A DNA stretch of 64,000 bases from Gemmatimonadota bacterium (GTDB lineage: Bacteria; Gemmatimonadota; Gemmatimonadetes; Longimicrobiales; Gaopeijiaceae), in NCBI GenBank assembly GCA_022826005.1, contig JAJDVT010000121.1:142450-206449 (forward strand). Direction: 5' to 3'. Below, piece after piece: positions 1 to 64,000 of this stretch. Position numbers and translations under genes: made by a program. The number at the start of each line of letters is the position of its first letter. Position 1 is the first letter of the stretch. Below the pieces are notes generated by a model, which worked only from the letters and a program-made list of their open reading frames with translations, had not been told where the DNA came from and did no database searches.

Positions 1-363
1 GGCCGGCGGGTCGCTGCGAAGGCCGAACAGGTACTCGGTCTGGTGCAGGAAGGACTCGGGCGAGATGAAGAGTCTCACCACGGCGACGATCCCGACCCCG
101 CGCTCGTCCAGCGAATCCAGCGCGGCCTGCAGCGTATGCGGGTTGGCCATGCCGAAGGCGATGGCGAGCGGGAGCCGTTCGCGAAGATGGGCAACGGTCG
201 CTTCGACCTGGCGGTTCCACTCCGGACCGCCGCCATGCGCCATCACGAGCACTCCGGGGACATCGTCCTCATTGGCGGGTTGGCGTGTGGGCCCACCCGG
301 CGACTCGGCGTCCAATGGAGCGCGACCCGGGGTGACGGCCGTTGGACATCCGTCAGGCTCCAC
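1..363 (-). CDS. CbiX/sirohydrochlorin chelatase-like protein (partial, 3' end off window)
   Basis: This minus-strand reading frame is absent from the ORF track because it runs off the left edge without a stop. Translation gives a continuous protein with the core 'GVLVMAHGGGPEWN', followed by 'AIAFGMANPHTLQAAL' and 'VVRLFISPESFLHQTEY'. This pattern fits the CbiX/sirohydrochlorin (cobalto)chelatase fold, where the His after the first strand and a second His near 'FLHQ' bind the metal ion. The start is uncertain. The frame stays open upstream to an ATG at 465, but that ATG lies inside the Fur-like palindrome and the intervening residues are low-complexity. I give the GTG at 363 as a compromise. 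The metal-handling role is a family inference. A Fur site just upstream would fit iron-responsive expression. Confidence 0.62.
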   Translation of the reverse strand, partial: MEPDGCPTAVTPGRAPLDAESPGGPTRQPANEDDVPGVLVMAHGGGPEWNRQVEATVAHLRERLPLAIAFGMANPHTLQAALDSLDERGVGIVAVVRLFISPESFLHQTEYLFGLRSDPPA

Positions 364-454
364 AGGAGAAGAGCCGTGGCAGTGGGCGGGCCGAGCGGGA
401 TCGAGCGAACGTGTCTTGCAGCGGGCGTTGGGACCATTATGAACGTCTTTGATA

Positions 455-471
455 TTGAGAATCATTTTCAA
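455..471. promoter_or_regulatory. Fur-box-like palindrome
   Basis: The sequence TTGAGAATCATTTTCAA is an 8-1-8 inverted repeat with one mismatch. The 19-bp frame around it on the minus strand, GAAAATGATTCTCAATATC, matches the classical Fur box GATAATGATAATCATTATC at 15 of 19 positions. It is a short AT-rich island in GC-rich DNA, between the leftward CbiX-like gene and the rightward LVIVD gene, so it could control either. Fur binding is inferred from the match only. Confidence 0.6.
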
Positions 472-627
472 CACAGCGACCCGGAAGGTGTCGCCCGCGG
501 ACGGGAATGTCAAGCAGTCCGACCGAATGCCGCGCGGGAATCGTCAACGGGCTGGCAGGGGAGGCGTTCGCCCATAGATTCAACGAGCTACGCAGCCAGA
601 TTCCGACGATCCGGAGGAATTCCCGAA

Positions 628-2964
628 ATGCAGAGATCCGCAATAATCCCGACCCTCGCGGCAGCGGCCCTGTTCGCGGCCCTCCCCGCCCCCGCCTCCC
701 CCCAGGCCTTCGGCGGCTCCGTCCTCATCGCCGACGGCTACATCCTGGTCGGCGAGTCCGCCCACGAACGCGAGCCGGGAAGCGTTTGGGTATTCGCGCA
801 GGTTGACAATGAATGGACCCGCGTCGCCCGGCTGGGCGGTAGCGGGGCTCCCGGCACCGGCTTCGGCAAGGCGCTGGCGGAATCCGGCAACTTCGTCTTC
901 GTGGCGACCGGCGCCCCGCGAGGCGGGCAGGAGTACCCATCCTCCGGAACCGTCGCCACCTACCGTCTCGATGGGGCCGCGAGCCCGGTCTTCGAGCAGC
1001 TCCCCTGGATAAGAGCAGTCACCCACAACCCGGAATACGGGAATGTCATGGCAGCTTTCGGCAACCTGCTCCTGGTGAGCATGGGCGGGCTGCCTGACGG
1101 ACACGCTATGGTGGTGCATCGGGTCGGAATGGACGGAGACTTGTCGGACGGCGAGATGTTCACCGTGCCCGAGTCCTTCGACCGGATGGGCTCGGCCGCG
1201 CTCGCGCTGGGAGAGGGCCTCGTGGTCGTCGGCGATCCCACGCAGAACGCCGTGCATCTCTTCGAGAAGCGGCCCGGCGAAGACGGCGAGTGGGAACCGG
1301 CCGGGACGCTCTCACATCCGGAAGCCCCGTCTCAGTCCACGTTTTTCGGTTTCTCCGTGGCCCTTGCGGGAAGCGAGGTGCTCGTGGGGCAGCTGCAGGA
1401 ACCGGTCGTCTACCGCTACGCGAAGGTGGACGGAGTCTGGAGATCGGTGGGCGCGCTGGAGCCCGGGGACGACGAGATGCGACCGGGCTATGGACACTCA
1501 CTTGCGACGGATGGCGAGACCCTGCTGGTGGGCGGCGCGCAGCGATTCTCCGAGTACCACCGCACCGAGAACTCCTGGGTGTTTGCGGGCGCCTCGCCGC
1601 CGTACAGCGCGGACGGCGCGCTGGCCTCCACCGGAGCCGGGCTGCACCTCGGGGACCAGACCGCCGTGCTGGCCGACCCGTCCGCCGACCACGGACTCGG
1701 TGCCGTGACCGTATTCTCCCGCGAATCCGGCGAATGGCAGCACGCGGCCCGTCTGGTGGCCGACCACGAGCCGCTCCCGGCGATCACCGGTGGCGAAGTC
1801 ACCTGCGAGGACGGCGAGGCCGCCGGCTACGACTGCGATGAGGTGGACCTGCTGGCCTTCGTCCCGTGGGAGGAGCTGGGCGGGGCCCGGGGGGCGCGCC
1901 TCAACGACGTCTGGGGCTGGACCGACCCCGTGACCGGGCGCGAGTACGCGATCGTGTGCCTGATGGATGGGACCTCGTTCGTGGACGTCACCGACCCCTC
2001 CAACCCCCGCTTCCTCGGCTACCTGCCCATGACTCCGGGCAGCCGGGCCGCCGTCTGGCGGGACGCCAAGGTCTTCAACAACCACGCCTTCATAGTGGCC
2101 GACGGCGCCGGCGAGCACGGCATGCAGGTGTTCGACCTGACGCGGCTTCGGGACGTCACCGAGCCCGAGACCTTCGACGCCGACGCCCTTTACACGGGCA
2201 TCACCTCGTCGCACAACGTGGCGATCAACGAGGAGACGGGCTTCGCGTACCTGGTGGGTTCGTCCGGCACGGAATCCTGCGGCGGCGGTTCGCACATGGT
2301 CGACATCAACGACCCCCTCAACCCGGTCTTCGCGGGCTGCTTCGCGCACCCCAACACGGGTCGCGGGGGCACCGGAAACTCCCACGACACCCAGTGCGTG
2401 ATCTACCACGGCCCGGACGAGGAGTACCAGGGCCGCGAGATCTGCGTGAATTCGAACGAGACCGCGCTCTCGGTCGCGGACGTGACCGACAAGGACAACC
2501 CGGTCGCGGTCTCGTCCGCCAACTACCCCGCGATCGCGTACGCACACCAGGGATGGCTGACCGAAGACCACCGCTACTTCTACTCCAACGACGAGCTCGA
2601 CGAGGTGAACGGGCTGGTCGAGGCCACCCGCACCCTGGTCTGGGACCTCGAGGACCTCGACGACCCGCTTCTGCTCACGGAGTACTACAGCGACACGCAG
2701 GCAACCGACCACAACCTCTACGTCCGTGGCAACCGGCTCTACATGACCAACAACCGCGCGGGTCTGCGGGTGCTCGACATCACTGACCCGGAGAATCCGG
2801 TCGAGGTGGGCCACTTCGACACCACCCCGTGGAGCGACGACGCTGCGGGTTTCGACGGCACCTGGAGCGTCTACCCCTACTTCGAGAGCGGGACGGTCGT
2901 GATTTCGAGCCGCCGCGAGGGGCTGTTCATCGTGAAGCCGAGGGTGCGGCCGCTGATCGGGTAG
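628..2964 (+). CDS. Choice-of-anchor B / LVIVD-repeat secreted beta-propeller protein
   Basis: The ORF track starts this frame at 43, but the credible start is the ATG at 628. It has a GGAGGA ribosome site 10 nt upstream and opens directly into a signal peptide ('AALFAALPAPASPQA'). That gives 778 residues. Residues about 25-370 contain FG-GAP-like beta-propeller repeats of the 'GxxLLVGxxx' type. From about residue 410 the protein matches the choice-of-anchor B family, with repeated 'VDVTDPSNPRFLGYL', 'VFDLTRLRDVT', 'VADVTDKDNPV' and 'VLDITDPENPVEVGHF' units (LVIVD blades). No catalytic motif is visible. The likely role is an exported adhesion or binding scaffold. It stands alone, convergent with the peroxiredoxin gene. 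Confidence 0.85.
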   Translation: MQRSAIIPTLAAAALFAALPAPASPQAFGGSVLIADGYILVGESAHEREPGSVWVFAQVDNEWTRVARLGGSGAPGTGFGKALAESGNFVFVATGAPRGGQEYPSSGTVATYRLDGAASPVFEQLPWIRAVTHNPEYGNVMAAFGNLLLVSMGGLPDGHAMVVHRVGMDGDLSDGEMFTVPESFDRMGSAALALGEGLVVVGDPTQNAVHLFEKRPGEDGEWEPAGTLSHPEAPSQSTFFGFSVALAGSEVLVGQLQEPVVYRYAKVDGVWRSVGALEPGDDEMRPGYGHSLATDGETLLVGGAQRFSEYHRTENSWVFAGASPPYSADGALASTGAGLHLGDQTAVLADPSADHGLGAVTVFSRESGEWQHAARLVADHEPLPAITGGEVTCEDGEAAGYDCDEVDLLAFVPWEELGGARGARLNDVWGWTDPVTGREYAIVCLMDGTSFVDVTDPSNPRFLGYLPMTPGSRAAVWRDAKVFNNHAFIVADGAGEHGMQVFDLTRLRDVTEPETFDADALYTGITSSHNVAINEETGFAYLVGSSGTESCGGGSHMVDINDPLNPVFAGCFAHPNTGRGGTGNSHDTQCVIYHGPDEEYQGREICVNSNETALSVADVTDKDNPVAVSSANYPAIAYAHQGWLTEDHRYFYSNDELDEVNGLVEATRTLVWDLEDLDDPLLLTEYYSDTQATDHNLYVRGNRLYMTNNRAGLRVLDITDPENPVEVGHFDTTPWSDDAAGFDGTWSVYPYFESGTVVISSRREGLFIVKPRVRPLIG

Positions 2965-2968
2965 CCCC

Positions 2969-3628
2969 CTAATCCGGCTGCGGCACGATCCTCATGTAGG
3001 GAAGCGGCTCCTCCCACCCGTCCGGATACTTCTCGCGCGCGGACTCGTTCGACACGGCTGGCAGGATGATCACGTCGTCGCCGTCCTGCCAGTCGGCGGG
3101 CGTGGCGACCTGCTCCTTCGCCGTGAGCTGCACCGAGTCCAGGAGCCGCAGGATCTCGGAGAAATTGCGCCCCGTGCTCATCGGGTAGGTGAGGGTGGCC
3201 TTGATCCGCTTGTCCGGGCCGATCACGAAGACCGACCGCGCCGTCGCGTTGTCCGTCGGGGTGCGTCCGACGCTCGTGTCGCCCGCGCCGGCCGGCAGCA
3301 TGTCGTAGAGCTTCACCACCTTCAGCTCCGGATCCCCCACCAGCGGGTAGTTGAGCGCGTGGCCCTGGGAGGCCTCGATGTCCTTCGACCAGGCGTGGTG
3401 GTCGCTGACCCCGTCCACGCTGATCCCCAGCACCTTGCAGTTGCGCTTGGCGAATTCGCCCTTCAGTCCGGCGACGGCGCCGAGCTCGGTCGTGCAGACG
3501 GGGGTGAAGTCCTTCGGGTGCGAGAATAGGATCGCCCACCCGTCACCGATCCAGTCGTGGAAGCGGATCGGTCCGTCGGTGGTCTCGGCGTCGAAGTCCG
3601 GCGCGATGTCGTTGATTCGGAGTGTCAT
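2969..3628 (-). CDS. Peroxiredoxin, 1-Cys (Prx6) type
   Basis: This is a thiol peroxidase that reduces hydrogen peroxide and alkyl hydroperoxides in the cytoplasm. I use the ATG at 3628, which has AGAGG 7 nt upstream. The longer ORF in the track adds 50 non-homologous residues. The product is 219 residues, normal for the Prx6 class. 'PKDFTPVCTTELG' places the peroxidatic Cys at about residue 45, with the conserved Thr three residues before it. 'SVDGVSDHHAW' and the extended C-terminal domain ('PADWQDGDDVIILPAV') are also typical of Prx6. The other cysteine ('KRNCKV') is not in a standard resolving position. Confidence 0.93.
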   Translation of the reverse strand: MTLRINDIAPDFDAETTDGPIRFHDWIGDGWAILFSHPKDFTPVCTTELGAVAGLKGEFAKRNCKVLGISVDGVSDHHAWSKDIEASQGHALNYPLVGDPELKVVKLYDMLPAGAGDTSVGRTPTDNATARSVFVIGPDKRIKATLTYPMSTGRNFSEILRLLDSVQLTAKEQVATPADWQDGDDVIILPAVSNESAREKYPDGWEEPLPYMRIVPQPD

Positions 3629-3835
3629 GGCGTGCCTCTTGGGAGTGGTTCCATGCTGGATGTTGGAAGGCGTCAGGACGCAGGTCATGATAGCGAAAAG
3701 CTCCGGGTGCGCCAACGCCGGGCGAGAGGCGGGCCGGACGGTCGGCCGCCGTCGCCAATGTGGTGCGGGGTTGGCCATCGGGCGGGCGGTTCGGCCGGGC
3801 TGGCGGCTGGTCGTCGCGCGGACCGTCCAGCCCGG

Positions 3836-4240
3836 TCAGCAGGTCCGCGGCACCACCAGCTCCAGCCCCGTGTACCGGGCGATCACCTCGAAGTCGCGGT
3901 TGCGCGCCAGGAGGGGTCGCTGCGTCCGGAGGGCGGCCGCGGCAACCAGGCAATCGACGATCGACCGGATTGTGTAGCCGGCCCCGCGGCAGGTGCGGTA
4001 AAGGAGGGCGGCGTGCTGGAAGTCCGCCACCGAATCCGGGACGAGCACCTCGAAGCGGGACAACAGCTGCGTCAGCTTGAGAACGTCGGGTTCCGTGCGG
4101 CACCCCGCGAGCAGTTCCATCACGGCGGCCGCGGGCGTGGCGACGGGACGGCCGGCCTGGATTTCGGCATCCAGGCACAGGTCGAATGCACTTTCCGTTC
4201 TGCGCAGATACTCAACCCAGACGGAGGTGTCGACAATCAC
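3836..4240 (-). CDS. vapC: PIN-domain toxin, VapC type
   Basis: This is a PIN-domain ribonuclease toxin of a type II toxin-antitoxin pair. The start is taken as the GTG at 4240, which overlaps the antitoxin stop as GTGA; a second GTG lies at 4243. The protein has 134 residues. It opens with '[11 protein letters not shown]', the first PIN aspartate, and ends with '[12 protein letters not shown]' and '[13 protein letters not shown]', which supply the later acidic residues and the usual NRDF motif. The four-base overlap implies translational coupling to vapB. The RNA target cannot be read from sequence. Confidence 0.88.
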
Positions 4241-4650
4241 CACACATCGCCCGGGCTGCCCGCGCGCATCTCGTCGAGGTCCCCATCCCAACCATGGCCA
4301 CGCATGGCGAGCGCCTCCTCCTTTGTCATCGGCACGACCGCCTGGCGGCAGACCGCTTCCCTCGCGGCCGCGTTCCAGTCACGGAGACCGTAGCGCCTTC
4401 GCACCGCCTCCACGTCGCTCTCCAGGACTCTCACTTCCAGGTCGACGAACTGCAGGCCGGCGGATTCGGGCGCCTGGTACTTCGGACGAGCTTCGCGCAC
4501 CGCTACGCCCCCCCCGCGCAGTTCACGCTCCCGGGCGGCGCGCAGCGTTCGCCGGACCCACGCCGATACGGTGACGCGGTTGCGCCGCGCCGCGTCCCGG
4601 ATCTCGTCGAGTTCGGCTTCCGACAGCACCACTTGCAGTCTCTTACTCAT
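4237..4650 (-). CDS. vapB: VapB-type antitoxin with ribbon-helix-helix N terminus
   Basis: This is a 137-residue antitoxin upstream of vapC. The N terminus ('[17 protein letters not shown]', then '[15 protein letters not shown]') matches a ribbon-helix-helix DNA-binding fold. The Trp-rich, acidic C terminus ('[14 protein letters not shown]') is typical of the toxin-neutralising tail. The start at 4650 has no Shine-Dalgarno sequence and lies only a few bases downstream of a -10-like element inside a palindrome, so the mRNA may be nearly leaderless and autoregulated. Confidence 0.85.
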
Positions 4651-4656
4651 GGAATG

Positions 4657-4669
4657 AGTATACTATACT
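4657..4669. promoter_or_regulatory. vapBC operator/promoter palindrome
   Basis: AGTATACTATACT is a perfect 6-1-6 inverted repeat starting 7 bp upstream of the vapB ATG. On the minus strand it contains TATAGT and TATACT, both good -10 elements, so repressor binding would block RNA polymerase. Autoregulation is an inference from position and symmetry. Confidence 0.6.
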
Positions 4670-4782
4670 TATGCTGGCGGAGCTACCCCTCAGCCCGATG
4701 GTCCGTGACCCGCGCCGCCCTGACCGGATAACGCGGCAGGGTACCGCGCCCCACGACGCTTACATTCCTCCGCGGTCTACCT

Positions 4783-6246
4783 CTATCGTTCGTCGGCGCC
4801 CGCAAGATGATCCTTCAGGAAGGCATTGCGGAATACTCCCCCAGGGTCGAAGTCGTCGCGCACCTGTCTGAACGACGGCAGTCCCGGGTACATCCTCTCG
4901 ACATCGCTCCCGCCCAGCGGGAACCACTTCCCCCAATGGAGGCGGGCGCCGTGCGCGCGCGCCAGGACCGTGGCGATCAGGCGCGCGACCCGCTCGAAGG
5001 GCTCCCGCGGTTCGGTGTAGGTGATGAGGCTGATGGCGTACCAGTCCTCCACTTCCGTACCGTGACAGGATGACATCGAGATCAGCGTGCCGTCCGGAAG
5101 GACGCGGCGAACGCAGATCGGATAGTGGTGGACGCAGGTGCCCCGCAGCTCGTCGAAGGCAGGTTGCATAGCCGTTTGCTCGATGTGTATCCAAACCTCG
5201 GGCGACACCTCGTACGCGGCGTCATCCGCCGCCCGCAGGATTTCGGTCACGAACTCCAGGGCTTCCGCAAGGTGAGCTCGCCGCACGAACATCTCCATCT
5301 CCAAATGGCGAAAGAGGTCGTGCCGCATCAGCAGCTGGCGGTCGCTGCGGTCGGTCACGCGCCACCCCGGCACGATGAACAGGCGGAGGAGGCGCCGGTA
5401 GAGCAGATGGACGAGCCGCCGACTCCGCAGCAGCGATGCGGTCAGCTTGATCCCGAGGTGCAGCAGCACGTCGATCACCACAAGCCAGTAAACGCGGTAG
5501 AGGGCGGCGGCTCCGGTACGCCGGCCGCTCGCGGCGACCCTGCGGTCATGTACCAGGTACTCCCAGGAGTGCGGAATGAGGTAGAACTGCTGCAGCGGCG
5601 CCCCGGGTTCCCTTTCCAGAGCTTCATCCAGGTCACCGACCCACACGCACCGCTCCCTGACGTAGTACTGCGGGACGCACCTGAGAGTGAGCTCCAGGAC
5701 GACTCCGAGGGCCCCGACCGCGCACCGGGCAGCGCGCAACACAAGGTCCGGGTCGTGGCGCCCAGCGATCCCGGGCCCGGCCGAATCGACGGTTCGGACC
5801 ACCGCGGCGCCCCCCGGCCCGTAGCAGGCGATCCGCAGCGCATCCACGTAGTGCGACATGGAGTGCCCCCCCGACCCGTGGGTTGCGGTGGCCACCGCTC
5901 CAGCCAGCGTCTGCCGGTCGATCAGGCCGATGGAAGGGAGCGTCAGCCCATTCCGCTCCAGGTGTGCCAGCAGATCGCCGATGCGGCATCCGGCCCCGAC
6001 CGTCACTCGCGCACGGTCCTCGTGCAGGCGAACTCGCCGCATGTGCCGCAGATCCAGCAGCGCGTCCGGCGACTCGATCCCCCCGTTCCAGGAGTGCCCC
6101 GCTCCCACAACTCGCACAGTCCCGTCCCGGTGCGCTTCCAGAATCCGCAGAACCTCCGCTTCGGAGCGGGGCCGGCAGAGAGCCGCGGCCGCAAAGCGGA
6201 TGTTTCGTCCGAAGTTGGTTACGGTCTTGGGAGACTCACCGGTCAT
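4783..6246 (-). CDS. FAD-linked sugar-lactone oxidase (D-arabinono-1,4-lactone oxidase family)
   Basis: This is a VAO-family flavoprotein that oxidises sugar lactones or polyols. The ATG at 6246 gives 487 residues; an in-frame ATG at 6261 is also possible, and neither has a strong ribosome site. The N-terminal FAD-binding PCMH domain shows 'VRVVGAGHSWNGG', where the His would carry FAD covalently, and 'TLAGAVATATHGSGG'. The C-terminal ALO domain ends with 'RLHWGKWFPL', the family HWxK motif, and 'DDFDPGGVFRN'. A basic hydrophobic stretch near residues 270-310 could touch the membrane. The substrate is not assignable. It lies downstream of the LRR lipoprotein gene on the same strand with a 25-nt gap. 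Confidence 0.85.
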   Translation of the reverse strand: MTGESPKTVTNFGRNIRFAAAALCRPRSEAEVLRILEAHRDGTVRVVGAGHSWNGGIESPDALLDLRHMRRVRLHEDRARVTVGAGCRIGDLLAHLERNGLTLPSIGLIDRQTLAGAVATATHGSGGHSMSHYVDALRIACYGPGGAAVVRTVDSAGPGIAGRHDPDLVLRAARCAVGALGVVLELTLRCVPQYYVRERCVWVGDLDEALEREPGAPLQQFYLIPHSWEYLVHDRRVAASGRRTGAAALYRVYWLVVIDVLLHLGIKLTASLLRSRRLVHLLYRRLLRLFIVPGWRVTDRSDRQLLMRHDLFRHLEMEMFVRRAHLAEALEFVTEILRAADDAAYEVSPEVWIHIEQTAMQPAFDELRGTCVHHYPICVRRVLPDGTLISMSSCHGTEVEDWYAISLITYTEPREPFERVARLIATVLARAHGARLHWGKWFPLGGSDVERMYPGLPSFRQVRDDFDPGGVFRNAFLKDHLAGADER

Positions 6247-6271
6247 GTTGCATGAGAGCATCCGATACGCG

Positions 6272-9200
6272 TCAGCGTCGCCTCTCCACTGCCGCCGGAA
6301 CGCCCCGGCTGAAGAGTACCTCCACACTCCCGGTCGCACCTGCCACCTCCGCGGCTCTCGTCGCGTCCGCGGCGAGCAGACCGCCCGCAATCGCGCGGGC
6401 CTGCAGGGCATCGGCGCCACGCAGGACCCCACGCACCTGGCCGCTCTCGGGATCGCGCACGATGGCCATCGGCCGATCCGTCTCCAGATCCAGACTGGCC
6501 GCCCCGCCCGGCCCGGCAAGGATGACGCTCGCCAGGGCGCCTGCCCACTCGGCCCGCACGGGCAGCGCAATGGCAAAGGAGGATCTCCCGTCGGTGTCGG
6601 CCATCTCCATCATGCCGAAGCTCACCGAGAACAGTACCTCCCCGCCGGCGGAACGGCCGATGAGCTCGTATTCGCCGGGGACCCCCGGCACGCTGGGCGG
6701 CGCATCCACCAGGAAGGCGGGTTCCAGGAACGGCTTGCCGTCCGCGGCGGCCCCTCCCCAGAGGAGAATCGTCCGCGTTGGCCCGTCGTTTCGAGCACTT
6801 GCATCCGCGGCGACATTCGCCGCGCCGGCACGCCGATGGCCCAGGGCTCTGACAAAGCTGTAGTCACTCACCCAGGCGGGAGGGCCGCAATAGCTCATCA
6901 AGTCAGGCATATCCGGCGGTACAAGCGCACCACCATTGCGCGGGTCGTATCCCCAGACGCCGATCGACCCGTTGAGATGGGGAAACGCCTGGTCGGGGCC
7001 CGCGGCACCCCCGCACGGCGCGTGGGCAAGATTGAGGTTGTGCCCCAGTTCATGTGCCACCACAAGAGGATCGGCTGCCGAGAAACCGACGCGGCCGGGA
7101 ACGTAGGCGACCCCCGACTGTCCCCCGACAACCCGCTCCTCCATGATGCCCATGTAGTAGCCGCGTCCGCCCTCCAATCGATAAGCCATAAGGGTCTCGA
7201 GCAGCAGGTCGACCGGGTCGTTGGTCGAGGTCAGAATGGGTTGGTGTGCGTTCACGTTGAAGCCGGAAATCGGGAGCTGCGTATACGCGTCCCAGAGCAT
7301 CTCGTTCGCCTGCTCCTCCGCCGCCATGGCCAAGGCGATCTCCACGATCGTGGAATCCGGCCCCCGCACGAACAGGAACGGGACGACCGTGAGGTCCAGG
7401 GGCGGCACGGTCTTCACGAGTACCGGTGCGCGGCCCTCCTCGGGAATCCGCTTCGCCACACCCAGCCCGGAAGGCAGGATGCTGTCGGGATCGATCTCGA
7501 TCACCATCTCGAGTCCCGGCTGCACCACCGACCCCGGAATCCACCGGTTCGCCGACTTTGCGAGGTCACCCTCGGCGTCCCCGAAATCGGTTGGGATCGG
7601 GGTCTCCGAGCCCGGGATGTCGGCGACGTACGTCTTTGCGCCGTCCAGAAAGAAGGTCGCCCGTGCACGGGGGATGTGTTCGGTCGTAGCGCCCGGGGCC
7701 GTCACGAACACCCGGAGGAGGGCCGCCCTGTTCGCCACCAGGGGAACCGGGACCGCGAGCGACTGCACCGCCTGGGTCAGGTACGCCCGCGAACCGGCCT
7801 CCGACCCGCAGGGTCCGACCTGCGCATGCTTTACCCACGCCAGCCAGCCTTGAAAGCGGGCATCGGTGGAGGCGCAAAGGCCGGTCCCGGTCACGACCAG
7901 TTCCTCCAGCGGAGGAAGATCCGCCAGGTTCGAGGGGAGCGGGCCGCGCAGGTCGGAGTTGTTGCTCAGGTTCATGCGCCTCAGGCTGATCATGTCCCTT
8001 CCGATCTCGGGCGGCAGTGTGCCCGAGAGCTGGTTGCCCATGAGCCAGAGGAACCGCAGTCGCGACAGGTTGACAAGTGCGGAAGGGATGGCTCCCGAGA
8101 GTTCATTCCCATCGAGCCGCAGCCGCACCAGGGTGGACAGGTTGCCCAGTCGCGGGGGAATCGGCCCCGTCAGCCCATTCCCGAAGAGCTCCAGCCGGGT
8201 CAGCCTGGACAGGTTGCCCAGTTCAGGGGGAATCCGTCCCGTCAGGCGGTTACCTCCGAGGTTCATTATCGAAAGGTTGAACAACCAGCCCATCTCGGCC
8301 GGGATTGATCCTGTCAGTCTGTTCTCGTCGAGTCTCAGTTGAGTCAGGTTGGACAGGCCGCGCAGCCTGCCGGGGATCGGTCCCGTCAATTCATTGTTGT
8401 CGAGGTATAACAGTCTGAGCCTCGCCAGCCGCCCCAGTTCAGGGGGAATGGGTCCCGTGAGCTCGTTTCTGCCGAGGTACAGTTCGTCGAGTCCGGACAG
8501 GTCGCCCAGCTCCGCGGGAATCGACCCCGTAAGCCGGTTGACGGCGAGGTTGAGCCGCTGCAAAACGGACAGCTGGCCCAGCTGTTCCGGGATCGGTCCC
8601 GTCAGCGCGTTCCCCCAGAGATCCAGATACCTCAAGTCGGAAAGGTTGCCCAGCTCAGGAGGGATCGGTCCAGTAAGCGCGTTCTGGGGCAGGGCCAGCA
8701 GCAAAAGGCGCGACAGGTTTCCCAGTTCGGGGGGAATCGGTCCCGTCAGGTCGTTTCCGTCGAGGTACAGGATCGCCAGGCGCGACAAACGGCCCAGCGC
8801 GGGCGGGATACTTCCCGCCAGGTCGTTCTGGCCGAGGATCAGCCGTACGAGTCCGGACAGGCTGGCCAACTCGGGCGGGATAGGCCCCGCGAGGCTGTTC
8901 CAGCTCAGGTTCAGATGCGCCAGGGCGGAAAGGTGTGCCAGTTCGCCCGGGATCCGACCGGTCAGGTTGTTGCCAAACAGACTCAGCTCGACAACGCGGC
9001 CTTCTCCGCTCGTGGCCACGCCAAACCATTCGGCGAGGGGGCGGTCGGACAGCCAGTTGGCGTTGTTGGTCCAGCGCGCGCCGCCGGTGACCTCGTACAG
9101 GATCTCCAGGACCTCCCGGTCGGAGAGCGGAGGACAATCCAGCCCCGAGCCTTCCCAGGACGGGATGGAGGCGAGCCAGTCGCGAAAGTCCCCGTCGCGG

Positions 9201-10732
9201 GGAACGCACAACCCGGTCCCGTCGTAGCGGAACTCCCGCAGCGACAGCAGGGACAGCAACTGGGGGAGTGCGCCGGTCAGGCCGGGGTTGTCGCCGATGC
9301 GCAGTGACGTCATGCCGACCAGTTGAGCAAGCGACATCGGGACGCTGCCCACCAGCCCGTTGCCTGACAGATCGAGCGTCGTGACGCGCCCGAGGGAGTC
9401 GACCTCCACCCCATGCCAACCGGCCAGGGCACCGTCTTCCAGCCAGCCTTCGGAGCTATTCCAGTCCGGCCCTCCGGTGGCCTCGTACAGCGACTCCAGC
9501 ACCTCCCGGTCCTCTTCGTCGCAAAGCGGGCCCACGTAGACCTCGAGCTGTGCGAGCCAGGGGGCAAAATCCGCCGAGCCGGGGGCACACAGCGTCTCAT
9601 TGCCGATGAAATGCAGAATGCGAAGGCGAGCAAGGTCCGGGAAACTGGACGGCAACGGCCCCTCGAACGCGTTCCGATCGATGCCGAGCCGGATCAGGTT
9701 GTGCAGGCTGCCGAGTTCCGCCGGGATCGGTCCGGAAAGATCGTTACGGCGGACGCGAAAGTCCTCCAGGTTGGCCAAAGCGCCCAGCTCGGGCGGAATC
9801 CGGCCCGTATCACCGTTGACGCCCAGGTTCAATTCCCTGAGGGCATGCAACTGCCCCAGCTCGGGAGGAATCGGCCCTGCCAGCTGGTTCCGCTCGAGGT
9901 CCAGGATCGCCAGGTGCGACAGGCCGGTCACCTCCGGGGGAATCGCGCCGACCAGGTTGTTCGCGTTGAGGTCCAGACCGGTGACGCGACCGTTCGGACC
10001 CGTGGTCACTCCGTGCCACCCGGCGACCGGCCGATCCGAGAGCCAGCCGTCGCTCGCCGTCCAACCCGGACCTCCCGTGGCTTCGTAGAACGCCACGAGG
10101 ACGGGCCGGTCCGGGTGAAGCACCGTGAGTTCCGACGCCCCCTGCTCGGCTCCCGAAGTAGCGGTGATCGTCACCGCGCCTCCGGCGACGCCACGCACCA
10201 GGCCCGACTCGTCCACCGTCGCAACCGATACGTCGCTGGACGACCAGCTGAACCGGCTCCCCGCCACCGCATGGCCGTTCGCGTCCTCGGCCGTCGCCGA
10301 GAGGCGTAGGGAATCGCCGACCAGCACGGTATCGATGGAGGGCGACAGGTCTACGGCGATTGCCAACTGGGACACCGTCACCGCCGCGCTCGCCGACACC
10401 GTTCCCGCGGTTGCGGTGACCGTGGCCGTCCCGTTGCCCGCCGCGTTGACGAGCCCGGTCCCGTCCACCGCAGCCACTCCCGTGTTGCTGCTCGTCCAGG
10501 TCACCGTGGCTCCCGTGATCGGCTGGCCGTTCTGGTCGCGCACCGCGGCGCGCAGCTGCACGGTCGCATCCAGCGCGGCCAACTCGACCGTGGGCGGGGT
10601 CACCGTGATCGCGGCCGGACGGGCGGGGGGCTCGGGAGGGGATGGCTCGGTGGTGTCGCCGCCGCAGCCCGCGGCCCAGGCACACACCACCAGAGCGATC
10701 GACCCCGGAACAACCGCCCCGAAGCGCCTCAA
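6272..10732 (-). CDS. Big2 / leucine-rich-repeat lipoprotein with C-terminal metzincin-like protease domain
   Basis: The start is the TTG at 10732, because AGGAGG sits 5 nt upstream and translation from there gives a lipoprotein signal ending 'CAWAAGC'. The product has 1486 residues. In order: Cys-anchored leader; two Big2 Ig-like domains (about 35-200, 'ITVTPPTVELAALDATVQL'); three LRR caps of the 'LYEATGGPxW' type; more than 15 plant-like 24-residue LRRs ('LTGPIPPELGNLSRL'); then a C-terminal protease domain. The last holds 'HELGHNLNLAH' at about residue 1222, matching HExxHxxxxxH with Asn in place of the usual Gly, and a Met-turn-like 'DLMSYC' about 55 residues later. The likely role is a surface lipoprotein that binds through the LRRs and cleaves protein. 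The substrate is unknown. Confidence 0.86.
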   Translation of the reverse strand: MRRFGAVVPGSIALVVCAWAAGCGGDTTEPSPPEPPARPAAITVTPPTVELAALDATVQLRAAVRDQNGQPITGATVTWTSSNTGVAAVDGTGLVNAAGNGTATVTATAGTVSASAAVTVSQLAIAVDLSPSIDTVLVGDSLRLSATAEDANGHAVAGSRFSWSSSDVSVATVDESGLVRGVAGGAVTITATSGAEQGASELTVLHPDRPVLVAFYEATGGPGWTASDGWLSDRPVAGWHGVTTGPNGRVTGLDLNANNLVGAIPPEVTGLSHLAILDLERNQLAGPIPPELGQLHALRELNLGVNGDTGRIPPELGALANLEDFRVRRNDLSGPIPAELGSLHNLIRLGIDRNAFEGPLPSSFPDLARLRILHFIGNETLCAPGSADFAPWLAQLEVYVGPLCDEEDREVLESLYEATGGPDWNSSEGWLEDGALAGWHGVEVDSLGRVTTLDLSGNGLVGSVPMSLAQLVGMTSLRIGDNPGLTGALPQLLSLLSLREFRYDGTGLCVPRDGDFRDWLASIPSWEGSGLDCPPLSDREVLEILYEVTGGARWTNNANWLSDRPLAEWFGVATSGEGRVVELSLFGNNLTGRIPGELAHLSALAHLNLSWNSLAGPIPPELASLSGLVRLILGQNDLAGSIPPALGRLSRLAILYLDGNDLTGPIPPELGNLSRLLLLALPQNALTGPIPPELGNLSDLRYLDLWGNALTGPIPEQLGQLSVLQRLNLAVNRLTGSIPAELGDLSGLDELYLGRNELTGPIPPELGRLARLRLLYLDNNELTGPIPGRLRGLSNLTQLRLDENRLTGSIPAEMGWLFNLSIMNLGGNRLTGRIPPELGNLSRLTRLELFGNGLTGPIPPRLGNLSTLVRLRLDGNELSGAIPSALVNLSRLRFLWLMGNQLSGTLPPEIGRDMISLRRMNLSNNSDLRGPLPSNLADLPPLEELVVTGTGLCASTDARFQGWLAWVKHAQVGPCGSEAGSRAYLTQAVQSLAVPVPLVANRAALLRVFVTAPGATTEHIPRARATFFLDGAKTYVADIPGSETPIPTDFGDAEGDLAKSANRWIPGSVVQPGLEMVIEIDPDSILPSGLGVAKRIPEEGRAPVLVKTVPPLDLTVVPFLFVRGPDSTIVEIALAMAAEEQANEMLWDAYTQLPISGFNVNAHQPILTSTNDPVDLLLETLMAYRLEGGRGYYMGIMEERVVGGQSGVAYVPGRVGFSAADPLVVAHELGHNLNLAHAPCGGAAGPDQAFPHLNGSIGVWGYDPRNGGALVPPDMPDLMSYCGPPAWVSDYSFVRALGHRRAGAANVAADASARNDGPTRTILLWGGAAADGKPFLEPAFLVDAPPSVPGVPGEYELIGRSAGGEVLFSVSFGMMEMADTDGRSSFAIALPVRAEWAGALASVILAGPGGAASLDLETDRPMAIVRDPESGQVRGVLRGADALQARAIAGGLLAADATRAAEVAGATGSVEVLFSRGVPAAVERRR

Positions 10733-10735
10733 CGC

Positions 10736-10745
10736 TACCTCCTGA
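10736..10745 (-). promoter_or_regulatory. Strong ribosome-binding site deciding a TTG start
   Basis: On the minus strand the bases GTCAGGAGGTAGCG immediately precede TTG at 10732. AGGAGGT is a near-perfect Shine-Dalgarno sequence at optimal spacing. No ATG or GTG lies at a workable distance, so the TTG initiates the LRR lipoprotein. Confidence 0.75.
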
Positions 10746-11011
10746 CCCGGAATACCAGCTCTCGAGCACCTGGCTTGTCTGCCACCGCGACTCCACATGC
10801 ACGACGCAGAGCAGTACGCCGCCCCAGGTGTGATGCGGAAACTATCCACGGACACCTCAGCGGCGCCATTCCGCAGCGTCGGGGATCCCCCGAGTCAACA
10901 GCACCACAAAGCGGGGGTTGCCCGCTACAGTACAGCTGCATCAATGGTGTCGAGCGCGAATCCGCCGGGGTGTCCGAGTTATGATACACTGGGCGGGGCC
11001 ATCCACCCCTG

Positions 11012-12592
11012 TCAAGCAGTTCCACCCGCCCAGTCGAGCCGCCTCCCGGATCGCACCGCCTTCGTGCCCTTTCTCAGCGCGTACGCCTCGTACCCCACCG
11101 CCTGCAGCAGATTCGCGAACTGTCCCGACTGCACGCCGTTGTCGCAGAAGAGCACGTATCGGGCGTCCCTGTCGAGTGTGGCGGCGAGGTCGGGGAAGTC
11201 GCGGGGAAGGACGCGCCGGGCGCGGGGGTGCCGCCAGCCGTCGTCCTGTTGCGGGGGCCGGCAGTCGATCAGGCGGGCGCCGTCGGGAGGCGCATCGACC
11301 CAGAGGTAGTCCCGGCGCAGGTCGTCGTCGGCCAGGCCGCGCAGATGCAGCACCCTGCGGGCGTCCACCGCGCGGCCGACCAGGGCGGGGTCGAGCGGCG
11401 CTTCCTCGCGGTCCACTGCCAGGACCTTCGCGGCCGTGACCGGTTTGCCCTCCAGTATCGCGCAGTACTCCTTCACCCGCGCGGATAGGGCCGCAGTCCC
11501 GATCCGCTGCGCGATGCGGATGATCTCCTCCTTGTCGAAGCCGACGAGGGGGCGCAGCACCGGGCGTTCCGCGACCGATTCGATCGCGCGCAGGTTGCGC
11601 AGCGTCTGGGAGGACACCTGGCCGAGCGACTCGCCGGTGACGACGGCGTCGGCCCCGATCTGGGCGGCCACGCGCTGCGCGGCGCGGTACATCAGGCGCT
11701 TGAGCACGACCTGCCAGTAGCGCGGGGTCACGCGGTCCTGCAACTCCTTCACCGCCTGGCCGAAGTCCACGACGTGCATGCGCGGCCGGTCCCCGTAGCT
11801 CCAGCGATCGGCCAGCACGCGGGTCACCTCGATCACGGAACGCTCGAACGCCGGTCCGGCCAGGTTGCAGAAGACGTAGTCGAGGGCGACGCCACGCTTG
11901 AGCAGCAGCCACGCCGCGACCGCCGAGTCGAAACCGCCCGAGATCAGGCAGACCGCCCTCCCCTGCACGCCGAGGGGAAGGCCGCCGGGCCCCTCGGACC
12001 TGCCGCTGAAGAGCACGGCGCGCTGGTCGCGCACCTCGACGGAAACGGTGATCTCCGGCGTGGTGAGATCGACGGTGCCGTAGGGGTTGAGGGCGGCGCC
12101 CAGGTCGACGCAGATGTCCCTCGAAGAGAAGGGGTGGCGCCCGATCCGGCGGGCGGAAACCGCGTAACGGCGGCCGCGAACCGCGCCCCTGTAGAGGTCG
12201 TGACCCACACGGACGATCTCGTCGAGGTCGGCGTCGATCTCGGCGTCGACGCGGGAGAAGGAACTGAGGCCGAAGACGCGGGCTGCGGCCCGCATGGCAT
12301 GGTCGGCATTGCTCGTCGCCCGGTCGCCCGTGGCCCGGTCGCCCGTGGCCCGGTCCGCGGTGTCTTGTGTCTGCGCCAGGCTGTCCAGGGCGTTCTTGAC
12401 AGATAGTGTGACAAATAACCGGCTCCATCTGTCACGAACCTCCCCACGAACACCTGCCGAGCGAAGTGCGTCCTCCAGGTTCGCTCCCAAACGCTTCTGG
12501 AAGCGACGGCGAGTCCGATTCGACTTGCTGGCCACTTCGGCGGCAAGGCGCACGATGTAGCGGTCGGCGGCGGGTCCGGCGGATCCGTTCAT
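11012..12592 (-). CDS. thiI: tRNA 4-thiouridine sulfurtransferase ThiI with rhodanese domain
   Basis: ThiI makes s4U at tRNA position 8, and in some bacteria also supplies sulfur for thiamine thiazole. The ATG at 12592 gives 526 residues. Domains in order: N-terminal ferredoxin-like and THUMP region (about 20-195); PP-loop adenylation domain with 'CLISGGFDSAVAAW' at about 217 and 'VVTGESLGQVSSQTL'; a Cys in 'VKEYCAIL'; and a C-terminal rhodanese domain with active-site-like 'YVLFCDNGVQS' at about 482. A small in-frame tandem repeat (GDRAT units near residue 85) lies between THUMP segments and is probably neutral length variation. It sits 16 nt downstream of the dehydratase gene on the same strand. 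Confidence 0.92.
   Translation of the reverse strand: MNGSAGPAADRYIVRLAAEVASKSNRTRRRFQKRLGANLEDALRSAGVRGEVRDRWSRLFVTLSVKNALDSLAQTQDTADRATGDRATGDRATSNADHAMRAAARVFGLSSFSRVDAEIDADLDEIVRVGHDLYRGAVRGRRYAVSARRIGRHPFSSRDICVDLGAALNPYGTVDLTTPEITVSVEVRDQRAVLFSGRSEGPGGLPLGVQGRAVCLISGGFDSAVAAWLLLKRGVALDYVFCNLAGPAFERSVIEVTRVLADRWSYGDRPRMHVVDFGQAVKELQDRVTPRYWQVVLKRLMYRAAQRVAAQIGADAVVTGESLGQVSSQTLRNLRAIESVAERPVLRPLVGFDKEEIIRIAQRIGTAALSARVKEYCAILEGKPVTAAKVLAVDREEAPLDPALVGRAVDARRVLHLRGLADDDLRRDYLWVDAPPDGARLIDCRPPQQDDGWRHPRARRVLPRDFPDLAATLDRDARYVLFCDNGVQSGQFANLLQAVGYEAYALRKGTKAVRSGRRLDWAGGTA
12315..12359. repeat. 15-bp in-frame tandem repeat inside thiI
   Basis: The unit GTCGCCCGTGGCCCG occurs twice in tandem (12323-12352) with partial copies on both sides, encoding repeated (G)DRAT residues. 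Being a multiple of three it keeps the frame. Confidence 0.7.
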
Positions 12593-12608
12593 GCCCTCGC
12601 TCCCGGGA

Positions 12609-13610
12609 CTAGTTCCAGGACAGCCCGCGCAGCTGCTCCACGTCGAGATTGCCGCCACTCAGCACGCACACGGTCTTCGTGCCGCGCGGCGCAACGACCA
12701 GCCCCTGAAGCAGCGCCCCCACCGGAGACGCGGCGGCACCCTCGGTGACCATCTTGGTCCTGGTCATCAGCCACAGCACGGCGTCGAAGATCTGTTCGTC
12801 GGGAAGCGTGACGATCTCGTCGACGAAGCGCGAGACGACCGAGCAGGTGTTGTCCCCCACCCGCAGAACCCGCAGCCCGTCGATGATGCAGCCCATCTCA
12901 TCGAGGACGATGCACTCGCCCGCCTCGACGCTGCGCTTCATGGCAGGCGCGCCGGAGGACTCGACGCCGATCACGCGGACCCCCGGATTGATCGACTTCA
13001 CGGCCATCGAGATACCGGAGATGAGCCCGCCGCCCCCGATCGGCACGACTACCGTCTCCACCTCGGGGAACTGCTCCATGATCTCGAGCCCGACGCTCCC
13101 CTGTCCCGCGATCAGATCCGGATCGTCGAACGGGTGGATGTAGGTGAAGCCCTCCGACTCGACGAGTTCGAGCGCCTTCTCGTTGGCCTCGTCCCAGATG
13201 CTGCCGTGCAGGACCACGCGCGCGCCATACCCCTCGGTGGCGGCGACCTTGGCGCGGGTCGCATTCACCGCCATCACGACCACGGCGCGCACCCCGTAGT
13301 GCCGCGCCGCGATCGCCACGCCCTGCGCGTGATTGCCCGCCGACGAGCAGATCACCCCGCGGGCGCGTTCCATCTCGGTCAGCCTGGCGATCTTGTTGAG
13401 CGGGCCGCGCACCTTGTACGAGCCGCCACGCTGGAAGAGCTCGGCCTTGAGGCGCACGTCCAGGCCGCACGCGCTGCTCAGGGAGCGGCTGGTCAGCATC
13501 GGCGTGCGGTAGACGTGCGGGGCGATGTTGCGGTACGCCGCCTCGAAGTCGGCCCGCGTGAGGGTGAGGCCCGGGATCCCGGGACGCGCAGATGTGGAGG
13601 ATTGCGACAT
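12609..13610 (-). CDS. Threonine/serine ammonia-lyase-like PLP enzyme (catabolic type)
   Basis: This is a fold-type II PLP enzyme that deaminates threonine or serine to a 2-oxo acid and ammonia. The ATG at 13610 gives 333 residues, matching the short catabolic (TdcB-like) or serine-racemase-like class without the ACT-like regulatory domain of IlvA. The PLP lysine is in 'GGSYKVRGP' (about residue 63). 'SSAGNHAQGVA' is the substrate loop and 'VPIGGGGLISG' the phosphate-binding glycine loop (about 190). Threonine dehydratase, serine dehydratase and serine racemase cannot be told apart from sequence alone. Confidence 0.88.
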   Translation of the reverse strand: MSQSSTSARPGIPGLTLTRADFEAAYRNIAPHVYRTPMLTSRSLSSACGLDVRLKAELFQRGGSYKVRGPLNKIARLTEMERARGVICSSAGNHAQGVAIAARHYGVRAVVVMAVNATRAKVAATEGYGARVVLHGSIWDEANEKALELVESEGFTYIHPFDDPDLIAGQGSVGLEIMEQFPEVETVVVPIGGGGLISGISMAVKSINPGVRVIGVESSGAPAMKRSVEAGECIVLDEMGCIIDGLRVLRVGDNTCSVVSRFVDEIVTLPDEQIFDAVLWLMTRTKMVTEGAAASPVGALLQGLVVAPRGTKTVCVLSGGNLDVEQLRGLSWN

Positions 13611-13654
13611 GGCGGCGCCCCCCTCCGCGCCATCCACACGCGCTCCGCGCCCAC

Positions 13655-14707
13655 TCACGAGCTGATCCCCGGCAGCCGCACCGCACCCCCCAGCCACCCC
13701 CGCACATCGTGGGGGCGGTACGGGGCTTCCAGTTCCGCGCACTCCTCGTCGCTCAGGACCAGGTCCACCGAGGCGGCGGCCGCGTCCATCTGCCCGACCT
13801 TCGTGAAGCCCACGACCGGGGCGACCACCGCCGGCCGCGAGAGCAGCCATGCCAGCGCCACCTGCACGGGTTCGACCCCCCGCCGCCGCGCCACCCGCAA
13901 GGTCGCGTCGACCACGTCCCAGTCGGAGTCGTGGTCGTAGAGCTCGTCGGTGAGCGTGTCGGTTTCGTCCCGAGCCGCAGGGGCGTCCTCACCCACACCC
14001 GCGCTCCCGCCGCCCGCGCCCCCCTGCCCCCCCCGCGACCGCTTCCCCGTCAGCATCCCGCGCGCCAGCGGCGACCACGGAATTGCGCCGATCCCCTGGT
14101 CCACGCACAGCGGCATCATCTCCCGCTCCTCCTCGCGGTACACGAGGTTGTAGTGGTTCTGCATCGAGATGAAGCGCGCCCAGCCGCCCTGCTCCGACAC
14201 CGAGAGCATCTTCATCAGTTCCCACGCGAACATGGAGCTGGCCCCGACGTACAGGACCTTGCCGTCCCGCACCAGGCGGTCCAGCGCGGCCAGCGTCTCC
14301 TCGACCGGCGTGGTGGCGTCGGCACGGTGGATCTGGTAGAGGTCGATCCGCTCAAGCCCGAGCCGCTTGAGCGACGCCTCGCAGGACTGCACGATGTGCT
14401 TCGCCGACAGCCCGCCCCGGTTCGGTCCCGTCCCCATCCGCATCCGGACCTTGGTGGCAACCACCGCCTCGTCGCGGTTCGCGTACTCCCTCACCGCCTT
14501 GCCCGTGATCTCCTCGCTCACTCCCAGCGAGTACACGTCGGCGGTGTCGAAGAAGTTGATGCCGAGTTCGACGGCGCGCCGGAAGAACGGCATCGCCTCG
14601 TCCTCTTCGAGGATCCAGGGGCGCCACTGGCGGCTGCCGAAGCTCATGCAGCCGAGGGCGATTCTTGAAACGACGAGTCCGCTGTTTCCCAGAAGGGAGT
14701 ATTGCAC
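13655..14707 (-). CDS. Aldo/keto reductase
   Basis: This is an NADPH-dependent oxidoreductase of the AKR superfamily (TIM barrel), 350 residues, starting at GTG 14707. 'LGCMSFGSRQWRPW' and 'INFFDTADVYSLGVSEE' carry the catalytic Asp and Tyr, 'EAVVATKVRM' the Lys and 'DLYQIHRADATTP' the His. 'GAIPWSPLARGMLTGK' and 'APVVGFTKVGQMD' are the usual cofactor-binding segments. A Gly/Ala-rich insert follows 'TGKRSRGG'. The substrate is unknown. It lies 44 nt upstream of the dehydratase gene on the same strand, so co-transcription is likely. Confidence 0.9.
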   Translation of the reverse strand: MQYSLLGNSGLVVSRIALGCMSFGSRQWRPWILEEDEAMPFFRRAVELGINFFDTADVYSLGVSEEITGKAVREYANRDEAVVATKVRMRMGTGPNRGGLSAKHIVQSCEASLKRLGLERIDLYQIHRADATTPVEETLAALDRLVRDGKVLYVGASSMFAWELMKMLSVSEQGGWARFISMQNHYNLVYREEEREMMPLCVDQGIGAIPWSPLARGMLTGKRSRGGQGGAGGGSAGVGEDAPAARDETDTLTDELYDHDSDWDVVDATLRVARRRGVEPVQVALAWLLSRPAVVAPVVGFTKVGQMDAAAASVDLVLSDEECAELEAPYRPHDVRGWLGGAVRLPGISS

Positions 14708-14999
14708 TGGGGTGACTCCGGGGGCGCAGGATGGATGTGAGGTGGGGCTGGCGGCCGGGCGAGCCGCCGCAAGTCCACTATATCGCGAAAGCCGGGTGGC
14801 GGCACACCTCTCAGAACAGCCGCGCGTCCCAGGTCACGGGCCCTTCCCCCGCTACGCGCACCGCGCGAAAGTCCGGGTGGCTGGGATTCAGGACCACGTT
14901 GCGCCCCCAGGGACGCCTGCCATCCCCCTGCCGGTCCCCGCCCACAGCGATATCATATCCGTGACGAATCTCCCGACCCGAAAGGCAGGCGACAGCCCC

Positions 15000-17846
15000 A
15001 TGACCCCCCTCCCCCCCTCCCCACCCCTGCGCGGCCCGCTCCTCGCGCTCGCCGCCGCCACCCTCCTCCTCCCCACCCTCCTCCTCCCCACCCCCGCCTC
15101 CACCCAGGACCGCCCCCTCGTCACCCCCGACGACTACGGCCGCTGGGAGAGCCTCGGATTCGGCACGCTGTCCCCCGACGGGACGTGGTTCGCCTACACG
15201 GTCAGCCGCGTGGACGAATCGTCGGAGCTGCGCCTGCGGAAGCTGGACGAGGACTCGACGCGGGTCTTCGAGTGGGGTTCGGGTGCGCAGTTCTCCCCCG
15301 ACGGCCGCTGGTTCATGTGGACGGCCGGTGTGTCGCCCGAGGAGCGGGAGCGGCTCGCACGCGCGGAGGAACCGGTGCGCAGCAAGACCGTGCTGATGGA
15401 TCTGCGTACCGGTGAGACGCAGGAGTTCGAGGGCGTCTCCTCGCGCAGCCTCGACCCGACGGGGCGATTCCTGGCGCTGCGCGGGACCGCGCCCCGCGAG
15501 CCGCGCGGCAAGGGCGCCGACCTGCGCGTCGTCACCCTCGCGGACGGCGCGACGACCGCATTCGCCAACGTCTCCGCGATGACCTGGAGTCCGAACGGCT
15601 CCCTGCTGGCGATGGTGATCGCCACCGGCGGCGACCTGGGCAACGGCGTGCAGCTCTACGACGCCGTGGCCGGCACGGTCCGCTCGGCGGACGCCTCGGG
15701 ATCGCGCTACCAGAGCCTCCGCTGGCGCGCCGACTCCAACGACCTGGCCGTGCTCCGCTCCCGGGAAGACGCGTCGGCCGAGGAGACCGCCTGGGATGTG
15801 CTGGCCTGGCGGGGTGTGGACCGCGGTGGCGCCACGATGGTCCTGGACGGATCGACCTCCGGAGTCCCGGACACACTGGATGTGGGGGGGCGCGGCCCGG
15901 CCTGGTCCGAGGACGGCACGATGATCTCGTTCGGGCTGCAGGCGGATGAGGACGAGGACGCGGAGGAGGAGGGGGCTGAGGAGGGCGAGGAAGAGGGTGA
16001 AGGCGAAGAAGAGGGCGAGGGCGAGGAAGAGGACGAGGCCCCCACGGCCCCGGAAGAGGAGCCCGACCTGCCCGGCGTGCAGATCTGGCACACGAAGGAT
16101 GTCGATCTCTTCCCGGCCCAGGGCCGCTTCGGGGGCGGCAACCGCACGCTCCTCGCAATCTGGCGCCTTGACGAAGGCCGGGTGAGCGTCGTCGGCTCCG
16201 ACTTCGAGAGGAATTCCCAGCTTCTCCGAGGATGGGAGACCGCGCTGGAGGAGACCGACGAACCCTATCCCTGGGGCGCGATGTTCGGCCGGCCCTACCG
16301 GGACGTATGGGCCGTGGACACGCGGTCCGGCGAGCGGCGCCGGATCTTCACCCGGGTTCGCTACGAGTGGGCCAGCACGGGGGGCGGCTGGATGGTCCGC
16401 TGGGACGGTTCAGCCTACCACACCCTGAATCTCCGCACCGGCGAGGAGTACGACCTGACCTCCTCGGTGGACGCCGAGTTCGGCAACGTCGAGTACGACA
16501 CGCCGACCGACGTGACTCCGCCGGTGGGGTTCGGCCCGGCCGGCTGGCTGGAGGACGACGCGGCGCTGCTCCTCTACGACAAGTACGACATCTGGCGCAT
16601 CGAGCCCGACGGCTCGAACCCCACCCGGCTCACCCGCGGGGCCGAGACCGGCATCGCCTACCGCATGACCGGCCTCATCCCGGACGACGACGACGACGAA
16701 CCCGGCATCGATCCGCGTTCCCGCCCCTACCTGTCCCTCTACAACGAGAAGACCGAAGAGCGCGGCTACGCCCGCTTCACCCGCGGCTGGAACACTGCCG
16801 AGACGCTCATCCTGGAGCACGCTTCCGTCGGCGGCCTGACCCGCGCGGACAGCGCCGACGTGATGGTCTACCGGGTCATGGCCTTCGACGACCCGCCCGA
16901 CTACTTCCTCGCCGGACCCGATCTCTCCGATCCGGTGCAGGTCACCGAGATCAACCCCTTCATCGACGAGGTGGCGTGGGGGCGGGCCGAGCTGGTCGAC
17001 TTCGTCAGCGAGGCGGGGCGCGACCTGCAGTTCGTGCTGCTCTATCCGGCCGCCTACGAGCCCGGAACAGCGGTCCCGACCATCGTCTATACCTATGAGA
17101 TGCTGTCGCCCCAGATGCACTCGTTCCGGGTCCCCAGGGAGACCGACTACTACAGCTACACGGCCTGGAACCAGCATGGGTACGCGGTCCTGCTGCCGGA
17201 TATCGTCTACCGGGCGCGCGATCCGGGGGTGAGCGCGATCGAGTCCGTGCGCGCGGCAGTCGCCAAGGCCGTCGAGATGGGGGTCACCGACCCGGACGCG
17301 GTCGGGCTGATCGGGCACTCGTGGGGCGGCTACCAGGCCACCTACCTGCCGACCCGCACCGACATCTTCGCGGCCTCGGTGGCGGGCGCGCCCCTTACCA
17401 ATTTCGTGAGCTTCATGGGCCAGATCCACTGGAGCGGCGGCATCGCCGAAGTGAGCCACTGGGAGACCGGCCAGGGCCGCATGGAGGTTCCCTTCTGGGA
17501 GGACCCCGAGGCGCACCGGCGCAACTCCCCGATCCACGAGGTCCACAACATGGAGACTCCGCTGCTCATGGCCTTCGGCGACGACGACGGCACGGTGGAC
17601 TTCGACCAGGGCACCGAGTTCTACAACTTCGCGCGGCGGGCGGGTAAGCAGATGGTGCTGCTCGTCTACGAGGGCGAGGGCCACGGCTTCGGCCAGGAGG
17701 CGAACCAGAAGGACTACCATCGCCGCATCCTGGAGTGGTTCGGGCACTACCTGAAGGGCGAAGCGGCGCCGAAGTGGATCACCGATGGCATTGCACGCGA
17801 GGACCTGGAGGAGGAGAAGAAGCGGGTGGCGGCCGGCAAGCGGTAG
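15000..17846 (+). CDS. Secreted S9-family prolyl oligopeptidase-like peptidase
   Basis: This is an exported serine peptidase. The ATG at 15000 opens a leucine-rich signal peptide ('LLALAAATLLLPTLLLP', then 'ASTQD'), giving 948 residues; the track start at 14367 reads through antisense sequence. Residues 30-680 form a beta-propeller with TolB-like repeats, interrupted near residues 318-348 by an almost pure Asp/Glu/Gly run. The alpha/beta-hydrolase domain carries 'GLIGHSWGGYQAT' (Ser about 773), 'FGDDDGTVDF' (Asp about 861) and 'YEGEGHGFG' (His about 893), in S9 order. It is a single-gene unit convergent with the coiled-coil gene. Confidence 0.92.
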   Translation: MTPLPPSPPLRGPLLALAAATLLLPTLLLPTPASTQDRPLVTPDDYGRWESLGFGTLSPDGTWFAYTVSRVDESSELRLRKLDEDSTRVFEWGSGAQFSPDGRWFMWTAGVSPEERERLARAEEPVRSKTVLMDLRTGETQEFEGVSSRSLDPTGRFLALRGTAPREPRGKGADLRVVTLADGATTAFANVSAMTWSPNGSLLAMVIATGGDLGNGVQLYDAVAGTVRSADASGSRYQSLRWRADSNDLAVLRSREDASAEETAWDVLAWRGVDRGGATMVLDGSTSGVPDTLDVGGRGPAWSEDGTMISFGLQADEDEDAEEEGAEEGEEEGEGEEEGEGEEEDEAPTAPEEEPDLPGVQIWHTKDVDLFPAQGRFGGGNRTLLAIWRLDEGRVSVVGSDFERNSQLLRGWETALEETDEPYPWGAMFGRPYRDVWAVDTRSGERRRIFTRVRYEWASTGGGWMVRWDGSAYHTLNLRTGEEYDLTSSVDAEFGNVEYDTPTDVTPPVGFGPAGWLEDDAALLLYDKYDIWRIEPDGSNPTRLTRGAETGIAYRMTGLIPDDDDDEPGIDPRSRPYLSLYNEKTEERGYARFTRGWNTAETLILEHASVGGLTRADSADVMVYRVMAFDDPPDYFLAGPDLSDPVQVTEINPFIDEVAWGRAELVDFVSEAGRDLQFVLLYPAAYEPGTAVPTIVYTYEMLSPQMHSFRVPRETDYYSYTAWNQHGYAVLLPDIVYRARDPGVSAIESVRAAVAKAVEMGVTDPDAVGLIGHSWGGYQATYLPTRTDIFAASVAGAPLTNFVSFMGQIHWSGGIAEVSHWETGQGRMEVPFWEDPEAHRRNSPIHEVHNMETPLLMAFGDDDGTVDFDQGTEFYNFARRAGKQMVLLVYEGEGHGFGQEANQKDYHRRILEWFGHYLKGEAAPKWITDGIAREDLEEEKKRVAAGKR

Positions 17847-17861
17847 GGGAACCGCCCGGGC

Positions 17862-19649
17862 TCACGTCAGCGCGTTCCTCCGGTGGGCCGGCAGCGAGGC
17901 CACGACAACCTGCTCCGTGTGGTCGTCCCAGAAGTAGTAGATGCGCAGGCAGCGCCGCGGATCACGGGTGTTCGCGCCCCGCTTGATGTGCCAGTCCACC
18001 TTGTGGCGGCGGCCGTCCCAGGTGCACTCGAAGGCGTCTCCCCCGCACGGGAGATTGAACACGCCGTCGTCAATGTCGTCGATCCGCCCGTGCAGATCCG
18101 GGTCTCCGCCCTGGATGCGTCCGTCGCGGTACTCGTTGCCGAGCCAGTTCAGGCACTGGGCCGCGAGTCCGACGTCAAGGAACTCGGCGCCGCTCAGCTC
18201 CCGCCGCGCCGACCCGGTCAGCGAAACCCGGTCCGCAAGACTATCGTCGCACCAGGCAGCCACTTCGCTCCAGGCGGTCGGGAACGGCACTGCGGCGTCC
18301 GGGTCGCCCCCGAGCGACCGCACCAGACCGGCGAGCTGCTCCGCTCGCCGGCGCAGCTCGTCGCGCTCCTTCTCGGCGACATCCGCCCTCTGCCGGGCCT
18401 GCTGGTAGCGGTTGCCCCTGGTTCGCGCCTTGTCCCGCGCCTGCCTCAGCTTGCGCTGCAGCAGCGGCATCTCCTCGACTGCGCCCGCACCCGTTGCCGC
18501 CGCGGCCTGGTCCCGCACCAGGGCCGCACCCGCCCTGCCGGCGGCGCCTCCATCCGCCGTGCCCCCCGGGCGACCGGCACCGCGCCCCCAGTCGCCCGTA
18601 GCCGATACCGCGGGAGCGCCCCAGATAGACTTGCGGAAGAACGAAACGAGCCTCGCCGGGCCGCGGGCAGCCCCCGCCGCCTCCCTCGAGATTGCGTCAA
18701 AGCCGAGCGTCCTGCGATCGCCATCTCCGAGCCGCACCCGTTCCTCGCCGGCCAGCCGCTGAAACATCCTCGTCGTCGTGCCGATCCCACGATCGTCCGT
18801 GAGGCGGTTCCAGAGGACCAGAGGATGAAGAGTCCGGTCCGTTCGATCGTTGAAGCCGGGCCGGTAGAACCGCCACGCGCCCAGAAACACGGAGAGCGGC
18901 TTGCCCACCGTATCGCTCAGGCGGAAGGTCATCGCCGGCGGCAACACCCACACGACGGCCAGGCCCGCCAGCGACCGTGCCAGGTCGCTCCACTGCCTTT
19001 CCAGCATCTCCACGTCCGGTTCCTCCGGCGGGACCGAGACCACCGCGAAAGGCATGGCGCGACGCGGATCGACCAGCATCTGCACGAAGCTGCTCATGGC
19101 CTCATCGGTGTCGAGGACGATGGGGTCGCGGGCCAATCTCCTTTCGCCCTGTAGAAGGGGCACCCGCCCCGCGATCTCCGCCAGCAGTTCCGCCGGGTAC
19201 TCCGCGACCGCATCGCCGGGCACCACGGAACGGTCGTGCACCTCGATTCCGATCACGGACGAGCGGCCCGGGACGGTAGCCACGGATATCGCGCTGACCA
19301 CCTGCCTGCCCGGTCCGGAACTCCGTTCGATCTGCAGCCCCCACAGATCCCTCCCGGAGCCTCGAACCCTTACCCCCCTGCAAGACGCGTCCACTTCGCG
19401 ATGCGAGAACGAGCGGCCACCAAGGGCCTTGCGCGGCAGCCGATCTTCGAAACCCTCCTGCGCCCACTCGAGCACTATCGCGCGACACTGCTGCTCCGCG
19501 GATGATTCCGCGTGGGGCGCCACGTGCGCCTCGACCCAAAGTCTCTCGGTGCCGGGGACCGGTGTCGGCGCGCGTGACCCGGCAGTCCGGCGCCGTCCGT
19601 GGTCGATCTGCGCCAAGTCCTCAAATGACTTGTACCTTTGTGTAGGCAT
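17862..19649 (-). CDS. Orphan coiled-coil protein with RelE-like C-terminal domain
   Basis: I do not recognise the full-length family. The start at ATG 19649 is well supported by GGAGGA 6 nt upstream; the product has 595 residues. Residues 1-270 look globular and could be nuclease- or sensor-like ('GRDLWGLQIERSSGPGRQ'), with no clear motif. A Gly/Ala-rich linker (about 350-395) leads to a coiled coil of about 55 residues ('LLQRKLRQARDKARTRG'). The last 120 residues end 'CLRIYYFWDDHTEQVVVAS' and 'PAHRRN', which resemble the final strands of RelE/ParE toxins. The fold assignment is inference. No antitoxin is adjacent; the next gene upstream encodes a binding protein. Confidence 0.6.
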   Translation of the reverse strand: MPTQRYKSFEDLAQIDHGRRRTAGSRAPTPVPGTERLWVEAHVAPHAESSAEQQCRAIVLEWAQEGFEDRLPRKALGGRSFSHREVDASCRGVRVRGSGRDLWGLQIERSSGPGRQVVSAISVATVPGRSSVIGIEVHDRSVVPGDAVAEYPAELLAEIAGRVPLLQGERRLARDPIVLDTDEAMSSFVQMLVDPRRAMPFAVVSVPPEEPDVEMLERQWSDLARSLAGLAVVWVLPPAMTFRLSDTVGKPLSVFLGAWRFYRPGFNDRTDRTLHPLVLWNRLTDDRGIGTTTRMFQRLAGEERVRLGDGDRRTLGFDAISREAAGAARGPARLVSFFRKSIWGAPAVSATGDWGRGAGRPGGTADGGAAGRAGAALVRDQAAAATGAGAVEEMPLLQRKLRQARDKARTRGNRYQQARQRADVAEKERDELRRRAEQLAGLVRSLGGDPDAAVPFPTAWSEVAAWCDDSLADRVSLTGSARRELSGAEFLDVGLAAQCLNWLGNEYRDGRIQGGDPDLHGRIDDIDDGVFNLPCGGDAFECTWDGRRHKVDWHIKRGANTRDPRRCLRIYYFWDDHTEQVVVASLPAHRRNALT

Positions 19650-19733
19650 TATTCTCCTCCGACAAAACCTGCTGCCAACCTATCGGAGTCAATTTCGGAA
19701 GTCACGCCCGGCGCGCAAGAGCGGACGGGAGGA

Positions 19734-20534
19734 TCACTTCCCGTCGGTCTGCGCCAGGACCCAGCCGCTGATGATTCGATGAAGCTCCCCGACTCCGTCG
19801 GTGAGCGCCGCCGGACCCGGCTGCAGGATCAGCGCCGACTTGATCTCGTGGAGATGGCCGCCGGCGACGGCCGGGATGCGCGACCAGCCATCGCGCTCCA
19901 CCACCCGTTCGGGGCGGAACTTGCGCCCGCACCACGATCCGATGATCACGTCCGGGGCGCGGCGCACCACCTCGTCCGGGTCGGCGACGATCCTCTCCTT
20001 CGCCAGCGACCCGGCGCGCAACTCGGGGAAGCAGTCGTCGCCCCCGGCGAGTTCGATCAGCTCCGACACCCAGCGGATCCCCGAGATGAGGGGGTCGTAC
20101 CACTCCTCGAAGTAGACCCGCGGCCGGCGCGGGAGTTCGGCGGCGCGGCTGCGGATCCGGTCCAGTCCCTCCTGCAGCTCGCGGGCGAGCCGCTCCCCCT
20201 TTTCCGGGCATCCGACCATCCCCGCGATCACCTTCACGGTGCGCAGGATCTCGGCCACCGAGCGGTGATTGAAGATGTGGACCTCCACGCCGTGCCGGAT
20301 CAGTTCGGCGGCGATGTCGGCCTGTATGTCGGAGAAGCCGAAGACCAGATCCGGGCGCAACTCCAGGATGCGGTCGATCTTCGCGCTGGTGAAGGCCGAG
20401 ACCTTCGGCTTCTCCCTGCGGGCGCGGGGCGGGCGCACGGTGAACCCAGAGATGCCGACGATGCGCCGGTCCTCCTCCAGGCGGTAGAGGATTTCGGTCG
20501 GCTCCTCGGTGAGGCAGACGATGCGGTGGTACAC
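19734..20534 (-). CDS. Helical-backbone metal/cobalamin-binding protein (BtuF/FecB-like, no signal peptide)
   Basis: 266 residues from GTG 20534, 7 nt after the carboxypeptidase stop, so the two are probably co-transcribed. It matches cluster A-III ABC binding proteins for B12, haem and siderophores: 'MYHRIVCLTEEPTEILYRL' is the first strand with the Glu-Pro signature, 'LRPDLVFGFSDIQADIA' the first-lobe motif, and 'APDVIIGSWCGRKF' the second lobe. No export signal is visible, unlike true periplasmic BtuF, so it may be a cytosolic relative. No permease or ATPase gene is nearby. The ligand is not predictable. Confidence 0.78.
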   Translation of the reverse strand: MYHRIVCLTEEPTEILYRLEEDRRIVGISGFTVRPPRARREKPKVSAFTSAKIDRILELRPDLVFGFSDIQADIAAELIRHGVEVHIFNHRSVAEILRTVKVIAGMVGCPEKGERLARELQEGLDRIRSRAAELPRRPRVYFEEWYDPLISGIRWVSELIELAGGDDCFPELRAGSLAKERIVADPDEVVRRAPDVIIGSWCGRKFRPERVVERDGWSRIPAVAGGHLHEIKSALILQPGPAALTDGVGELHRIISGWVLAQTDGK

Positions 20535-20541
20535 CCGCCGC

Positions 20542-22149
20542 CTACTGCGACACCGGCGTGAGCCCGCCCGAAGTCCGCAGGATGAACCCGTCGAGGACCT
20601 CCTTCCACTGCGGCAGCAGCGCCTGCTCCACGTACATCATGTGCCCCGCGGCGAAGTCCGCCCGCTCGATGTTGTCGCGCAGCTCCGGCGGCAGCCCCAT
20701 CCGGTCCATCGTCCAGACGGCGGCGAAGTAGGGGGTCGCGAGGTCGTAGATGCCGTTGATGAGCAGGACCTCCAGCGCCGGGTTGCGCTTCATGGCTGTG
20801 GCGAGGTCGACGGCGACGTTGGGGGTGCCGCCGCCGCGCACGAAGGCGCCCCCACCGCCCAGCCGGCCCCAGTTCCAGTCGCGGGTGCCGCCGCTGGGGA
20901 CGTACTCACGGTCGCCGTCGTAGCCGAGTTCGCCGCGGAGGTAGCTGTTGAAGGCGGAGGTGTAGGCGGAGCTGATCGCGGTGGACTGGGGGTCGTGGGA
21001 GGGGCGGGCGCCGAGGACATCGCCCGCGGGGCCGGTGAAGCGCGCGTCCAGGCGGCCGACGACGCGGCCCTCGTCGCGCAACAACTCCGCCTCGAAGGCC
21101 GGGGCGGTGACGCGCAGGTCGCTCTTGTCGATGAAGTCGCGGCTGAGCCCCGTGTAGCGGTGCATCCGGTCGATAACGCGGGCACGGGTGTCCGCGTCGA
21201 GGGTGCTGCCCGCGAGAAGCGCGGTGGCGTACTCGGTGAGCGACCACTCCTCCACCTCGGCCATGAAGGCCTCCAGGTCGGGCGGATTCGGGCCCGGCAG
21301 CGCGTCCAGGTAGCGGGCGGTGATCGCGTACGACGGCAGGTTGACGATGTAGGGCAGGTCGTCGCCGGGCGCGAACTGGATCGTATTGAACTGGAGCACC
21401 GCCGAGACGAGCACGATCCCGTTCAGGTCGATGTTGGCGCCCTGCAGGTGGCGCGCCAGCACCGCCGAGCGGGTGGTCCCGTAGCTCTCGCCAAGGAGGT
21501 AGCGAGGCGAGTTCCAGCGGTCGTATTCGCTCAGGAAGCGACGGATGAACTGCGTCAGCGAGCGCGCGTCCTCGTCGATGCCCCAATAGTCGGATCCGGG
21601 CGTCTCACCGAGGGTGTGGCTGAACCCGGTGCCGATCGGGTCGACCATCACGATGTCCGCGATGTCCAGGATCGTGTACGCATTGTCCTCCAGCGGGTAG
21701 GGAGGCGCACCCTGCGGGCCGACTTCGGGCGTGACCACCCGCCGCGGCCCCATGATCCCCATGTGCAGCCAGAAGGACGCCGAACCCGGGCCGCCGTTGT
21801 AGGAGAAGACGATGGGGCGCTCGGGGGACGGCGCCCCGTTGGTGCGGAAGTAGGCCGTGTACCAGAGTTCGGCGGCGGGCTCGCCGTCGTCGCTGGTGAG
21901 GGTGGCGCCGGTGACGATGGCGTCGTACTCCACGGTTTCGCCGCCGACCACGATCGAGTGGCTGGTCTGCCAGCGGGCGGGGGTGGGGTCGCCAGCGGAC
22001 TCCTGGGCGTGGAGCGGTGCCGCGGCGCTGATCGCCAACACCGGCGCGGCGGTTGCGCCAGCGACGGTGACGCCAGCAGCGATGGCGCCAGCAGCAGAAG
22101 CGACTGCCGCAGCTCTGGTGAAGAATTGCCTGGGCTGAAACGTATTCAT
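20542..22149 (-). CDS. Secreted serine carboxypeptidase (S10 family)
   Basis: This is an exported alpha/beta-hydrolase peptidase that removes C-terminal residues, 535 residues from ATG 22149 with AAGGG upstream. The leader 'FFTRAAAVASAAGAIAAG' is Ala-rich and ends near 'PLHAQES'. 'VFSYNGGPGSASFW' forms the oxyanion region, 'LLGESYGTTRSA' holds the nucleophile (about 220), 'LLINGIYDLATP' the Asp (about 471) and 'FAAGHMMY' the His (about 502). All catalytic residues are present, so it should be active. Confidence 0.92.
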   Translation of the reverse strand: MNTFQPRQFFTRAAAVASAAGAIAAGVTVAGATAAPVLAISAAAPLHAQESAGDPTPARWQTSHSIVVGGETVEYDAIVTGATLTSDDGEPAAELWYTAYFRTNGAPSPERPIVFSYNGGPGSASFWLHMGIMGPRRVVTPEVGPQGAPPYPLEDNAYTILDIADIVMVDPIGTGFSHTLGETPGSDYWGIDEDARSLTQFIRRFLSEYDRWNSPRYLLGESYGTTRSAVLARHLQGANIDLNGIVLVSAVLQFNTIQFAPGDDLPYIVNLPSYAITARYLDALPGPNPPDLEAFMAEVEEWSLTEYATALLAGSTLDADTRARVIDRMHRYTGLSRDFIDKSDLRVTAPAFEAELLRDEGRVVGRLDARFTGPAGDVLGARPSHDPQSTAISSAYTSAFNSYLRGELGYDGDREYVPSGGTRDWNWGRLGGGGAFVRGGGTPNVAVDLATAMKRNPALEVLLINGIYDLATPYFAAVWTMDRMGLPPELRDNIERADFAAGHMMYVEQALLPQWKEVLDGFILRTSGGLTPVSQ

Positions 22150-22241
22150 TAGGATACCCTTGAGTCCGGTGTTTGCGGTGCATTGCGAGCGGCTAATGTG
22201 GCGGGGTTGCCCGCCATGTCGCCAGAACGGGAGGTGACCAG

Positions 22242-22472
22242 GTGCTTGAATGGATGAAACCCGCCGTCTGGCTGATCAGTGTCGTGTACGCGGTGATCGG
22301 CTCGCCCCTTGCGCCAACTCTCCTTGCCTCGATGTCACGCGACCGCCGGGCCGCCCTTTCGAACTTCCTGAGGCGGGTCCATCTGCTGATGGCCGACCGG
22401 CGCTTCCATATCCCGTACCGGTCGAGCGGGAACGATCCGTGGCCCGCCGGCGGAGCGAGTCCCTCAGATTGA
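22242..22472 (+). CDS. Possible small membrane ORF overlapping DUF2784 in antisense
   Basis: 76 codons from GTG 22242, preceded by GGGAGGTGA at good spacing. Residues 6-30 ('AVWLISVVYAVIGSPLAP') could form one membrane helix. It overlaps the poorly conserved 3' end of the DUF2784 gene on the other strand, so one of the two ends is probably not coding. No family is recognised. Confidence 0.3.
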   Translation: MLEWMKPAVWLISVVYAVIGSPLAPTLLASMSRDRRAALSNFLRRVHLLMADRRFHIPYRSSGNDPWPAGGASPSD

Positions 22473-22827
22473 GCGCCAGCGACACGGCAAACGCGCCGAT
22501 CCCCGACCCGATCACCAGCACGTCCACCACACCCGAGTCCCAGTCGGCACCCGTCAGGCTGTCCAGGTAGTACTTCACCCAGGAAGCCGGCAGCCCCGTT
22601 TCGCCCAGCGCCCGCTTCACGTCCCAGTGCCAGTCGGTCAGGGGGCAGTACCCCCATCCGTAGACCACCCCGAGCCCGAACCAGGAGAGGAGCGTCGCGG
22701 TGATGGCAACGAAGTGGAGGCGACGGGTCCTCCGCCACGCCCAGCCGGAAAGGTTGAATCCGATCAGCAGGACGTGGAAGGCGACGAAGGACACGTCGAT
22801 GATGCGATACACCGCCTGATCGGTCAT
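22276..22827 (-). CDS. DUF2784 family membrane protein
   Basis: The ATG at 22827 gives 183 residues; the longer track ORF adds a Pro/Arg-rich antisense-like stretch. Three to four hydrophobic segments are visible ('IIDVSFVAFHVLLIGFNL', 'LHFVAITATLLSWFGLGVV', 'VVDVLVIGSGIGAFAVSLAL'), with the conserved 'YGWGYCPLTDWHW' loop of DUF2784. Family members are shorter; the last 45 residues (Ser/Arg/Gly-rich) look like an extension after loss of a stop or a frame change. Function is unknown. Confidence 0.72.
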   Translation of the reverse strand: MTDQAVYRIIDVSFVAFHVLLIGFNLSGWAWRRTRRLHFVAITATLLSWFGLGVVYGWGYCPLTDWHWDVKRALGETGLPASWVKYYLDSLTGADWDSGVVDVLVIGSGIGAFAVSLALNLRDSLRRRATDRSRSTGTGYGSAGRPSADGPASGSSKGRPGGRVTSRQGELAQGASRSPRTRH

Positions 22828-22862
22828 ATTGTGACCTGGGGCCGGATCGTTGGAAGGGTAGA

Positions 22863-23234
22863 GTGGCGGTAAACTCGCAGTTTCGGGCTGGAATCGCGAT
22901 GGACATGCTGACGGCTTTGGTCGTGGACGGGCTGGGGGGCTCGGTTGTGACCGTGTTGGCGAAGGCCGTCGGTCTTGTCGCCGGCCGCCGCCGGGCCAGG
23001 GTCCAGGCTCTTCTCGAACGGTTCGGCAGGCTGAGTTCCGACCTTCGCACACTGGCGTTGCTCGCGCTGGTCTTCGCGGCTGCGGCCGGCGCGGGCGTCG
23101 CGCGTGGCTTCGGCCCGGCGTTCGTTGCGCTCGGACTGCTGGTCATCCTGCTGATCGCGATCCTTCTGCTCAGCGGACTATGCCGCCTCGTCGCGGAGCG
23201 GATGCAGGAGGACGGCCGGGAGCCGGACGAGTAA
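22863..23234 (+). CDS. Small two-helix membrane protein of unknown function
   Basis: 123 residues from GTG 22863, preceded by GGAAGGG; ATG 22899 is an alternative. Two strongly hydrophobic segments lie near residues 63-85 ('LALLALVFAAAAGAGVA') and 90-112 ('LGLLVILLIAILLLSGL'), with a basic N-terminal half and a short acidic C terminus. It is divergent from the DUF2784 gene with about 35 bp between. No family is recognised. Confidence 0.55.
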   Translation: MAVNSQFRAGIAMDMLTALVVDGLGGSVVTVLAKAVGLVAGRRRARVQALLERFGRLSSDLRTLALLALVFAAAAGAGVARGFGPAFVALGLLVILLIAILLLSGLCRLVAERMQEDGREPDE

Positions 23235-23404
23235 GGTTGACTCGCCGGCGGGCCCGGTGACCAGGTCCGGATGGCACTTCACCCAGGACGCCGGCAGCCC
23301 CGTGCCGTCTCGCTCCCTGAACCGGTTCCGGCTATGCTAGTGGACCCTCGCCGCGCGCGCCAACGCGGGCCCGGCCGATCACCGGTCGCACACCGAAGGC
23401 ACAA

Positions 23405-24652
23405 ATGGGAACAATCGAGCGAAAGGGCAACTCGATTCTGGTCGCGGACGGGGTCTTCCCGGACGACCTGCCCAGGCTCTGCGCGGCGCTCCATCGGGCG
23501 ATAGGTCGTGAAGAAGACTTGCAGATCGGTTTGGACTTTTCCGAATGTACAGCCCTCTTTCAGTCCACAATGCTTCCGGTGATCCCACTCGTCGTGCGGT
23601 ACCGCGAGATGCAGCGGATCACATTCGTTCTGAGGCCACCGGTGGACAGGGACCTGGGAAGGCTGTTCCTGAACACCAATTGGGCCCACCACATCGATCC
23701 GGGGAACCACCCACCGAATCGACACTCCCAGGGCCACATGCCCGCCCTCCGATTCCACGGAGACGGCGAAGACGGCCAGGAGGCAATCCTGGAGAGAGTC
23801 CTGGAGTTGATTCTCGGCACGCTGGACACGAGCCGCGACATGCTGAAAGCGGTTGAGTGGTCGCTCGGCGAGATCATGGACAATGTCCCCATGCACGCCG
23901 AGTCTCCGGTTGGAGGATTCGTTCAGGCCACCGCCTACACGGGATCGAATTCGGTGGAGTTCGTTGTCGCCGACGCGGGGATCGGAATAGCCGCAAGCAT
24001 GGGGCAGGATGACGATCAGGCGGCGCTGCGGGACGCGATCACCGAAGGCGTGACACGGGACAGGGAACGGAACGCCGGCAATGGTCTCTTCGGCAGCTAT
24101 CAGGTCGCGGCTCTGTCCGGCGGAGAATTCGAGATCAGGTCGAACCGGGGTGTCCTGCGGCGCGTCGGCGCCGGCGGCCTCAGGACCTGGAGTCCCCCGG
24201 CTCCCTACCTGGGGACTTCCGTCCGCTGCAAGATCGGACTCGACGAATCCGGCTTGCTCGAGCGGGCCCTGCGTTTCAGGGGAAAGCCCCACGACCCCCC
24301 GCACGATTTCGTGGAACGGGCGTTCGAGAACGACTCGGGCCTGCTGGTCATGAAGATGGCAGACAGGGCGTCCTCGCATTTCGGCTCCCGCAAGGGGGGG
24401 CGGCACATTCGCCGGGTAGTCGAAAACCTGCTGCGGGACCACCCTGCCATCGTCTTCGACTTCAAGGGAGTGGGCGTGTTCACAAGCAGCTTTGCCGACG
24501 AGGTCTTCGGTCGGTTGTTCGTCTCCATGGGACCACGGGCATTCATGACCCGTATCCGGATGCGAAACGTCGATCCGACCGTTGAGGGCCTGATCGACCG
24601 GGCCATTGTGCAGCGCACCCGGCTGGGTAGTCAGGAGACCGATCAGGAGTGA
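23405..24652 (+). CDS. STAS - GHKL ATPase - DUF4325 fusion protein
   Basis: 415 residues from ATG 23405 with AAGG upstream. Residues 1-100 look like a STAS domain ('LQIGLDFSECTALFQSTML'). Residues 135-280 form a GHKL ATP-binding domain with N box 'LGEIMDNVPMHA', G1 'VADAGIGIAASM' and G2 'NAGNGLFGSY'. Residues 315-405 match the STAS-like DUF4325 ('AIVFDFKGVGVFTSSFADE'). This layout resembles an anti-sigma kinase and its antagonist joined in one chain, so it is probably a cytosolic switch. No sigma factor is nearby. The gene ends about 175 nt before the decarboxylase on the same strand. Confidence 0.78.
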   Translation: MGTIERKGNSILVADGVFPDDLPRLCAALHRAIGREEDLQIGLDFSECTALFQSTMLPVIPLVVRYREMQRITFVLRPPVDRDLGRLFLNTNWAHHIDPGNHPPNRHSQGHMPALRFHGDGEDGQEAILERVLELILGTLDTSRDMLKAVEWSLGEIMDNVPMHAESPVGGFVQATAYTGSNSVEFVVADAGIGIAASMGQDDDQAALRDAITEGVTRDRERNAGNGLFGSYQVAALSGGEFEIRSNRGVLRRVGAGGLRTWSPPAPYLGTSVRCKIGLDESGLLERALRFRGKPHDPPHDFVERAFENDSGLLVMKMADRASSHFGSRKGGRHIRRVVENLLRDHPAIVFDFKGVGVFTSSFADEVFGRLFVSMGPRAFMTRIRMRNVDPTVEGLIDRAIVQRTRLGSQETDQE

Positions 24653-24827
24653 CGTTGCCCGGGGCAATGGGAAACTTCGTGCGACGAGGAATACCTGGAC
24701 GCCGTGGAGCAGCGGGGCGAAGGGCCGCGGGTGGTGTTCCCGGACGATCCGTGGTAAGGTGGCACCCGCGACAACCACCCAGGCCTCCTCCAGTCCCGAC
24801 CCCGCCATTCCCACTCCCCGCTCGCAG

Positions 24828-26384
24828 ATGACCCTACGCTCCCGGATTCTCGAACTCGAGCGGGCGTCACGGTCCCTCGACCCCGACGCGGCCGAGCGCG
24901 ACCGGCTCCTGAGCGCGGCGCACGCCTACGCCCGGCAGTACCTCGACAGGCTCCCGGAGACTCCCGCCTACAACCACGACAAGTCGGCCGTCCGTACGCT
25001 CCGGGACCACGAGGTCGGCCCCGGCCCCCGGCCGATGGATCAGCTCATCGAGCGGATCGACGAGTCGGTCGTGCGGCCGGGGCTCCTGCCGTCGCACGCG
25101 GGTCATCTGGCCTACATCCCCGGCGGCGGGCTCTACGCCTCGTCGCTCGCCGACTACCTGGCCGCGGTGACGAACGAGTACGCCGGCGTGCGCTTCGCCG
25201 GGCCCGGGGCGGTCGAAATGGAGGACCTGATCCTCGACTGGATGGCGAGGCTGGTCGGGTTCCCCGGGAGCGCGGATGGCAACCTCGCCTCGGGCGGGTC
25301 GATCGCGAGCCTGATCGCGGTTGTTGCGGCGCGTGAGGCGGCGGGCCTTCGCGCCCGCGACTTCGAGCGCGCGGTCGTGTACGCCTCGCCGCACATTCAC
25401 CAGTGTCTGCACAAGGCGCTGCGCGTGGCGGGAATGGGCGAAACCGTGCGCCGGGACGTCGCGGTGGACCGGGGCCGGCGACTGTGCCCCCGTTCGCTCG
25501 CGGAAGCCGTCGCCGCGGACCGCGCGGGGGGGCTCAAACCCTGGCTCGTGCTCGCCTCTGCGGGCACCGCGGATACCGGCGCGATCGATCCGCTCGCGCG
25601 AATCGCCGATATCGCCCGCCGCGAGGGCCTCTGGTACCACGTCGACGCCGCCTACGGTGGCTTCTTTGCGATGCTGCCGGAGTGCGGCCCGGCGCTCGCC
25701 GGTATGGAGCGTGCGGACTCGGTGGTTCTCGACCCGCACAAGGGGATGTTCCTTCCCTACGGCACGGGCGCGGTGCTGGTCCGGAACCGCGGCGCCCTCC
25801 AGGACGCGCACGCCTACTACGCCAGCTACATGCAGGACACGGTCGAGGCCGAGGCCGGAGGACGGTCGCCCGCCGCCGTGTCGCCGGAGCTCACCAAGCA
25901 CTTCCGCGCGCTGCGCGTATGGCTGCCGCTGCTGCTGCACGGCGAGGAGCCGTTCCGTGCATGTCTGCGCGAGAAGCTCGAGCTCGCGAGGTACTTCCAC
26001 CGTGAGGTGGGCGCGCTGGGGTTCGAGGTGGGACCGGAGCCGGAGCTCACCGTGGTGACCTACCGGTGGGTGCCGGAGTCGGGCGACGCGAACGCGTTCA
26101 ACCAGGCGCTGGTGGAGGAAACGCACCGGGACGGGCGGGTCTTCCTGTCGTCCACCACGATCGATGGCCGGTTCGTGCTCAGGATGGCCGCGCTGGCCTT
26201 CCGCACGCATCTCGACACGATCGACCTGGCGCTGGAGGTGTTGCGGGGGGCGGTGGAGAGGCTGGAGGCTGAGCCCGAGCGATGGAGACCTGCGGCAACA
26301 GCGGTCGACCCCGCCGCGGAGACTGCGGCCCGCACGCCACAGTCCGCCGGTTCCGTGGCCAAAGCCACCGGAGCGCACCGCTGA
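24828..26384 (+). CDS. PLP-dependent group II decarboxylase
   Basis: 518 residues from ATG 24828. It belongs to the aromatic-amino-acid/glutamate/tyrosine decarboxylase fold: 'GHLAYIPGGGLYASSLADYL' and 'LASGGSIASLIAVVAAREA' are substrate and cofactor segments, 'YHVDAAYGG' holds the PLP-binding Asp, and 'VLDPHKGMFLPYGTG' the Schiff-base Lys at about 304. The substrate (aromatic amino acid, aspartate or other) cannot be settled. The stop overlaps the ATG of the downstream permease as TGATG, so the two are translationally coupled. Confidence 0.87.
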   Translation: MTLRSRILELERASRSLDPDAAERDRLLSAAHAYARQYLDRLPETPAYNHDKSAVRTLRDHEVGPGPRPMDQLIERIDESVVRPGLLPSHAGHLAYIPGGGLYASSLADYLAAVTNEYAGVRFAGPGAVEMEDLILDWMARLVGFPGSADGNLASGGSIASLIAVVAAREAAGLRARDFERAVVYASPHIHQCLHKALRVAGMGETVRRDVAVDRGRRLCPRSLAEAVAADRAGGLKPWLVLASAGTADTGAIDPLARIADIARREGLWYHVDAAYGGFFAMLPECGPALAGMERADSVVLDPHKGMFLPYGTGAVLVRNRGALQDAHAYYASYMQDTVEAEAGGRSPAAVSPELTKHFRALRVWLPLLLHGEEPFRACLREKLELARYFHREVGALGFEVGPEPELTVVTYRWVPESGDANAFNQALVEETHRDGRVFLSSTTIDGRFVLRMAALAFRTHLDTIDLALEVLRGAVERLEAEPERWRPAATAVDPAAETAARTPQSAGSVAKATGAHR

Positions 26385-28205
26385 TGGCCGGCCCGAACCC
26401 CGCGCTCGCCCGCCAGGACGTCCGCTACGAGCCCGACGAGCGTCCCCCGCTCCCGATGACCGCGGGACTCGGCGTCCAGTACGCGATCATCTGCATCGCA
26501 AGCATCATCCTGACGCCGACGGTCATGATCACCGTCGCGGGACGGGGGCGACGCGTACCTGTCGTGGGCGGTGTTTGCGGCACTGATCGTGAGCGGCCTG
26601 ACCACCGCGATCCAGGCGCGGCGGGTGGGCCGGATCGGGGCCGGCTACATCCTCGTGATGGGGAGCACGAGTGCGTTTCTCGCGGTGAGCGTGTCGGCGA
26701 TCGAGCAGGGAGGGCCCGGGATGCTGGCGACGCTCATCATCGCCTCCTCCCTCGTGCAGTTCGCGCTCGCCGCCAGGATGGCGCTGCTGCGGCGAATCTT
26801 CACCCCCACCGTCGCCGGCACCGTGCTGATGCTGATCCCGGTGACGCTCTCCCCGATGATCCTGCGCAAGCTGGCCGAGGTACCGGAGGGAGCGTCGCCC
26901 GCCGCAGCCCCGGTCACCGCGCTGGTCACGCTCCTCGTCACCGTCCTCATCCCGCTGCGCTTCTCCGGCGCCCCGCGCCTCTGGGCTCCGGCCATCGGCA
27001 TCCTCGCGGGCTGTCTGACCGCCGGCCTGGGCTTCGGCATCTACGACATGAGCACGGTCGCCGAGGCCGCCTGGATCGGCCTGCCGGACATCGCCTATCC
27101 CGGAGTCGACCTCGGCTTCCGGCCCGAGTTCTGGGCGCTGTTGCCGTCGTTCATCATGGTGACGCTGGTCGGCGCGATGGACACGCTCGGGGACAGCATC
27201 GCGATCCAGCGGGTGTCGTGGCGCAGACCGCGCGCGATCGACTTCAAGTCCATCCAGGGCGCGATCTCCGCCGACGGCGTCGGCAACCTGCTCTCCGGCC
27301 TCGCGGGAACGGTCCCCAACACCACCTACGGCATGAGCATCAGCGTCGCCGAGCTTACCGGCGTGGCCTCCCGCGCGGTGGGCGTCTGCGTTGGCATCGT
27401 CTTCGTCGCTCTCGCCTTCCTGCCCAAGTTCGTGACGCTGATCATCGCGATCCCGGGCCCCGTGGTCGCCGCCTACTTCGTCATCATCGTGGCGCTGATC
27501 TTCGTCTTCGGGATGAAGATCCTGCTGCAGGACGGCCTGGACTACCGCAAGGGACTCGTCGTCGGCGTCGCCTTCTGGATCGGCATCGCCTTCCAGCTCG
27601 ACTGGATCTACCCGGAATACTGGACGGGCCCCTGGGGCGAACTCCTCGGCAACGGCATGACAGTCGGCGGCTTCGCGGTGATCGGGCTGACCCTGTTCAC
27701 CGAGCTGACCGGCGGGCGCCGATCACGCCTGAAGACGCGCCTGACGGCGGAGACCTGGCCGGAGGTGGACGCCTTCCTGACGAAGTTCGCCGCCCGCAAG
27801 GGATGGGACGAGGCGATGGAGATGCGGCTGCGCGCCGTCGGCGAAGAGACGATGCAGATCCTGACGCGCGCGGAGGCGGATGGCGCGGGCGACACCGGAG
27901 CAACCGGCGGGCAAGGTGCGGGCCACCCGGAGGAGGCGAACGGCGGGGAGGGCGCAGGCAACTCCGAGCGGCGCCTCCTGTTGCTGGCGAGCGCTGACGG
28001 CAACGCCGCCGACCTGGAGTTCATCGCCACCACCGACCAGGCCAACCTCGAGGACCAGCTGACGATGCTGACCGAGGTGGCCGGGAACGTGCCGGTCGAC
28101 GCCGAGACCCCGCTGCGGCTGTTGCGGCACTATGCGTCGTCGATCCGGCACCAGCAGTATCACGACATCGATATCCTGACGATTCGGGTGGAGGGCCGGG
28201 GGTGA
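26384..28205 (+). pseudogene. NCS2-type (purine/xanthine) permease, frameshifted
   Basis: The first 55 codons run in one frame from ATG 26384 ('LGVQYAIICIASIILTPTVM'); the rest continues in another frame (track ORF from 26571). Removing one base in the run GCGGGACGGGGGCGAC near 26540-26550 restores a continuous chain 'VAGGGDAYLSWAVFAALIV'. The joined product has about 607 residues with 10-12 membrane helices. 'VTLVGAMDTLGDSIAIQR' and 'LSGLAGTVPNTTYGMSISV' are the NCS2/NAT substrate-site motifs. An extra cytoplasmic domain of about 150 residues follows ('RLLLLASADGNAADLEFIA'). One indel in otherwise intact sequence suggests recent decay or a base-call error. Confidence 0.8.
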
Positions 28206-28287
28206 GGAAAGTTCCCTAAGTCGTGCACTGGAAGTCGGCTGAGATCGTGGTCTGTCGGTTGAGGAAGACCCCTACTCGCGTCACAAG

Positions 28288-30186
28288 TCATCGGTCCTCC
28301 GCACTGTGCTTGCGCGAACGCATGAAGACCGGTTTGATGTCTTCACCAGCAAACAGACGGCGGATCTCATTGCAGTGCTTCCCAAAGGTCGCAGTCGAAA
28401 CGCGGGTGTATGACCAGCCGCTGATTTCGCTGCGCTGGTGACTAACTCGAAGCACCTCCTCCGCCTCCGCCAGGTGCCGGGTGGCGTCGTCTGGACGGTT
28501 GCCGAACCACTCTGCCACTGCAAGCGCTTGGAGCTTGTTCGCATCGTCTTCGAGCCAGTCCTTATCGTCTTCTGCATCGTAGTGGGCCAATACGCCTGCA
28601 AACGCCTCGGGGTCGACTACCCCGGACTCACCCCACAGTGCCATGGCCAAGTTGAATGCCGTGGGTACAAGTGTGCCAGTCGCCGGTTCCGCTAGCGCCC
28701 GTTGCAGGAACTTGGCAGCCTCCGCGCAGTCACCTACCGCAATGCGTGCGAAAGAAAGCTCCCATTGCCAATCCTTCCTTCGGCGGTTTGAACCCTCTTC
28801 CGAGGTGAGAGTGTCCTCTAGGATCCTTATCGCAATTCGTCGCTCGCACGCCGAGAGATCCAGTCGTTTGGCCACGAGGGCCCGCGCAGGTGGCGGAAGG
28901 TCTGCTATTTTGGGACTGTGTTCGACGTATGCAACACGATCCGCCTCAAGCGTTTCCAGCAGGCCGAGTCCCCGCGACACCAAACTGTACCTGCGACGAT
29001 CACTTTCGGGTAAGTCCGTCCAAGGATCTTGGAAGAACGACTTGAGCGCCCGCAGCGCGCCATCGGGATCACGCGTGAAATGCCGGGCCTCAGCCAGCCG
29101 AAACAGTTGTACGGGGGTCAGAGTGGCAAACTCCGCAATCCGTTCCAGGAGTTCGGCGGCTTCGACAATGGCACCCCGTGAATCGTGCTCGTCAGCCAGT
29201 GCGGTCAGCACGTCCGGATCTGCGTCATAGCGGCGCCGGATCCGGTCTAGCCGGTCGAAATGCCCAGGGGCTGCAACTCCATCCCGAGCCTCCCGGAGGT
29301 ATTCCAGAACACCTTCTCGATCAGCAATATTCAGAGCTCGAATCTGCCGGGTGAGTTCCCGAAATGAACGTGCCAGCTTCGTACGCGGCCGCACAGCCGT
29401 GTAGATTGGCTGAGTCAGGAGATCCATGCTCTGGTAGTGTCTGATTTCCTGCAGCCGTCCCGGTGGAATCGCGAGTCTTTTTCGGAAAGTTGCCCGACGC
29501 TCTTCCAGTACTCCGTCTTCGTCATCGGCGTCCGGGATCGCCGCCATTGCAAAATGAAGGTCCACCCCTCTCTTCCGACGGGGCGTCGGCTTTTCGCTCC
29601 GGATTGCCTCCACAATGGACTCCATCCCCCGCAGACTCTGGTCGTCAGGCCGGAACATCAGAACCACCGCATCAGGGAGATGGCGAGTACATATTCCACC
29701 CACATCGGTGAAGCCGGTGCGCGAATCAAGCAGTACGTAGTCGTAACCAACCCCATCCCACTGAGCCCTCAAGTCTTCGAACATCACATATCCGTCGCGC
29801 GCCAGATAGAGGTCATTCCAATCGATCTTGTTCAGCCGGGTGCTGTAGCTCTCGTCCAGCACACCGGATGACATCAGTTGAATGGTCCCGTCACATCCTT
29901 GCGGCGTTGCGTCTGCGATGTAGTCGTCAGCTCTCGGAACCCGCATGGTCTCGAGGTAGTCTCCAACGTACTCCACTATCCCCGGGCGGTCGCTGCTCTC
30001 CCAAGCTGTCGAGGATTCTCCACTCGTCGCCCTCCTCCAACGGTTGGAATGGATGGCGGGAGCTTCCAGGTCGAAGTCCACCACGAGTACGCTGTGGCCC
30101 GAATCCGCCAATTCGTACGCCACGTTTAGCAGCGCCAGAGTCCGGCCGACACCGCCCTTGTACGAATAGAACGTGACGACGTACAT
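28288..30186 (-). CDS. KGGVGR-motif ParA/MinD-like ATPase with helical-repeat C terminus
   Basis: 632 residues from ATG 30186, which overlaps the antitoxin stop as TGATG. The N terminus 'VVTFYSYKGGVGRTLALLN' is a deviant Walker A in which the usual GKT is GRT. 'VLVVDFDLEAPA' and 'YDYVLLDSRTGFTDVGG' are the other nucleotide and switch motifs of this MinD-like branch. From about residue 320 the protein is all-helical with TPR-like pairs ('ALADEHDSRGAIVEAAELL', 'AEARHFTRDPDGALRALKSF'). Such ATPases often accompany defence or conflict genes (family knowledge). Here it is third in an operon behind an MqsR/MqsA-like pair and could sense or gate the toxin (inference). Confidence 0.8.
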   Translation of the reverse strand: MYVVTFYSYKGGVGRTLALLNVAYELADSGHSVLVVDFDLEAPAIHSNRWRRATSGESSTAWESSDRPGIVEYVGDYLETMRVPRADDYIADATPQGCDGTIQLMSSGVLDESYSTRLNKIDWNDLYLARDGYVMFEDLRAQWDGVGYDYVLLDSRTGFTDVGGICTRHLPDAVVLMFRPDDQSLRGMESIVEAIRSEKPTPRRKRGVDLHFAMAAIPDADDEDGVLEERRATFRKRLAIPPGRLQEIRHYQSMDLLTQPIYTAVRPRTKLARSFRELTRQIRALNIADREGVLEYLREARDGVAAPGHFDRLDRIRRRYDADPDVLTALADEHDSRGAIVEAAELLERIAEFATLTPVQLFRLAEARHFTRDPDGALRALKSFFQDPWTDLPESDRRRYSLVSRGLGLLETLEADRVAYVEHSPKIADLPPPARALVAKRLDLSACERRIAIRILEDTLTSEEGSNRRRKDWQWELSFARIAVGDCAEAAKFLQRALAEPATGTLVPTAFNLAMALWGESGVVDPEAFAGVLAHYDAEDDKDWLEDDANKLQALAVAEWFGNRPDDATRHLAEAEEVLRVSHQRSEISGWSYTRVSTATFGKHCNEIRRLFAGEDIKPVFMRSRKHSAEDR

Positions 30187-30758
30187 CAGGCGACGATTCC
30201 CAAACCGGGAGTCCAACCCGCGCTACTCTCACGATAGCGCTGCACTTCATGAGAATCCAACGCACCCGAACTCCCCCAAATGGACGAAACCGGACCGGTC
30301 GAGATTGTGGACATCGCGAGCCCGCGCAGGCGGTTCATCGTGGCCCCATCCTTCAGCAATCTCAAATATCGGTCGCTGGATGTGTTTTGGATCACCTCAC
30401 CGCGTTCCCAACGTGCAACGCTCGCTTCTCCGAACCCTGTCAGGCGCGCGAAGGCGGCCCGCGAAAGGCCGTGACGCTTCCGGAGCCCGCGAACCTCGGC
30501 CGGAGTGAGTACTCCGAGATGGTGACAGACAACCTCATGCTGCGCGATTTCAGCCACTTCGCCCGTGTACGAAACCTCGCAGCGCGAGCACGTATGAACA
30601 GGGAACTCGGCAGTGAGTTCCACCGCGTCCGCCCCAGCGCCATAGATGAACGGATCTCTAACCAACTCCGTCTGGAGCCCGGGGGCTCCACACAATTCGC
30701 AGGACTCTGGTCCGGGGTGAAAGCCAAGAACGGTCGGGGAAGAAGCGATTCTAGTCAT
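30186..30758 (-). CDS. MqsA-like antitoxin: zinc ribbon plus HTH
   Basis: 190 residues from ATG 30758, overlapping the toxin gene's end by 8 nt. The N-terminal half has a CxxC pair in 'CELCGAPG' and another in 'HTCSRCEVSYTG', a YgiT/MqsA-type zinc ribbon. The C-terminal half is an HTH: 'LTPAEVRGLRKRHGLSRAAF' and 'GFGEASVARWERGEV'. Gene order, toxin first, is the same as in mqsRA. The last 35 residues are low complexity. It should bind its own promoter and its toxin. Confidence 0.8.
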   Translation of the reverse strand: MTRIASSPTVLGFHPGPESCELCGAPGLQTELVRDPFIYGAGADAVELTAEFPVHTCSRCEVSYTGEVAEIAQHEVVCHHLGVLTPAEVRGLRKRHGLSRAAFARLTGFGEASVARWERGEVIQNTSSDRYLRLLKDGATMNRLRGLAMSTISTGPVSSIWGSSGALDSHEVQRYRESSAGWTPGLGIVA

Positions 30759-31137
30759 CGTCGTACTCTGCCTCATGGAAGCTTCGAAGGAGAACCCGGG
30801 ACCCAAACAGTTGGAGCTTCACGTAGACGGCCACCGATTCGGGGGAAAGACTGGCGCGAAAGACCCAAGCCTTCTCGCCGGGAGGTTGTCGCAACTCGAG
30901 TTCCTCGAGCGGGACACCCAAATCCAGAAGTGTCTCGATCACACCCCACATCGTGGCTTTGGTAAGCGGTAGCCCGGTGTCCGGGTGGACTACTTCCCAA
31001 GGACGAACCACGGTCGGTCGATGCTTCGAAAACGCTGACTGCCGACGACCAGTTCGGATCAGATCGACCAGCCGCCCTCGTACGTGAGGCTGATTCCCAT
31101 CTTGGACTGTGTCGGGGCGAGTCCAAATGGGCTTCAT
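30751..31137 (-). CDS. MqsR-like toxin candidate
   Basis: 128 residues from ATG 31137. The C terminus 'VAVYVKLQLFGSRVLLRSF' followed by HEAE resembles the end of MqsR ('VYLKI...LIVSFKEK'), a RelE-fold mRNA interferase. The middle ('GLPLTKATMWGVIETLLDLG') is helical. The position directly upstream of, and overlapping, an MqsA-like antitoxin supports the assignment. Overall similarity to MqsR is weak by eye, so another RelE-fold toxin is possible. Confidence 0.6.
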   Translation of the reverse strand: MKPIWTRPDTVQDGNQPHVRGRLVDLIRTGRRQSAFSKHRPTVVRPWEVVHPDTGLPLTKATMWGVIETLLDLGVPLEELELRQPPGEKAWVFRASLSPESVAVYVKLQLFGSRVLLRSFHEAEYDDD

Positions 31138-31280
31138 TCGGAAAACCGCTCATATGATCGCCGTTTGCTCATCGTAGCTCAGTTCAGGAACCAATTAGTA
31201 CCCATGAATGTACCGTATGATCCATCTGAAAGGAAGAGCCCCCTCTGGGCCCGGAATGGAGTGGAGTACGATGCACCCCC

Positions 31281-31841
31281 TCACAGAAACCTCGGCACCC
31301 TCCCCCGATACTCCCGGTACGCATCCCCGTACTGCTCCTCCAGCCAAGGCTCCTCCGTCAGCGGGGCGACCGCGAACCAGAGCGACAGCAGAACGTGGGC
31401 GATCCACAGGTACGCCGAGTTCGCGATGACGCCCACGCCGATGAAGAACACGATGTCACCCACGTACTGCGGATTCCGCGTGAACCGGTAGGGACCCGAG
31501 GACACGAAACCGTCCTTCATCCCTGACGTATTCCTCCAGCCCACCGTCACGATTCCCCACAGCGCGAGCAGGCCACCCAGCAGGGCCAGCGGGACTCCCA
31601 CGATGAACCGGAGGGGGCTCTCGAAGAGCCAGGAATTCCAGTCGAGGTAGATCAGGGCGGCGCTGAGGGCGATCGACGCGTAGAAGCAGGCCCACGTCAG
31701 CAGCCATTGCCAGGAGCGGCGGCCCGGCGGTGGCCAGATCCGCTTCGCGGGGAACGCCACTGACCACACGGCTCCGCCTAGCATGAAGAGGAGGAGGACC
31801 GAATCCGCGGCGAAGACGGTGGCCGCCATGTGTCTCATCAT
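31281..31841 (-). CDS. Isoprenylcysteine carboxyl methyltransferase / PEMT-like membrane protein
   Basis: 186 residues from ATG 31841 (or 31838), with AAGGGA upstream. It has four to five membrane helices and the ICMT/NnrU-type C terminus: 'GPYRFTRNPQYVGDIVFFIG' (SAM-site RHPxY-like) and 'EEPWLEEQYGDAYREYRGRV'. It probably methylates a small lipid, isoprenoid or protein substrate at the membrane using SAM. The substrate is unknown. Confidence 0.85.
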   Translation of the reverse strand: MMRHMAATVFAADSVLLLFMLGGAVWSVAFPAKRIWPPPGRRSWQWLLTWACFYASIALSAALIYLDWNSWLFESPLRFIVGVPLALLGGLLALWGIVTVGWRNTSGMKDGFVSSGPYRFTRNPQYVGDIVFFIGVGVIANSAYLWIAHVLLSLWFAVAPLTEEPWLEEQYGDAYREYRGRVPRFL

Positions 31842-31971
31842 GAAGTCCCTTCGCTCCGACCGATCCGCAGGTATCGCGGACGATGGCCGGTTCGACACCC
31901 CCTGTCAATTCATGCACACACGTCGGGACTCAACACCAGGAAGGAGCATAGCCGGGCCGGGCCGGGGCACC

Positions 31972-32295
31972 CTACCGGTTGGGGTTCGGTGCCATCGCCA
32001 CCAGCAGCACCAGGTCGCCGTCCGAATCGTTGGCGACGCCGTGCGGCTCGTCCGGCTCCGACCACGCCACGGCACCGGCGCCCAGGCGGACACGCCGATC
32101 CCCCACCGTGAAACGTCCCTCGCCTTCGATCACATAGTAGAACTTGGTCGCGCCCGCGTGGGTGTGGACGTGCTGGGCCTGGCCGGGCCGAAGGCAGTAG
32201 ATGTCGCAAAACATCTGGTCGGTCTCGAAGAGGTTCAGCTTCTGCATCTTCTCGGGCGAGAAGTGTCGGTGGCGGTTGGAGTCGGTGAACGCCAT
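31972..32295 (-). CDS. Single-domain cupin
   Basis: 107 residues from ATG 32295. The two cupin motifs are present: 'QAQHVHTHAGATKFYYVIEG' holds the two His and the Glu that bind metal, and 'GAVAWSEPDEPHGVAN' the third His. It is a small metal-binding beta-barrel whose reaction or sensor role cannot be determined. The track ORF extends 191 codons upstream without support. Confidence 0.85.
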   Translation of the reverse strand: MAFTDSNRHRHFSPEKMQKLNLFETDQMFCDIYCLRPGQAQHVHTHAGATKFYYVIEGEGRFTVGDRRVRLGAGAVAWSEPDEPHGVANDSDGDLVLLVAMAPNPNR

Positions 32296-32653
32296 GGGTG
32301 GCCTGTGGGAATGGGAGTGGTCGCCGTGGGCGGGCCGTGGGCGGATGATAACACTATCTCGTGGCGTGATAACACTTGCCGCCGAGCGGGGTGTCCAGAG
32401 TACCGGAGGAAGGTAGCCGCCGTCGACGGGCGGAAAAATGGCGGACGGTGACGGGAGGGAGATGGGAGCCGCGGACAGAAGACGGGGACGGTCCTGCCCA
32501 GGCCGGCGGTCTGCTCTCGACAAGTCCCGTGTGGACCCACTTCGATCCCAGGTGCGGCCAGCCCCGCGGGCGCCTATCTTGAATCGAAGTGGCCGGGCCG
32601 TGGCAGCGCGGCCGGTCCACCCCCGTTCCACCGGAGTAATCGGAGCAGCCGAC

Positions 32654-33991
32654 ATGACGATTCGCCGCACCATCCGTCCCATCCCCCTCGCTCTGGCCGC
32701 CCTGGCCCTCCCCTTCTCGGCCGCCGCCTGCGCTCCCGGCGACGACGCCGCCTCGGCCGAGGAAACCGAGGAGGAGCTGATCGCGCGCGCCCAGGGGATC
32801 CACGACCGGGTCATCACCCTCGACACGCACGACGACATCAGCACCGCCAACTTCACCGACGAACGCAACTACACGATGGACCTGCCCACCCAGGTCACGC
32901 TCCCGAAGATGGCGGCGGGCGGGCTCGACGTGGCCTGGTTCGTCGTCTACACCTCCCAGGGTCTGCTCAACGAGGAGGGATTCGCGACGGCCTACGAGAA
33001 CGCGGTCGACAAGTTCGACGCGATCCACCGGCTCGTGAACGAGTACGCGCCCGAGCAGATCGAGCTGGCGCTGACCTCCGACGACGTGCGGCGGATCGTG
33101 GATTCGGGGAAGATGGTCGCGATGATCGGCGTGGAGAACGCCTATCCGCTCGGCACCGACATCGGGCGCGTCGAGGAGTTCTACAACCGCGGCGCCCGCT
33201 ACATCTCGCTCGCACACACCGGCCCCAGCCAGCTCTCCGACGCCCACTCGGGCGAACAGGACGGCAACTGGCTGCACAACGGTCTCAGCGAGATGGGGCG
33301 CGAGGCGGTCGCCGAGATGAACCGGCTCGGCATCATGATCGACATCTCCCACCCGTCGAAGGAGTCGATCATGCAGACGCTGGAACTGACCCGGGCGCCG
33401 ATCATGGCGTCGCATTCATCGGCGCGAGCGCTGAGCGACGTGAGCCGCAACCTGGACGACGAGACGCTGCGTGCGATCGCCGGGAACGGCGGGGTCGTGC
33501 AGGCGGTGGCGCTCGGCAGCTTCGTCAGCACCGACAAGGCCTCGGCGCGGCGCGAGGTGCTGGCCGAGTCCGAGGCGGAGGTCGCGGCCGAGATGGACTT
33601 CGAGATTCTCGGGCGCGGGCAGGTCTTCCGGCTCGGCATGGAGGAGCGCGACGCCTACCGGGAGACGATGGCCGAGGTGCAGCGCGTGGCTCTCGATCGG
33701 GCGGAGGCGGCGGGCGTGCCCGGTCGCGTCAACGTCGCGGACTTCGTCGACCACATCGACTACATGGTCAACCTGATCGGCCTCGAGCATGTCGGAATCA
33801 GCTCCGACTTCGACGGGGGCGGCGGCGTGGAAGGATGGGACGATGCATCCGAGACCTTCAACGTGACCCTTGAACTGGTGCGGCGCGGATACAGCGAGGA
33901 AGAGATCTCCATGCTCTGGAGCGGGAACTTGCTGAGGGTGCTCGACGAGGTGCAGGAGGTGGCAGCGATGATTCAGCGAGAAGAAGGGTAG
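32654..33991 (+). CDS. Membrane dipeptidase (peptidase M19), lipoprotein
   Basis: 445 residues from ATG 32654. The leader 'PLALAALALPFSAAAC' ends in a lipobox-like SAAAC. The zinc-dependent renal dipeptidase fold is shown by 'VITLDTHDDIS' (first metal His and Asp, about 57), 'MIGVENAYPLG' (bridging Glu, about 161), 'IDISHPSKES' and 'IMASHSSARALS' (second-site His) and 'HVGISSDFDGGG'. It hydrolyses dipeptides outside the inner membrane. The downstream DUF3500 gene starts 7 nt after its stop. Confidence 0.93.
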   Translation: MTIRRTIRPIPLALAALALPFSAAACAPGDDAASAEETEEELIARAQGIHDRVITLDTHDDISTANFTDERNYTMDLPTQVTLPKMAAGGLDVAWFVVYTSQGLLNEEGFATAYENAVDKFDAIHRLVNEYAPEQIELALTSDDVRRIVDSGKMVAMIGVENAYPLGTDIGRVEEFYNRGARYISLAHTGPSQLSDAHSGEQDGNWLHNGLSEMGREAVAEMNRLGIMIDISHPSKESIMQTLELTRAPIMASHSSARALSDVSRNLDDETLRAIAGNGGVVQAVALGSFVSTDKASARREVLAESEAEVAAEMDFEILGRGQVFRLGMEERDAYRETMAEVQRVALDRAEAAGVPGRVNVADFVDHIDYMVNLIGLEHVGISSDFDGGGGVEGWDDASETFNVTLELVRRGYSEEEISMLWSGNLLRVLDEVQEVAAMIQREEG

Positions 33992-33998
33992 GAGAACG

Positions 33999-35114
<1,116 letters not shown>

Positions 35115-35191
35115 GGGGGCGACCGACGCCCCATCGGCCGCCCCACCCGGAGCGCGGGCCCGAAAAGCCGGTGGGCCGGACTTCCCGGAAG

Positions 35192-35227
35192 TTGACACCG
35201 ATCCGTGATGTAATTACGGTAATTACA
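35192..35227 (+). promoter_or_regulatory. mazEF promoter with 19-bp operator palindrome
   Basis: TTGACA at 35192 is a perfect -35. After a 17-bp spacer a TAcggT -10-like hexamer lies inside TGTAATTACGGTAATTACA (35209-35227), a perfect 9-1-9 inverted repeat. MazE-type proteins bind such palindromes over their promoters; autoregulation is inferred. Confidence 0.65.
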
Positions 35228-35258
35228 CACCATTCTCCTCGTGAATGTCATGTTCACA

Positions 35259-35271
35259 TTACATTATGTAA
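35259..35271. promoter_or_regulatory. Second palindrome upstream of mazE
   Basis: TTACATTATGTAA is a perfect 6-1-6 palindrome in the mazE leader. A looser GTGAA..TTCAC repeat lies just upstream (35241-35257). It may be a secondary operator for MazE or MazEF. Confidence 0.45.
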
Positions 35272-35318
35272 GCTCCACCTGTCAATTCGTCCACATCTGA
35301 TCGAGGCTTGGCAACCCA

Positions 35319-35573
35319 ATGGGCAAGACAGCGCGAATCACGGGCACCAAGCTGGTCGCAATCGGCAACTCCAAGGGTATCCGAATCCCGAAGGTTGTGC
35401 GCGAAAAGTACGGATGGAGCGAGTCGATCGTCCTTGAAGAGACGGAGGACGGTATCCTGCTCCGGCGCGATACGACCCACAAGCTTTCCTGGAAGGAGAC
35501 CTACCAGGCCATGGCCGACACCGACGAAGACTGGAGCGATCTGGACGTCGCGGTGGCTGACGGCCTTGATTGA
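35319..35573 (+). CDS. mazE: MazE-type antitoxin (AbrB/SpoVT fold)
   Basis: 84 residues. The swapped-hairpin AbrB fold is evident in 'TKLVAIGNSKGIRIPKVVRE' and 'IVLEETEDGILLRR'. The acidic C-terminal tail ('DTDEDWSDLDVAVADGLD') is the toxin-binding segment. Its stop overlaps the mazF ATG as TGATG. Confidence 0.9.
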   Translation: MGKTARITGTKLVAIGNSKGIRIPKVVREKYGWSESIVLEETEDGILLRRDTTHKLSWKETYQAMADTDEDWSDLDVAVADGLD

Positions 35574-35905
35574 TGGCCGATTTTCCGCACCGCTACGCCA
35601 TTCATTTCGCCGACCTCAACCCCACCATCGGTGCCGAGATCCACAAGGTGCGTCCGGTGGTCGTGGTCAGTCAGAACGAGATGAACCGGTTTGCGGGCAC
35701 GGTCGTCGTTTGCCCGCTCACAACAAGCCTTCACCCCGGGTGGCGAAGCCGCATCCAGATCGAGTGCGCGGGCAGGGACGCGGAAATCGCTGTGGACCAG
35801 ATCCGCACCATCAGCAAGAAGAGGCTCCGGAACCGAATCGACCGGCTCTCGCCCGCCGTCGCCGCGCAACTCCGCCGACTGATTACGGAGATGTACGGGG
35901 GTTAG
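35573..35905 (+). CDS. mazF: MazF-type mRNA interferase
   Basis: 110 residues. It belongs to the PemK/MazF family: 'YAIHFADLNPTIGAEIHKVR' and 'PVVVVSQNEMNRFAGTVVV' are the N-terminal strands, 'CPLTTS' is the usual active-site Thr segment, and 'AEIAVDQIRTISKKRL' the dimer region. It cuts mRNA at short motifs. It is translationally coupled to mazE. Confidence 0.92.
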   Translation: MADFPHRYAIHFADLNPTIGAEIHKVRPVVVVSQNEMNRFAGTVVVCPLTTSLHPGWRSRIQIECAGRDAEIAVDQIRTISKKRLRNRIDRLSPAVAAQLRRLITEMYGG

Positions 35906-35974
35906 TGTTAGTCCCGAAGTACCCCAAGGTAATGCCCGTCTCGGCACCGCTTGCCCGCCCGGGTTGACCCTCCC

Positions 35975-36724
35975 CTACTCCGGCAGCCTCAGCGAAACGT
36001 GCAAGTGATCCGCCGTCCCCTTGTGCCGGAGCGAGTGGAAACCCAGCGCCCAGAACGCAAGCTCGATGGCGCGGTTCCGCCACTCGGGACGGCCGGTGGT
36101 GCGCAGGTCCAGGGCGTGTACGAAGCCGTCCTCCTGTTCGAAGTGGAGCGACGACTCGTTGGGTGAGAGGCCCATGCGCCGGTAGAAGTCGGGGGTGCGG
36201 CCGGCGTCGGTGATCACGGACTCGGGGTCGGCGAGGATCAGGGTGCTCGCGGCCACGCGCAGCAGCGGGTGCAGCGACGCGTATTCGGCCCGCACTTCCT
36301 CCGACTTGACGTTGGCACCTCCCACGTAGAGAAGCGAGTAGGCGACGTAGGCGAGGCCAATGGCTGCCGCGCCGCGGGTCAGCAGCCGTTTCAGCCCCTT
36401 CCCCGCGCGGAGGCGGCGGCCCATGGCCCATGCATAGAGAGCCAGAAGGAGGACGGTGGCCGCAGCCGAAACCGCCAGCGAGGGCCAGGGTCCGAGTCCC
36501 CACTGGTGGTACGCGAAGACTCCGCCCCGGATGAGGAGGATGAAGGGGACGACCGCCAGGAGGAAGGCGAAGGCAACCCGGCGTAAGAGGAGCAGGGGGA
36601 GGCGAAACGGTCGAAACCGCCTGGCGCGTCGCCCACTGCCGGAACGTTCGGCCGATGCCGTCGCTGACGAAGCGTCGCCCGAATCGCTGCGGACTCCCCG
36701 ATAGTCGACCCTCAGGTTGCTCAC
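35975..36724 (-). CDS. Membrane-anchored protein with M15-peptidase-like C terminus
   Basis: 249 residues from GTG 36724, which follows GGAGAAG; the track start reaches into the neighbouring gene antisense. Two or three hydrophobic segments ('LLLLRRVAFAFLLAVVPFIL', 'LAVSAAATVLLLALYAWAM', 'GAAAIGLAYVAYSLLYVG') precede a 125-residue domain. The domain has 'SSLHFEQEDGFVHALDLR' and 'GTADHLHVSL', which resemble the zinc-binding His, Asp and His of peptidoglycan M15 carboxypeptidases. The assignment is tentative. The gene lies 13 nt after the zinc-ribbon gene on the same strand, so they may be co-transcribed. Confidence 0.55.
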   Translation of the reverse strand: MSNLRVDYRGVRSDSGDASSATASAERSGSGRRARRFRPFRLPLLLLRRVAFAFLLAVVPFILLIRGGVFAYHQWGLGPWPSLAVSAAATVLLLALYAWAMGRRLRAGKGLKRLLTRGAAAIGLAYVAYSLLYVGGANVKSEEVRAEYASLHPLLRVAASTLILADPESVITDAGRTPDFYRRMGLSPNESSLHFEQEDGFVHALDLRTTGRPEWRNRAIELAFWALGFHSLRHKGTADHLHVSLRLPE

Positions 36725-36737
36725 TCGCTTCTCCCGC

Positions 36738-37781
36738 TCAATCTGGCGCACCCCCCGTTTCCCCCCGGCCTCCCGTACGCGCCGGTGTTCGCCGGTGTTC
36801 CCGAACGAAGTCGTGCGCACCCTCCGGGAGAAGCAGGTTGTCGGCGATCCCCGCGATCTCCTCGGCTTCCTCCCACGCGCGCTCCAGCAGCCACAGCTCG
36901 CCCTCCAGCGCACGCCTTTCCTGCTCCTCGTGGAGCGCCATCTCCAGGGCGAGCCGGGTCGGAACGGGCATCTTCCAGATGTAGCCCGGCGATCCGTCGT
37001 TCATGTTGAAGTCGTCCGACGACGCAAGATCGGTCACCAGCCGTTCGGGACCGCCCGCGGCCTCGATCAGTTCCACCGCGTCCGCAACGGTCCGCTTCTT
37101 CCCACCGGCCTTGTTGACGGCGGGCAGAATGACTCCCGCCACCTGGCGCGCATCCTCACCCTCGAGCCAGATCTGCTCCCCAAGCAACGACGAGTAGTCG
37201 CTGACCTGGAGTCGCAGGCTCGCGCCGTCCTCCGCCAGGCGAAGGCGAGCGGTGCTGACGTCCATGCTCCTGACAACGATCGTACGCCGGCCATCCCGCG
37301 GGATCTCGACCACCTTGCGCCTTTGCTGCCAGGGAGTCCCGATGAGAAGCATCATCAGGATGCTGCCCGCTACCACCGTGCCCACTACCCAACCTCCGGC
37401 CGCGGCTGCTCCCAACCCGGCCGCGGTGTAGAGGCCCACCCGCCTACGCCTCCGCCCGAACTGGTCCCCGTATCGCCACGCGGCGAACTCGGGACGCAAC
37501 GGCTCGCCGATCCGCACCAGCGTCAGGCCCTCCGGGTGCCGCGCCAACCCGATGTTCTCGGTCGAGACGCGGACCCGCGTGCCCCGGAAGATCCGCTCGC
37601 AGTCCTCCACCGCCTCCCAACGCTCCTCCAGCGGCGTGAGATTCCAGCGCTCGCACTTGCGGCACACGACCCAGAGGCGACCGCGTTCGGCGTCGAAGGC
37701 GAGGCGCCGCCCGACCGGAAAAGTCTCGATGACCTCGTTGGTGCCGAGGGGTCTCTTGCAGAACATGCAGGTCGTGAACAT
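36738..37781 (-). CDS. Zinc-ribbon membrane protein, paralogue A
   Basis: 347 residues from ATG 37781. Two CxxC pairs ('CMFCKRPLG', 'CRKCERWNLTP') form an N-terminal zinc ribbon. A conserved block follows to about residue 105 ('LARHPEGLTLVRIGEPLRPE'), then two membrane helices ('GLGAAAAGGWVVGTVVAG' and 'SILMMLLIG'), a divergent middle and a conserved helical tail ('LALEMALHEEQERRALEGEL'). It is a paralogue of the gene at 39104-40165 on the opposite strand. Function is unknown. Confidence 0.75.
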   Translation of the reverse strand: MFTTCMFCKRPLGTNEVIETFPVGRRLAFDAERGRLWVVCRKCERWNLTPLEERWEAVEDCERIFRGTRVRVSTENIGLARHPEGLTLVRIGEPLRPEFAAWRYGDQFGRRRRRVGLYTAAGLGAAAAGGWVVGTVVAGSILMMLLIGTPWQQRRKVVEIPRDGRRTIVVRSMDVSTARLRLAEDGASLRLQVSDYSSLLGEQIWLEGEDARQVAGVILPAVNKAGGKKRTVADAVELIEAAGGPERLVTDLASSDDFNMNDGSPGYIWKMPVPTRLALEMALHEEQERRALEGELWLLERAWEEAEEIAGIADNLLLPEGAHDFVREHRRTPARTGGRGETGGAPD

Positions 37782-39465
37782 GGCGAGACTCTGCTACCCC
37801 CCTCACCCCCCCACCAGCCCCAACAGCCACGCGCACAACGGCGCCGCATAGAACCCCAGGATGTACCCCGCGACCGCCATCAGCAGCCCGATCGGCGCCA
37901 TCGCGCGGTGGTACACCCCCGCCACGACCGGCGCCGACGCCGCCCCGCCGATGTTGGCCATGCTCCCGGTTGCGACGAAGAAGAGCGGTGCGCGCACGAG
38001 CCGGGCCGCAACGAGCAGGATCGCAACGTGGATCGCGATCCAGACGACCCCCGCGAGCAGGTAGACCGGCGCGTCGAGCACCGCCCTGAGGTCGGCCCTG
38101 GCCCCGATCCCGGCGAGGAGCAGGTAGAGGGCCGTGTAGCCGAGGTGGGACGCGCCCTTCTTCTCCAGCTTCCGGAGCGGCGTGAAGGAGAGGATCAGGC
38201 CGCCGGTGACCACGATCAGGACCGCCCAGGTCGTGCCGCTGATGATCGCGGGGTCGCCGAGCGCGGGCAGCCCGTTGCTTGCGAACCTGGCGGCCACCGC
38301 ACCCGCCATCCCCACACCGATCATCATGACGGCGTCGCGCAGGGTGATCGGCTGGCGGTCGCGGCTGATGGCCTCCAGGCGCTCGTTGGTCTCCTCGACC
38401 GCGTCGGTCCGCGCCCTGGTGCGCCGGTCCCAGCGGGCCTGCAGCCCCACCATCGCGATCAGCACACCCATCCACCCGTACCCGACCACCGTGTCCACCA
38501 CGATCACGGGTCCCAGCGCATCGGCGGAAGTCCCCACGCCCTCGGCGACCGCCATCATGTTCGCCGTACCCCCGATCCAGCTCCCCGAGAGCGCCGCGAA
38601 GCCCTGCCACGCATCCGCCGGCAGCATGTCGCGGAAGATCAGGAGCGAAATCGGCCCCCCGACGACGATTCCGACGGTCCCCGCCGCGACCATGAAAAGC
38701 GCGACCGGGCCGAGCCGCATGACGCTCCGGAGGTCCACCGACACCATGAGCATGAAGATCGCGAAGAGGAGAAGGTAGGACGAGTTCCAGCCGTAGAGTG
38801 CTGATTCGCCCGGCGTGATCCCGGCGGTCGTCGTCAGCATCGGGACGAAGTAGACGAAGATGACCGGAGGGACGAACTCGAAGAACCTCTTGAAGCGCGG
38901 CAGCTCCGAGACCCAGAAGATCAGGGCAACCAGCGCGGCCAGGAATCCGAAAAGGGCCATCGGGTCGGTGATGAGCGCGGTGTTCGCGGACTCCATGCAG
39001 TTCCTCCTGGCGGCTCCGGGCGGGAGCGGCAAGTGAGCGGTTCAGCGGCGTCGGTCGTACGTTGTCATAGTGCGGTTGAACCCTTCGACGGACAAGAATC
39101 GGCGTGTACAAGTCGTGTATGTTCTGCCACAAGCCACTCGGCGCAAACGAGGTCATCGAGTCGTTTCCCGTCGGCCGACGCCTGGCGTTCGACAGCGTCC
39201 GCGGCCGCCTCTGGGTCGTGTGCCGCAGGTGCGAGCGCTGGAACCTGACGCCGCTGGAGGAGCGCTGGGAGGCGGTCGAGGATTGCGAACGGATCTTTCG
39301 GGACACGCGGATCCGGGTGTCGACGGAGAACATCGGGCTGGCACGGCACCCTGAGGGGCTGACGCTGGTGCGTGTGGGCGCGCCGCTGCGGCCCGAGTTC
39401 GCGGCGTGGCGCTACGGGGACCAGTTCGGAAAGCGGATGCGGCGGGCAGTTCTCTACGGGGCGGC
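37420..39465. repeat. Inverted repeat formed by two diverged gene copies around DUF819
   Basis: The 5' 350 nt of the two zinc-ribbon genes (37781 leftwards and 39104 rightwards) are about 85 per cent identical by eye over the block encoding 'ERWNLTPLEERWEAVEDCER'. They lie in opposite orientation with the DUF819 gene between. This could permit inversion of the DUF819 gene by recombination. Confidence 0.6.
37803..38996 (-). CDS. DUF819 family membrane protein
   Basis: 397 residues from ATG 38996 with GGAGGAACTGC before it. About ten membrane helices with conserved 'LSGSWIGGTANMMAVAEGVG' and 'FFVATGSMANIGGAASAPVV', the glycine-rich repeats typical of DUF819, a family with transporter-like topology. 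The substrate is unknown. It is flanked on both sides by the inverted zinc-ribbon paralogues. Confidence 0.87.
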   Translation of the reverse strand: MESANTALITDPMALFGFLAALVALIFWVSELPRFKRFFEFVPPVIFVYFVPMLTTTAGITPGESALYGWNSSYLLLFAIFMLMVSVDLRSVMRLGPVALFMVAAGTVGIVVGGPISLLIFRDMLPADAWQGFAALSGSWIGGTANMMAVAEGVGTSADALGPVIVVDTVVGYGWMGVLIAMVGLQARWDRRTRARTDAVEETNERLEAISRDRQPITLRDAVMMIGVGMAGAVAARFASNGLPALGDPAIISGTTWAVLIVVTGGLILSFTPLRKLEKKGASHLGYTALYLLLAGIGARADLRAVLDAPVYLLAGVVWIAIHVAILLVAARLVRAPLFFVATGSMANIGGAASAPVVAGVYHRAMAPIGLLMAVAGYILGFYAAPLCAWLLGLVGG

Positions 39466-40165
39466 CGGAATCGCGGCCTTCGGCGGCATCGTGGTCGGTG
39501 GGGCCGCCGCCGGTATCCTCAGCGGCGCTGTGCTCAGCCAGAGCGGCAACTTCATCAACCTGTGGATGAACGCGCGGACAATGGTCAAGCTCCGTCCCGA
39601 CGGCGGAGGAGTCATCAAGCTCAAGCGTCAGGACCTCCTGGGCACTCGCTTGCGCCCGTCGGACGACGAGCAGGGCTTCAAGGTGCAGGTACGCAAGCGG
39701 AGCAAGAAGGTCTGGTACGAGGGCACCGAGGCGCGCCGATTCGCCGGCGCGATATTGCCGAAGATGAACTCGATGGGCGGGGGCAAGCAGATGGTGCAGG
39801 ACGCGGTGGGTCTGATCGAGACCGCGGGCCACCCCGAGCAGTACCTGGCGAGAATCGCGGAGGGGGACCGCTTCAGCGACCGGAAGGGCGTCCCGGGCTA
39901 CGTGAACAAGATGGAGAAGCCACAGAAGCTCGCGCTCGAGATGGCGCTCCACGAGGAGCAGGAGCGGCGTGCGCTGGAGGGCGAGCTGTGGCTGCTGGAG
40001 CGCGCGTGGGAGGAAGCGGAGGAGGTCGCGGAGATCGCCGACAACCTGTTGCTGCCGGAGGGAACGGCGGAGTTTCTTCGCGAGCACGGCCGGAGCCCGG
40101 AGCCCGGGGGTGCCGCCAACGCCGAGGGAGAGCGCGGGACCGGTGGAGCGCACCCGGCCGGCTGA
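39104..40165 (+). CDS. Zinc-ribbon membrane protein, paralogue B
   Basis: 353 residues from GTG 39104, the position equivalent to the ATG of paralogue A. Same layout: zinc ribbon ('CMFCHKPLG', 'CRRCERWN'), conserved block, two glycine-rich hydrophobic segments ('AAGIAAFGGIVVGGAAAG'), a variable basic middle ('KVQVRKRSKKVWYEG') and the identical 'ALHEEQERRALEGELWLLER' tail. The two ends are strongly conserved while the middle third differs, so selection differs along the chain. Function is unknown. Confidence 0.75.
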   Translation: MYKSCMFCHKPLGANEVIESFPVGRRLAFDSVRGRLWVVCRRCERWNLTPLEERWEAVEDCERIFRDTRIRVSTENIGLARHPEGLTLVRVGAPLRPEFAAWRYGDQFGKRMRRAVLYGAAGIAAFGGIVVGGAAAGILSGAVLSQSGNFINLWMNARTMVKLRPDGGGVIKLKRQDLLGTRLRPSDDEQGFKVQVRKRSKKVWYEGTEARRFAGAILPKMNSMGGGKQMVQDAVGLIETAGHPEQYLARIAEGDRFSDRKGVPGYVNKMEKPQKLALEMALHEEQERRALEGELWLLERAWEEAEEVAEIADNLLLPEGTAEFLREHGRSPEPGGAANAEGERGTGGAHPAG

Positions 40166-40195
40166 GCGGGCCCCTGCCGGCTGAGCGAGCCGCTG

Positions 40196-43012
40196 CTACC
40201 AGCTGTACCCCATCTTCACGTAGTAGAACCCGCCGCTGGACCCGAACGGCGAGTTTGAGCTATACCGGTTCCCCGCCACCATGGCCGCCCTGGGATTCTC
40301 CTCCGGGTACTGGTTCAGCGCGTTCTGCGCGCCAACGGTGAGCGTGGTCGAAGCACCGATCGCATAGGACGCCTCCAGGTCGACCAGGAACTCGCCGGGG
40401 TAGTCGCGGTCGTCGCGGGAGTCGAACCAGCCGGCGTAGTAGCTGAGCCGGGCGAGGGTGGAGAGAGAGCCGCTCCACGTCCGCCTGCCCGACCCCACCC
40501 AGCGGATGCCGGGAAGGGCGTCGCGGAGCTGGCGGATGCGGACCTCGTCCAGCACGTCCGGGTTGTGGCGCGTGACCGCTGTGTGCGTGTAGTTGAACGC
40601 CACGTTGAATTCGGTGTCGCCGTCCATCCCCGGCGGGGCGAAGGCCGCCACCACGTCAACGCCTTGGGTGCGGGTGTCGAAGTCGTTCGTGAAGAACCGG
40701 AAGTTGGCGAGGTTGCGGGCGCTGGTGATGCCTTCGGCGATCAGGCGGTCGGCCTCGGCGGGGTCCAGTTCGAAGGTCTGGCTCAGCGCGAGGCGGTCCG
40801 AGAGGTCGATGCGGAAGTAGTCGGCGGAGAGGGTGAAGGGGTTGGCGTCGACCACCAGACCGAGGCTGGCATTGACCGAAGTCTCGGCGTCGAGCGGCCT
40901 ACCGCCCTTGATCTCGGCCACTGCGGAAGTCGACGGGATCGTTCCGTTGTTGACGAGTTCGCGGCGGTCGGGAGCGAACTGCGTGGAGACGTTGAAGGCG
41001 TTCTGCTGGCCGGGGGTGGGTGCGCGGAAGCCGGTGCTGACGCTCCCCCGCACCGCCAGCGCGCCGGTGAGCCCGTAGCGGGCGGCCAGCTTGCCGTTCG
41101 CGGTGGTGCCGAAGTCCTCGAAATCCTCCAGCCGGACCGCTGCGCCGACGGTCCAGCGGTCGTCGCGCGCGCGCATCTCGAGGTCGCCGTAGGCCGCGTA
41201 GTTGGCCCGGTGCCAGCCCCCGGCGGCGATGTCGCTGAAGCCCGGGAAACCGTTCGAGCCGGAGCTGAAGCCCTGGGGCGCGAAGGGGCCGATCCGCCAG
41301 GCTGCAGTCTCTCCGATGCCGATCTCGAAGTGCTCGTCGCGAAACTCGGCCCCGCCCGCCAGGCTGACCATGTCGCTCAGCGCGTAGCTCAGGTCGGCGT
41401 TCACGCCGAGTTCGCGCTGCTGGTAGACGCCGGGCTTGAAGGAGCTGGGGGACTCGGGCCCAAGCGACGCATTGACCGTCTGGTCGATGAAGAAGTCGAC
41501 CGCGTTCTGGCCGAAGACCGCGCTGACGTCCCAGAGGAGTCCGCCGCGCGTCTCACCCTTCAGCCCCGCGACCACCGACATGTCCGTGGCGTCGCCGCCG
41601 AACTGGGGTGTGAAGCCGCCGGGAAACATCTCCTGGAAGGTGAAGCAGTTGGGATCGTCGAGGACGCGCTGCAGTGCAGCCGGGTCGGGAACGTGGTTTG
41701 TGATCGTGACGACCGGGCAGTCCGCGGAGCCGTCCAGCACACCGTCGTGCGCATCCAGCACGTCGCCGACGAGCAGCGTCTGGCCGCCGTCGATGCTGAA
41801 GACGCCCTGGCGCGTGTTCGGATTGCGGAAGAAGAAGCCGCCCGCGACCGTCTCGCTCGCGAAGTTGGCGTGGCCGTAGAGCTGGAGCCCGTCGCCGAAG
41901 AACCGGCCGAAGTTGCCCCACAGCTTCAGGTCGTTGTCGACGTCGTGCGCGCCCCAGATCTGGGCCGGATCGCGCACGTGCGTGTTGCCCGCCGCGATCA
42001 GCGCCGCCGCGTCGTCCCGCTGCACGCTGCGGCTGGTCGGATTCGCGGCGCCGTACTCCGCGCTCAGGTTTGCGAAGCCGCTCTGCCCCAGCGGCAGCCC
42101 GATGTTGCCCGCCACGGTGTACGACTCGCCGTCGCCCTCGTAGAAGCTGCCGGTGCGGACCTCGATGCTGCCGCCCGAGCGGGCGTCCCTGAGCATGAGG
42201 TTCATGACGCCCGCGATGGCGTCGGAGCCGTATTGCGCGGACGCCCCGTCGCGCAGGATCTCCACCTGGCGGAGCGCGATCGCGGGGATCGTGGAGATGT
42301 CGGGCCCCTGGGCGCCATCTGCGAACCCGCCGCCGATCCACATGATGATCGACGCCCGGTGCCGCCGCTTCCCGTTGACGAGCACGAGGGTGTGGTCGGG
42401 CGCCAGGCCGCGCAGACTCGCGGGCCGCACGATCCGGGCCGCGTCGCCCACGGCCTGCGGGTTCACGTTGAACGAGGGCACGACGGTGCGCAGCAGGTCG
42501 CTCACGTCGGTGTCGCCCTGCTCGATGAAGTCCCGCCCCGTGATCGCGTCAATCGGGACCGCGGACTGGGTGGCGGTGCGGGGGCGGGACCGGCTGCCGA
42601 CCGTGACGAGGCCCTCCAGCGCGATCGCGGTCTGGTTGAGCGCGATGTCCAGTTGCGCCGTTTGCTCGTCGGCGATCGAGACCTCGCGGGTCTCGGTCGT
42701 GTAGCCGATCAGCGTGATCCTCACGGTGTGGGTGCCGGCGGGAATCCCGTTCAACTCGTAGCCGCCGGCCGGCCCGGTGATCCCCCCCAGCGAGAGGTCG
42801 GGGATGTCGACCTGGACGCCCGCCAGCGGCTGCCCGGTGGCAGCGGCCCGAATGGTACCTTCCAGGCGGCCCTGGGCCGAGGCCTGTGCGGGCAGAACGG
42901 ACAGAACCAGACAGGCGATCGGGGGTACAAGATGGTGGGCGAGACCGGCAGCCCGTCCCCATACCCTGCGGTCAGTTGGCCACACTGTAAAGAGTAGTTT
43001 ACTATTTGTCAT
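40196..43012 (-). CDS. TonB-dependent outer-membrane receptor
   Basis: 938 residues from ATG 43012; the track start runs into the divergent gene. A signal peptide ('IACLVLSVLPAQASAQG') leads to a carboxypeptidase-regulatory-like domain ('GTIRAAATGQPLAGVQVDIP'), then the plug with 'LLRTVVPSFNVNPQ' and 'VEILRDGASAQYGSDAIAGV', and a 22-strand barrel ending 'FYYVKMGYSW'. It imports a large ligand using proton motive force. No iron-uptake partner is adjacent, so the ligand could equally be a peptide or glycan. It is divergent from a beta-propeller lipoprotein gene, 90 bp apart. Confidence 0.92.
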   Translation of the reverse strand: MTNSKLLFTVWPTDRRVWGRAAGLAHHLVPPIACLVLSVLPAQASAQGRLEGTIRAAATGQPLAGVQVDIPDLSLGGITGPAGGYELNGIPAGTHTVRITLIGYTTETREVSIADEQTAQLDIALNQTAIALEGLVTVGSRSRPRTATQSAVPIDAITGRDFIEQGDTDVSDLLRTVVPSFNVNPQAVGDAARIVRPASLRGLAPDHTLVLVNGKRRHRASIIMWIGGGFADGAQGPDISTIPAIALRQVEILRDGASAQYGSDAIAGVMNLMLRDARSGGSIEVRTGSFYEGDGESYTVAGNIGLPLGQSGFANLSAEYGAANPTSRSVQRDDAAALIAAGNTHVRDPAQIWGAHDVDNDLKLWGNFGRFFGDGLQLYGHANFASETVAGGFFFRNPNTRQGVFSIDGGQTLLVGDVLDAHDGVLDGSADCPVVTITNHVPDPAALQRVLDDPNCFTFQEMFPGGFTPQFGGDATDMSVVAGLKGETRGGLLWDVSAVFGQNAVDFFIDQTVNASLGPESPSSFKPGVYQQRELGVNADLSYALSDMVSLAGGAEFRDEHFEIGIGETAAWRIGPFAPQGFSSGSNGFPGFSDIAAGGWHRANYAAYGDLEMRARDDRWTVGAAVRLEDFEDFGTTANGKLAARYGLTGALAVRGSVSTGFRAPTPGQQNAFNVSTQFAPDRRELVNNGTIPSTSAVAEIKGGRPLDAETSVNASLGLVVDANPFTLSADYFRIDLSDRLALSQTFELDPAEADRLIAEGITSARNLANFRFFTNDFDTRTQGVDVVAAFAPPGMDGDTEFNVAFNYTHTAVTRHNPDVLDEVRIRQLRDALPGIRWVGSGRRTWSGSLSTLARLSYYAGWFDSRDDRDYPGEFLVDLEASYAIGASTTLTVGAQNALNQYPEENPRAAMVAGNRYSSNSPFGSSGGFYYVKMGYSW

Positions 43013-43102
43013 GTTCTGTTTACTCGTTGTGCCCGCCTGGGTTGAGCGGCGAACAGGCACGAAAGTGAGGGACTTGGACACGATGTCCCGGGAGCCAGCG
43101 AG

Positions 43103-44353
43103 ATGTTCATCATGATCACCATTGCGCGTTTCGGTCGCAACCGCCAACCCCTGGTGCCGTTGCCCGGGCTGTGTCTGGCGGCCCTGCTGGCGGCATCCTG
43201 CGAAGAGGACGCGGCCTCGCCTGGCAGCGTCGCCTTCACGGCCACATGGACCACCGAGGGACCGGAAGTCAGGATCGGTTCGGTCGACGACCCGGACTAC
43301 GCCTTTGCGGGGGTCAGCCAGCTGGCGACAGGCCCCGGAGGCCGGCTCTACTCGCTCCATTCGCGCGAAGCGCTGATCCGCTGGTGGACCCCGGACGGCA
43401 AGCCGGCCGGTTCGTTCGGGAGCCGTGGCGAGGGGCCGGCCGAATTCGGCTTTCCGTCGAGCATGGGATTCTTCGGGGACACGCTGTGGGTCTCCGACAT
43501 CAGCACACTTCGCATCAGTTACTTCGATGCCGGCGGCACGTTTCTCGGGTCGGGAGCGTCCGGGGCCAACCTGAACCCCCGGGACGTCAACTTCACTTCG
43601 CCCCTTGTCCCGTTGCGCGACGGATCCATCCTGAAGCGCACCCCCGCGGCGTTGTGGAGGATCGCGGACGGACTGGTGACCGAGACGCCGGTCGTTCGCA
43701 TGGACGCCGAGGGCAACACGCTTTCCGTCATCTGGGTGAACCCGCACGAAGCCCGCGACGTCCGGCAGGTTCGCACCCCGATGGGCGCCGGTCTCGGCTA
43801 CCAGCCCTTCGGAGACCACGTCCTGTCCACGGTCTCGGAACATGGCCTGACGGTGCTTCACCGCCGCGCCTGGACCGGAGAAGGGGAAGCCCGCATGACG
43901 GTAGCGCGGATCGACTTCTACGGAGATACGATCTTTGCGGCAGGGGTGCCGTACGAACCCGTACCGCTCCCCTCCGAGCGCATCGACGCACACGTACATG
44001 ACCTGGCCCAGCGCATCGAACCGGGGTTCTTCGAGGGAACCACCAGGGCGGCATACGAGAGAGCCATGCGCGAAGCGACCTACGCCCCGGCATACGTCCC
44101 GCCGGTGCGCGAAATGATCGTCGGACGGGATGGCAGCGTCTGGTTGCGACGGTTCGAGCCGGTCGAATTGCAGACGGACGATCGGCTGAACGAGTGGTGG
44201 GTCCTCGATGCGGGCGGCATCCCCCTGGCGCGGGCACTGACCCCCACCGAACTGCGGGTGATGCTGGTCGATTCCGACGCGGTGTGGGGCGTGGAACTCG
44301 ACGAGCTGGATGTGCCCTACATCGTGCGGTACCGGTGGGTGAAGCAGGGATAG
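43103..44353 (+). CDS. 6-bladed beta-propeller lipoprotein
   Basis: 416 residues from ATG 43103. The leader ends in 'LAALLAASC', a good lipobox. Repeats such as 'GGRLYSLHSREALIRWW', 'GFFGDTLWVSDISTLRISYF' and 'GRDGSVWLRRFEP' form a six-bladed propeller of the type often found in Gemmatimonadota and Bacteroidota. The role is unknown. Being divergent from the TonB receptor gene, it may share regulation. Confidence 0.82.
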   Translation: MFIMITIARFGRNRQPLVPLPGLCLAALLAASCEEDAASPGSVAFTATWTTEGPEVRIGSVDDPDYAFAGVSQLATGPGGRLYSLHSREALIRWWTPDGKPAGSFGSRGEGPAEFGFPSSMGFFGDTLWVSDISTLRISYFDAGGTFLGSGASGANLNPRDVNFTSPLVPLRDGSILKRTPAALWRIADGLVTETPVVRMDAEGNTLSVIWVNPHEARDVRQVRTPMGAGLGYQPFGDHVLSTVSEHGLTVLHRRAWTGEGEARMTVARIDFYGDTIFAAGVPYEPVPLPSERIDAHVHDLAQRIEPGFFEGTTRAAYERAMREATYAPAYVPPVREMIVGRDGSVWLRRFEPVELQTDDRLNEWWVLDAGGIPLARALTPTELRVMLVDSDAVWGVELDELDVPYIVRYRWVKQG

Positions 44354-44538
44354 GCCGCTACGGGGCGGGGGCAGGTCGCCCCCGCCCAGCAGATCGGGGA
44401 ATCCCAGCCCCTCCAGGACCTCGCCGTCTTCGGTCTCGACCGTGACGTAGGTCGTGCGCCTCGCGTCCCCGGCGCCCGATGCGGGCCGGGTGCTACTTGT
44501 TGTTGTTCGAATGCCGGCGCTACAACCGCCGGATCCGG

Positions 44539-46860
44539 TCAGCCGCCGAGTTCCGCCAGCTTGCTTCGGGCCTCCTGCGCGGGCTCGTACGATTCGTCGG
44601 CGTTCTCCCAGGCCGCCAGTGCGCTCTGCAGATGTTCGATGGCGCCGACCGTGTCTCCACGCTCCTCCATCAGCAGGGCCAGCTCCAGGTGGGCGTGAGG
44701 ATGGGCCGGAATGTGAAGGAGGACCTGGCGCAGTTCGGCCTCGGACTCGCCCAGCCGGCCCGCCTTGCGGAGCGCGCGTGCGGCACCGAGGCCGAAGTCG
44801 ACCCGGTCCGTGCTCCAGGCAAGGGTGCCACCGTCAGCCAGAATGTCGAGGGCCGCCCGGTAACTTTCGGCGGCGGCGGCGTAGTCGCCAGCGCGCTCCT
44901 GGATCATGCCGAGATCCGCGGTCAAGGTCGCACGGAAGTTCAGGTATCCACTTGTGTCCGCCACCTCGGCCGCTGGCTCGTGCACCTCCAGCGCGGCCTC
45001 GACGCCCTGGGACTCGAGCGCGACGAGGATCCTGCCGTGCGGCACGCGGAAGTCCCTCAGCCACAGATCGGATGCGGCCACCTCCTCCAGCACAGCGGCC
45101 GCCTCACCGACCAGGCCCGCGTCGAGGTAAAGCACGACATCTTCCAGGCGGACATAGGCCGGCACAGGAAATCCGGCACGCGCAAGCTCGTCGATCCAGG
45201 CGTTCGCGGTCCCGATCGCGGCTTCCAGCTCCCCGCGAAAGCGGTGATAGCGCTTGAGCCGCAGCAACGCGTCCGCCCTGGCCGCCGGGGTGCGGGCCTG
45301 GTCGCGTGCCCGTTCATACCCCCTGCGGGCGTCTTCGAACCGTCCGGTCTCCAGGTCGAGATCGGCGAGGTCGCGGGCGGGTCTCTCCGACAGCGGATTG
45401 AGCAGCACGGCCCTGGCCAGAATGTCACGCGCCATGTCGTGTTCACCGCGCCGCCGCCGGAAACCGGCCATCAGCAGCGCGCCTCCCTCATCGTCCGGAA
45501 ACCTTTCCCGGTATTCCGTGAGGGTTGCCGCGGCTTCTTCGTACAGCCCCAGCTCTTCCTGGAACTCGGCCAACGTCTGAAGCAGGAAGCCGTTCCCGGG
45601 ATTGAGGCGGCGCATTTCGGTGACCGTTGCCAGCACGCCAGCTCAGTCGCCATGCAGATTCTGGTTTCGCCACTTGGCGTCCAAAGCGTTCAGGTCTTCG
45701 GGGTATAGCTCGAGCCACATCTCGAGGATGGCTGCAGCTCTGTCCGCCTCCCCGGTCTGCAGGTAATACTCGGTCCGCACCTGGAAGCGGGCGCGTTCCG
45801 GGAGCCGGTGAAGGTTCACCATCGCCGCCTCTATCGCCGCCAGCGCCTCTTCCGGCCGATCCCGGCGCCTCAACCACCGGGCCAACTCCCGGTACGCGGT
45901 CGTGAAGGTGGGGTCGAGGGTCGTCGCGGTCGTGAAGTGCTCGATTGCGCCGGCCACATCCTGCTCCAGTTCCACCGCGAACATCCCCTTGACGAAACCC
46001 TCCAGAGCGGCGGCATCCTCGGTCAGGATCTGGCGAACCGGAAGGTCCTCGACACCCTCGCGGCCGTGGATACCGAGGGCGACCCTGATCGCCTCGGACA
46101 TCTCGTCGACGAGTGCGAGGAGTTCGCTTCCCTCGTGAACGGTCTGGCCGGCGATCGATCCGTCCTTCGCCTCGTGCACCGCCAGTGTTACCCGGTAACG
46201 GCCCTCCACCCTGTCGATCTCGCCCACGGCCACGTATTCGGCGAAGACCTCGCGCGCGATCTCGCGCTTGAGCGACAGCGGGGCGCCGAGCAGGTCGGAG
46301 TATCCGCGCCGCTGGAGACCCCAGGAAAGCGTGCGGGTCGGTATCGGAAGGAAGAAATCGTCCGTGATCAGGTCGTAGTCGATCGCCAGCGGGACGGCGT
46401 AGGCAGTCCACGTCTCTTCCTCGCCCAGCCCCGCGCCCGGTTCCAGCGGAAACAGGGCGGTCCGCTTGCGGAACTCCGACTTCACGGCCGTAATCCGGAT
46501 CTCTTCGCCGTCCTCCGTCTGCACCGTGACGGTCCTGGTCGCTGCCCCCAGATCCTTGCCCCCGAAGAGCACCCACAACACGATCGCGCAGAGGAGCAGG
46601 TTGGCCGGCAGCCCGATCTTCTCGGTGCGCGGCATCTCTTCGCGGTCCTTGCCCGGCTTGCCGTGGAACCAGGCAAGCATGAAGGCGGTGGGCAGAAGGA
46701 GGAGCAGTCCGACCAGCACCACCCTCGTCAGGTGCGGCGAAAGCAGGAACTCGTCCACGGCGAAAGCGACGAACTCGATCACCGCCCATGATGCCCCGGC
46801 GTAGATCGCCAGCGTGTGGGGAACGCGTCGTTCGAAGAGGGTGCGGACCAGAGCGGACAT
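44539..46860 (-). pseudogene. Membrane-anchored TPR protein interrupted by one in-frame TGA
   Basis: The track shows two ORFs, 45643-46860 (405 residues from ATG 46860) and 44539-45636 (GTG start), in the same reading frame and separated only by TGA at 45643-45645. Reading that codon as TGG gives a smooth 773-residue chain ('NQNLHGD-W-AGVLATVTEM'). The N terminus has three membrane helices ('TLAIYAGASWAVIEFVAFAV', 'VVLVGLLLLLPTAFMLAWF', 'LPANLLLCAIVLWVLFGG'), then a periplasmic region with a TolB-N-like fold and TPRs from about 265 to the end. A G-to-A nonsense change, base-call error or reinitiation at GTG 45636 are all possible. Confidence 0.82.
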
Positions 46861-47032
46861 CGGGTTTCGCGGTTGTAGGTGCCTGTCTTGCCTGGTGACA
46901 CCGTAATCTAGCGGTCCCTGCGGGTGCAACCGCGGCCACATGCGCCCTCACGCGTTGCAATCGGGGTGCCGCGTCGTCATCCTGAACGCCGATGAACCGC
47001 AATCCCGCCCCACCCCGCGTCCCGTCACGCCC

Positions 47033-48532
47033 ATGACCATACCCACCTCGATCGCGCTGGCCACCCTGGCCGCACTCAGCACCACCCTCCCCGCCTGCGC
47101 CCCCACCTCGCCCGGCTCAGGTGGCCCCACGGACCCCCGCGTCGACGCCATCTTCGCGGACCTGCGCGGCGACCGCCCCGGCGCAGCCGTCGGAGTCCTC
47201 TTCGAGGGCGAGATCGTCCACCGCGCCGGGTACGGCCTCGCGAACCTCGATCACGGCGTCCCGATCACCCCGGCGACCGTCTTCGATATCGCGTCGATCT
47301 CGAAGCAGTTTGGCGCCATGGCCGCGCTGCTCCTCGAGGCCGAAAGCGGCCTCGACCTCGACGCGGACGTGCGCGAATACGTCCCCGAGCTGCCCGATTT
47401 CGGCGCAACGATCACCCCGCGCCACCTCATCCATCACACGAGCGGCCTCCGCGACTGGCCCCACACCATGGCGCTTGCCGGCGTGGAGTTCACCGACGTC
47501 ATCTCCTTCGAGAAGATCCTGCGGATGCTCCACAACCAGCAGGCGATCAACTTCCCGCCCGGCTCCGAGTACGCGTATTCGAACACCGGTTACAACCTGC
47601 TCGCGCGCGTGATCGAGGTGCGGTCCGGGATGACCTTCCGCGAATACACCCATTCGCGCATCTTCGCGCCGCTCGGCATGACCCGCACGCACTTCTCCGA
47701 CGACTACACGGAAGTGGTGCGGGGGCGGGCGGAATCGTATGCCCCGGCTCCGCCGACACCCGCGGACACCACCACGATGTCCGACTCCGCCCCGCCCGCC
47801 TTCCGCCGCCAGCCCGACCAGCTCACCGCGCTCGCCTCCTCCTCCCTCCACACCAGCATCGACGATTTCATCCTCTGGATGCGCAACTACGAGACGGCCG
47901 AGGTCGGTGGCGAAGCACTCGTCGAAACAATGCGCCGCCGCGGCATCCTCACCGGCGGCGACACCATCAGCTACGCCCACGGCCTCTCGGTCGGCACCTA
48001 CCGCGGGCTGCCCACCTTCGGGCACGGTGGCTCCTGGGTCGGCTTTCGCACCAACTTCACGCGCTTCCCCGAGCAGAACCTCTCGATCGCGGTCTTCTGC
48101 AACGTCAGCGACTGCGATCCGGCGGGCCGGGCTCGCCAGGTGGCCGAAGTCTACCTCGGCGAGCTGATGGAACCGGTCCCCGAACCGAACGAGACAGCCG
48201 AACAGCGGCCAGCCGCGGAACTGGACGTTCCCGAATCCCGGCCCGGGCGCCCCAGGCCCACCACCGCCCAACTCCAGGAATACACCGGCACCTACCGCAG
48301 CCCCGAGCTGGACAGCAGCTACAAACTCGCTCTCGACGCTGACGGCCGCCTCGTCGCCACGCACTGGCGCAACGCCCCCACCATCCTCACGCCCGCCGGC
48401 CCCGACACCTTCACCGGCGACCAGTGGTTCTTCCCCCGGGTGCGTTTCGTGCGCGGCGATGCCGGCCGCATCACCGCCTTCACCGTCACGGGCGGGCGCG
48501 TGCGCGACCTGATCTTCGAGCGGCTGCCATGA
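47033..48532 (+). CDS. Class C beta-lactamase-like serine hydrolase, lipoprotein
   Basis: 499 residues from ATG 47033, with leader ending 'STTLPACAP' (lipobox). Penicillin-binding fold motifs: 'FDIASISKQFGAM' (SxxK), 'YAYSNTGYNLLAR' (YxN) and 'TFGHGGSWVGF' (HGG in place of KTG). An extra C-terminal domain of about 110 residues ('LQEYTGTYRSPELDSSYKL') is a lipocalin-like DUF3471 type. The reaction could be peptidase, esterase or transesterase; antibiotic hydrolysis is not implied. Confidence 0.9.
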   Translation: MTIPTSIALATLAALSTTLPACAPTSPGSGGPTDPRVDAIFADLRGDRPGAAVGVLFEGEIVHRAGYGLANLDHGVPITPATVFDIASISKQFGAMAALLLEAESGLDLDADVREYVPELPDFGATITPRHLIHHTSGLRDWPHTMALAGVEFTDVISFEKILRMLHNQQAINFPPGSEYAYSNTGYNLLARVIEVRSGMTFREYTHSRIFAPLGMTRTHFSDDYTEVVRGRAESYAPAPPTPADTTTMSDSAPPAFRRQPDQLTALASSSLHTSIDDFILWMRNYETAEVGGEALVETMRRRGILTGGDTISYAHGLSVGTYRGLPTFGHGGSWVGFRTNFTRFPEQNLSIAVFCNVSDCDPAGRARQVAEVYLGELMEPVPEPNETAEQRPAAELDVPESRPGRPRPTTAQLQEYTGTYRSPELDSSYKLALDADGRLVATHWRNAPTILTPAGPDTFTGDQWFFPRVRFVRGDAGRITAFTVTGGRVRDLIFERLP

Positions 48533-48614
48533 ACCATCCCGGTTTCGGGGCCCGTCCCCGGACGCGCAACTCGGCGCGCGACCCGGCAGCGCATCCGTCA
48601 CCGGCGAGGCCCCC

Positions 48615-49628
48615 ATGATCTTCCGCGGCTCGCAGGTCCGGATGATCGTCGCCTTCTTCATCGCCCTCACGCTGGTCGGGGCGGTGGGATACCGCTGGAT
48701 CGAGGGCTGGAACTGGGCCGACTCGTTCTACATGACGGTGATCACCATCACGGCCGTCGGGTACCACGAAGTCCACCCGCTCAGCCAGGCGGGCCGCTAC
48801 TGGACGACGTTCGTGCTGGCCGGGGGCCTGACCGGGCTAGCGGCCTGGTTCGCGCTGATCACCGCGGCGATGGTCAGGATGGACCTCGGCAACCAGTACC
48901 GGAGACGCAAGACACGCAAGGAGGTTTCACGCATGAGGGACCACGTGATCGTGTGCGGCGGGGGCAGGATGGGCGTCCAGGTCGTGCACGAGCTCCAGGA
49001 CGCCAGCCAGCCGTTCGTGCTGATCGAGCGTGACGAAAACGCGATCCGGGCGCTGCGCAGGGTGTCCCCCGACATTCGCGTCATCGAGGACGACGCGACC
49101 AAGGACCGCGTGCTGGAGGAAGCCGGCATCAAGCGCGCCAAGGGTCTTGTCACCTGCCTTTCCGGGGACACCGACAATCTCTACGTCTGTCTGTCCGCCC
49201 GGCACCTCAACCCCGAACTGGTCATCGTCGCCAGGGCGGAGGGGGAGCGCGCGATCGACAAGATGCGCCGGGCCGGGGCGGACCACGTCGTGAGCCCGAA
49301 CGTTGCCGGCGCGGTCTGGGTTGCGTCCGTGCTGGTGCGTCCCGCCGTTGCGTCGTTCCTGGACGTCACCGCCCCCGGCAGCCATCTGTCGCGGCACCTG
49401 GACCACGCGACGGTGGGCACCTGCTCGCAGGTGGCCGGGACCACGCTGGCCAGAGCGCGGATTCTGGACGCCACCGGGCTGCTGGTTGTCGCGATCCGCA
49501 AGCAGGGCACGCCGCCCGAAGAGGTGCTGCTCAATCCGCCTGGCGACACGGTCCTCGAGCCGGGCGACGACGTGATCGTGCTGGGGGACGAGGAGCAGGT
49601 CGGGAAGCTGCGGGAGTACGTGGGATGA
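48615..49628 (+). CDS. Two-helix potassium channel with RCK (TrkA-N/TrkA-C) domains
   Basis: 337 residues from ATG 48615. Two membrane helices flank the pore 'YMTVITITAVGYHEVH'. The family filter is TVGYGD; here it reads AVGYHE. The RCK domain follows ('VIVCGGGRMGVQVVHEL', 'VIEDDATKDRVLEEAGI'), then a TrkA-C domain at the end ('PPGDTVLEPGDDVIVLGDEE'). It resembles MthK and bacterial Kch channels gated by ligand binding to RCK. An internal ATG near residue 106 ('SRMRDHVIV') could give a free RCK subunit, as in MthK. Confidence 0.88.
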   Translation: MIFRGSQVRMIVAFFIALTLVGAVGYRWIEGWNWADSFYMTVITITAVGYHEVHPLSQAGRYWTTFVLAGGLTGLAAWFALITAAMVRMDLGNQYRRRKTRKEVSRMRDHVIVCGGGRMGVQVVHELQDASQPFVLIERDENAIRALRRVSPDIRVIEDDATKDRVLEEAGIKRAKGLVTCLSGDTDNLYVCLSARHLNPELVIVARAEGERAIDKMRRAGADHVVSPNVAGAVWVASVLVRPAVASFLDVTAPGSHLSRHLDHATVGTCSQVAGTTLARARILDATGLLVVAIRKQGTPPEEVLLNPPGDTVLEPGDDVIVLGDEEQVGKLREYVG

Positions 49629-49941
49629 TGGCGCGCGCGTCGCGTCTGCGGCGCGCCGCTCCCTTCATTCCAACCCGACCGGCGTAACCGATTCGGTCGC
49701 CCCTTGCAGGGTGTTTCTTCGCGCGCGACCCAACTGCGGCGGAGGCAACGGGACGGCGAGCCGGGCCGGGGATTGCAGTTGCTGGAACCCGCTTATCGTG
49801 AGATTATTGCTAATACAGACGAATTATCGCGTTATAGTCACGATAATCAGCGCAATCGTAATGGAATATCGCTGTTCATGCGACTCGACATGGCGTGCCT
49901 GACACCAGCGGCCTTCCCTCGCACCGGAGAGGACTGGTGAA
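49629..49941. other. Intergenic region with AT-rich inverted repeats
   Basis: This 313-bp stretch holds no convincing gene; the 78-codon track ORF looks spurious. The first half is GC-rich; from 49790 it turns AT-rich and carries inverted repeats (separate entry). The last bases contain GGAGAGGA ahead of the small ORF at 49942. Confidence 0.6.
49793..49846. repeat. Inverted repeat TTATCGTGA...TCACGATAA
   Basis: TTATCGTGA (49793-49801) and TCACGATAA (49838-49846) are perfect 9-bp inverted arms 36 bp apart. Related half-sites (ATTATCGCG, TTATAG) lie between them. The AT-rich context suggests a promoter with paired repressor sites for the truncated downstream ORF, or a recombinase-arm site of the island. 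Confidence 0.45.
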
Positions 49942-50223
49942 GTGAACCCTTATAGCAGGGAGCATGGCGAGGCGAAGCTGCAGACGATCAGGGAGATCGT
50001 GTTGTCCGGCGGAACGGTCCGTGTGCCGATCTGGAGGTTGCTCGGCTGGTTCCACCGCCGGCACCGCGGAGCGAAGGTGGTCGGTACCATCCGCCGAGCC
50101 CTCAGGGAATGCGAACTCGAAACGCTCCCGGATTTCGCGGATCGCAATCTGCGCCTCAACAGGATCGTAGGCTTCCGCCGGATCCCGCCTTCCACAGGCC
50201 GCCCCGACCCCACGAGCCGGTGA
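49942..50223 (+). CDS. Short ORF, probably truncated winged-helix-like N-terminal domain
   Basis: 93 residues from GTG 49942. 'VRVPIWRLLGWFHRRHRGAK' and 'VVGTIRRALRECELETLPDF' resemble a small domain I associate with the N termini of CBS-domain and other island proteins ('xVRELLxWFGAxRRGxxIVxxIRxxL'). Here the similarity stops near residue 78 and a Pro-rich tail runs to the stop, 46 bp before the tRNA fragment. I infer that the rest of the gene was cut away when the island inserted or decayed. Confidence 0.45.
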   Translation: MNPYSREHGEAKLQTIREIVLSGGTVRVPIWRLLGWFHRRHRGAKVVGTIRRALRECELETLPDFADRNLRLNRIVGFRRIPPSTGRPDPTSR

Positions 50224-50705
50224 TGCTCGCCGGCACGACACAGGCGCAGGGCGAGGTGACGCATCGGCATGGGCGCTGACGGATTCGAACCGCCGACCTC
50301 CTGCTTGTAAGGCCGCCCCTAGGCAGTCCCCAGTCCAAGCAAGAAGCTACGCAAATCCAACCAGGACCGCACGATCCCTCCTTCTTGCCCCTATGGACCT
50401 GTCACGGTCGACCGGATCGAAAGAGCCGGAGATTTGCCGGAATCGCGGACGAAATGCGAGCGCGCGTCTGGGTGGAGCATGAACAGGCGGCCGGGCCAGA
50501 GGGCAGCGGACGGAGTTTCGGGCCGGGGAGGAAGTCAAGGTCGAGTCGCCAACCGGACAGTTTCCCGCCGTCAAGAGTGGTTCCACCGGTCCGACCTCTC
50601 GCTCGTCTGCTCCATCAACGGCACCTCGGACCTGTTCGAGCCGAGGCGTCGGCTGATCGCCGACTGCGCGGTTCTCCACAGGGTTTCCCGTCGGTAGATT
50701 TCGAC
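50224..50705. other. Island boundary region without a convincing gene
   Basis: The 482 bp between the truncated ORF and the first STAND gene contain the tRNA-Val 3' fragment (50270-50313). The remaining bases show no repeat or coding pattern I can support. Track ORFs here overlap on both strands and lack ribosome sites; the STAND ORF is open through this region but begins credibly at 50706. Confidence 0.55.
50270..50313 (-). other. 3' fragment of tRNA-Val(TAC): probable attachment site
   Basis: Read on the minus strand this is the 3' end of a tRNA: anticodon loop CTTACAA (anticodon TAC), 3' anticodon stem GCAGG, variable loop AGGTC, T arm GGCGG-TTCGAAT-CCGTC, acceptor strand AGCGCCC and discriminator A. 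The match to tRNA geometry is exact for positions 30-73. The 5' half (acceptor, D arm, 5' anticodon stem) is absent: the sequence that should read CCTGC is GCGGC, and no AGCGCCC complement follows. A lone 3' half is what tyrosine-recombinase elements leave at one end after inserting into a tRNA gene. Confidence 0.72.
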
Positions 50706-53700
50706 ATGACCGAAGACAACCCGCAGGATACGACCGCGTCCGAAACGCCCCGGGGCGGTCGTGGTGCGCCGGAATCGCCCCAAGGAATGAGCCCTTATGC
50801 GACAGGGGGCGGTGGCGTCACCTTCGAGCGACAGGTGGCGGTCAAGTACCTGGCGCACATGCTCGCTGGCGATGGCGCGAGCGAGCTTGGAGACGGCCGC
50901 CGCGTAGTGAACGTCGCGTTCCAACAGGCCCCGGCCCATCCCGCCGACGATCTGGTGGTTAGTGCAGCGTACTCGGACGAGTCGCAGCCATCCTTGGTGC
51001 TTGCCATCGCCGTGCGTCGGTCGCCCAAACTCGTTCAGAGTGACAAATCAACGCGGAGGCTATTCCTGGGATTCGTCCGAGCTTTGGTCGATACACCCAA
51101 GGCCGGACCGGAACACCGTTGGGGCTTGGTTGTCGCGGGACCTCAGCGACATGCTCGGCAACTCGCACAACTGGTGAGCCTCGCTGGGGGTCAATCGGAC
51201 GCACCAAGCTTCTTCGAATGTGTCGATTCCCCCGGCAGACACGATATCGGCGTTCGACGGAGACTGGGGCAGATCGAGGCGCTGGTTGAACGTGCGCTTA
51301 CGGACCTCGATGTCGGTGAAGTCGACACTACGCAGATACGGAGGCGCGTTTGGGAACTCCTAACGCGCCTCGAGGTCCGTATGCCGCGCCTCGAGTCCCC
51401 GGACGATACTGATTGGTCAAACGTGGCGAACAGTCTTATCCCACTGGGCCGAGGGTCCGGTCTGGAAGCCGCGATCCGCCTCCGCGACCGCCTCGTGGCT
51501 CTTGCGAATGAATACGCACCCAAGGCCGCACGAGTTGATCTCGTGATGCTACGACGTGACACCCACTTGCTAATCAACCCGGCGAAGCGGCACCGAGAGA
51601 GCGCCTGGCTAATACTCGACCGCCTTCATCAAGCGGCGCTCGCTTCGGTGCGTGCAGAAATCACCTCTGGTGACGGCATTCGCAAAGTGCGCCTTGATCG
51701 AAGCGAACTGGCTGCGAAACTGGTGAGCCTCACAAAGGAGGCTGCCGCTGTGGTAGTGACCGGCGAGTCAGGCGTCGGAAAGAGTGCACTTGCCCTGTTG
51801 GGGCTCGCAGCCGCGAGCAAGGCTGACCCCGACAGCCTACAGATCTTCTGTGTCAACCTGCGCCATATCCCCCAAAAGCCGGTCGAGTTCGAGGCAACGT
51901 TAGGTGGACCGCTTCCGACTCTTCTCCAAGAACTGAGTGCACCCAGGCGACTGCTCGTCATTGATGGTGCTGATGCTGTCATCGAAGGTATGGAACACGC
52001 CTTTCGTCACCTGGTCGACGCCGCCAAAGAAACCGAGATGGCCGTAGTTGCCGTGACTTCCAAGGAGAGTGCCGCGGCAGTGCGCAGCCCGCTGATCGAG
52101 CGCTTCGCGGGCGGTGTTACTGAGTGTGGGATCCCAACGCTGACCGATGCCGAGATAGCCGAAATCGGCGAGACCTTTGCGGAATTGAGGAGACTCTACG
52201 CGAATCCGCAGTCACGCGAGGTCCTGCGCCGACTTGTTGTTGTTGACCTGCTCGTACGAGGCCGTGTCCACGACGTTCCGCTAAGCGATGCAGATGCGAT
52301 GCGGGAGGTTTGGTCGGGCCTGGTGCGACGCCGAGAGATGAGTGACAAGGGATCTCCAGATGCACGCGAGTTCGCCCTGCTTCGCCTTGCCGAACTAGAT
52401 CTCATCGGAGGCGACCGCCTAGAAGTCATGAGCAGGATTGACTCCACTGCCCTCGACGGACTACGGCAAGACGGGTTGTTACGAACGTCCCCCAGCGATC
52501 CGTTCAGGATCGGCCCGGAGTTCGCACATGACGAAGTGAGGCGCTACGCACTCGCCCGCCTGCTGCTGGCCGAGAGGAGTCCGGTTTCGCGAATCAAGGC
52601 AGCCGGAGCTCCGCGTTGGTCGCTCTCGGCCGCCCGGCTCGCTTGTCAAGAGCATTTGGCACTGCCCAATACGGCGGGGACTCCTCTACGCGGCAGATTC
52701 GCTGCGCTGCAGGGTTCTTTCGCCGAACTCGTCAAGGCTGGTCATGGTGCGCGTTGGGAAGACGTGCCTACCGAAGCGTTGCTCACAATCGCGAATCCCA
52801 GCGCTGTGCTCAGGGACGCATGGCCCGGACTGCTTGCCGACCAGCGTGCCGGGATACGCCGGATCGCCCGCCTTGTCGATCAGCGGCTGCGTGACGACAA
52901 CGGCATCGTTGACATCGTCGCCGTGGAGCCGGTCGTCACACTGTTGCTCGACGACAGCACTCCTTGGCGATCCGGGGACGACGCCAAGGGCTTGCTGAGG
53001 TCCTGGCTGCGCGCTCACGTTGCCACGAATACGCCCGCTGGCAATCCATTGCGCGTCCTGCTGCGTGATCGCCTCGTTGAGGCATGTGCCGCGGCCGATC
53101 GTCGCTTCGCCAAGAAGCAGGCAGCACTGGCCGCCAAGCGTGCCGCTCGAACACCTGAAGAGATCGAAAGAGAACGCCGTTTCGAAGAGAAGCATGGGTG
53201 GGCGGTACCAGAGATCCGACGGCGCCGAAAGCGACCTGGGATTCCCCATGAGATTACGAGCGAGATAGTCCTCGAGCTGCTTGGACTGCTCGGTCCAGAT
53301 CTCGGCCACGAGGGTGAGGCGATCCTGCGTCGCGTTGCACGGGATGCACCATCGTGGCTCGCTCCGGCTGTGGACGATTTCTTTGCCAGCCGTGCGCTCG
53401 CCTTATTTGGGCAAAGCCTCTTGGCTCATCTGACCGAAGCCTACTACGTCGACGACGAGGCGGACGGCTCTGATTCCCTCTGCGACGGCGTCCGCGGACA
53501 CCGACGGCGCAGCTTGTCGGACCCGTTCGCTGCATGGCATCTCGGGCCGTTCATGTCCCTCCTTCAGGTCGACTTCCGCCGCGGTGCCAAAGTTCTCAAC
53601 CGCCTTCTAAACCATGCAGCCGTCATTCGTGCTGTCGGCCTGGCTCGTGCTATTCAAGGTGACCAACCGGCCGAAGATGAGAGCGTCCGCGCCTACGAAA

Positions 53701-54431
53701 CCGAACTTGAGGTTGCCGAACTAGAGGTTACTGGCGAGCGGAAGCTCTATGTTGGCGACCAACACGTTTGGCGCTGGTACCGTGGAACGGGAGTCGGACC
53801 CTATCCATGCCTCAGCGCGTTGCTAGCACTGGAGCGAGCATGCGACCAGCTGGTCGATTCCGGCGTTTCACTGAGCAGATTGACTCAGGTGCTGTTCGAT
53901 GGCTGCGAGAACCTCGCGATGGTCGGTCTCATCGTCGGACTGCTCGTGCGGCATCTTGAAGATGCGGATCAGCTACTAGATCCCTACCTTGCCGAACCGC
54001 TCATCTGGCACCACGAATTCGCGCGCGTCGCAAATGAGAACTCAGGGTTCGCAGCAGACTCCGAGGGGCTCGTGGCACCCGAGCGCCGCGGCTGGTCGCT
54101 GAACCATGTCGCCATGTTCCTAGTCCTTGGAGCCACCGAAGAACGCGTTGCGGCGCTCCGTGCGGTTGGGGCGACGCTTGTTGCCAATGCCCGGCGGCAG
54201 ATCAGCCAGCTACTTGAGCAGGAGTCCAAGCAGGCAGAGGACGATCACGCCTCCTTTATCGAACAACAGCTAATGCCAGTGCGTGCCTGGGCCAGCCGGC
54301 TCGATCGCGACATGTACGAAGCCCGTCAGACTTCGGACGGTGTATACATCCAAGCCGCGCCGCCAGATGATGTAGTGCAAGGGTTGGCAGAGGCCAATGC
54401 GGATATGGAACGCACGCGGCAGGCCATTTGA
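50706..54431 (+). CDS. STAND-type NTPase with degenerate PD-(D/E)xK-like N terminus, 5' part of split gene
   Basis: 1241 residues from ATG 50706. Residues 35-190 resemble Cap4-type nuclease domains ('FERQVAVKYLAHML', 'ADDLVVSAAYSDES'), but where the catalytic Glu/Gln-x-Lys should be the sequence reads 'LVLAIAVRRSPK', so cleavage ability is doubtful. A P-loop follows: 'VVVTGESGVGKSALAL' (Walker A, about 352) and 'RLLVIDGADAVIEG' (Walker B, about 416). The remaining 750 residues are helical repeats, the usual sensor part of STAND proteins. Defence function is inferred from architecture and island location. The frame ends at TGA in 'ERTRQAI*' and continues one base over in the next entry. Confidence 0.75.
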   Translation: MTEDNPQDTTASETPRGGRGAPESPQGMSPYATGGGGVTFERQVAVKYLAHMLAGDGASELGDGRRVVNVAFQQAPAHPADDLVVSAAYSDESQPSLVLAIAVRRSPKLVQSDKSTRRLFLGFVRALVDTPKAGPEHRWGLVVAGPQRHARQLAQLVSLAGGQSDAPSFFECVDSPGRHDIGVRRRLGQIEALVERALTDLDVGEVDTTQIRRRVWELLTRLEVRMPRLESPDDTDWSNVANSLIPLGRGSGLEAAIRLRDRLVALANEYAPKAARVDLVMLRRDTHLLINPAKRHRESAWLILDRLHQAALASVRAEITSGDGIRKVRLDRSELAAKLVSLTKEAAAVVVTGESGVGKSALALLGLAAASKADPDSLQIFCVNLRHIPQKPVEFEATLGGPLPTLLQELSAPRRLLVIDGADAVIEGMEHAFRHLVDAAKETEMAVVAVTSKESAAAVRSPLIERFAGGVTECGIPTLTDAEIAEIGETFAELRRLYANPQSREVLRRLVVVDLLVRGRVHDVPLSDADAMREVWSGLVRRREMSDKGSPDAREFALLRLAELDLIGGDRLEVMSRIDSTALDGLRQDGLLRTSPSDPFRIGPEFAHDEVRRYALARLLLAERSPVSRIKAAGAPRWSLSAARLACQEHLALPNTAGTPLRGRFAALQGSFAELVKAGHGARWEDVPTEALLTIANPSAVLRDAWPGLLADQRAGIRRIARLVDQRLRDDNGIVDIVAVEPVVTLLLDDSTPWRSGDDAKGLLRSWLRAHVATNTPAGNPLRVLLRDRLVEACAAADRRFAKKQAALAAKRAARTPEEIERERRFEEKHGWAVPEIRRRRKRPGIPHEITSEIVLELLGLLGPDLGHEGEAILRRVARDAPSWLAPAVDDFFASRALALFGQSLLAHLTEAYYVDDEADGSDSLCDGVRGHRRRSLSDPFAAWHLGPFMSLLQVDFRRGAKVLNRLLNHAAVIRAVGLARAIQGDQPAEDESVRAYETELEVAELEVTGERKLYVGDQHVWRWYRGTGVGPYPCLSALLALERACDQLVDSGVSLSRLTQVLFDGCENLAMVGLIVGLLVRHLEDADQLLDPYLAEPLIWHHEFARVANENSGFAADSEGLVAPERRGWSLNHVAMFLVLGATEERVAALRAVGATLVANARRQISQLLEQESKQAEDDHASFIEQQLMPVRAWASRLDRDMYEARQTSDGVYIQAAPPDDVVQGLAEANADMERTRQAI

Positions 54432-55923
54432 ACTGGGGGTGCGGTATCACGTCGAGCCAGCGAAGGGGAACACCGATCTCCAGCCACCTGATCAGTTGAC
54501 GGCTGACCTTGCTACCGCCCGAGAACTCCTTGAGAATCCGCCATCGTTCTCCGTGTATGATCCTTCGGACGCGGCCGCCTTGGTAGCTGCGGCCGCACTG
54601 GAAGCGCATTTCTTGAATGCTTGTGATCTGCCACATCATGCACTCTCGTTCGCTGCAAAGACCGTGCTTCAGGTCGGAGAGGGCGCGGTGGAGCCTCGGC
54701 CGTTTGAGTACGAAGACACCTTGTTTGATCAGGGTGCCGATCGCAGCGCCGCTCGAGTGCTTCCGTTGCTGCTCCTACCGGATTCTGAACCGATACGAGC
54801 CGTTATCGGCAACGGGAGCCAACAAACATCCATCGAACGCGTGCTGGCTGCCGGCCTCAACCTTGCCCAGGCAGTCGCGAACGAAGTGCGACTCTACCTT
54901 GTCCGGCGTTTGGATCACGTGTGGGAGGCGCCCTGCGCAAACGACGACCGTTGCCATCACGAGCTGGGGTTGTCGCTCGTCACCAGCACGCTGCGAGACT
55001 GCATAGTGGGTCCTTGGGTCCCCGACACCGGACGACGTACCGTGGTCGCGCTCAAGGAGCCCTTGGCCGAGTCGCTTGCCGCTACCGACGACGATTCAAT
55101 CATAACGTTTCGTCTCGACGCGGCGATACGAGCTCTCGGTCCCGCAGTGCTGGCCAACGTCTGCATATCAGCGCGGGCACGTGTTCTGCTTTCGGCGCTC
55201 CTTGCCGCTCAGCGTAGGTCCCTCCTACGACAGGAACGGCATCACGCGGACCATAGAGGCTCGCATTCTCTCGTCAGCGCCCGCGCTCTCTTGACGCTCG
55301 CACAGAATGGCGACGACGCAGGCATCTACCAGCACATCGACGCCTATGCCAACAACCCGGCACTGCTCGGCACGATGCTACGCGCGTTGTCGGCAGCAGC
55401 AGAGGAAACCTCAAGCCGGGCAGCGACGGCACGGCGAATCTGGCCTGGCTTAGTTCGTCACGTACTGGAATTGAACGCGTCTGGCCACACGCCGTTTCAG
55501 GGTGGTCACTACGGCGATATGGCCCTGGCTTCCCTCATTCCCAGCACCGCGCCTAAAGATTGGCACTACTTGTACCGTGAGGTTGAGGACCAACCGATCA
55601 AGTGGTGGAATCCCCGCACCATGCGATCCGCGGTCGAGGAATGGCTAGTGGTCGCTGCGGGGACAGCAGATTGCGTTGATCACCTCATCGGTTTCCTCAG
55701 CGTACTCTCACCTGAGGATCAGGTCCGCGTTGGACTACCGTGGCTAAAGGCCCTTGTCCTCCCGGATCCCGACCGCATCGCTGCCGGTAGCTTCATGGTT
55801 GCCACTTGGCTAATCGAAAACCGGTCTGCGGCTGTCGCCGCCGACCTTCTGCCCAGATGGCAGGAAATCGTCGATGCGCTGGTCGTCGCGGGGGTCACCC
55901 GCCTTGCGACCTATTCAGAATAA
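54397..55923 (+). CDS. 3' part of the split STAND NTPase (helical C-terminal sensor region)
   Basis: A 508-codon ORF overlapping the upstream frame by 35 nt. Deleting one T in GCCATTTGAACTG (about 54427-54431) joins the two as 'RQAIELGVRYHVEP' and gives one chain of about 1738 residues ending at 55923. No ribosome site precedes the internal ATG at 54397. The sequence is helical ('ALVAAAALEAHFLNACDLPH', 'ALLTLAQNGDDAGIYQHIDA') and continues the repeat pattern upstream. Either a single-base indel or base-call error broke the gene, or the two halves are made separately or by frameshifting. Confidence 0.7.
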   Translation: MRIWNARGRPFELGVRYHVEPAKGNTDLQPPDQLTADLATARELLENPPSFSVYDPSDAAALVAAAALEAHFLNACDLPHHALSFAAKTVLQVGEGAVEPRPFEYEDTLFDQGADRSAARVLPLLLLPDSEPIRAVIGNGSQQTSIERVLAAGLNLAQAVANEVRLYLVRRLDHVWEAPCANDDRCHHELGLSLVTSTLRDCIVGPWVPDTGRRTVVALKEPLAESLAATDDDSIITFRLDAAIRALGPAVLANVCISARARVLLSALLAAQRRSLLRQERHHADHRGSHSLVSARALLTLAQNGDDAGIYQHIDAYANNPALLGTMLRALSAAAEETSSRAATARRIWPGLVRHVLELNASGHTPFQGGHYGDMALASLIPSTAPKDWHYLYREVEDQPIKWWNPRTMRSAVEEWLVVAAGTADCVDHLIGFLSVLSPEDQVRVGLPWLKALVLPDPDRIAAGSFMVATWLIENRSAAVAADLLPRWQEIVDALVVAGVTRLATYSE

Positions 55924-56155
55924 CCCGCGTTTTGTGCATCAGGCGCTGAGCCCGTGACGCAGGTGGAATCGCGTGAGTGAGCACTGAACAAGTCGGATCG
56001 GCTGGGAGAGTGCCGGATGGTCGGGCAGTGGTTCCTTCAGCCCTGCGCCGTATGTGATGTCGGTGAGTCGCGGTCGTGGTCCATCCGCAGTCGTTCGTCA
56101 TGGGCTGGCAGTCCGATCTAAGGCTCCTGGAACCTTCCGGTTCACCCACTGGCAG
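55924..56155. other. Convergent intergenic gap between the two STAND genes
   Basis: 232 bp separate the two tail-to-tail STAND genes. Apart from a weak 5-bp hairpin (GAACC-TTCC-GGTTC near 56131-56144) without a T run, I see no gene, terminator or repeat. Confidence 0.5.
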
Positions 56156-59100
56156 CTATTTTTCCTGATGAAGCCCATTGGCAAAGATGAACTCCCGCCA
56201 GACTAGGCGATTGGCGTAGGCGTTCCTGAGTCGCTGGAATGCGGACGGGCTCAGTAGCATCCAGGAACCCCACAACAATGGCCTCTCAAGCTGGTAGTCG
56301 TCGACGTCATACGAGCTACGCCACGTCTGGACAACGAGACCTTGCCCGTCGGCGTCGTTCATAACTAGTTCCTCTTCCGGCTCCAGCTCTGCAGCCGCCA
56401 CCAGCTGTCTTGTGGGAGCAAGCAGGGGATCAGCTGGCCCTAGCTGTTCGCCTCCGATGCGCAAAACCGAGCTTTCCTGGTCGATCCCAACCAGAGGACC
56501 GTCTGGGTACCGCACATCAGCGGGAACATTCCGGACGACTGTAGACCATCGGCGAGCGTCTCCCTTAGCAAGAGGCGGGTAGTTAACGCCCGTGAAGTCG
56601 TCCCGTCCCCTAGCCTCGAGTGCACAGGCCCGCCGCGTAAAGCTCTGTGGCAGATTCCAATCGTCGTGAACCGTTTCTCGGGTTTCGTAGGACGCTATTA
56701 CGCGCCAACCCCTGTATGGTCCCTCAATCACTGTTGGTGCCCGCTTGCACGACGCGAGACGAACCGTCGCACTGAGCCGACCATGACCGGCCTCTTCTGC
56801 CCCGCTCAAGCCATCATCGCCTACTTCAGTTCCGCTATTGGTCACCGAGGCCCTAATCCTACCCCACACTGCCGAGATGGCGCTCGGTGGGGGCGAAAGA
56901 CTTGGACGGGGTATTCTGACGAACTCGAGTGCTAGGCTGGTCGTGGGACTTAGGATCAGTTGCCGTGCGAGTTGGGCTTCCCATTCCAGCGGAGACACCA
57001 ATATCTCACCGCTTCGGGCGAGCGACGCGCGAGCAGCAGCCCCTGTGCGCTGGACGATCCTTTCGAACCTCTCCTCTACTCCGATCACCGCGTTCGGTTG
57101 TATCTTGCGAACATGACTGGCAAGCGCCCTAAGCTGCCGACCCCGTCGTTGTTCGAAGGACTCGCTTCGAAGTGCTTGAGCGAGTTCCCTTTCCACCGTT
57201 GCGCGGAATCCGGGCACGAGCGTGTCGGCTTGAGCCACTCGATCACCGCCGAAATGGGTCACGATGAGCTCGGGATCGTATGGCCCTTCTGTATCCGCAT
57301 TGGCATCGGCGTTATCCCGAGCTGAAGAAGTCGATGAGCGGCCGAAATCCGTACCTTCCGCCGGGATCCACAGCCCTGAGTACTCCGTTGAACCGAGCGT
57401 AACGCCATCATCCGCAACCGGAGGAGGCGGCGGGTCGAACCCGTGGAGCGCGAGCAACTCGGCCGCTAGCGAACGGACTATGAGAAATGATCGCGATAAC
57501 GCCAGTTTCCGAAGAGCTGGTTCGCAGGCGGTAACCACGGTTTGAGTCGACGACTCGGAGTAAAGCAACACATAGAGCAACCACGTCAAGGTCGTCGGAT
57601 CAGAAATCTGGTGGAGCAGTTTCCGCAACGCCAAGCCGATCAGGTCCGGTTCTTCGGCTAGCAGCAGCTTGATCGCTAGAAGGGTCCTTCGCTTGTCCTC
57701 TCGCGCCGGACTCGACAGGCCAGCCACTAGGCCCATCGTCAATGCACAGGCAGCAGCCTCCGAGTCGCCCTCGCCGCCTGGGGATGATGCTACCCTTCCT
57801 TCGAAGGCTGGTCTCTCAATGGTGTCTGGCTGGTATGCCGGCACGGGGTCATCGTCACTCCCTTGGCGTGGGAGGCGATTCCGGATGACCTCATAGGCCT
57901 GATCCCAAACGACGAACGGTAGCATCTTGTCAAGACTGGACCACCGGATTCGACTTATGGCCACCACCAAGGCCCTGCTTATCCCATACGTACCGTATCC
58001 ACTTGAACGAACAAAGAACGCCACTTCTTCAGCTAGGGTACCAAGCGTGGCTCTCTCATCGATCTTTACGGCACTTCCGAGGCTCTCCAGGGCGTCCTTC
58101 CCGCCGAAGGTGTTCCAACCGCCTCCTCCGCGGGTTCGGGTCCACGCAAGTGTATGGCACAGCGTCGCAAGTTGCGCGTTGCCATGTAGCTCAAACCCAC
58201 GAGCCAAGTCACCGAGCAATCGCCCTGTCTGGTCAACGCCAGCGTTGTTCGCCAGATACCGAATAGCCGTCACGCAGTCCGCGTCTCGATCTTGAAGCGA
58301 GAGTTCTAGGAGCCGATATCCAATGGCATTGGTAAACCGCTCTCTTGACCATTCTGGCGCACTCGCTCGATAAGGGCGACGCTTCCACGTTCTTATCGCC
58401 CTTCGAATGCCAGCTGGTCCAGTCCCGAAGTCGTCAAACACTTCAAGATGGGGATTCTTGGACCGCGTTGCTGTTTCAAGGTCTGACGATGCGCTACTTG
58501 ATTCAACGGTCCGACTGGTTGCACAAGGTAGAACGTGGCATTGACCGACCAAGGAGGCGATTCGGTTTAGTTCATCCACCTTTTCGCTATCTCGATCAAC
58601 AAGCTCTTGACTGTCGGTGACAGCATAGGATGTTGGACGCTCATCGACACGCGATAGTACCAAGCGGAACCAATCGATCGACACCGCAGTGGAGGGTCCG
58701 ACTGGTTCGATTAGTCGGTTGAGGCAGGTTGCGTCAAGTGCAGTCAGACCGGGCCGAATGGCCAGCCGTAGTGCCGCGGCTATGTGCGGTGGTGCATTCG
58801 ATTGTTGCTCTTTCCAAAGGTCCTTTATCGCTGTCGTCAGCCTGTAGGAGGGGAGGTTGCAGCTCGCTAGCAATTCTGGCGCAGCCATTTCCGCGACCGC
58901 AATCGGGTCGGCCTTGGCCAGCAACTTCCACCAGCGCTGCGGTGCTCCGCGCGTGCCCTTGCGGTCGGTATGGAGCACGACTCGCTCACACAGCTCTTGC
59001 AGTCCCGGAAGGCGTTCTCGCGCTTGGGCGCGGTCCAGTTCGATCAGATCGGGGAAGGGGTCCAGTAGTTCGTAGATCGTGGCATCCTTTCGTACTCCGT

Positions 59101-62100
59101 AGCCGACCAACGCTTCACATGCACTCTCCCAAAGGATCTGCGCCTCGTCGCGATCATCGGCGGCAAGAGCAAGCCGCGCTGCTGCAAGCTGAAATCGGGC
59201 TACATCCGTGTAAAATCGGCGTTCCGTTTCCTTTGTCAGTATCGACCTAACGACCTTACGGGATTCATTGAATCGGCTTGAGGTCGTCCCAGCTATCACC
59301 AGACCTAGGACTTCGTCCGGAGGGATCGGGCCACCAAGTTCACCTTGGAGAGTGACAGTGGTCTGGTTGCTGGTGGTACGCAAGAGGTCAATTGCCTCAC
59401 GCCAAGAAGCGTCGTCCACTAGCTGAAGGGCGCGTTGCAAAGTGGAGTGGATTATACCTCCCAAGGCGAATAGGTCGCAGGCGCGGGGGTCGCCCGAGAA
59501 CGGATCCGTGACCGCTGTCAGGAGCGTTAGTGCCTCAAGTGCTGCCTCGGGCCGCTCATCCGCGCCAACCACCTCCGCACGACACAACGCTACAGCAAAC
59601 TGAAGCCAACTCCCATACCAGCCATCGGCGTCGAGGATCGATTCGACTGCGCCTAGGGCAAGGGGATCCCGTCGTGCTGCTACTGCGCACGCATCAAGCC
59701 AATCCAAGATCGGCGCCGGACGGAATTGGATCCCTGAATCTTGGATTGTCCTGGTTAGCTCGAAAAGTCGACTACGACGTTGATCTGGATCTGACTGGTC
59801 GATCTCGTCTACCGAGAGTCCCAGGGAAAGTAGACGATGGACTCGACCCGGTGGCAGACCGCTTGCTATGGCGGCTTTGGCCCATCTAATGCTGGCCGAC
59901 ACCGACTCGTCCCCGGATCGCTCTGCCATCGCGAGTTCGTATTCCGCACGATCAGGCAGGTGGCGAATGACCGTCTCCATGGCGTCAGGACCAAGGGTGT
60001 TTGACACGGCATCAACGACGCCACTGCTTGGGAGTTCCGCAGATTGTAGCTTTCTTGCCAGTCCAGCCAGGTCAACATTCTCCGCGAGGCGCAGTTGCCC
60101 TCGTAGGGTAGCCAGCTCTATCAGTTGATTGGACCCCGACCCGTATACCGTGTTATCACTCTTCTTCTCAACTTCAAAGGCGGTGAGGTATTCCCGCCAC
60201 GGGGCTGACTCGCCGGCGGCATCCACTTGATCGCAAAGGAGCAGGCCTGTTCGCGCTGGCACGGTTGTCCGACCATCGTATAGCAACCTGCTCACGAACA
60301 CACTCGGTCCGAGGAGAGCCAAAGGGATATCGAGGAATTCCACCATTGTAGAATCGAGACGCTCGAATTCGTATGTCTCCGCAGCTCTCGCGAGTTCCAC
60401 AAACCTGATGATGTCGGGCCAGGCTCCTATCTGCGCAGCTGCGTTAACTGCCGTGGCCAGATTCGCGACGATGCTACGGGCGGTGAAACCTGCTGCGACG
60501 GCGCGGGAGACATAGTTCACCTGTACCCGAGACACTACGTCGGCGTACCGACCGGCTTCAACGAGGGTTGGTAGGAGGTAGCGAAAAGACCGAGCGTCCA
60601 TGAGGAACCCCCGGCCATCGAGCCAGTCGACGATCTCGGCAAGGATCGCGAGTCGCGCCCGCGGGTCATCTAGGATGGACTCCCGTAGGAAACGCACGAA
60701 AGACTCATGATAGACCCTGACACCGCCCTGACTTGCCACCTCGTGAAGAACGGGGACAAGCTGGTCGAGCACGACATCTACTCTGTGGGCAAGCGTAGGT
60801 CGGATTTCGCCGATCTCAGCACGCGTCACGGAGAACGGCAGAAACGCCAGAAGGTCGCCGAGTTGCCGGCCACCGCTGTCCACGGCAGACAGCAGATGAG
60901 TGTAGTAGGCCCGCAGTGATCCGTCGAAGGGAGGTAGGGTATCAACCATCTCCGCGGGATCCACCAGCGCTCCGGGCCCCTTGAGGAGTTCTCGGCAAAT
61001 GTAGGTTGCGTAGAGACCGTTGCCATCACTCTTTTCGCAGAGTGAGTTGACGAAGTCCCCAACCTGTGGTCCGAGGCCTTCCGATTCGATGGCTGCGATG
61101 GCTCCAGCTCGTTCGGCGAGTTCCCTGACCTCAGGAAGGGAAAGGCCAGGCAACTCGACGGTGTGGCCGCCGACCTGTTCAAGCGGATTCAGATGCTGGC
61201 CCGGTTGACTTAGGACGACCACGGTCGCGCCCTCAGGGAGCTGCAAGTGGGCTAGCTCTTCCGCCCGCAGGTGAGCTGGGTCGCTTCGACCTACGGTTGC
61301 CCCGACTACTCTGGTAACGTGATCCAGTCCGTCGACAACGAGCGCTACCCGTCCGTGTTTTTCCACACCGCGCTTAACGGCCGCCACTAGAGTGTCCTCG
61401 TTGACGGCATACAGCGGGCGCAGCTCTGCCACGAGGTTTGGGTCGGCCTCGGCGAGACCGCGAAGCAGGCTGCCAAGCATTGGATCAGATTGCACCCTCT
61501 GCTCAAGCTCGTGGTCTTGCTGGTCAAGAAAACAGTAGTGTTCGGCGACGACCCATTCGGACTCCATCAACGACTGGCAAAGCTGCTTGCTGATCCAGGA
61601 TTTTCCATGACCAGGCGGCGCCACGACCACAAGCGGCGAAGCTGTCGCAGCGGCCCTCTCGGCTGCGGCAATGAGTTGGCGGACTACGCCTTCCCTAGTG
61701 ACCTCAAGCGTAGTGTTGACGGGGTTTGCCCGCGCGACGGCACCGTAGTCTGATCGAAGATTGGCCTGACGCCTCAACTCATCCGGTGTGGCAAGCTGGT
61801 CGCGCAGCCGCATCGCGCGGGCGAAAGCCACGAAATGGGCCGCCACGTCGATGGCGGACCGCTCGGCGTTGGGGTAGCATTCGGCACCGATTTCGAGTCG
61901 AACGCGATCAAGCAGGAGCCTCTCTGCCGCCTTGGGTTGAGCCAGATCGAAGCTGGCCTCGGGTGCCGCCAATTCGATTACCAACAGGTCACTCAGCGTC
62001 TCAAGGTCGGCCTTCGCTGACTCGCCGCTCCGTATGAACGCAAGAGCACTAGGGGCGTCGGGTCTCTGGCCCCATTCCCAGACTGCGTTCGAATCGAATC

Positions 62101-62569
62101 TGAATCGGACCGTTCGCATTCCTATCGCAAATGGGCCTGGGTCCGGATCAGTCGGTCGGAGAATCCGAGTGAGGCGAGAGTCAGTTGGGGGATGGTCGCG
62201 AAGAAGCACTCTCAACGTCGACGGCCGATTCGGTGTGGCCATCATGCGTTCCTGCCTACTGGCCGCTACGAGCTTGTCGAGGCGCAGTCGTCGTTGATTG
62301 TTCGTGAAGGTAGACAGTGGCAGGTCTACGTCTAAGTCCCCTTCCCGGTGTTTTATCTGAATCCGATCACGCCGTCCGTCAGGTGCTTCGGCTATCAAGT
62401 CATCGAACGGATCTCCCGGATATAGCTTCTTTTCCGCAGTCAGGGAGGCGAGGGATCCAAGCAGCAGGTCTGGCAGCTTGATAGCCGCCATTATGTCTTG
62501 GTATTCATACCCGCGATGCGCGGCGCGGAGCGGGGCTGCACGGGAGCCGCCCCATTCACCCCGTTTCAC
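56156..62569 (-). CDS. Giant Cap4-nuclease / STAND NTPase (Avs-like), 2137 residues
   Basis: The start is GTG 62569, which overlaps the helicase gene's end by 14 nt. Residues 15-240 match Cap4-type (DUF4297) nucleases: 'RGYEYQDIMAAIKL', 'DPFDDLIAE' (Asp 57) and 'RIQIKHREGD' (Gln 71, Lys 73), a D...QxK active site. The NTPase core has 'PLVVVAPPGHGKSWISK' (Walker A, about 321) and 'RVALVVDGLDHV' (Walker B, about 410), then 'VYHESFVRFLRE', the usual end of the STAND arm. About 1500 residues of helical repeats follow, the probable sensor. Architecture resembles Avs anti-phage proteins but is longer than typical. I predict activated DNA degradation after ligand recognition (inference). Confidence 0.82.
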   Translation of the reverse strand: MKRGEWGGSRAAPLRAAHRGYEYQDIMAAIKLPDLLLGSLASLTAEKKLYPGDPFDDLIAEAPDGRRDRIQIKHREGDLDVDLPLSTFTNNQRRLRLDKLVAASRQERMMATPNRPSTLRVLLRDHPPTDSRLTRILRPTDPDPGPFAIGMRTVRFRFDSNAVWEWGQRPDAPSALAFIRSGESAKADLETLSDLLVIELAAPEASFDLAQPKAAERLLLDRVRLEIGAECYPNAERSAIDVAAHFVAFARAMRLRDQLATPDELRRQANLRSDYGAVARANPVNTTLEVTREGVVRQLIAAAERAAATASPLVVVAPPGHGKSWISKQLCQSLMESEWVVAEHYCFLDQQDHELEQRVQSDPMLGSLLRGLAEADPNLVAELRPLYAVNEDTLVAAVKRGVEKHGRVALVVDGLDHVTRVVGATVGRSDPAHLRAEELAHLQLPEGATVVVLSQPGQHLNPLEQVGGHTVELPGLSLPEVRELAERAGAIAAIESEGLGPQVGDFVNSLCEKSDGNGLYATYICRELLKGPGALVDPAEMVDTLPPFDGSLRAYYTHLLSAVDSGGRQLGDLLAFLPFSVTRAEIGEIRPTLAHRVDVVLDQLVPVLHEVASQGGVRVYHESFVRFLRESILDDPRARLAILAEIVDWLDGRGFLMDARSFRYLLPTLVEAGRYADVVSRVQVNYVSRAVAAGFTARSIVANLATAVNAAAQIGAWPDIIRFVELARAAETYEFERLDSTMVEFLDIPLALLGPSVFVSRLLYDGRTTVPARTGLLLCDQVDAAGESAPWREYLTAFEVEKKSDNTVYGSGSNQLIELATLRGQLRLAENVDLAGLARKLQSAELPSSGVVDAVSNTLGPDAMETVIRHLPDRAEYELAMAERSGDESVSASIRWAKAAIASGLPPGRVHRLLSLGLSVDEIDQSDPDQRRSRLFELTRTIQDSGIQFRPAPILDWLDACAVAARRDPLALGAVESILDADGWYGSWLQFAVALCRAEVVGADERPEAALEALTLLTAVTDPFSGDPRACDLFALGGIIHSTLQRALQLVDDASWREAIDLLRTTSNQTTVTLQGELGGPIPPDEVLGLVIAGTTSSRFNESRKVVRSILTKETERRFYTDVARFQLAAARLALAADDRDEAQILWESACEALVGYGVRKDATIYELLDPFPDLIELDRAQARERLPGLQELCERVVLHTDRKGTRGAPQRWWKLLAKADPIAVAEMAAPELLASCNLPSYRLTTAIKDLWKEQQSNAPPHIAAALRLAIRPGLTALDATCLNRLIEPVGPSTAVSIDWFRLVLSRVDERPTSYAVTDSQELVDRDSEKVDELNRIASLVGQCHVLPCATSRTVESSSASSDLETATRSKNPHLEVFDDFGTGPAGIRRAIRTWKRRPYRASAPEWSRERFTNAIGYRLLELSLQDRDADCVTAIRYLANNAGVDQTGRLLGDLARGFELHGNAQLATLCHTLAWTRTRGGGGWNTFGGKDALESLGSAVKIDERATLGTLAEEVAFFVRSSGYGTYGISRALVVAISRIRWSSLDKMLPFVVWDQAYEVIRNRLPRQGSDDDPVPAYQPDTIERPAFEGRVASSPGGEGDSEAAACALTMGLVAGLSSPAREDKRRTLLAIKLLLAEEPDLIGLALRKLLHQISDPTTLTWLLYVLLYSESSTQTVVTACEPALRKLALSRSFLIVRSLAAELLALHGFDPPPPPVADDGVTLGSTEYSGLWIPAEGTDFGRSSTSSARDNADANADTEGPYDPELIVTHFGGDRVAQADTLVPGFRATVERELAQALRSESFEQRRGRQLRALASHVRKIQPNAVIGVEERFERIVQRTGAAARASLARSGEILVSPLEWEAQLARQLILSPTTSLALEFVRIPRPSLSPPPSAISAVWGRIRASVTNSGTEVGDDGLSGAEEAGHGRLSATVRLASCKRAPTVIEGPYRGWRVIASYETRETVHDDWNLPQSFTRRACALEARGRDDFTGVNYPPLAKGDARRWSTVVRNVPADVRYPDGPLVGIDQESSVLRIGGEQLGPADPLLAPTRQLVAAAELEPEEELVMNDADGQGLVVQTWRSSYDVDDYQLERPLLWGSWMLLSPSAFQRLRNAYANRLVWREFIFANGLHQEK

Positions 62570-64000
62570 TCAGAATCCCCCTCAGGGTTGTGTCCTTGCT
62601 CCACTGCTGATGCTCTGATACAGGCGGCCAACCTACGGGAAAGGCTTCCCCGCCCGGTGACCAGAGCACCACGCTGTCAGCATGCCTTTCGAAGTAGTCG
62701 GCATCGGTGGTGATACGAATCGCAGATTCGCGCCCCTGAACGGTCAACGAATACTCACGCGGCCCGAGCGGCTGCGCGGTGAACCCATCAGGTAGGAGCT
62801 CGGGCCGTCGGATCACGCGGTCGAGATCGTCCATTGTCACCGAAGACGCTGGGCGGTCGGTCAAGGCGAACGTGGTATCCGCAGCTTCGTCGATGTCGAT
62901 TCCGGGTGCACCTTCGGTGGCTTCGCGATCCACCTCTTGCGCCACCGCCGCCCGTCCTTCGTCGGTTGAGGCCCGACCCTCCAACACCGCCTGGGCGATC
63001 GTTCCCGACACTTTCGCGAGAATGGGTTGAAGTTGGCCTACGACGCCGTGGAAGAGTCCGATGCGCTTCGCCAGCGCCCGGTAGATGTCCGCCTCCACCG
63101 TGTCGCGGTAGTGGAGGTTGAATATCTGAATGATCGAGTGTCTCTGACCCAGCCGGTCGATTCGACCGATTCTCTGTTCCACTCGCATAGGGTTCCAGGG
63201 CATGTCGTAGTTCACGAGCGCGCCACAGAACTGGAAGTTCAAGCCCTCGGCGGCCGCCTCGGTGCAGAGCAGCACATCGGCTTCTCCCTCTCGGAATCGG
63301 CGCTTCGCTTCGTCACGGCTGATCGCCCGCCAGAGTCCGCCAGCGTGCGGCACCTCGCCGCCCCGCCCGGTAAAGCACATCAGCCGCAGGGAAGAGTCCT
63401 TGCCGAGTTCCTCACGCAGGAAGTCGATGGTGTCGGTGTACTGAGTGAACACCATGACCTGACTGGCCTTGCCGCTCTTCCCCCGCAAGTTGCCCAGAAT
63501 CCGTTGCAGTTCCCCGATCTTGCTGTCGGGCGGAAGTCGCTCCGCCATCTTCATCAACCGGCGAATGTCGCCCATTTCCTCAAGCCTCAGGGCCTCGTCC
63601 GCAGCCTCGGCGACATCCTCGGGAGCGCCAATGACGTCATCGGCGAGCTCGTCGTCCGACAAGTCTTCGTTCCACTGGCCCTCCGTTTCCCCCACCCCGC
63701 CCTCCGCTGACTCCAGCCGCCGCCGAAGCGTACTCGCCAACGCTTCGCAACTGCTCGCGAGGCGGCGGCGATACACGGTCATGATGAACCCGACTGCCGT
63801 TCGCTGGGTACCGGTCGCCTGACCGTATGTGCGGGAAATGTAGCTTTCGACGGCTTCGTAAAGCTCCCGTTCGCCCTCCGTCATCTCGACGAAACGGTCC
63901 TTCACCCTTCGCTCGGCGATCGGCGCCGTCAGCAGGCCCTCTTTGTGGTACCGGCGCAGGAGGGTGCGCGTGTGTCGTGACAGAAGCCGTCTGACCGGCG
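62556..64000 (-). CDS. SNF2/RapA-type helicase, C-terminal part (DrmD-like), 5' end off window
   Basis: The track begins this ORF at 63905, but the frame stays open to the window edge ('VRRLLSRHTRTLLRRYHKEG', 'LLTAPIAERRVKDRFVEMT'), so at least 481 residues are visible and the N terminus is missing. Helicase C-terminal motifs are intact: 'QVMVFTQYTDTIDFLREEL', 'DVLLCTEAAAEGLNF', 'MRVEQRIGRIDRLGQ'. The region after the helicase core ('LYEAVESYISRTYGQ', 'RDTVEADIYRALAKRIG') resembles DrmD of DISARM and other defence SNF2 proteins. The stop overlaps the Cap4-STAND start, so the two form an operon. Confidence 0.82.
   Translation of the reverse strand, partial: PVRRLLSRHTRTLLRRYHKEGLLTAPIAERRVKDRFVEMTEGERELYEAVESYISRTYGQATGTQRTAVGFIMTVYRRRLASSCEALASTLRRRLESAEGGVGETEGQWNEDLSDDELADDVIGAPEDVAEAADEALRLEEMGDIRRLMKMAERLPPDSKIGELQRILGNLRGKSGKASQVMVFTQYTDTIDFLREELGKDSSLRLMCFTGRGGEVPHAGGLWRAISRDEAKRRFREGEADVLLCTEAAAEGLNFQFCGALVNYDMPWNPMRVEQRIGRIDRLGQRHSIIQIFNLHYRDTVEADIYRALAKRIGLFHGVVGQLQPILAKVSGTIAQAVLEGRASTDEGRAAVAQEVDREATEGAPGIDIDEAADTTFALTDRPASSVTMDDLDRVIRRPELLPDGFTAQPLGPREYSLTVQGRESAIRITTDADYFERHADSVVLWSPGGEAFPVGWPPVSEHQQWSKDTTLRGILSETG

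Follow-up and report, generated by a model that had tools for sequence, protein, structure and literature searches.

Introduction

Genomic islands that occupy tRNA genes and are marked by displaced gene fragments are a classical observation (PMC4383910). Anticodon-loop tyrosine integrases act through a 7-bp overlap bordered by the anticodon stem (PMC8371274, citing Williams 2002 and Campbell 2003). In archaea, pTN3-like integrases have been described that target tRNA genes through the 5' half (PMC8371274; PMC5495485), which is said to occur seldom in bacteria (PMC8371274). In open-access text, no account came to light of a family that works on both halves of a single tRNA gene, and no literature was found on such elements in Gemmatimonadota of sponges.

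The DNA studied here (the window) is the whole analysed stretch of 64,000 nucleotides, which forms the last 64 kb of contig C81 in a 4.85-Mb metagenome-assembled genome of 143 contigs; the contig ends at window position 64000, inside a helicase gene. A preliminary description, made from the letters alone, had proposed that an orphan 3' half of tRNA-Val(TAC) marks the end of an integrative element. We compared this junction with other sites of the same genome and with related genomes (numbered with G below; contigs with C), and the features located in the window are given in Table 1.

Results

The minus strand of the junction reads GCCTTACAAGCAGGAGGTCGGCGGTTCGAATCCGTCAGCGCCCA, which has a single match in the 64-kb window at up to three mismatches, and no match in any of 100 dinucleotide shuffles. 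All 44 nucleotides are shared with the 3' part of the intact tRNA-Val(TAC) of at least 11 same-genus genomes, spanning the anticodon loop to the 3' end. ARAGORN predicts no tRNA anywhere in the window, and the Rfam tRNA model scores the sequence at 18.5 bits, where the gathering score is 29; therefore, it is a fragment and not a gene. Both the orphan 3' half and the missing 5' half of the preliminary description thus stand, to which the minus-strand orientation can be added.

Table 1. Features of the chromosomal flank, the element end and its cargo (window positions)
Feature	Position	Strand	Evidence
Trk-type K+ channel gene, chromosomal neighbour of tRNA-Val(TAC)	48615..49628	+	Near tRNA-Val(TAC) in relatives
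Spacer between Trk gene and displaced half, chromosomal side	49629..50269		641 bp, no homologue in fetched loci
Displaced 3' part of tRNA-Val(TAC), chromosomal side of attR	50270..50313	-	Exact 44-nt identity with intact gene of relatives
GCAGG, 3' strand of anticodon stem, putative core half-site	50300..50304	-	Borders overlap in 3'-type and 5'-type sites
7-bp anticodon loop CTTACAA (TTGTAAG on +), putative strand-exchange overlap	50305..50311	-	G004 homology ends there; 3'-type and 5'-type halves keep it
Conserved R arm of element (attP arm side)	50314..50480	-	Recurs at own C130, G090, G077, G019, G021, G017, G006
Inverted repeat, left arm GCAAGAAG	50339..50346	+	Paired changes in 17 arms
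Candidate arm-type site TTGGATTTGCG, resembling L-arm TTGAACTTACG	50350..50360	-	R arms versus L arms; putative function
Inverted repeat, right arm CTTCTTGC	50381..50388	+	Paired changes in 17 arms
STAND NTPase, Avs-like, element cargo	50706..54431	+	NACHT/AAA_22, weak Avs4 match; 90% identical protein only in G004
508-aa protein, no family, same cassette as STAND gene	54397..55923	+	Inside 92% DNA match to G004
2137-aa STAND-like protein, element cargo	56156..62569	-	Weak Avs1b match
SNF2-type helicase (HmaA/DrmD/PLD-helicase-like), element cargo, cut by contig end	62556..64000	-	Family match; C130 paralogue

The intact tRNA-Val(TAC) is present in 19 same-genus genomes (Gemmatimonadota, Longimicrobiales); seven of these (G006, G010, G013, G015, G017, G018 and G021) have it close to the Trk gene, and in G021 its end directly abuts that gene. 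Since the 3' end of the tRNA faces Trk in the relatives, in the same order as in the window, what lies left of the fragment is the DNA normally found downstream of tRNA-Val(TAC). A displaced half, and not the intact gene, adjoins Trk in G005 and G020; in G002 the copy near Trk is cut by the contig start, and in G003 the Trk gene is reduced to a fragment. The relatives found through the Trk gene are titled, where named, Gemmatimonadetes or Longimicrobiales bacteria, and many may be sponge-associated, as read from bin names alone.

The spacer between Trk and the fragment could not be aligned to the fetched loci, so the closest genomes give no base-perfect empty site. It contains an AT-richer stretch, and another insertion next to the tRNA may have left it behind. 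Apart from this spacer, the seven relatives with intact tRNA-Val near Trk present the tRNA site without the island genes, which answers the comparison with island-free genomes proposed beforehand; the window STAND gene itself was found in only one of 58 relatives (G004). Furthermore, GC3 is 0.84-0.91 in genes left of the fragment versus 0.61-0.75 to the right, and GC falls from 66-69% to 57-63%, in agreement with the change of gene style initially noticed.

Right of the fragment, the STAND NTPase frame is open from 50385, its start being probably 50706 or 50787. Its Avs4 match covers about 50 of 1570 model positions (6e-5), the Avs1b match of the 2137-aa protein covers 311 of 1924 (1.8e-10), and neither STAND protein has a full-length match to the Avs models. 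The 508-aa protein has no match in Pfam, PADLOC or PHROG. The helicase DNA is 86% identical to C130:2168-3597 of the same genome, and 99% identical over its last 200 bp. The start of C130 overlaps C111 and C112 by 141 bp; both encode HmaB-like DUF1156 methyltransferases and are tied to C130 by sequence overlap only, and the element probably continues with such a methyltransferase module. The cargo probably serves anti-phage defence.

In G004, the DNA at C20:17584-11959 is 92% identical to window positions 50302-55928 (R arm, STAND gene and 508-aa gene), so that the arm and the first 5.6 kb of cargo are common to both genomes. There, the neighbour of the element end is not a tRNA half but the 3' part of a protein gene, and the likeness between the two sequences stops at the 7-bp anticodon loop; consequently, the same element end occupies two unrelated sites. 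The 5' part of the interrupted gene lies on G004 C34, joined to CTTACACGCAGGAGGTCGGCGGTTCGAATCCGTCAGCGCCCA, the element-carried 3' half of tRNA-Val, which is followed by the L arm and then by an integrase with an intact 387-aa open reading frame, 80% identical to the integrase at tRNA-Ile on C62 of the window's own genome. Sixteen relatives have this gene in one piece, as does the own genome in a 50%-identical homologue. The G004 junction is one base shorter than the reading frame of intact relatives predicts, possibly by a later deletion.

The R arm (140-170 bp) recurs at two places on C130 of the own genome, in seven other genomes and in G019, and in most recurrences a displaced tRNA half comes next: from tRNA-Val(TAC) in G090, G077 and G019, and from tRNA-Ile(GAT) on own C130 and in G021, G017, G006 and G090. 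This identifies it as the R arm of an element family that integrates into tRNA genes, and on own C62 an intact tRNA-Ile adjoins a tyrosine integrase. At L ends (relatives, own C62 and C58) the order is tRNA, TTGAACTTACGGGATTT or close variants, and integrase. R arms contain TTGGATTTACG, similar to the L-arm TTGAACTTACGGGATTT, and the window version TTGGATTTGCG is a candidate arm-type binding site by this resemblance.

Across 17 arms, a 10-bp inverted repeat is kept at constant spacing by changes on both sides, with 92.9% of its cells paired versus 84.5% in shuffles and 41-56% when slid. Paired changes cannot tell a folded strand from a two-fold protein site, and the repeat may be either; an inner hairpin of the R arm, unlike the outer repeat, received no support from them. 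On own C130 (17532-20940), three tandem tyrosine recombinase genes lie between two R arms, resembling an RIT element and bordered by 87-bp inverted repeats (95%), and another such trio is found on C122. The trio, next to the C130 arm, was ruled out as the driver, because it has those inverted repeats of its own and the arm recurs in genomes whose tRNA sites carry the single-integrase family. Another stretch of C130 (3685-11222) adjoins an R arm without a tRNA half; with its ubiquitin-like E1/E2/JAB, patatin-like and metallo-beta-lactamase-like genes, it looks like a defence locus of CBASS type II or a related kind.

The own genome has 36 hits to tyrosine-recombinase domains, about 18 of them of one family and many at contig ends, and most lie at sites not recognisable as tRNA genes. 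All 36 are on contigs other than that of the window, with no tyrosine integrase in the 13.7 kb of element seen here. In G011, G016 and G018, an integrase of the same family lies just upstream of tRNA-Val(TAC) and points at its 5' end. Moreover, G002 (with one change in the loop), G015, G011, G016 and own C138 have displaced 5' halves that end in CTTACAA, with the same type of R arm behind them, read from the opposite side; on C138, the orphan 5' half at C138:22903-22938 is followed by the 5'-type integration arm. An AbiEi-like gene lies on one side of that half and Cas_GSU0054 / Cas3-like CRISPR genes on the other. In the tree, the three 5'-type integrases form one clade among the tRNA-targeting members (support 100/100), and of the 15 members at sites that were not recognised as tRNA, 14 cluster separately with weak support. 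The integrase beside the tRNA of G011 is an uninterrupted 388-aa open reading frame, so it is not split by integration.

Arrangements with more than one element end were also seen. In G009, G005 and G020, intact tRNA-Val has L arms of the element on both sides. In G005:C374 and G020:C50 the intact tRNA-Val(TAC) lies in the opposite orientation to the displaced half and Trk, at a distance of 2.3-4.1 kb, a likely result of inversion between two flanking element ends. The T-stem alleles of the displaced half and the intact tRNA-Val differ in G020:C50 (GGCGG/CCGTC against GCTGG/CCAGC), as expected if integration swaps the host 3' half for the version of the element. A third tRNA, tRNA-Pro(TGG), is probably occupied by elements of this family in tandem: own C97 has two displaced 3' halves (7-43 and 4340-4376), and C58 has the intact gene (20946-21019) and an integrase. 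On G004:C77, 8.8 kb separate a displaced half from a tRNA-Val copy truncated by the start of the contig, both in the same orientation. This element (11-8799) and that at G019:C317 7893-15664 are 8-9 kb elements at tRNA-Val with decayed integrase remnants, whose large proteins look SusC/SusD-like by eye.

Discussion

These comparisons make us highly confident that the fragment represents an attR scar, left by an integrative element on its right. The att footprint of the preliminary description was borne out by the sister element of G004, which has the same end at another site and breaks at the anticodon loop. That description had left attL or attR open; attR stands, that is, the end away from the restored tRNA and integrase, and attL does not. 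Against the attR reading, the other end, the integrase and the intact tRNA-Val(TAC) are not on contig C81, the spacer beside Trk leaves the closest genomes without a base-perfect empty site, and the G004 junction is one base short.

Strand exchange by a tyrosine integrase would have taken place in the 7-bp anticodon loop of the chromosomal tRNA-Val(TAC), with the anticodon stem supplying the core sites; similarity to G004 stops at the loop and both types of displaced half keep it, from which the cleavage positions are deduced. The attP of the element would have carried its own copy of the tRNA 3' half, restoring the tRNA at the integrase-proximal end (attL, unassembled here), and the original 3' half of the chromosome would have been pushed to the far end, where it is now found. 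The chromosome extends up to about 50304, downstream of tRNA-Val, and element DNA from about 50312 rightward to the contig end, first as R arm and then as STAND/Avs-like and SNF2 cargo.

A restored tRNA at the other end of the island would fall outside the assembled sequence of the own genome, where neither a second copy of the 44 nucleotides nor an intact tRNA-Val(TAC) was found (ARAGORN on loci from an Rfam tRNA search), and the tRNA-Val anticodons predicted are GAC and CAC, without TAC. The codon GUA requires a tRNA with anticodon TAC, and no gene for it is assembled; hence the intact gene almost certainly sits in an assembly gap. An integrase would be expected beside it, and the element may be mobile today. 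A tentative alternative, which we consider the less likely course, is that the island is a decayed and immobile remnant, in which the scar is genuine and integrase and attL have been lost, as in older copies of relatives. The tRNA-Val elements of G019 and G004 with only short integrase remnants, and the lack of an integrase in the visible 13.7 kb, would fit such decay, although R arm, overlap and displaced half are undamaged in the window, and the 92% identical sister element retains its intact integrase frame at the L end.

Two further explanations can be set aside. As the own assembly has one orphan 5' half, one orphan 3' half and zero intact copies, a split tRNA gene could be imagined, with the C138 and window halves joined in trans as in Nanoarchaeum; a trans-spliced tRNA-Val is ruled out, however, because the halves both contain the 7-nt loop, and thus overlap, and sit in integration junctions, each fused to an arm that also accompanies other tRNA halves, and relatives possess the intact gene. 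Despite a metagenome assembly in many contigs, and a contig that ends in a gene with a near-identical paralogue, the chance of an assembly chimera is negligible and a fortuitous resemblance of the 44 nucleotides is ruled out, since the arm-plus-half junction is repeated in independent genomes, with two tRNAs, and the chance expectation from the shuffles is zero.

Beyond the scar itself, we find it fairly probable that one integrase family attacks tRNA-Val from both sides, and that the functional tRNA-Val of the own genome is entirely element-supplied, lying between two element ends. Both uses by one family would be understandable because the anticodon stem-loop is nearly symmetric. With one orphan half on C138 (5') and the other in the window (3'), the own tRNA-Val is probably sandwiched between elements, the unassembled middle being deduced from its two sides. 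The order would be upstream element, displaced 5' half (C138), 5'-type element, intact tRNA-Val, 3'-type element, displaced 3' half (window) and Trk. If true, the sole tRNA for the Val codon GUA would be element-made, and the host would be strongly pressed against losing either element imprecisely.

In this context, an island boundary in an uncultured bacterium has been fixed to a few bases, and the recognisable attR arm defined here makes other members findable. A bacterial integrase family that switched between the halves of one tRNA gene would offer natural pairs for direct tests of half choice, where the rules in question are overlap sequence versus core symmetry.

The window island is itself of a known kind, and the two-sided use of one tRNA by one family is an unusual variant. 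With tRNA-integrated islands in the Islander definition (PMC4383910), it shares the displaced tRNA end fragment, the cargo and, through its sister element, the tyrosine integrase family, and the restored tRNA at the other end and the tandem arrays are also seen in relatives here; unlike those islands, its far end is unassembled, and the family also uses the 5' half and a protein-gene site. The crossover in the 7-nt loop, with the stem as core sites, would be shared with the anticodon-loop class (PMC8371274), from which the family differs in its specific R arm of about 140 bp with a 10-bp inverted repeat and in the use of either direction. As in pTN3-like elements, the 5'-type relatives displace the 5' half and have the integrase just upstream of the restored tRNA and aligned with it (G011), whereas they are bacterial, lack a suicidal split integrase and have sister integrases that use the 3' half of the same tRNA. 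Finally, the cargo shares a STAND NTPase core and an SNF2 helicase with Avs/STAND and Hma/DISARM-type defence genes (PADLOC); the likeness to Hma may extend to the HmaB-like DUF1156 methyltransferase on graph-neighbour contigs, with the helicase in the window, and the difference from Avs lies in STAND matches that are weak and cover small parts of the models.
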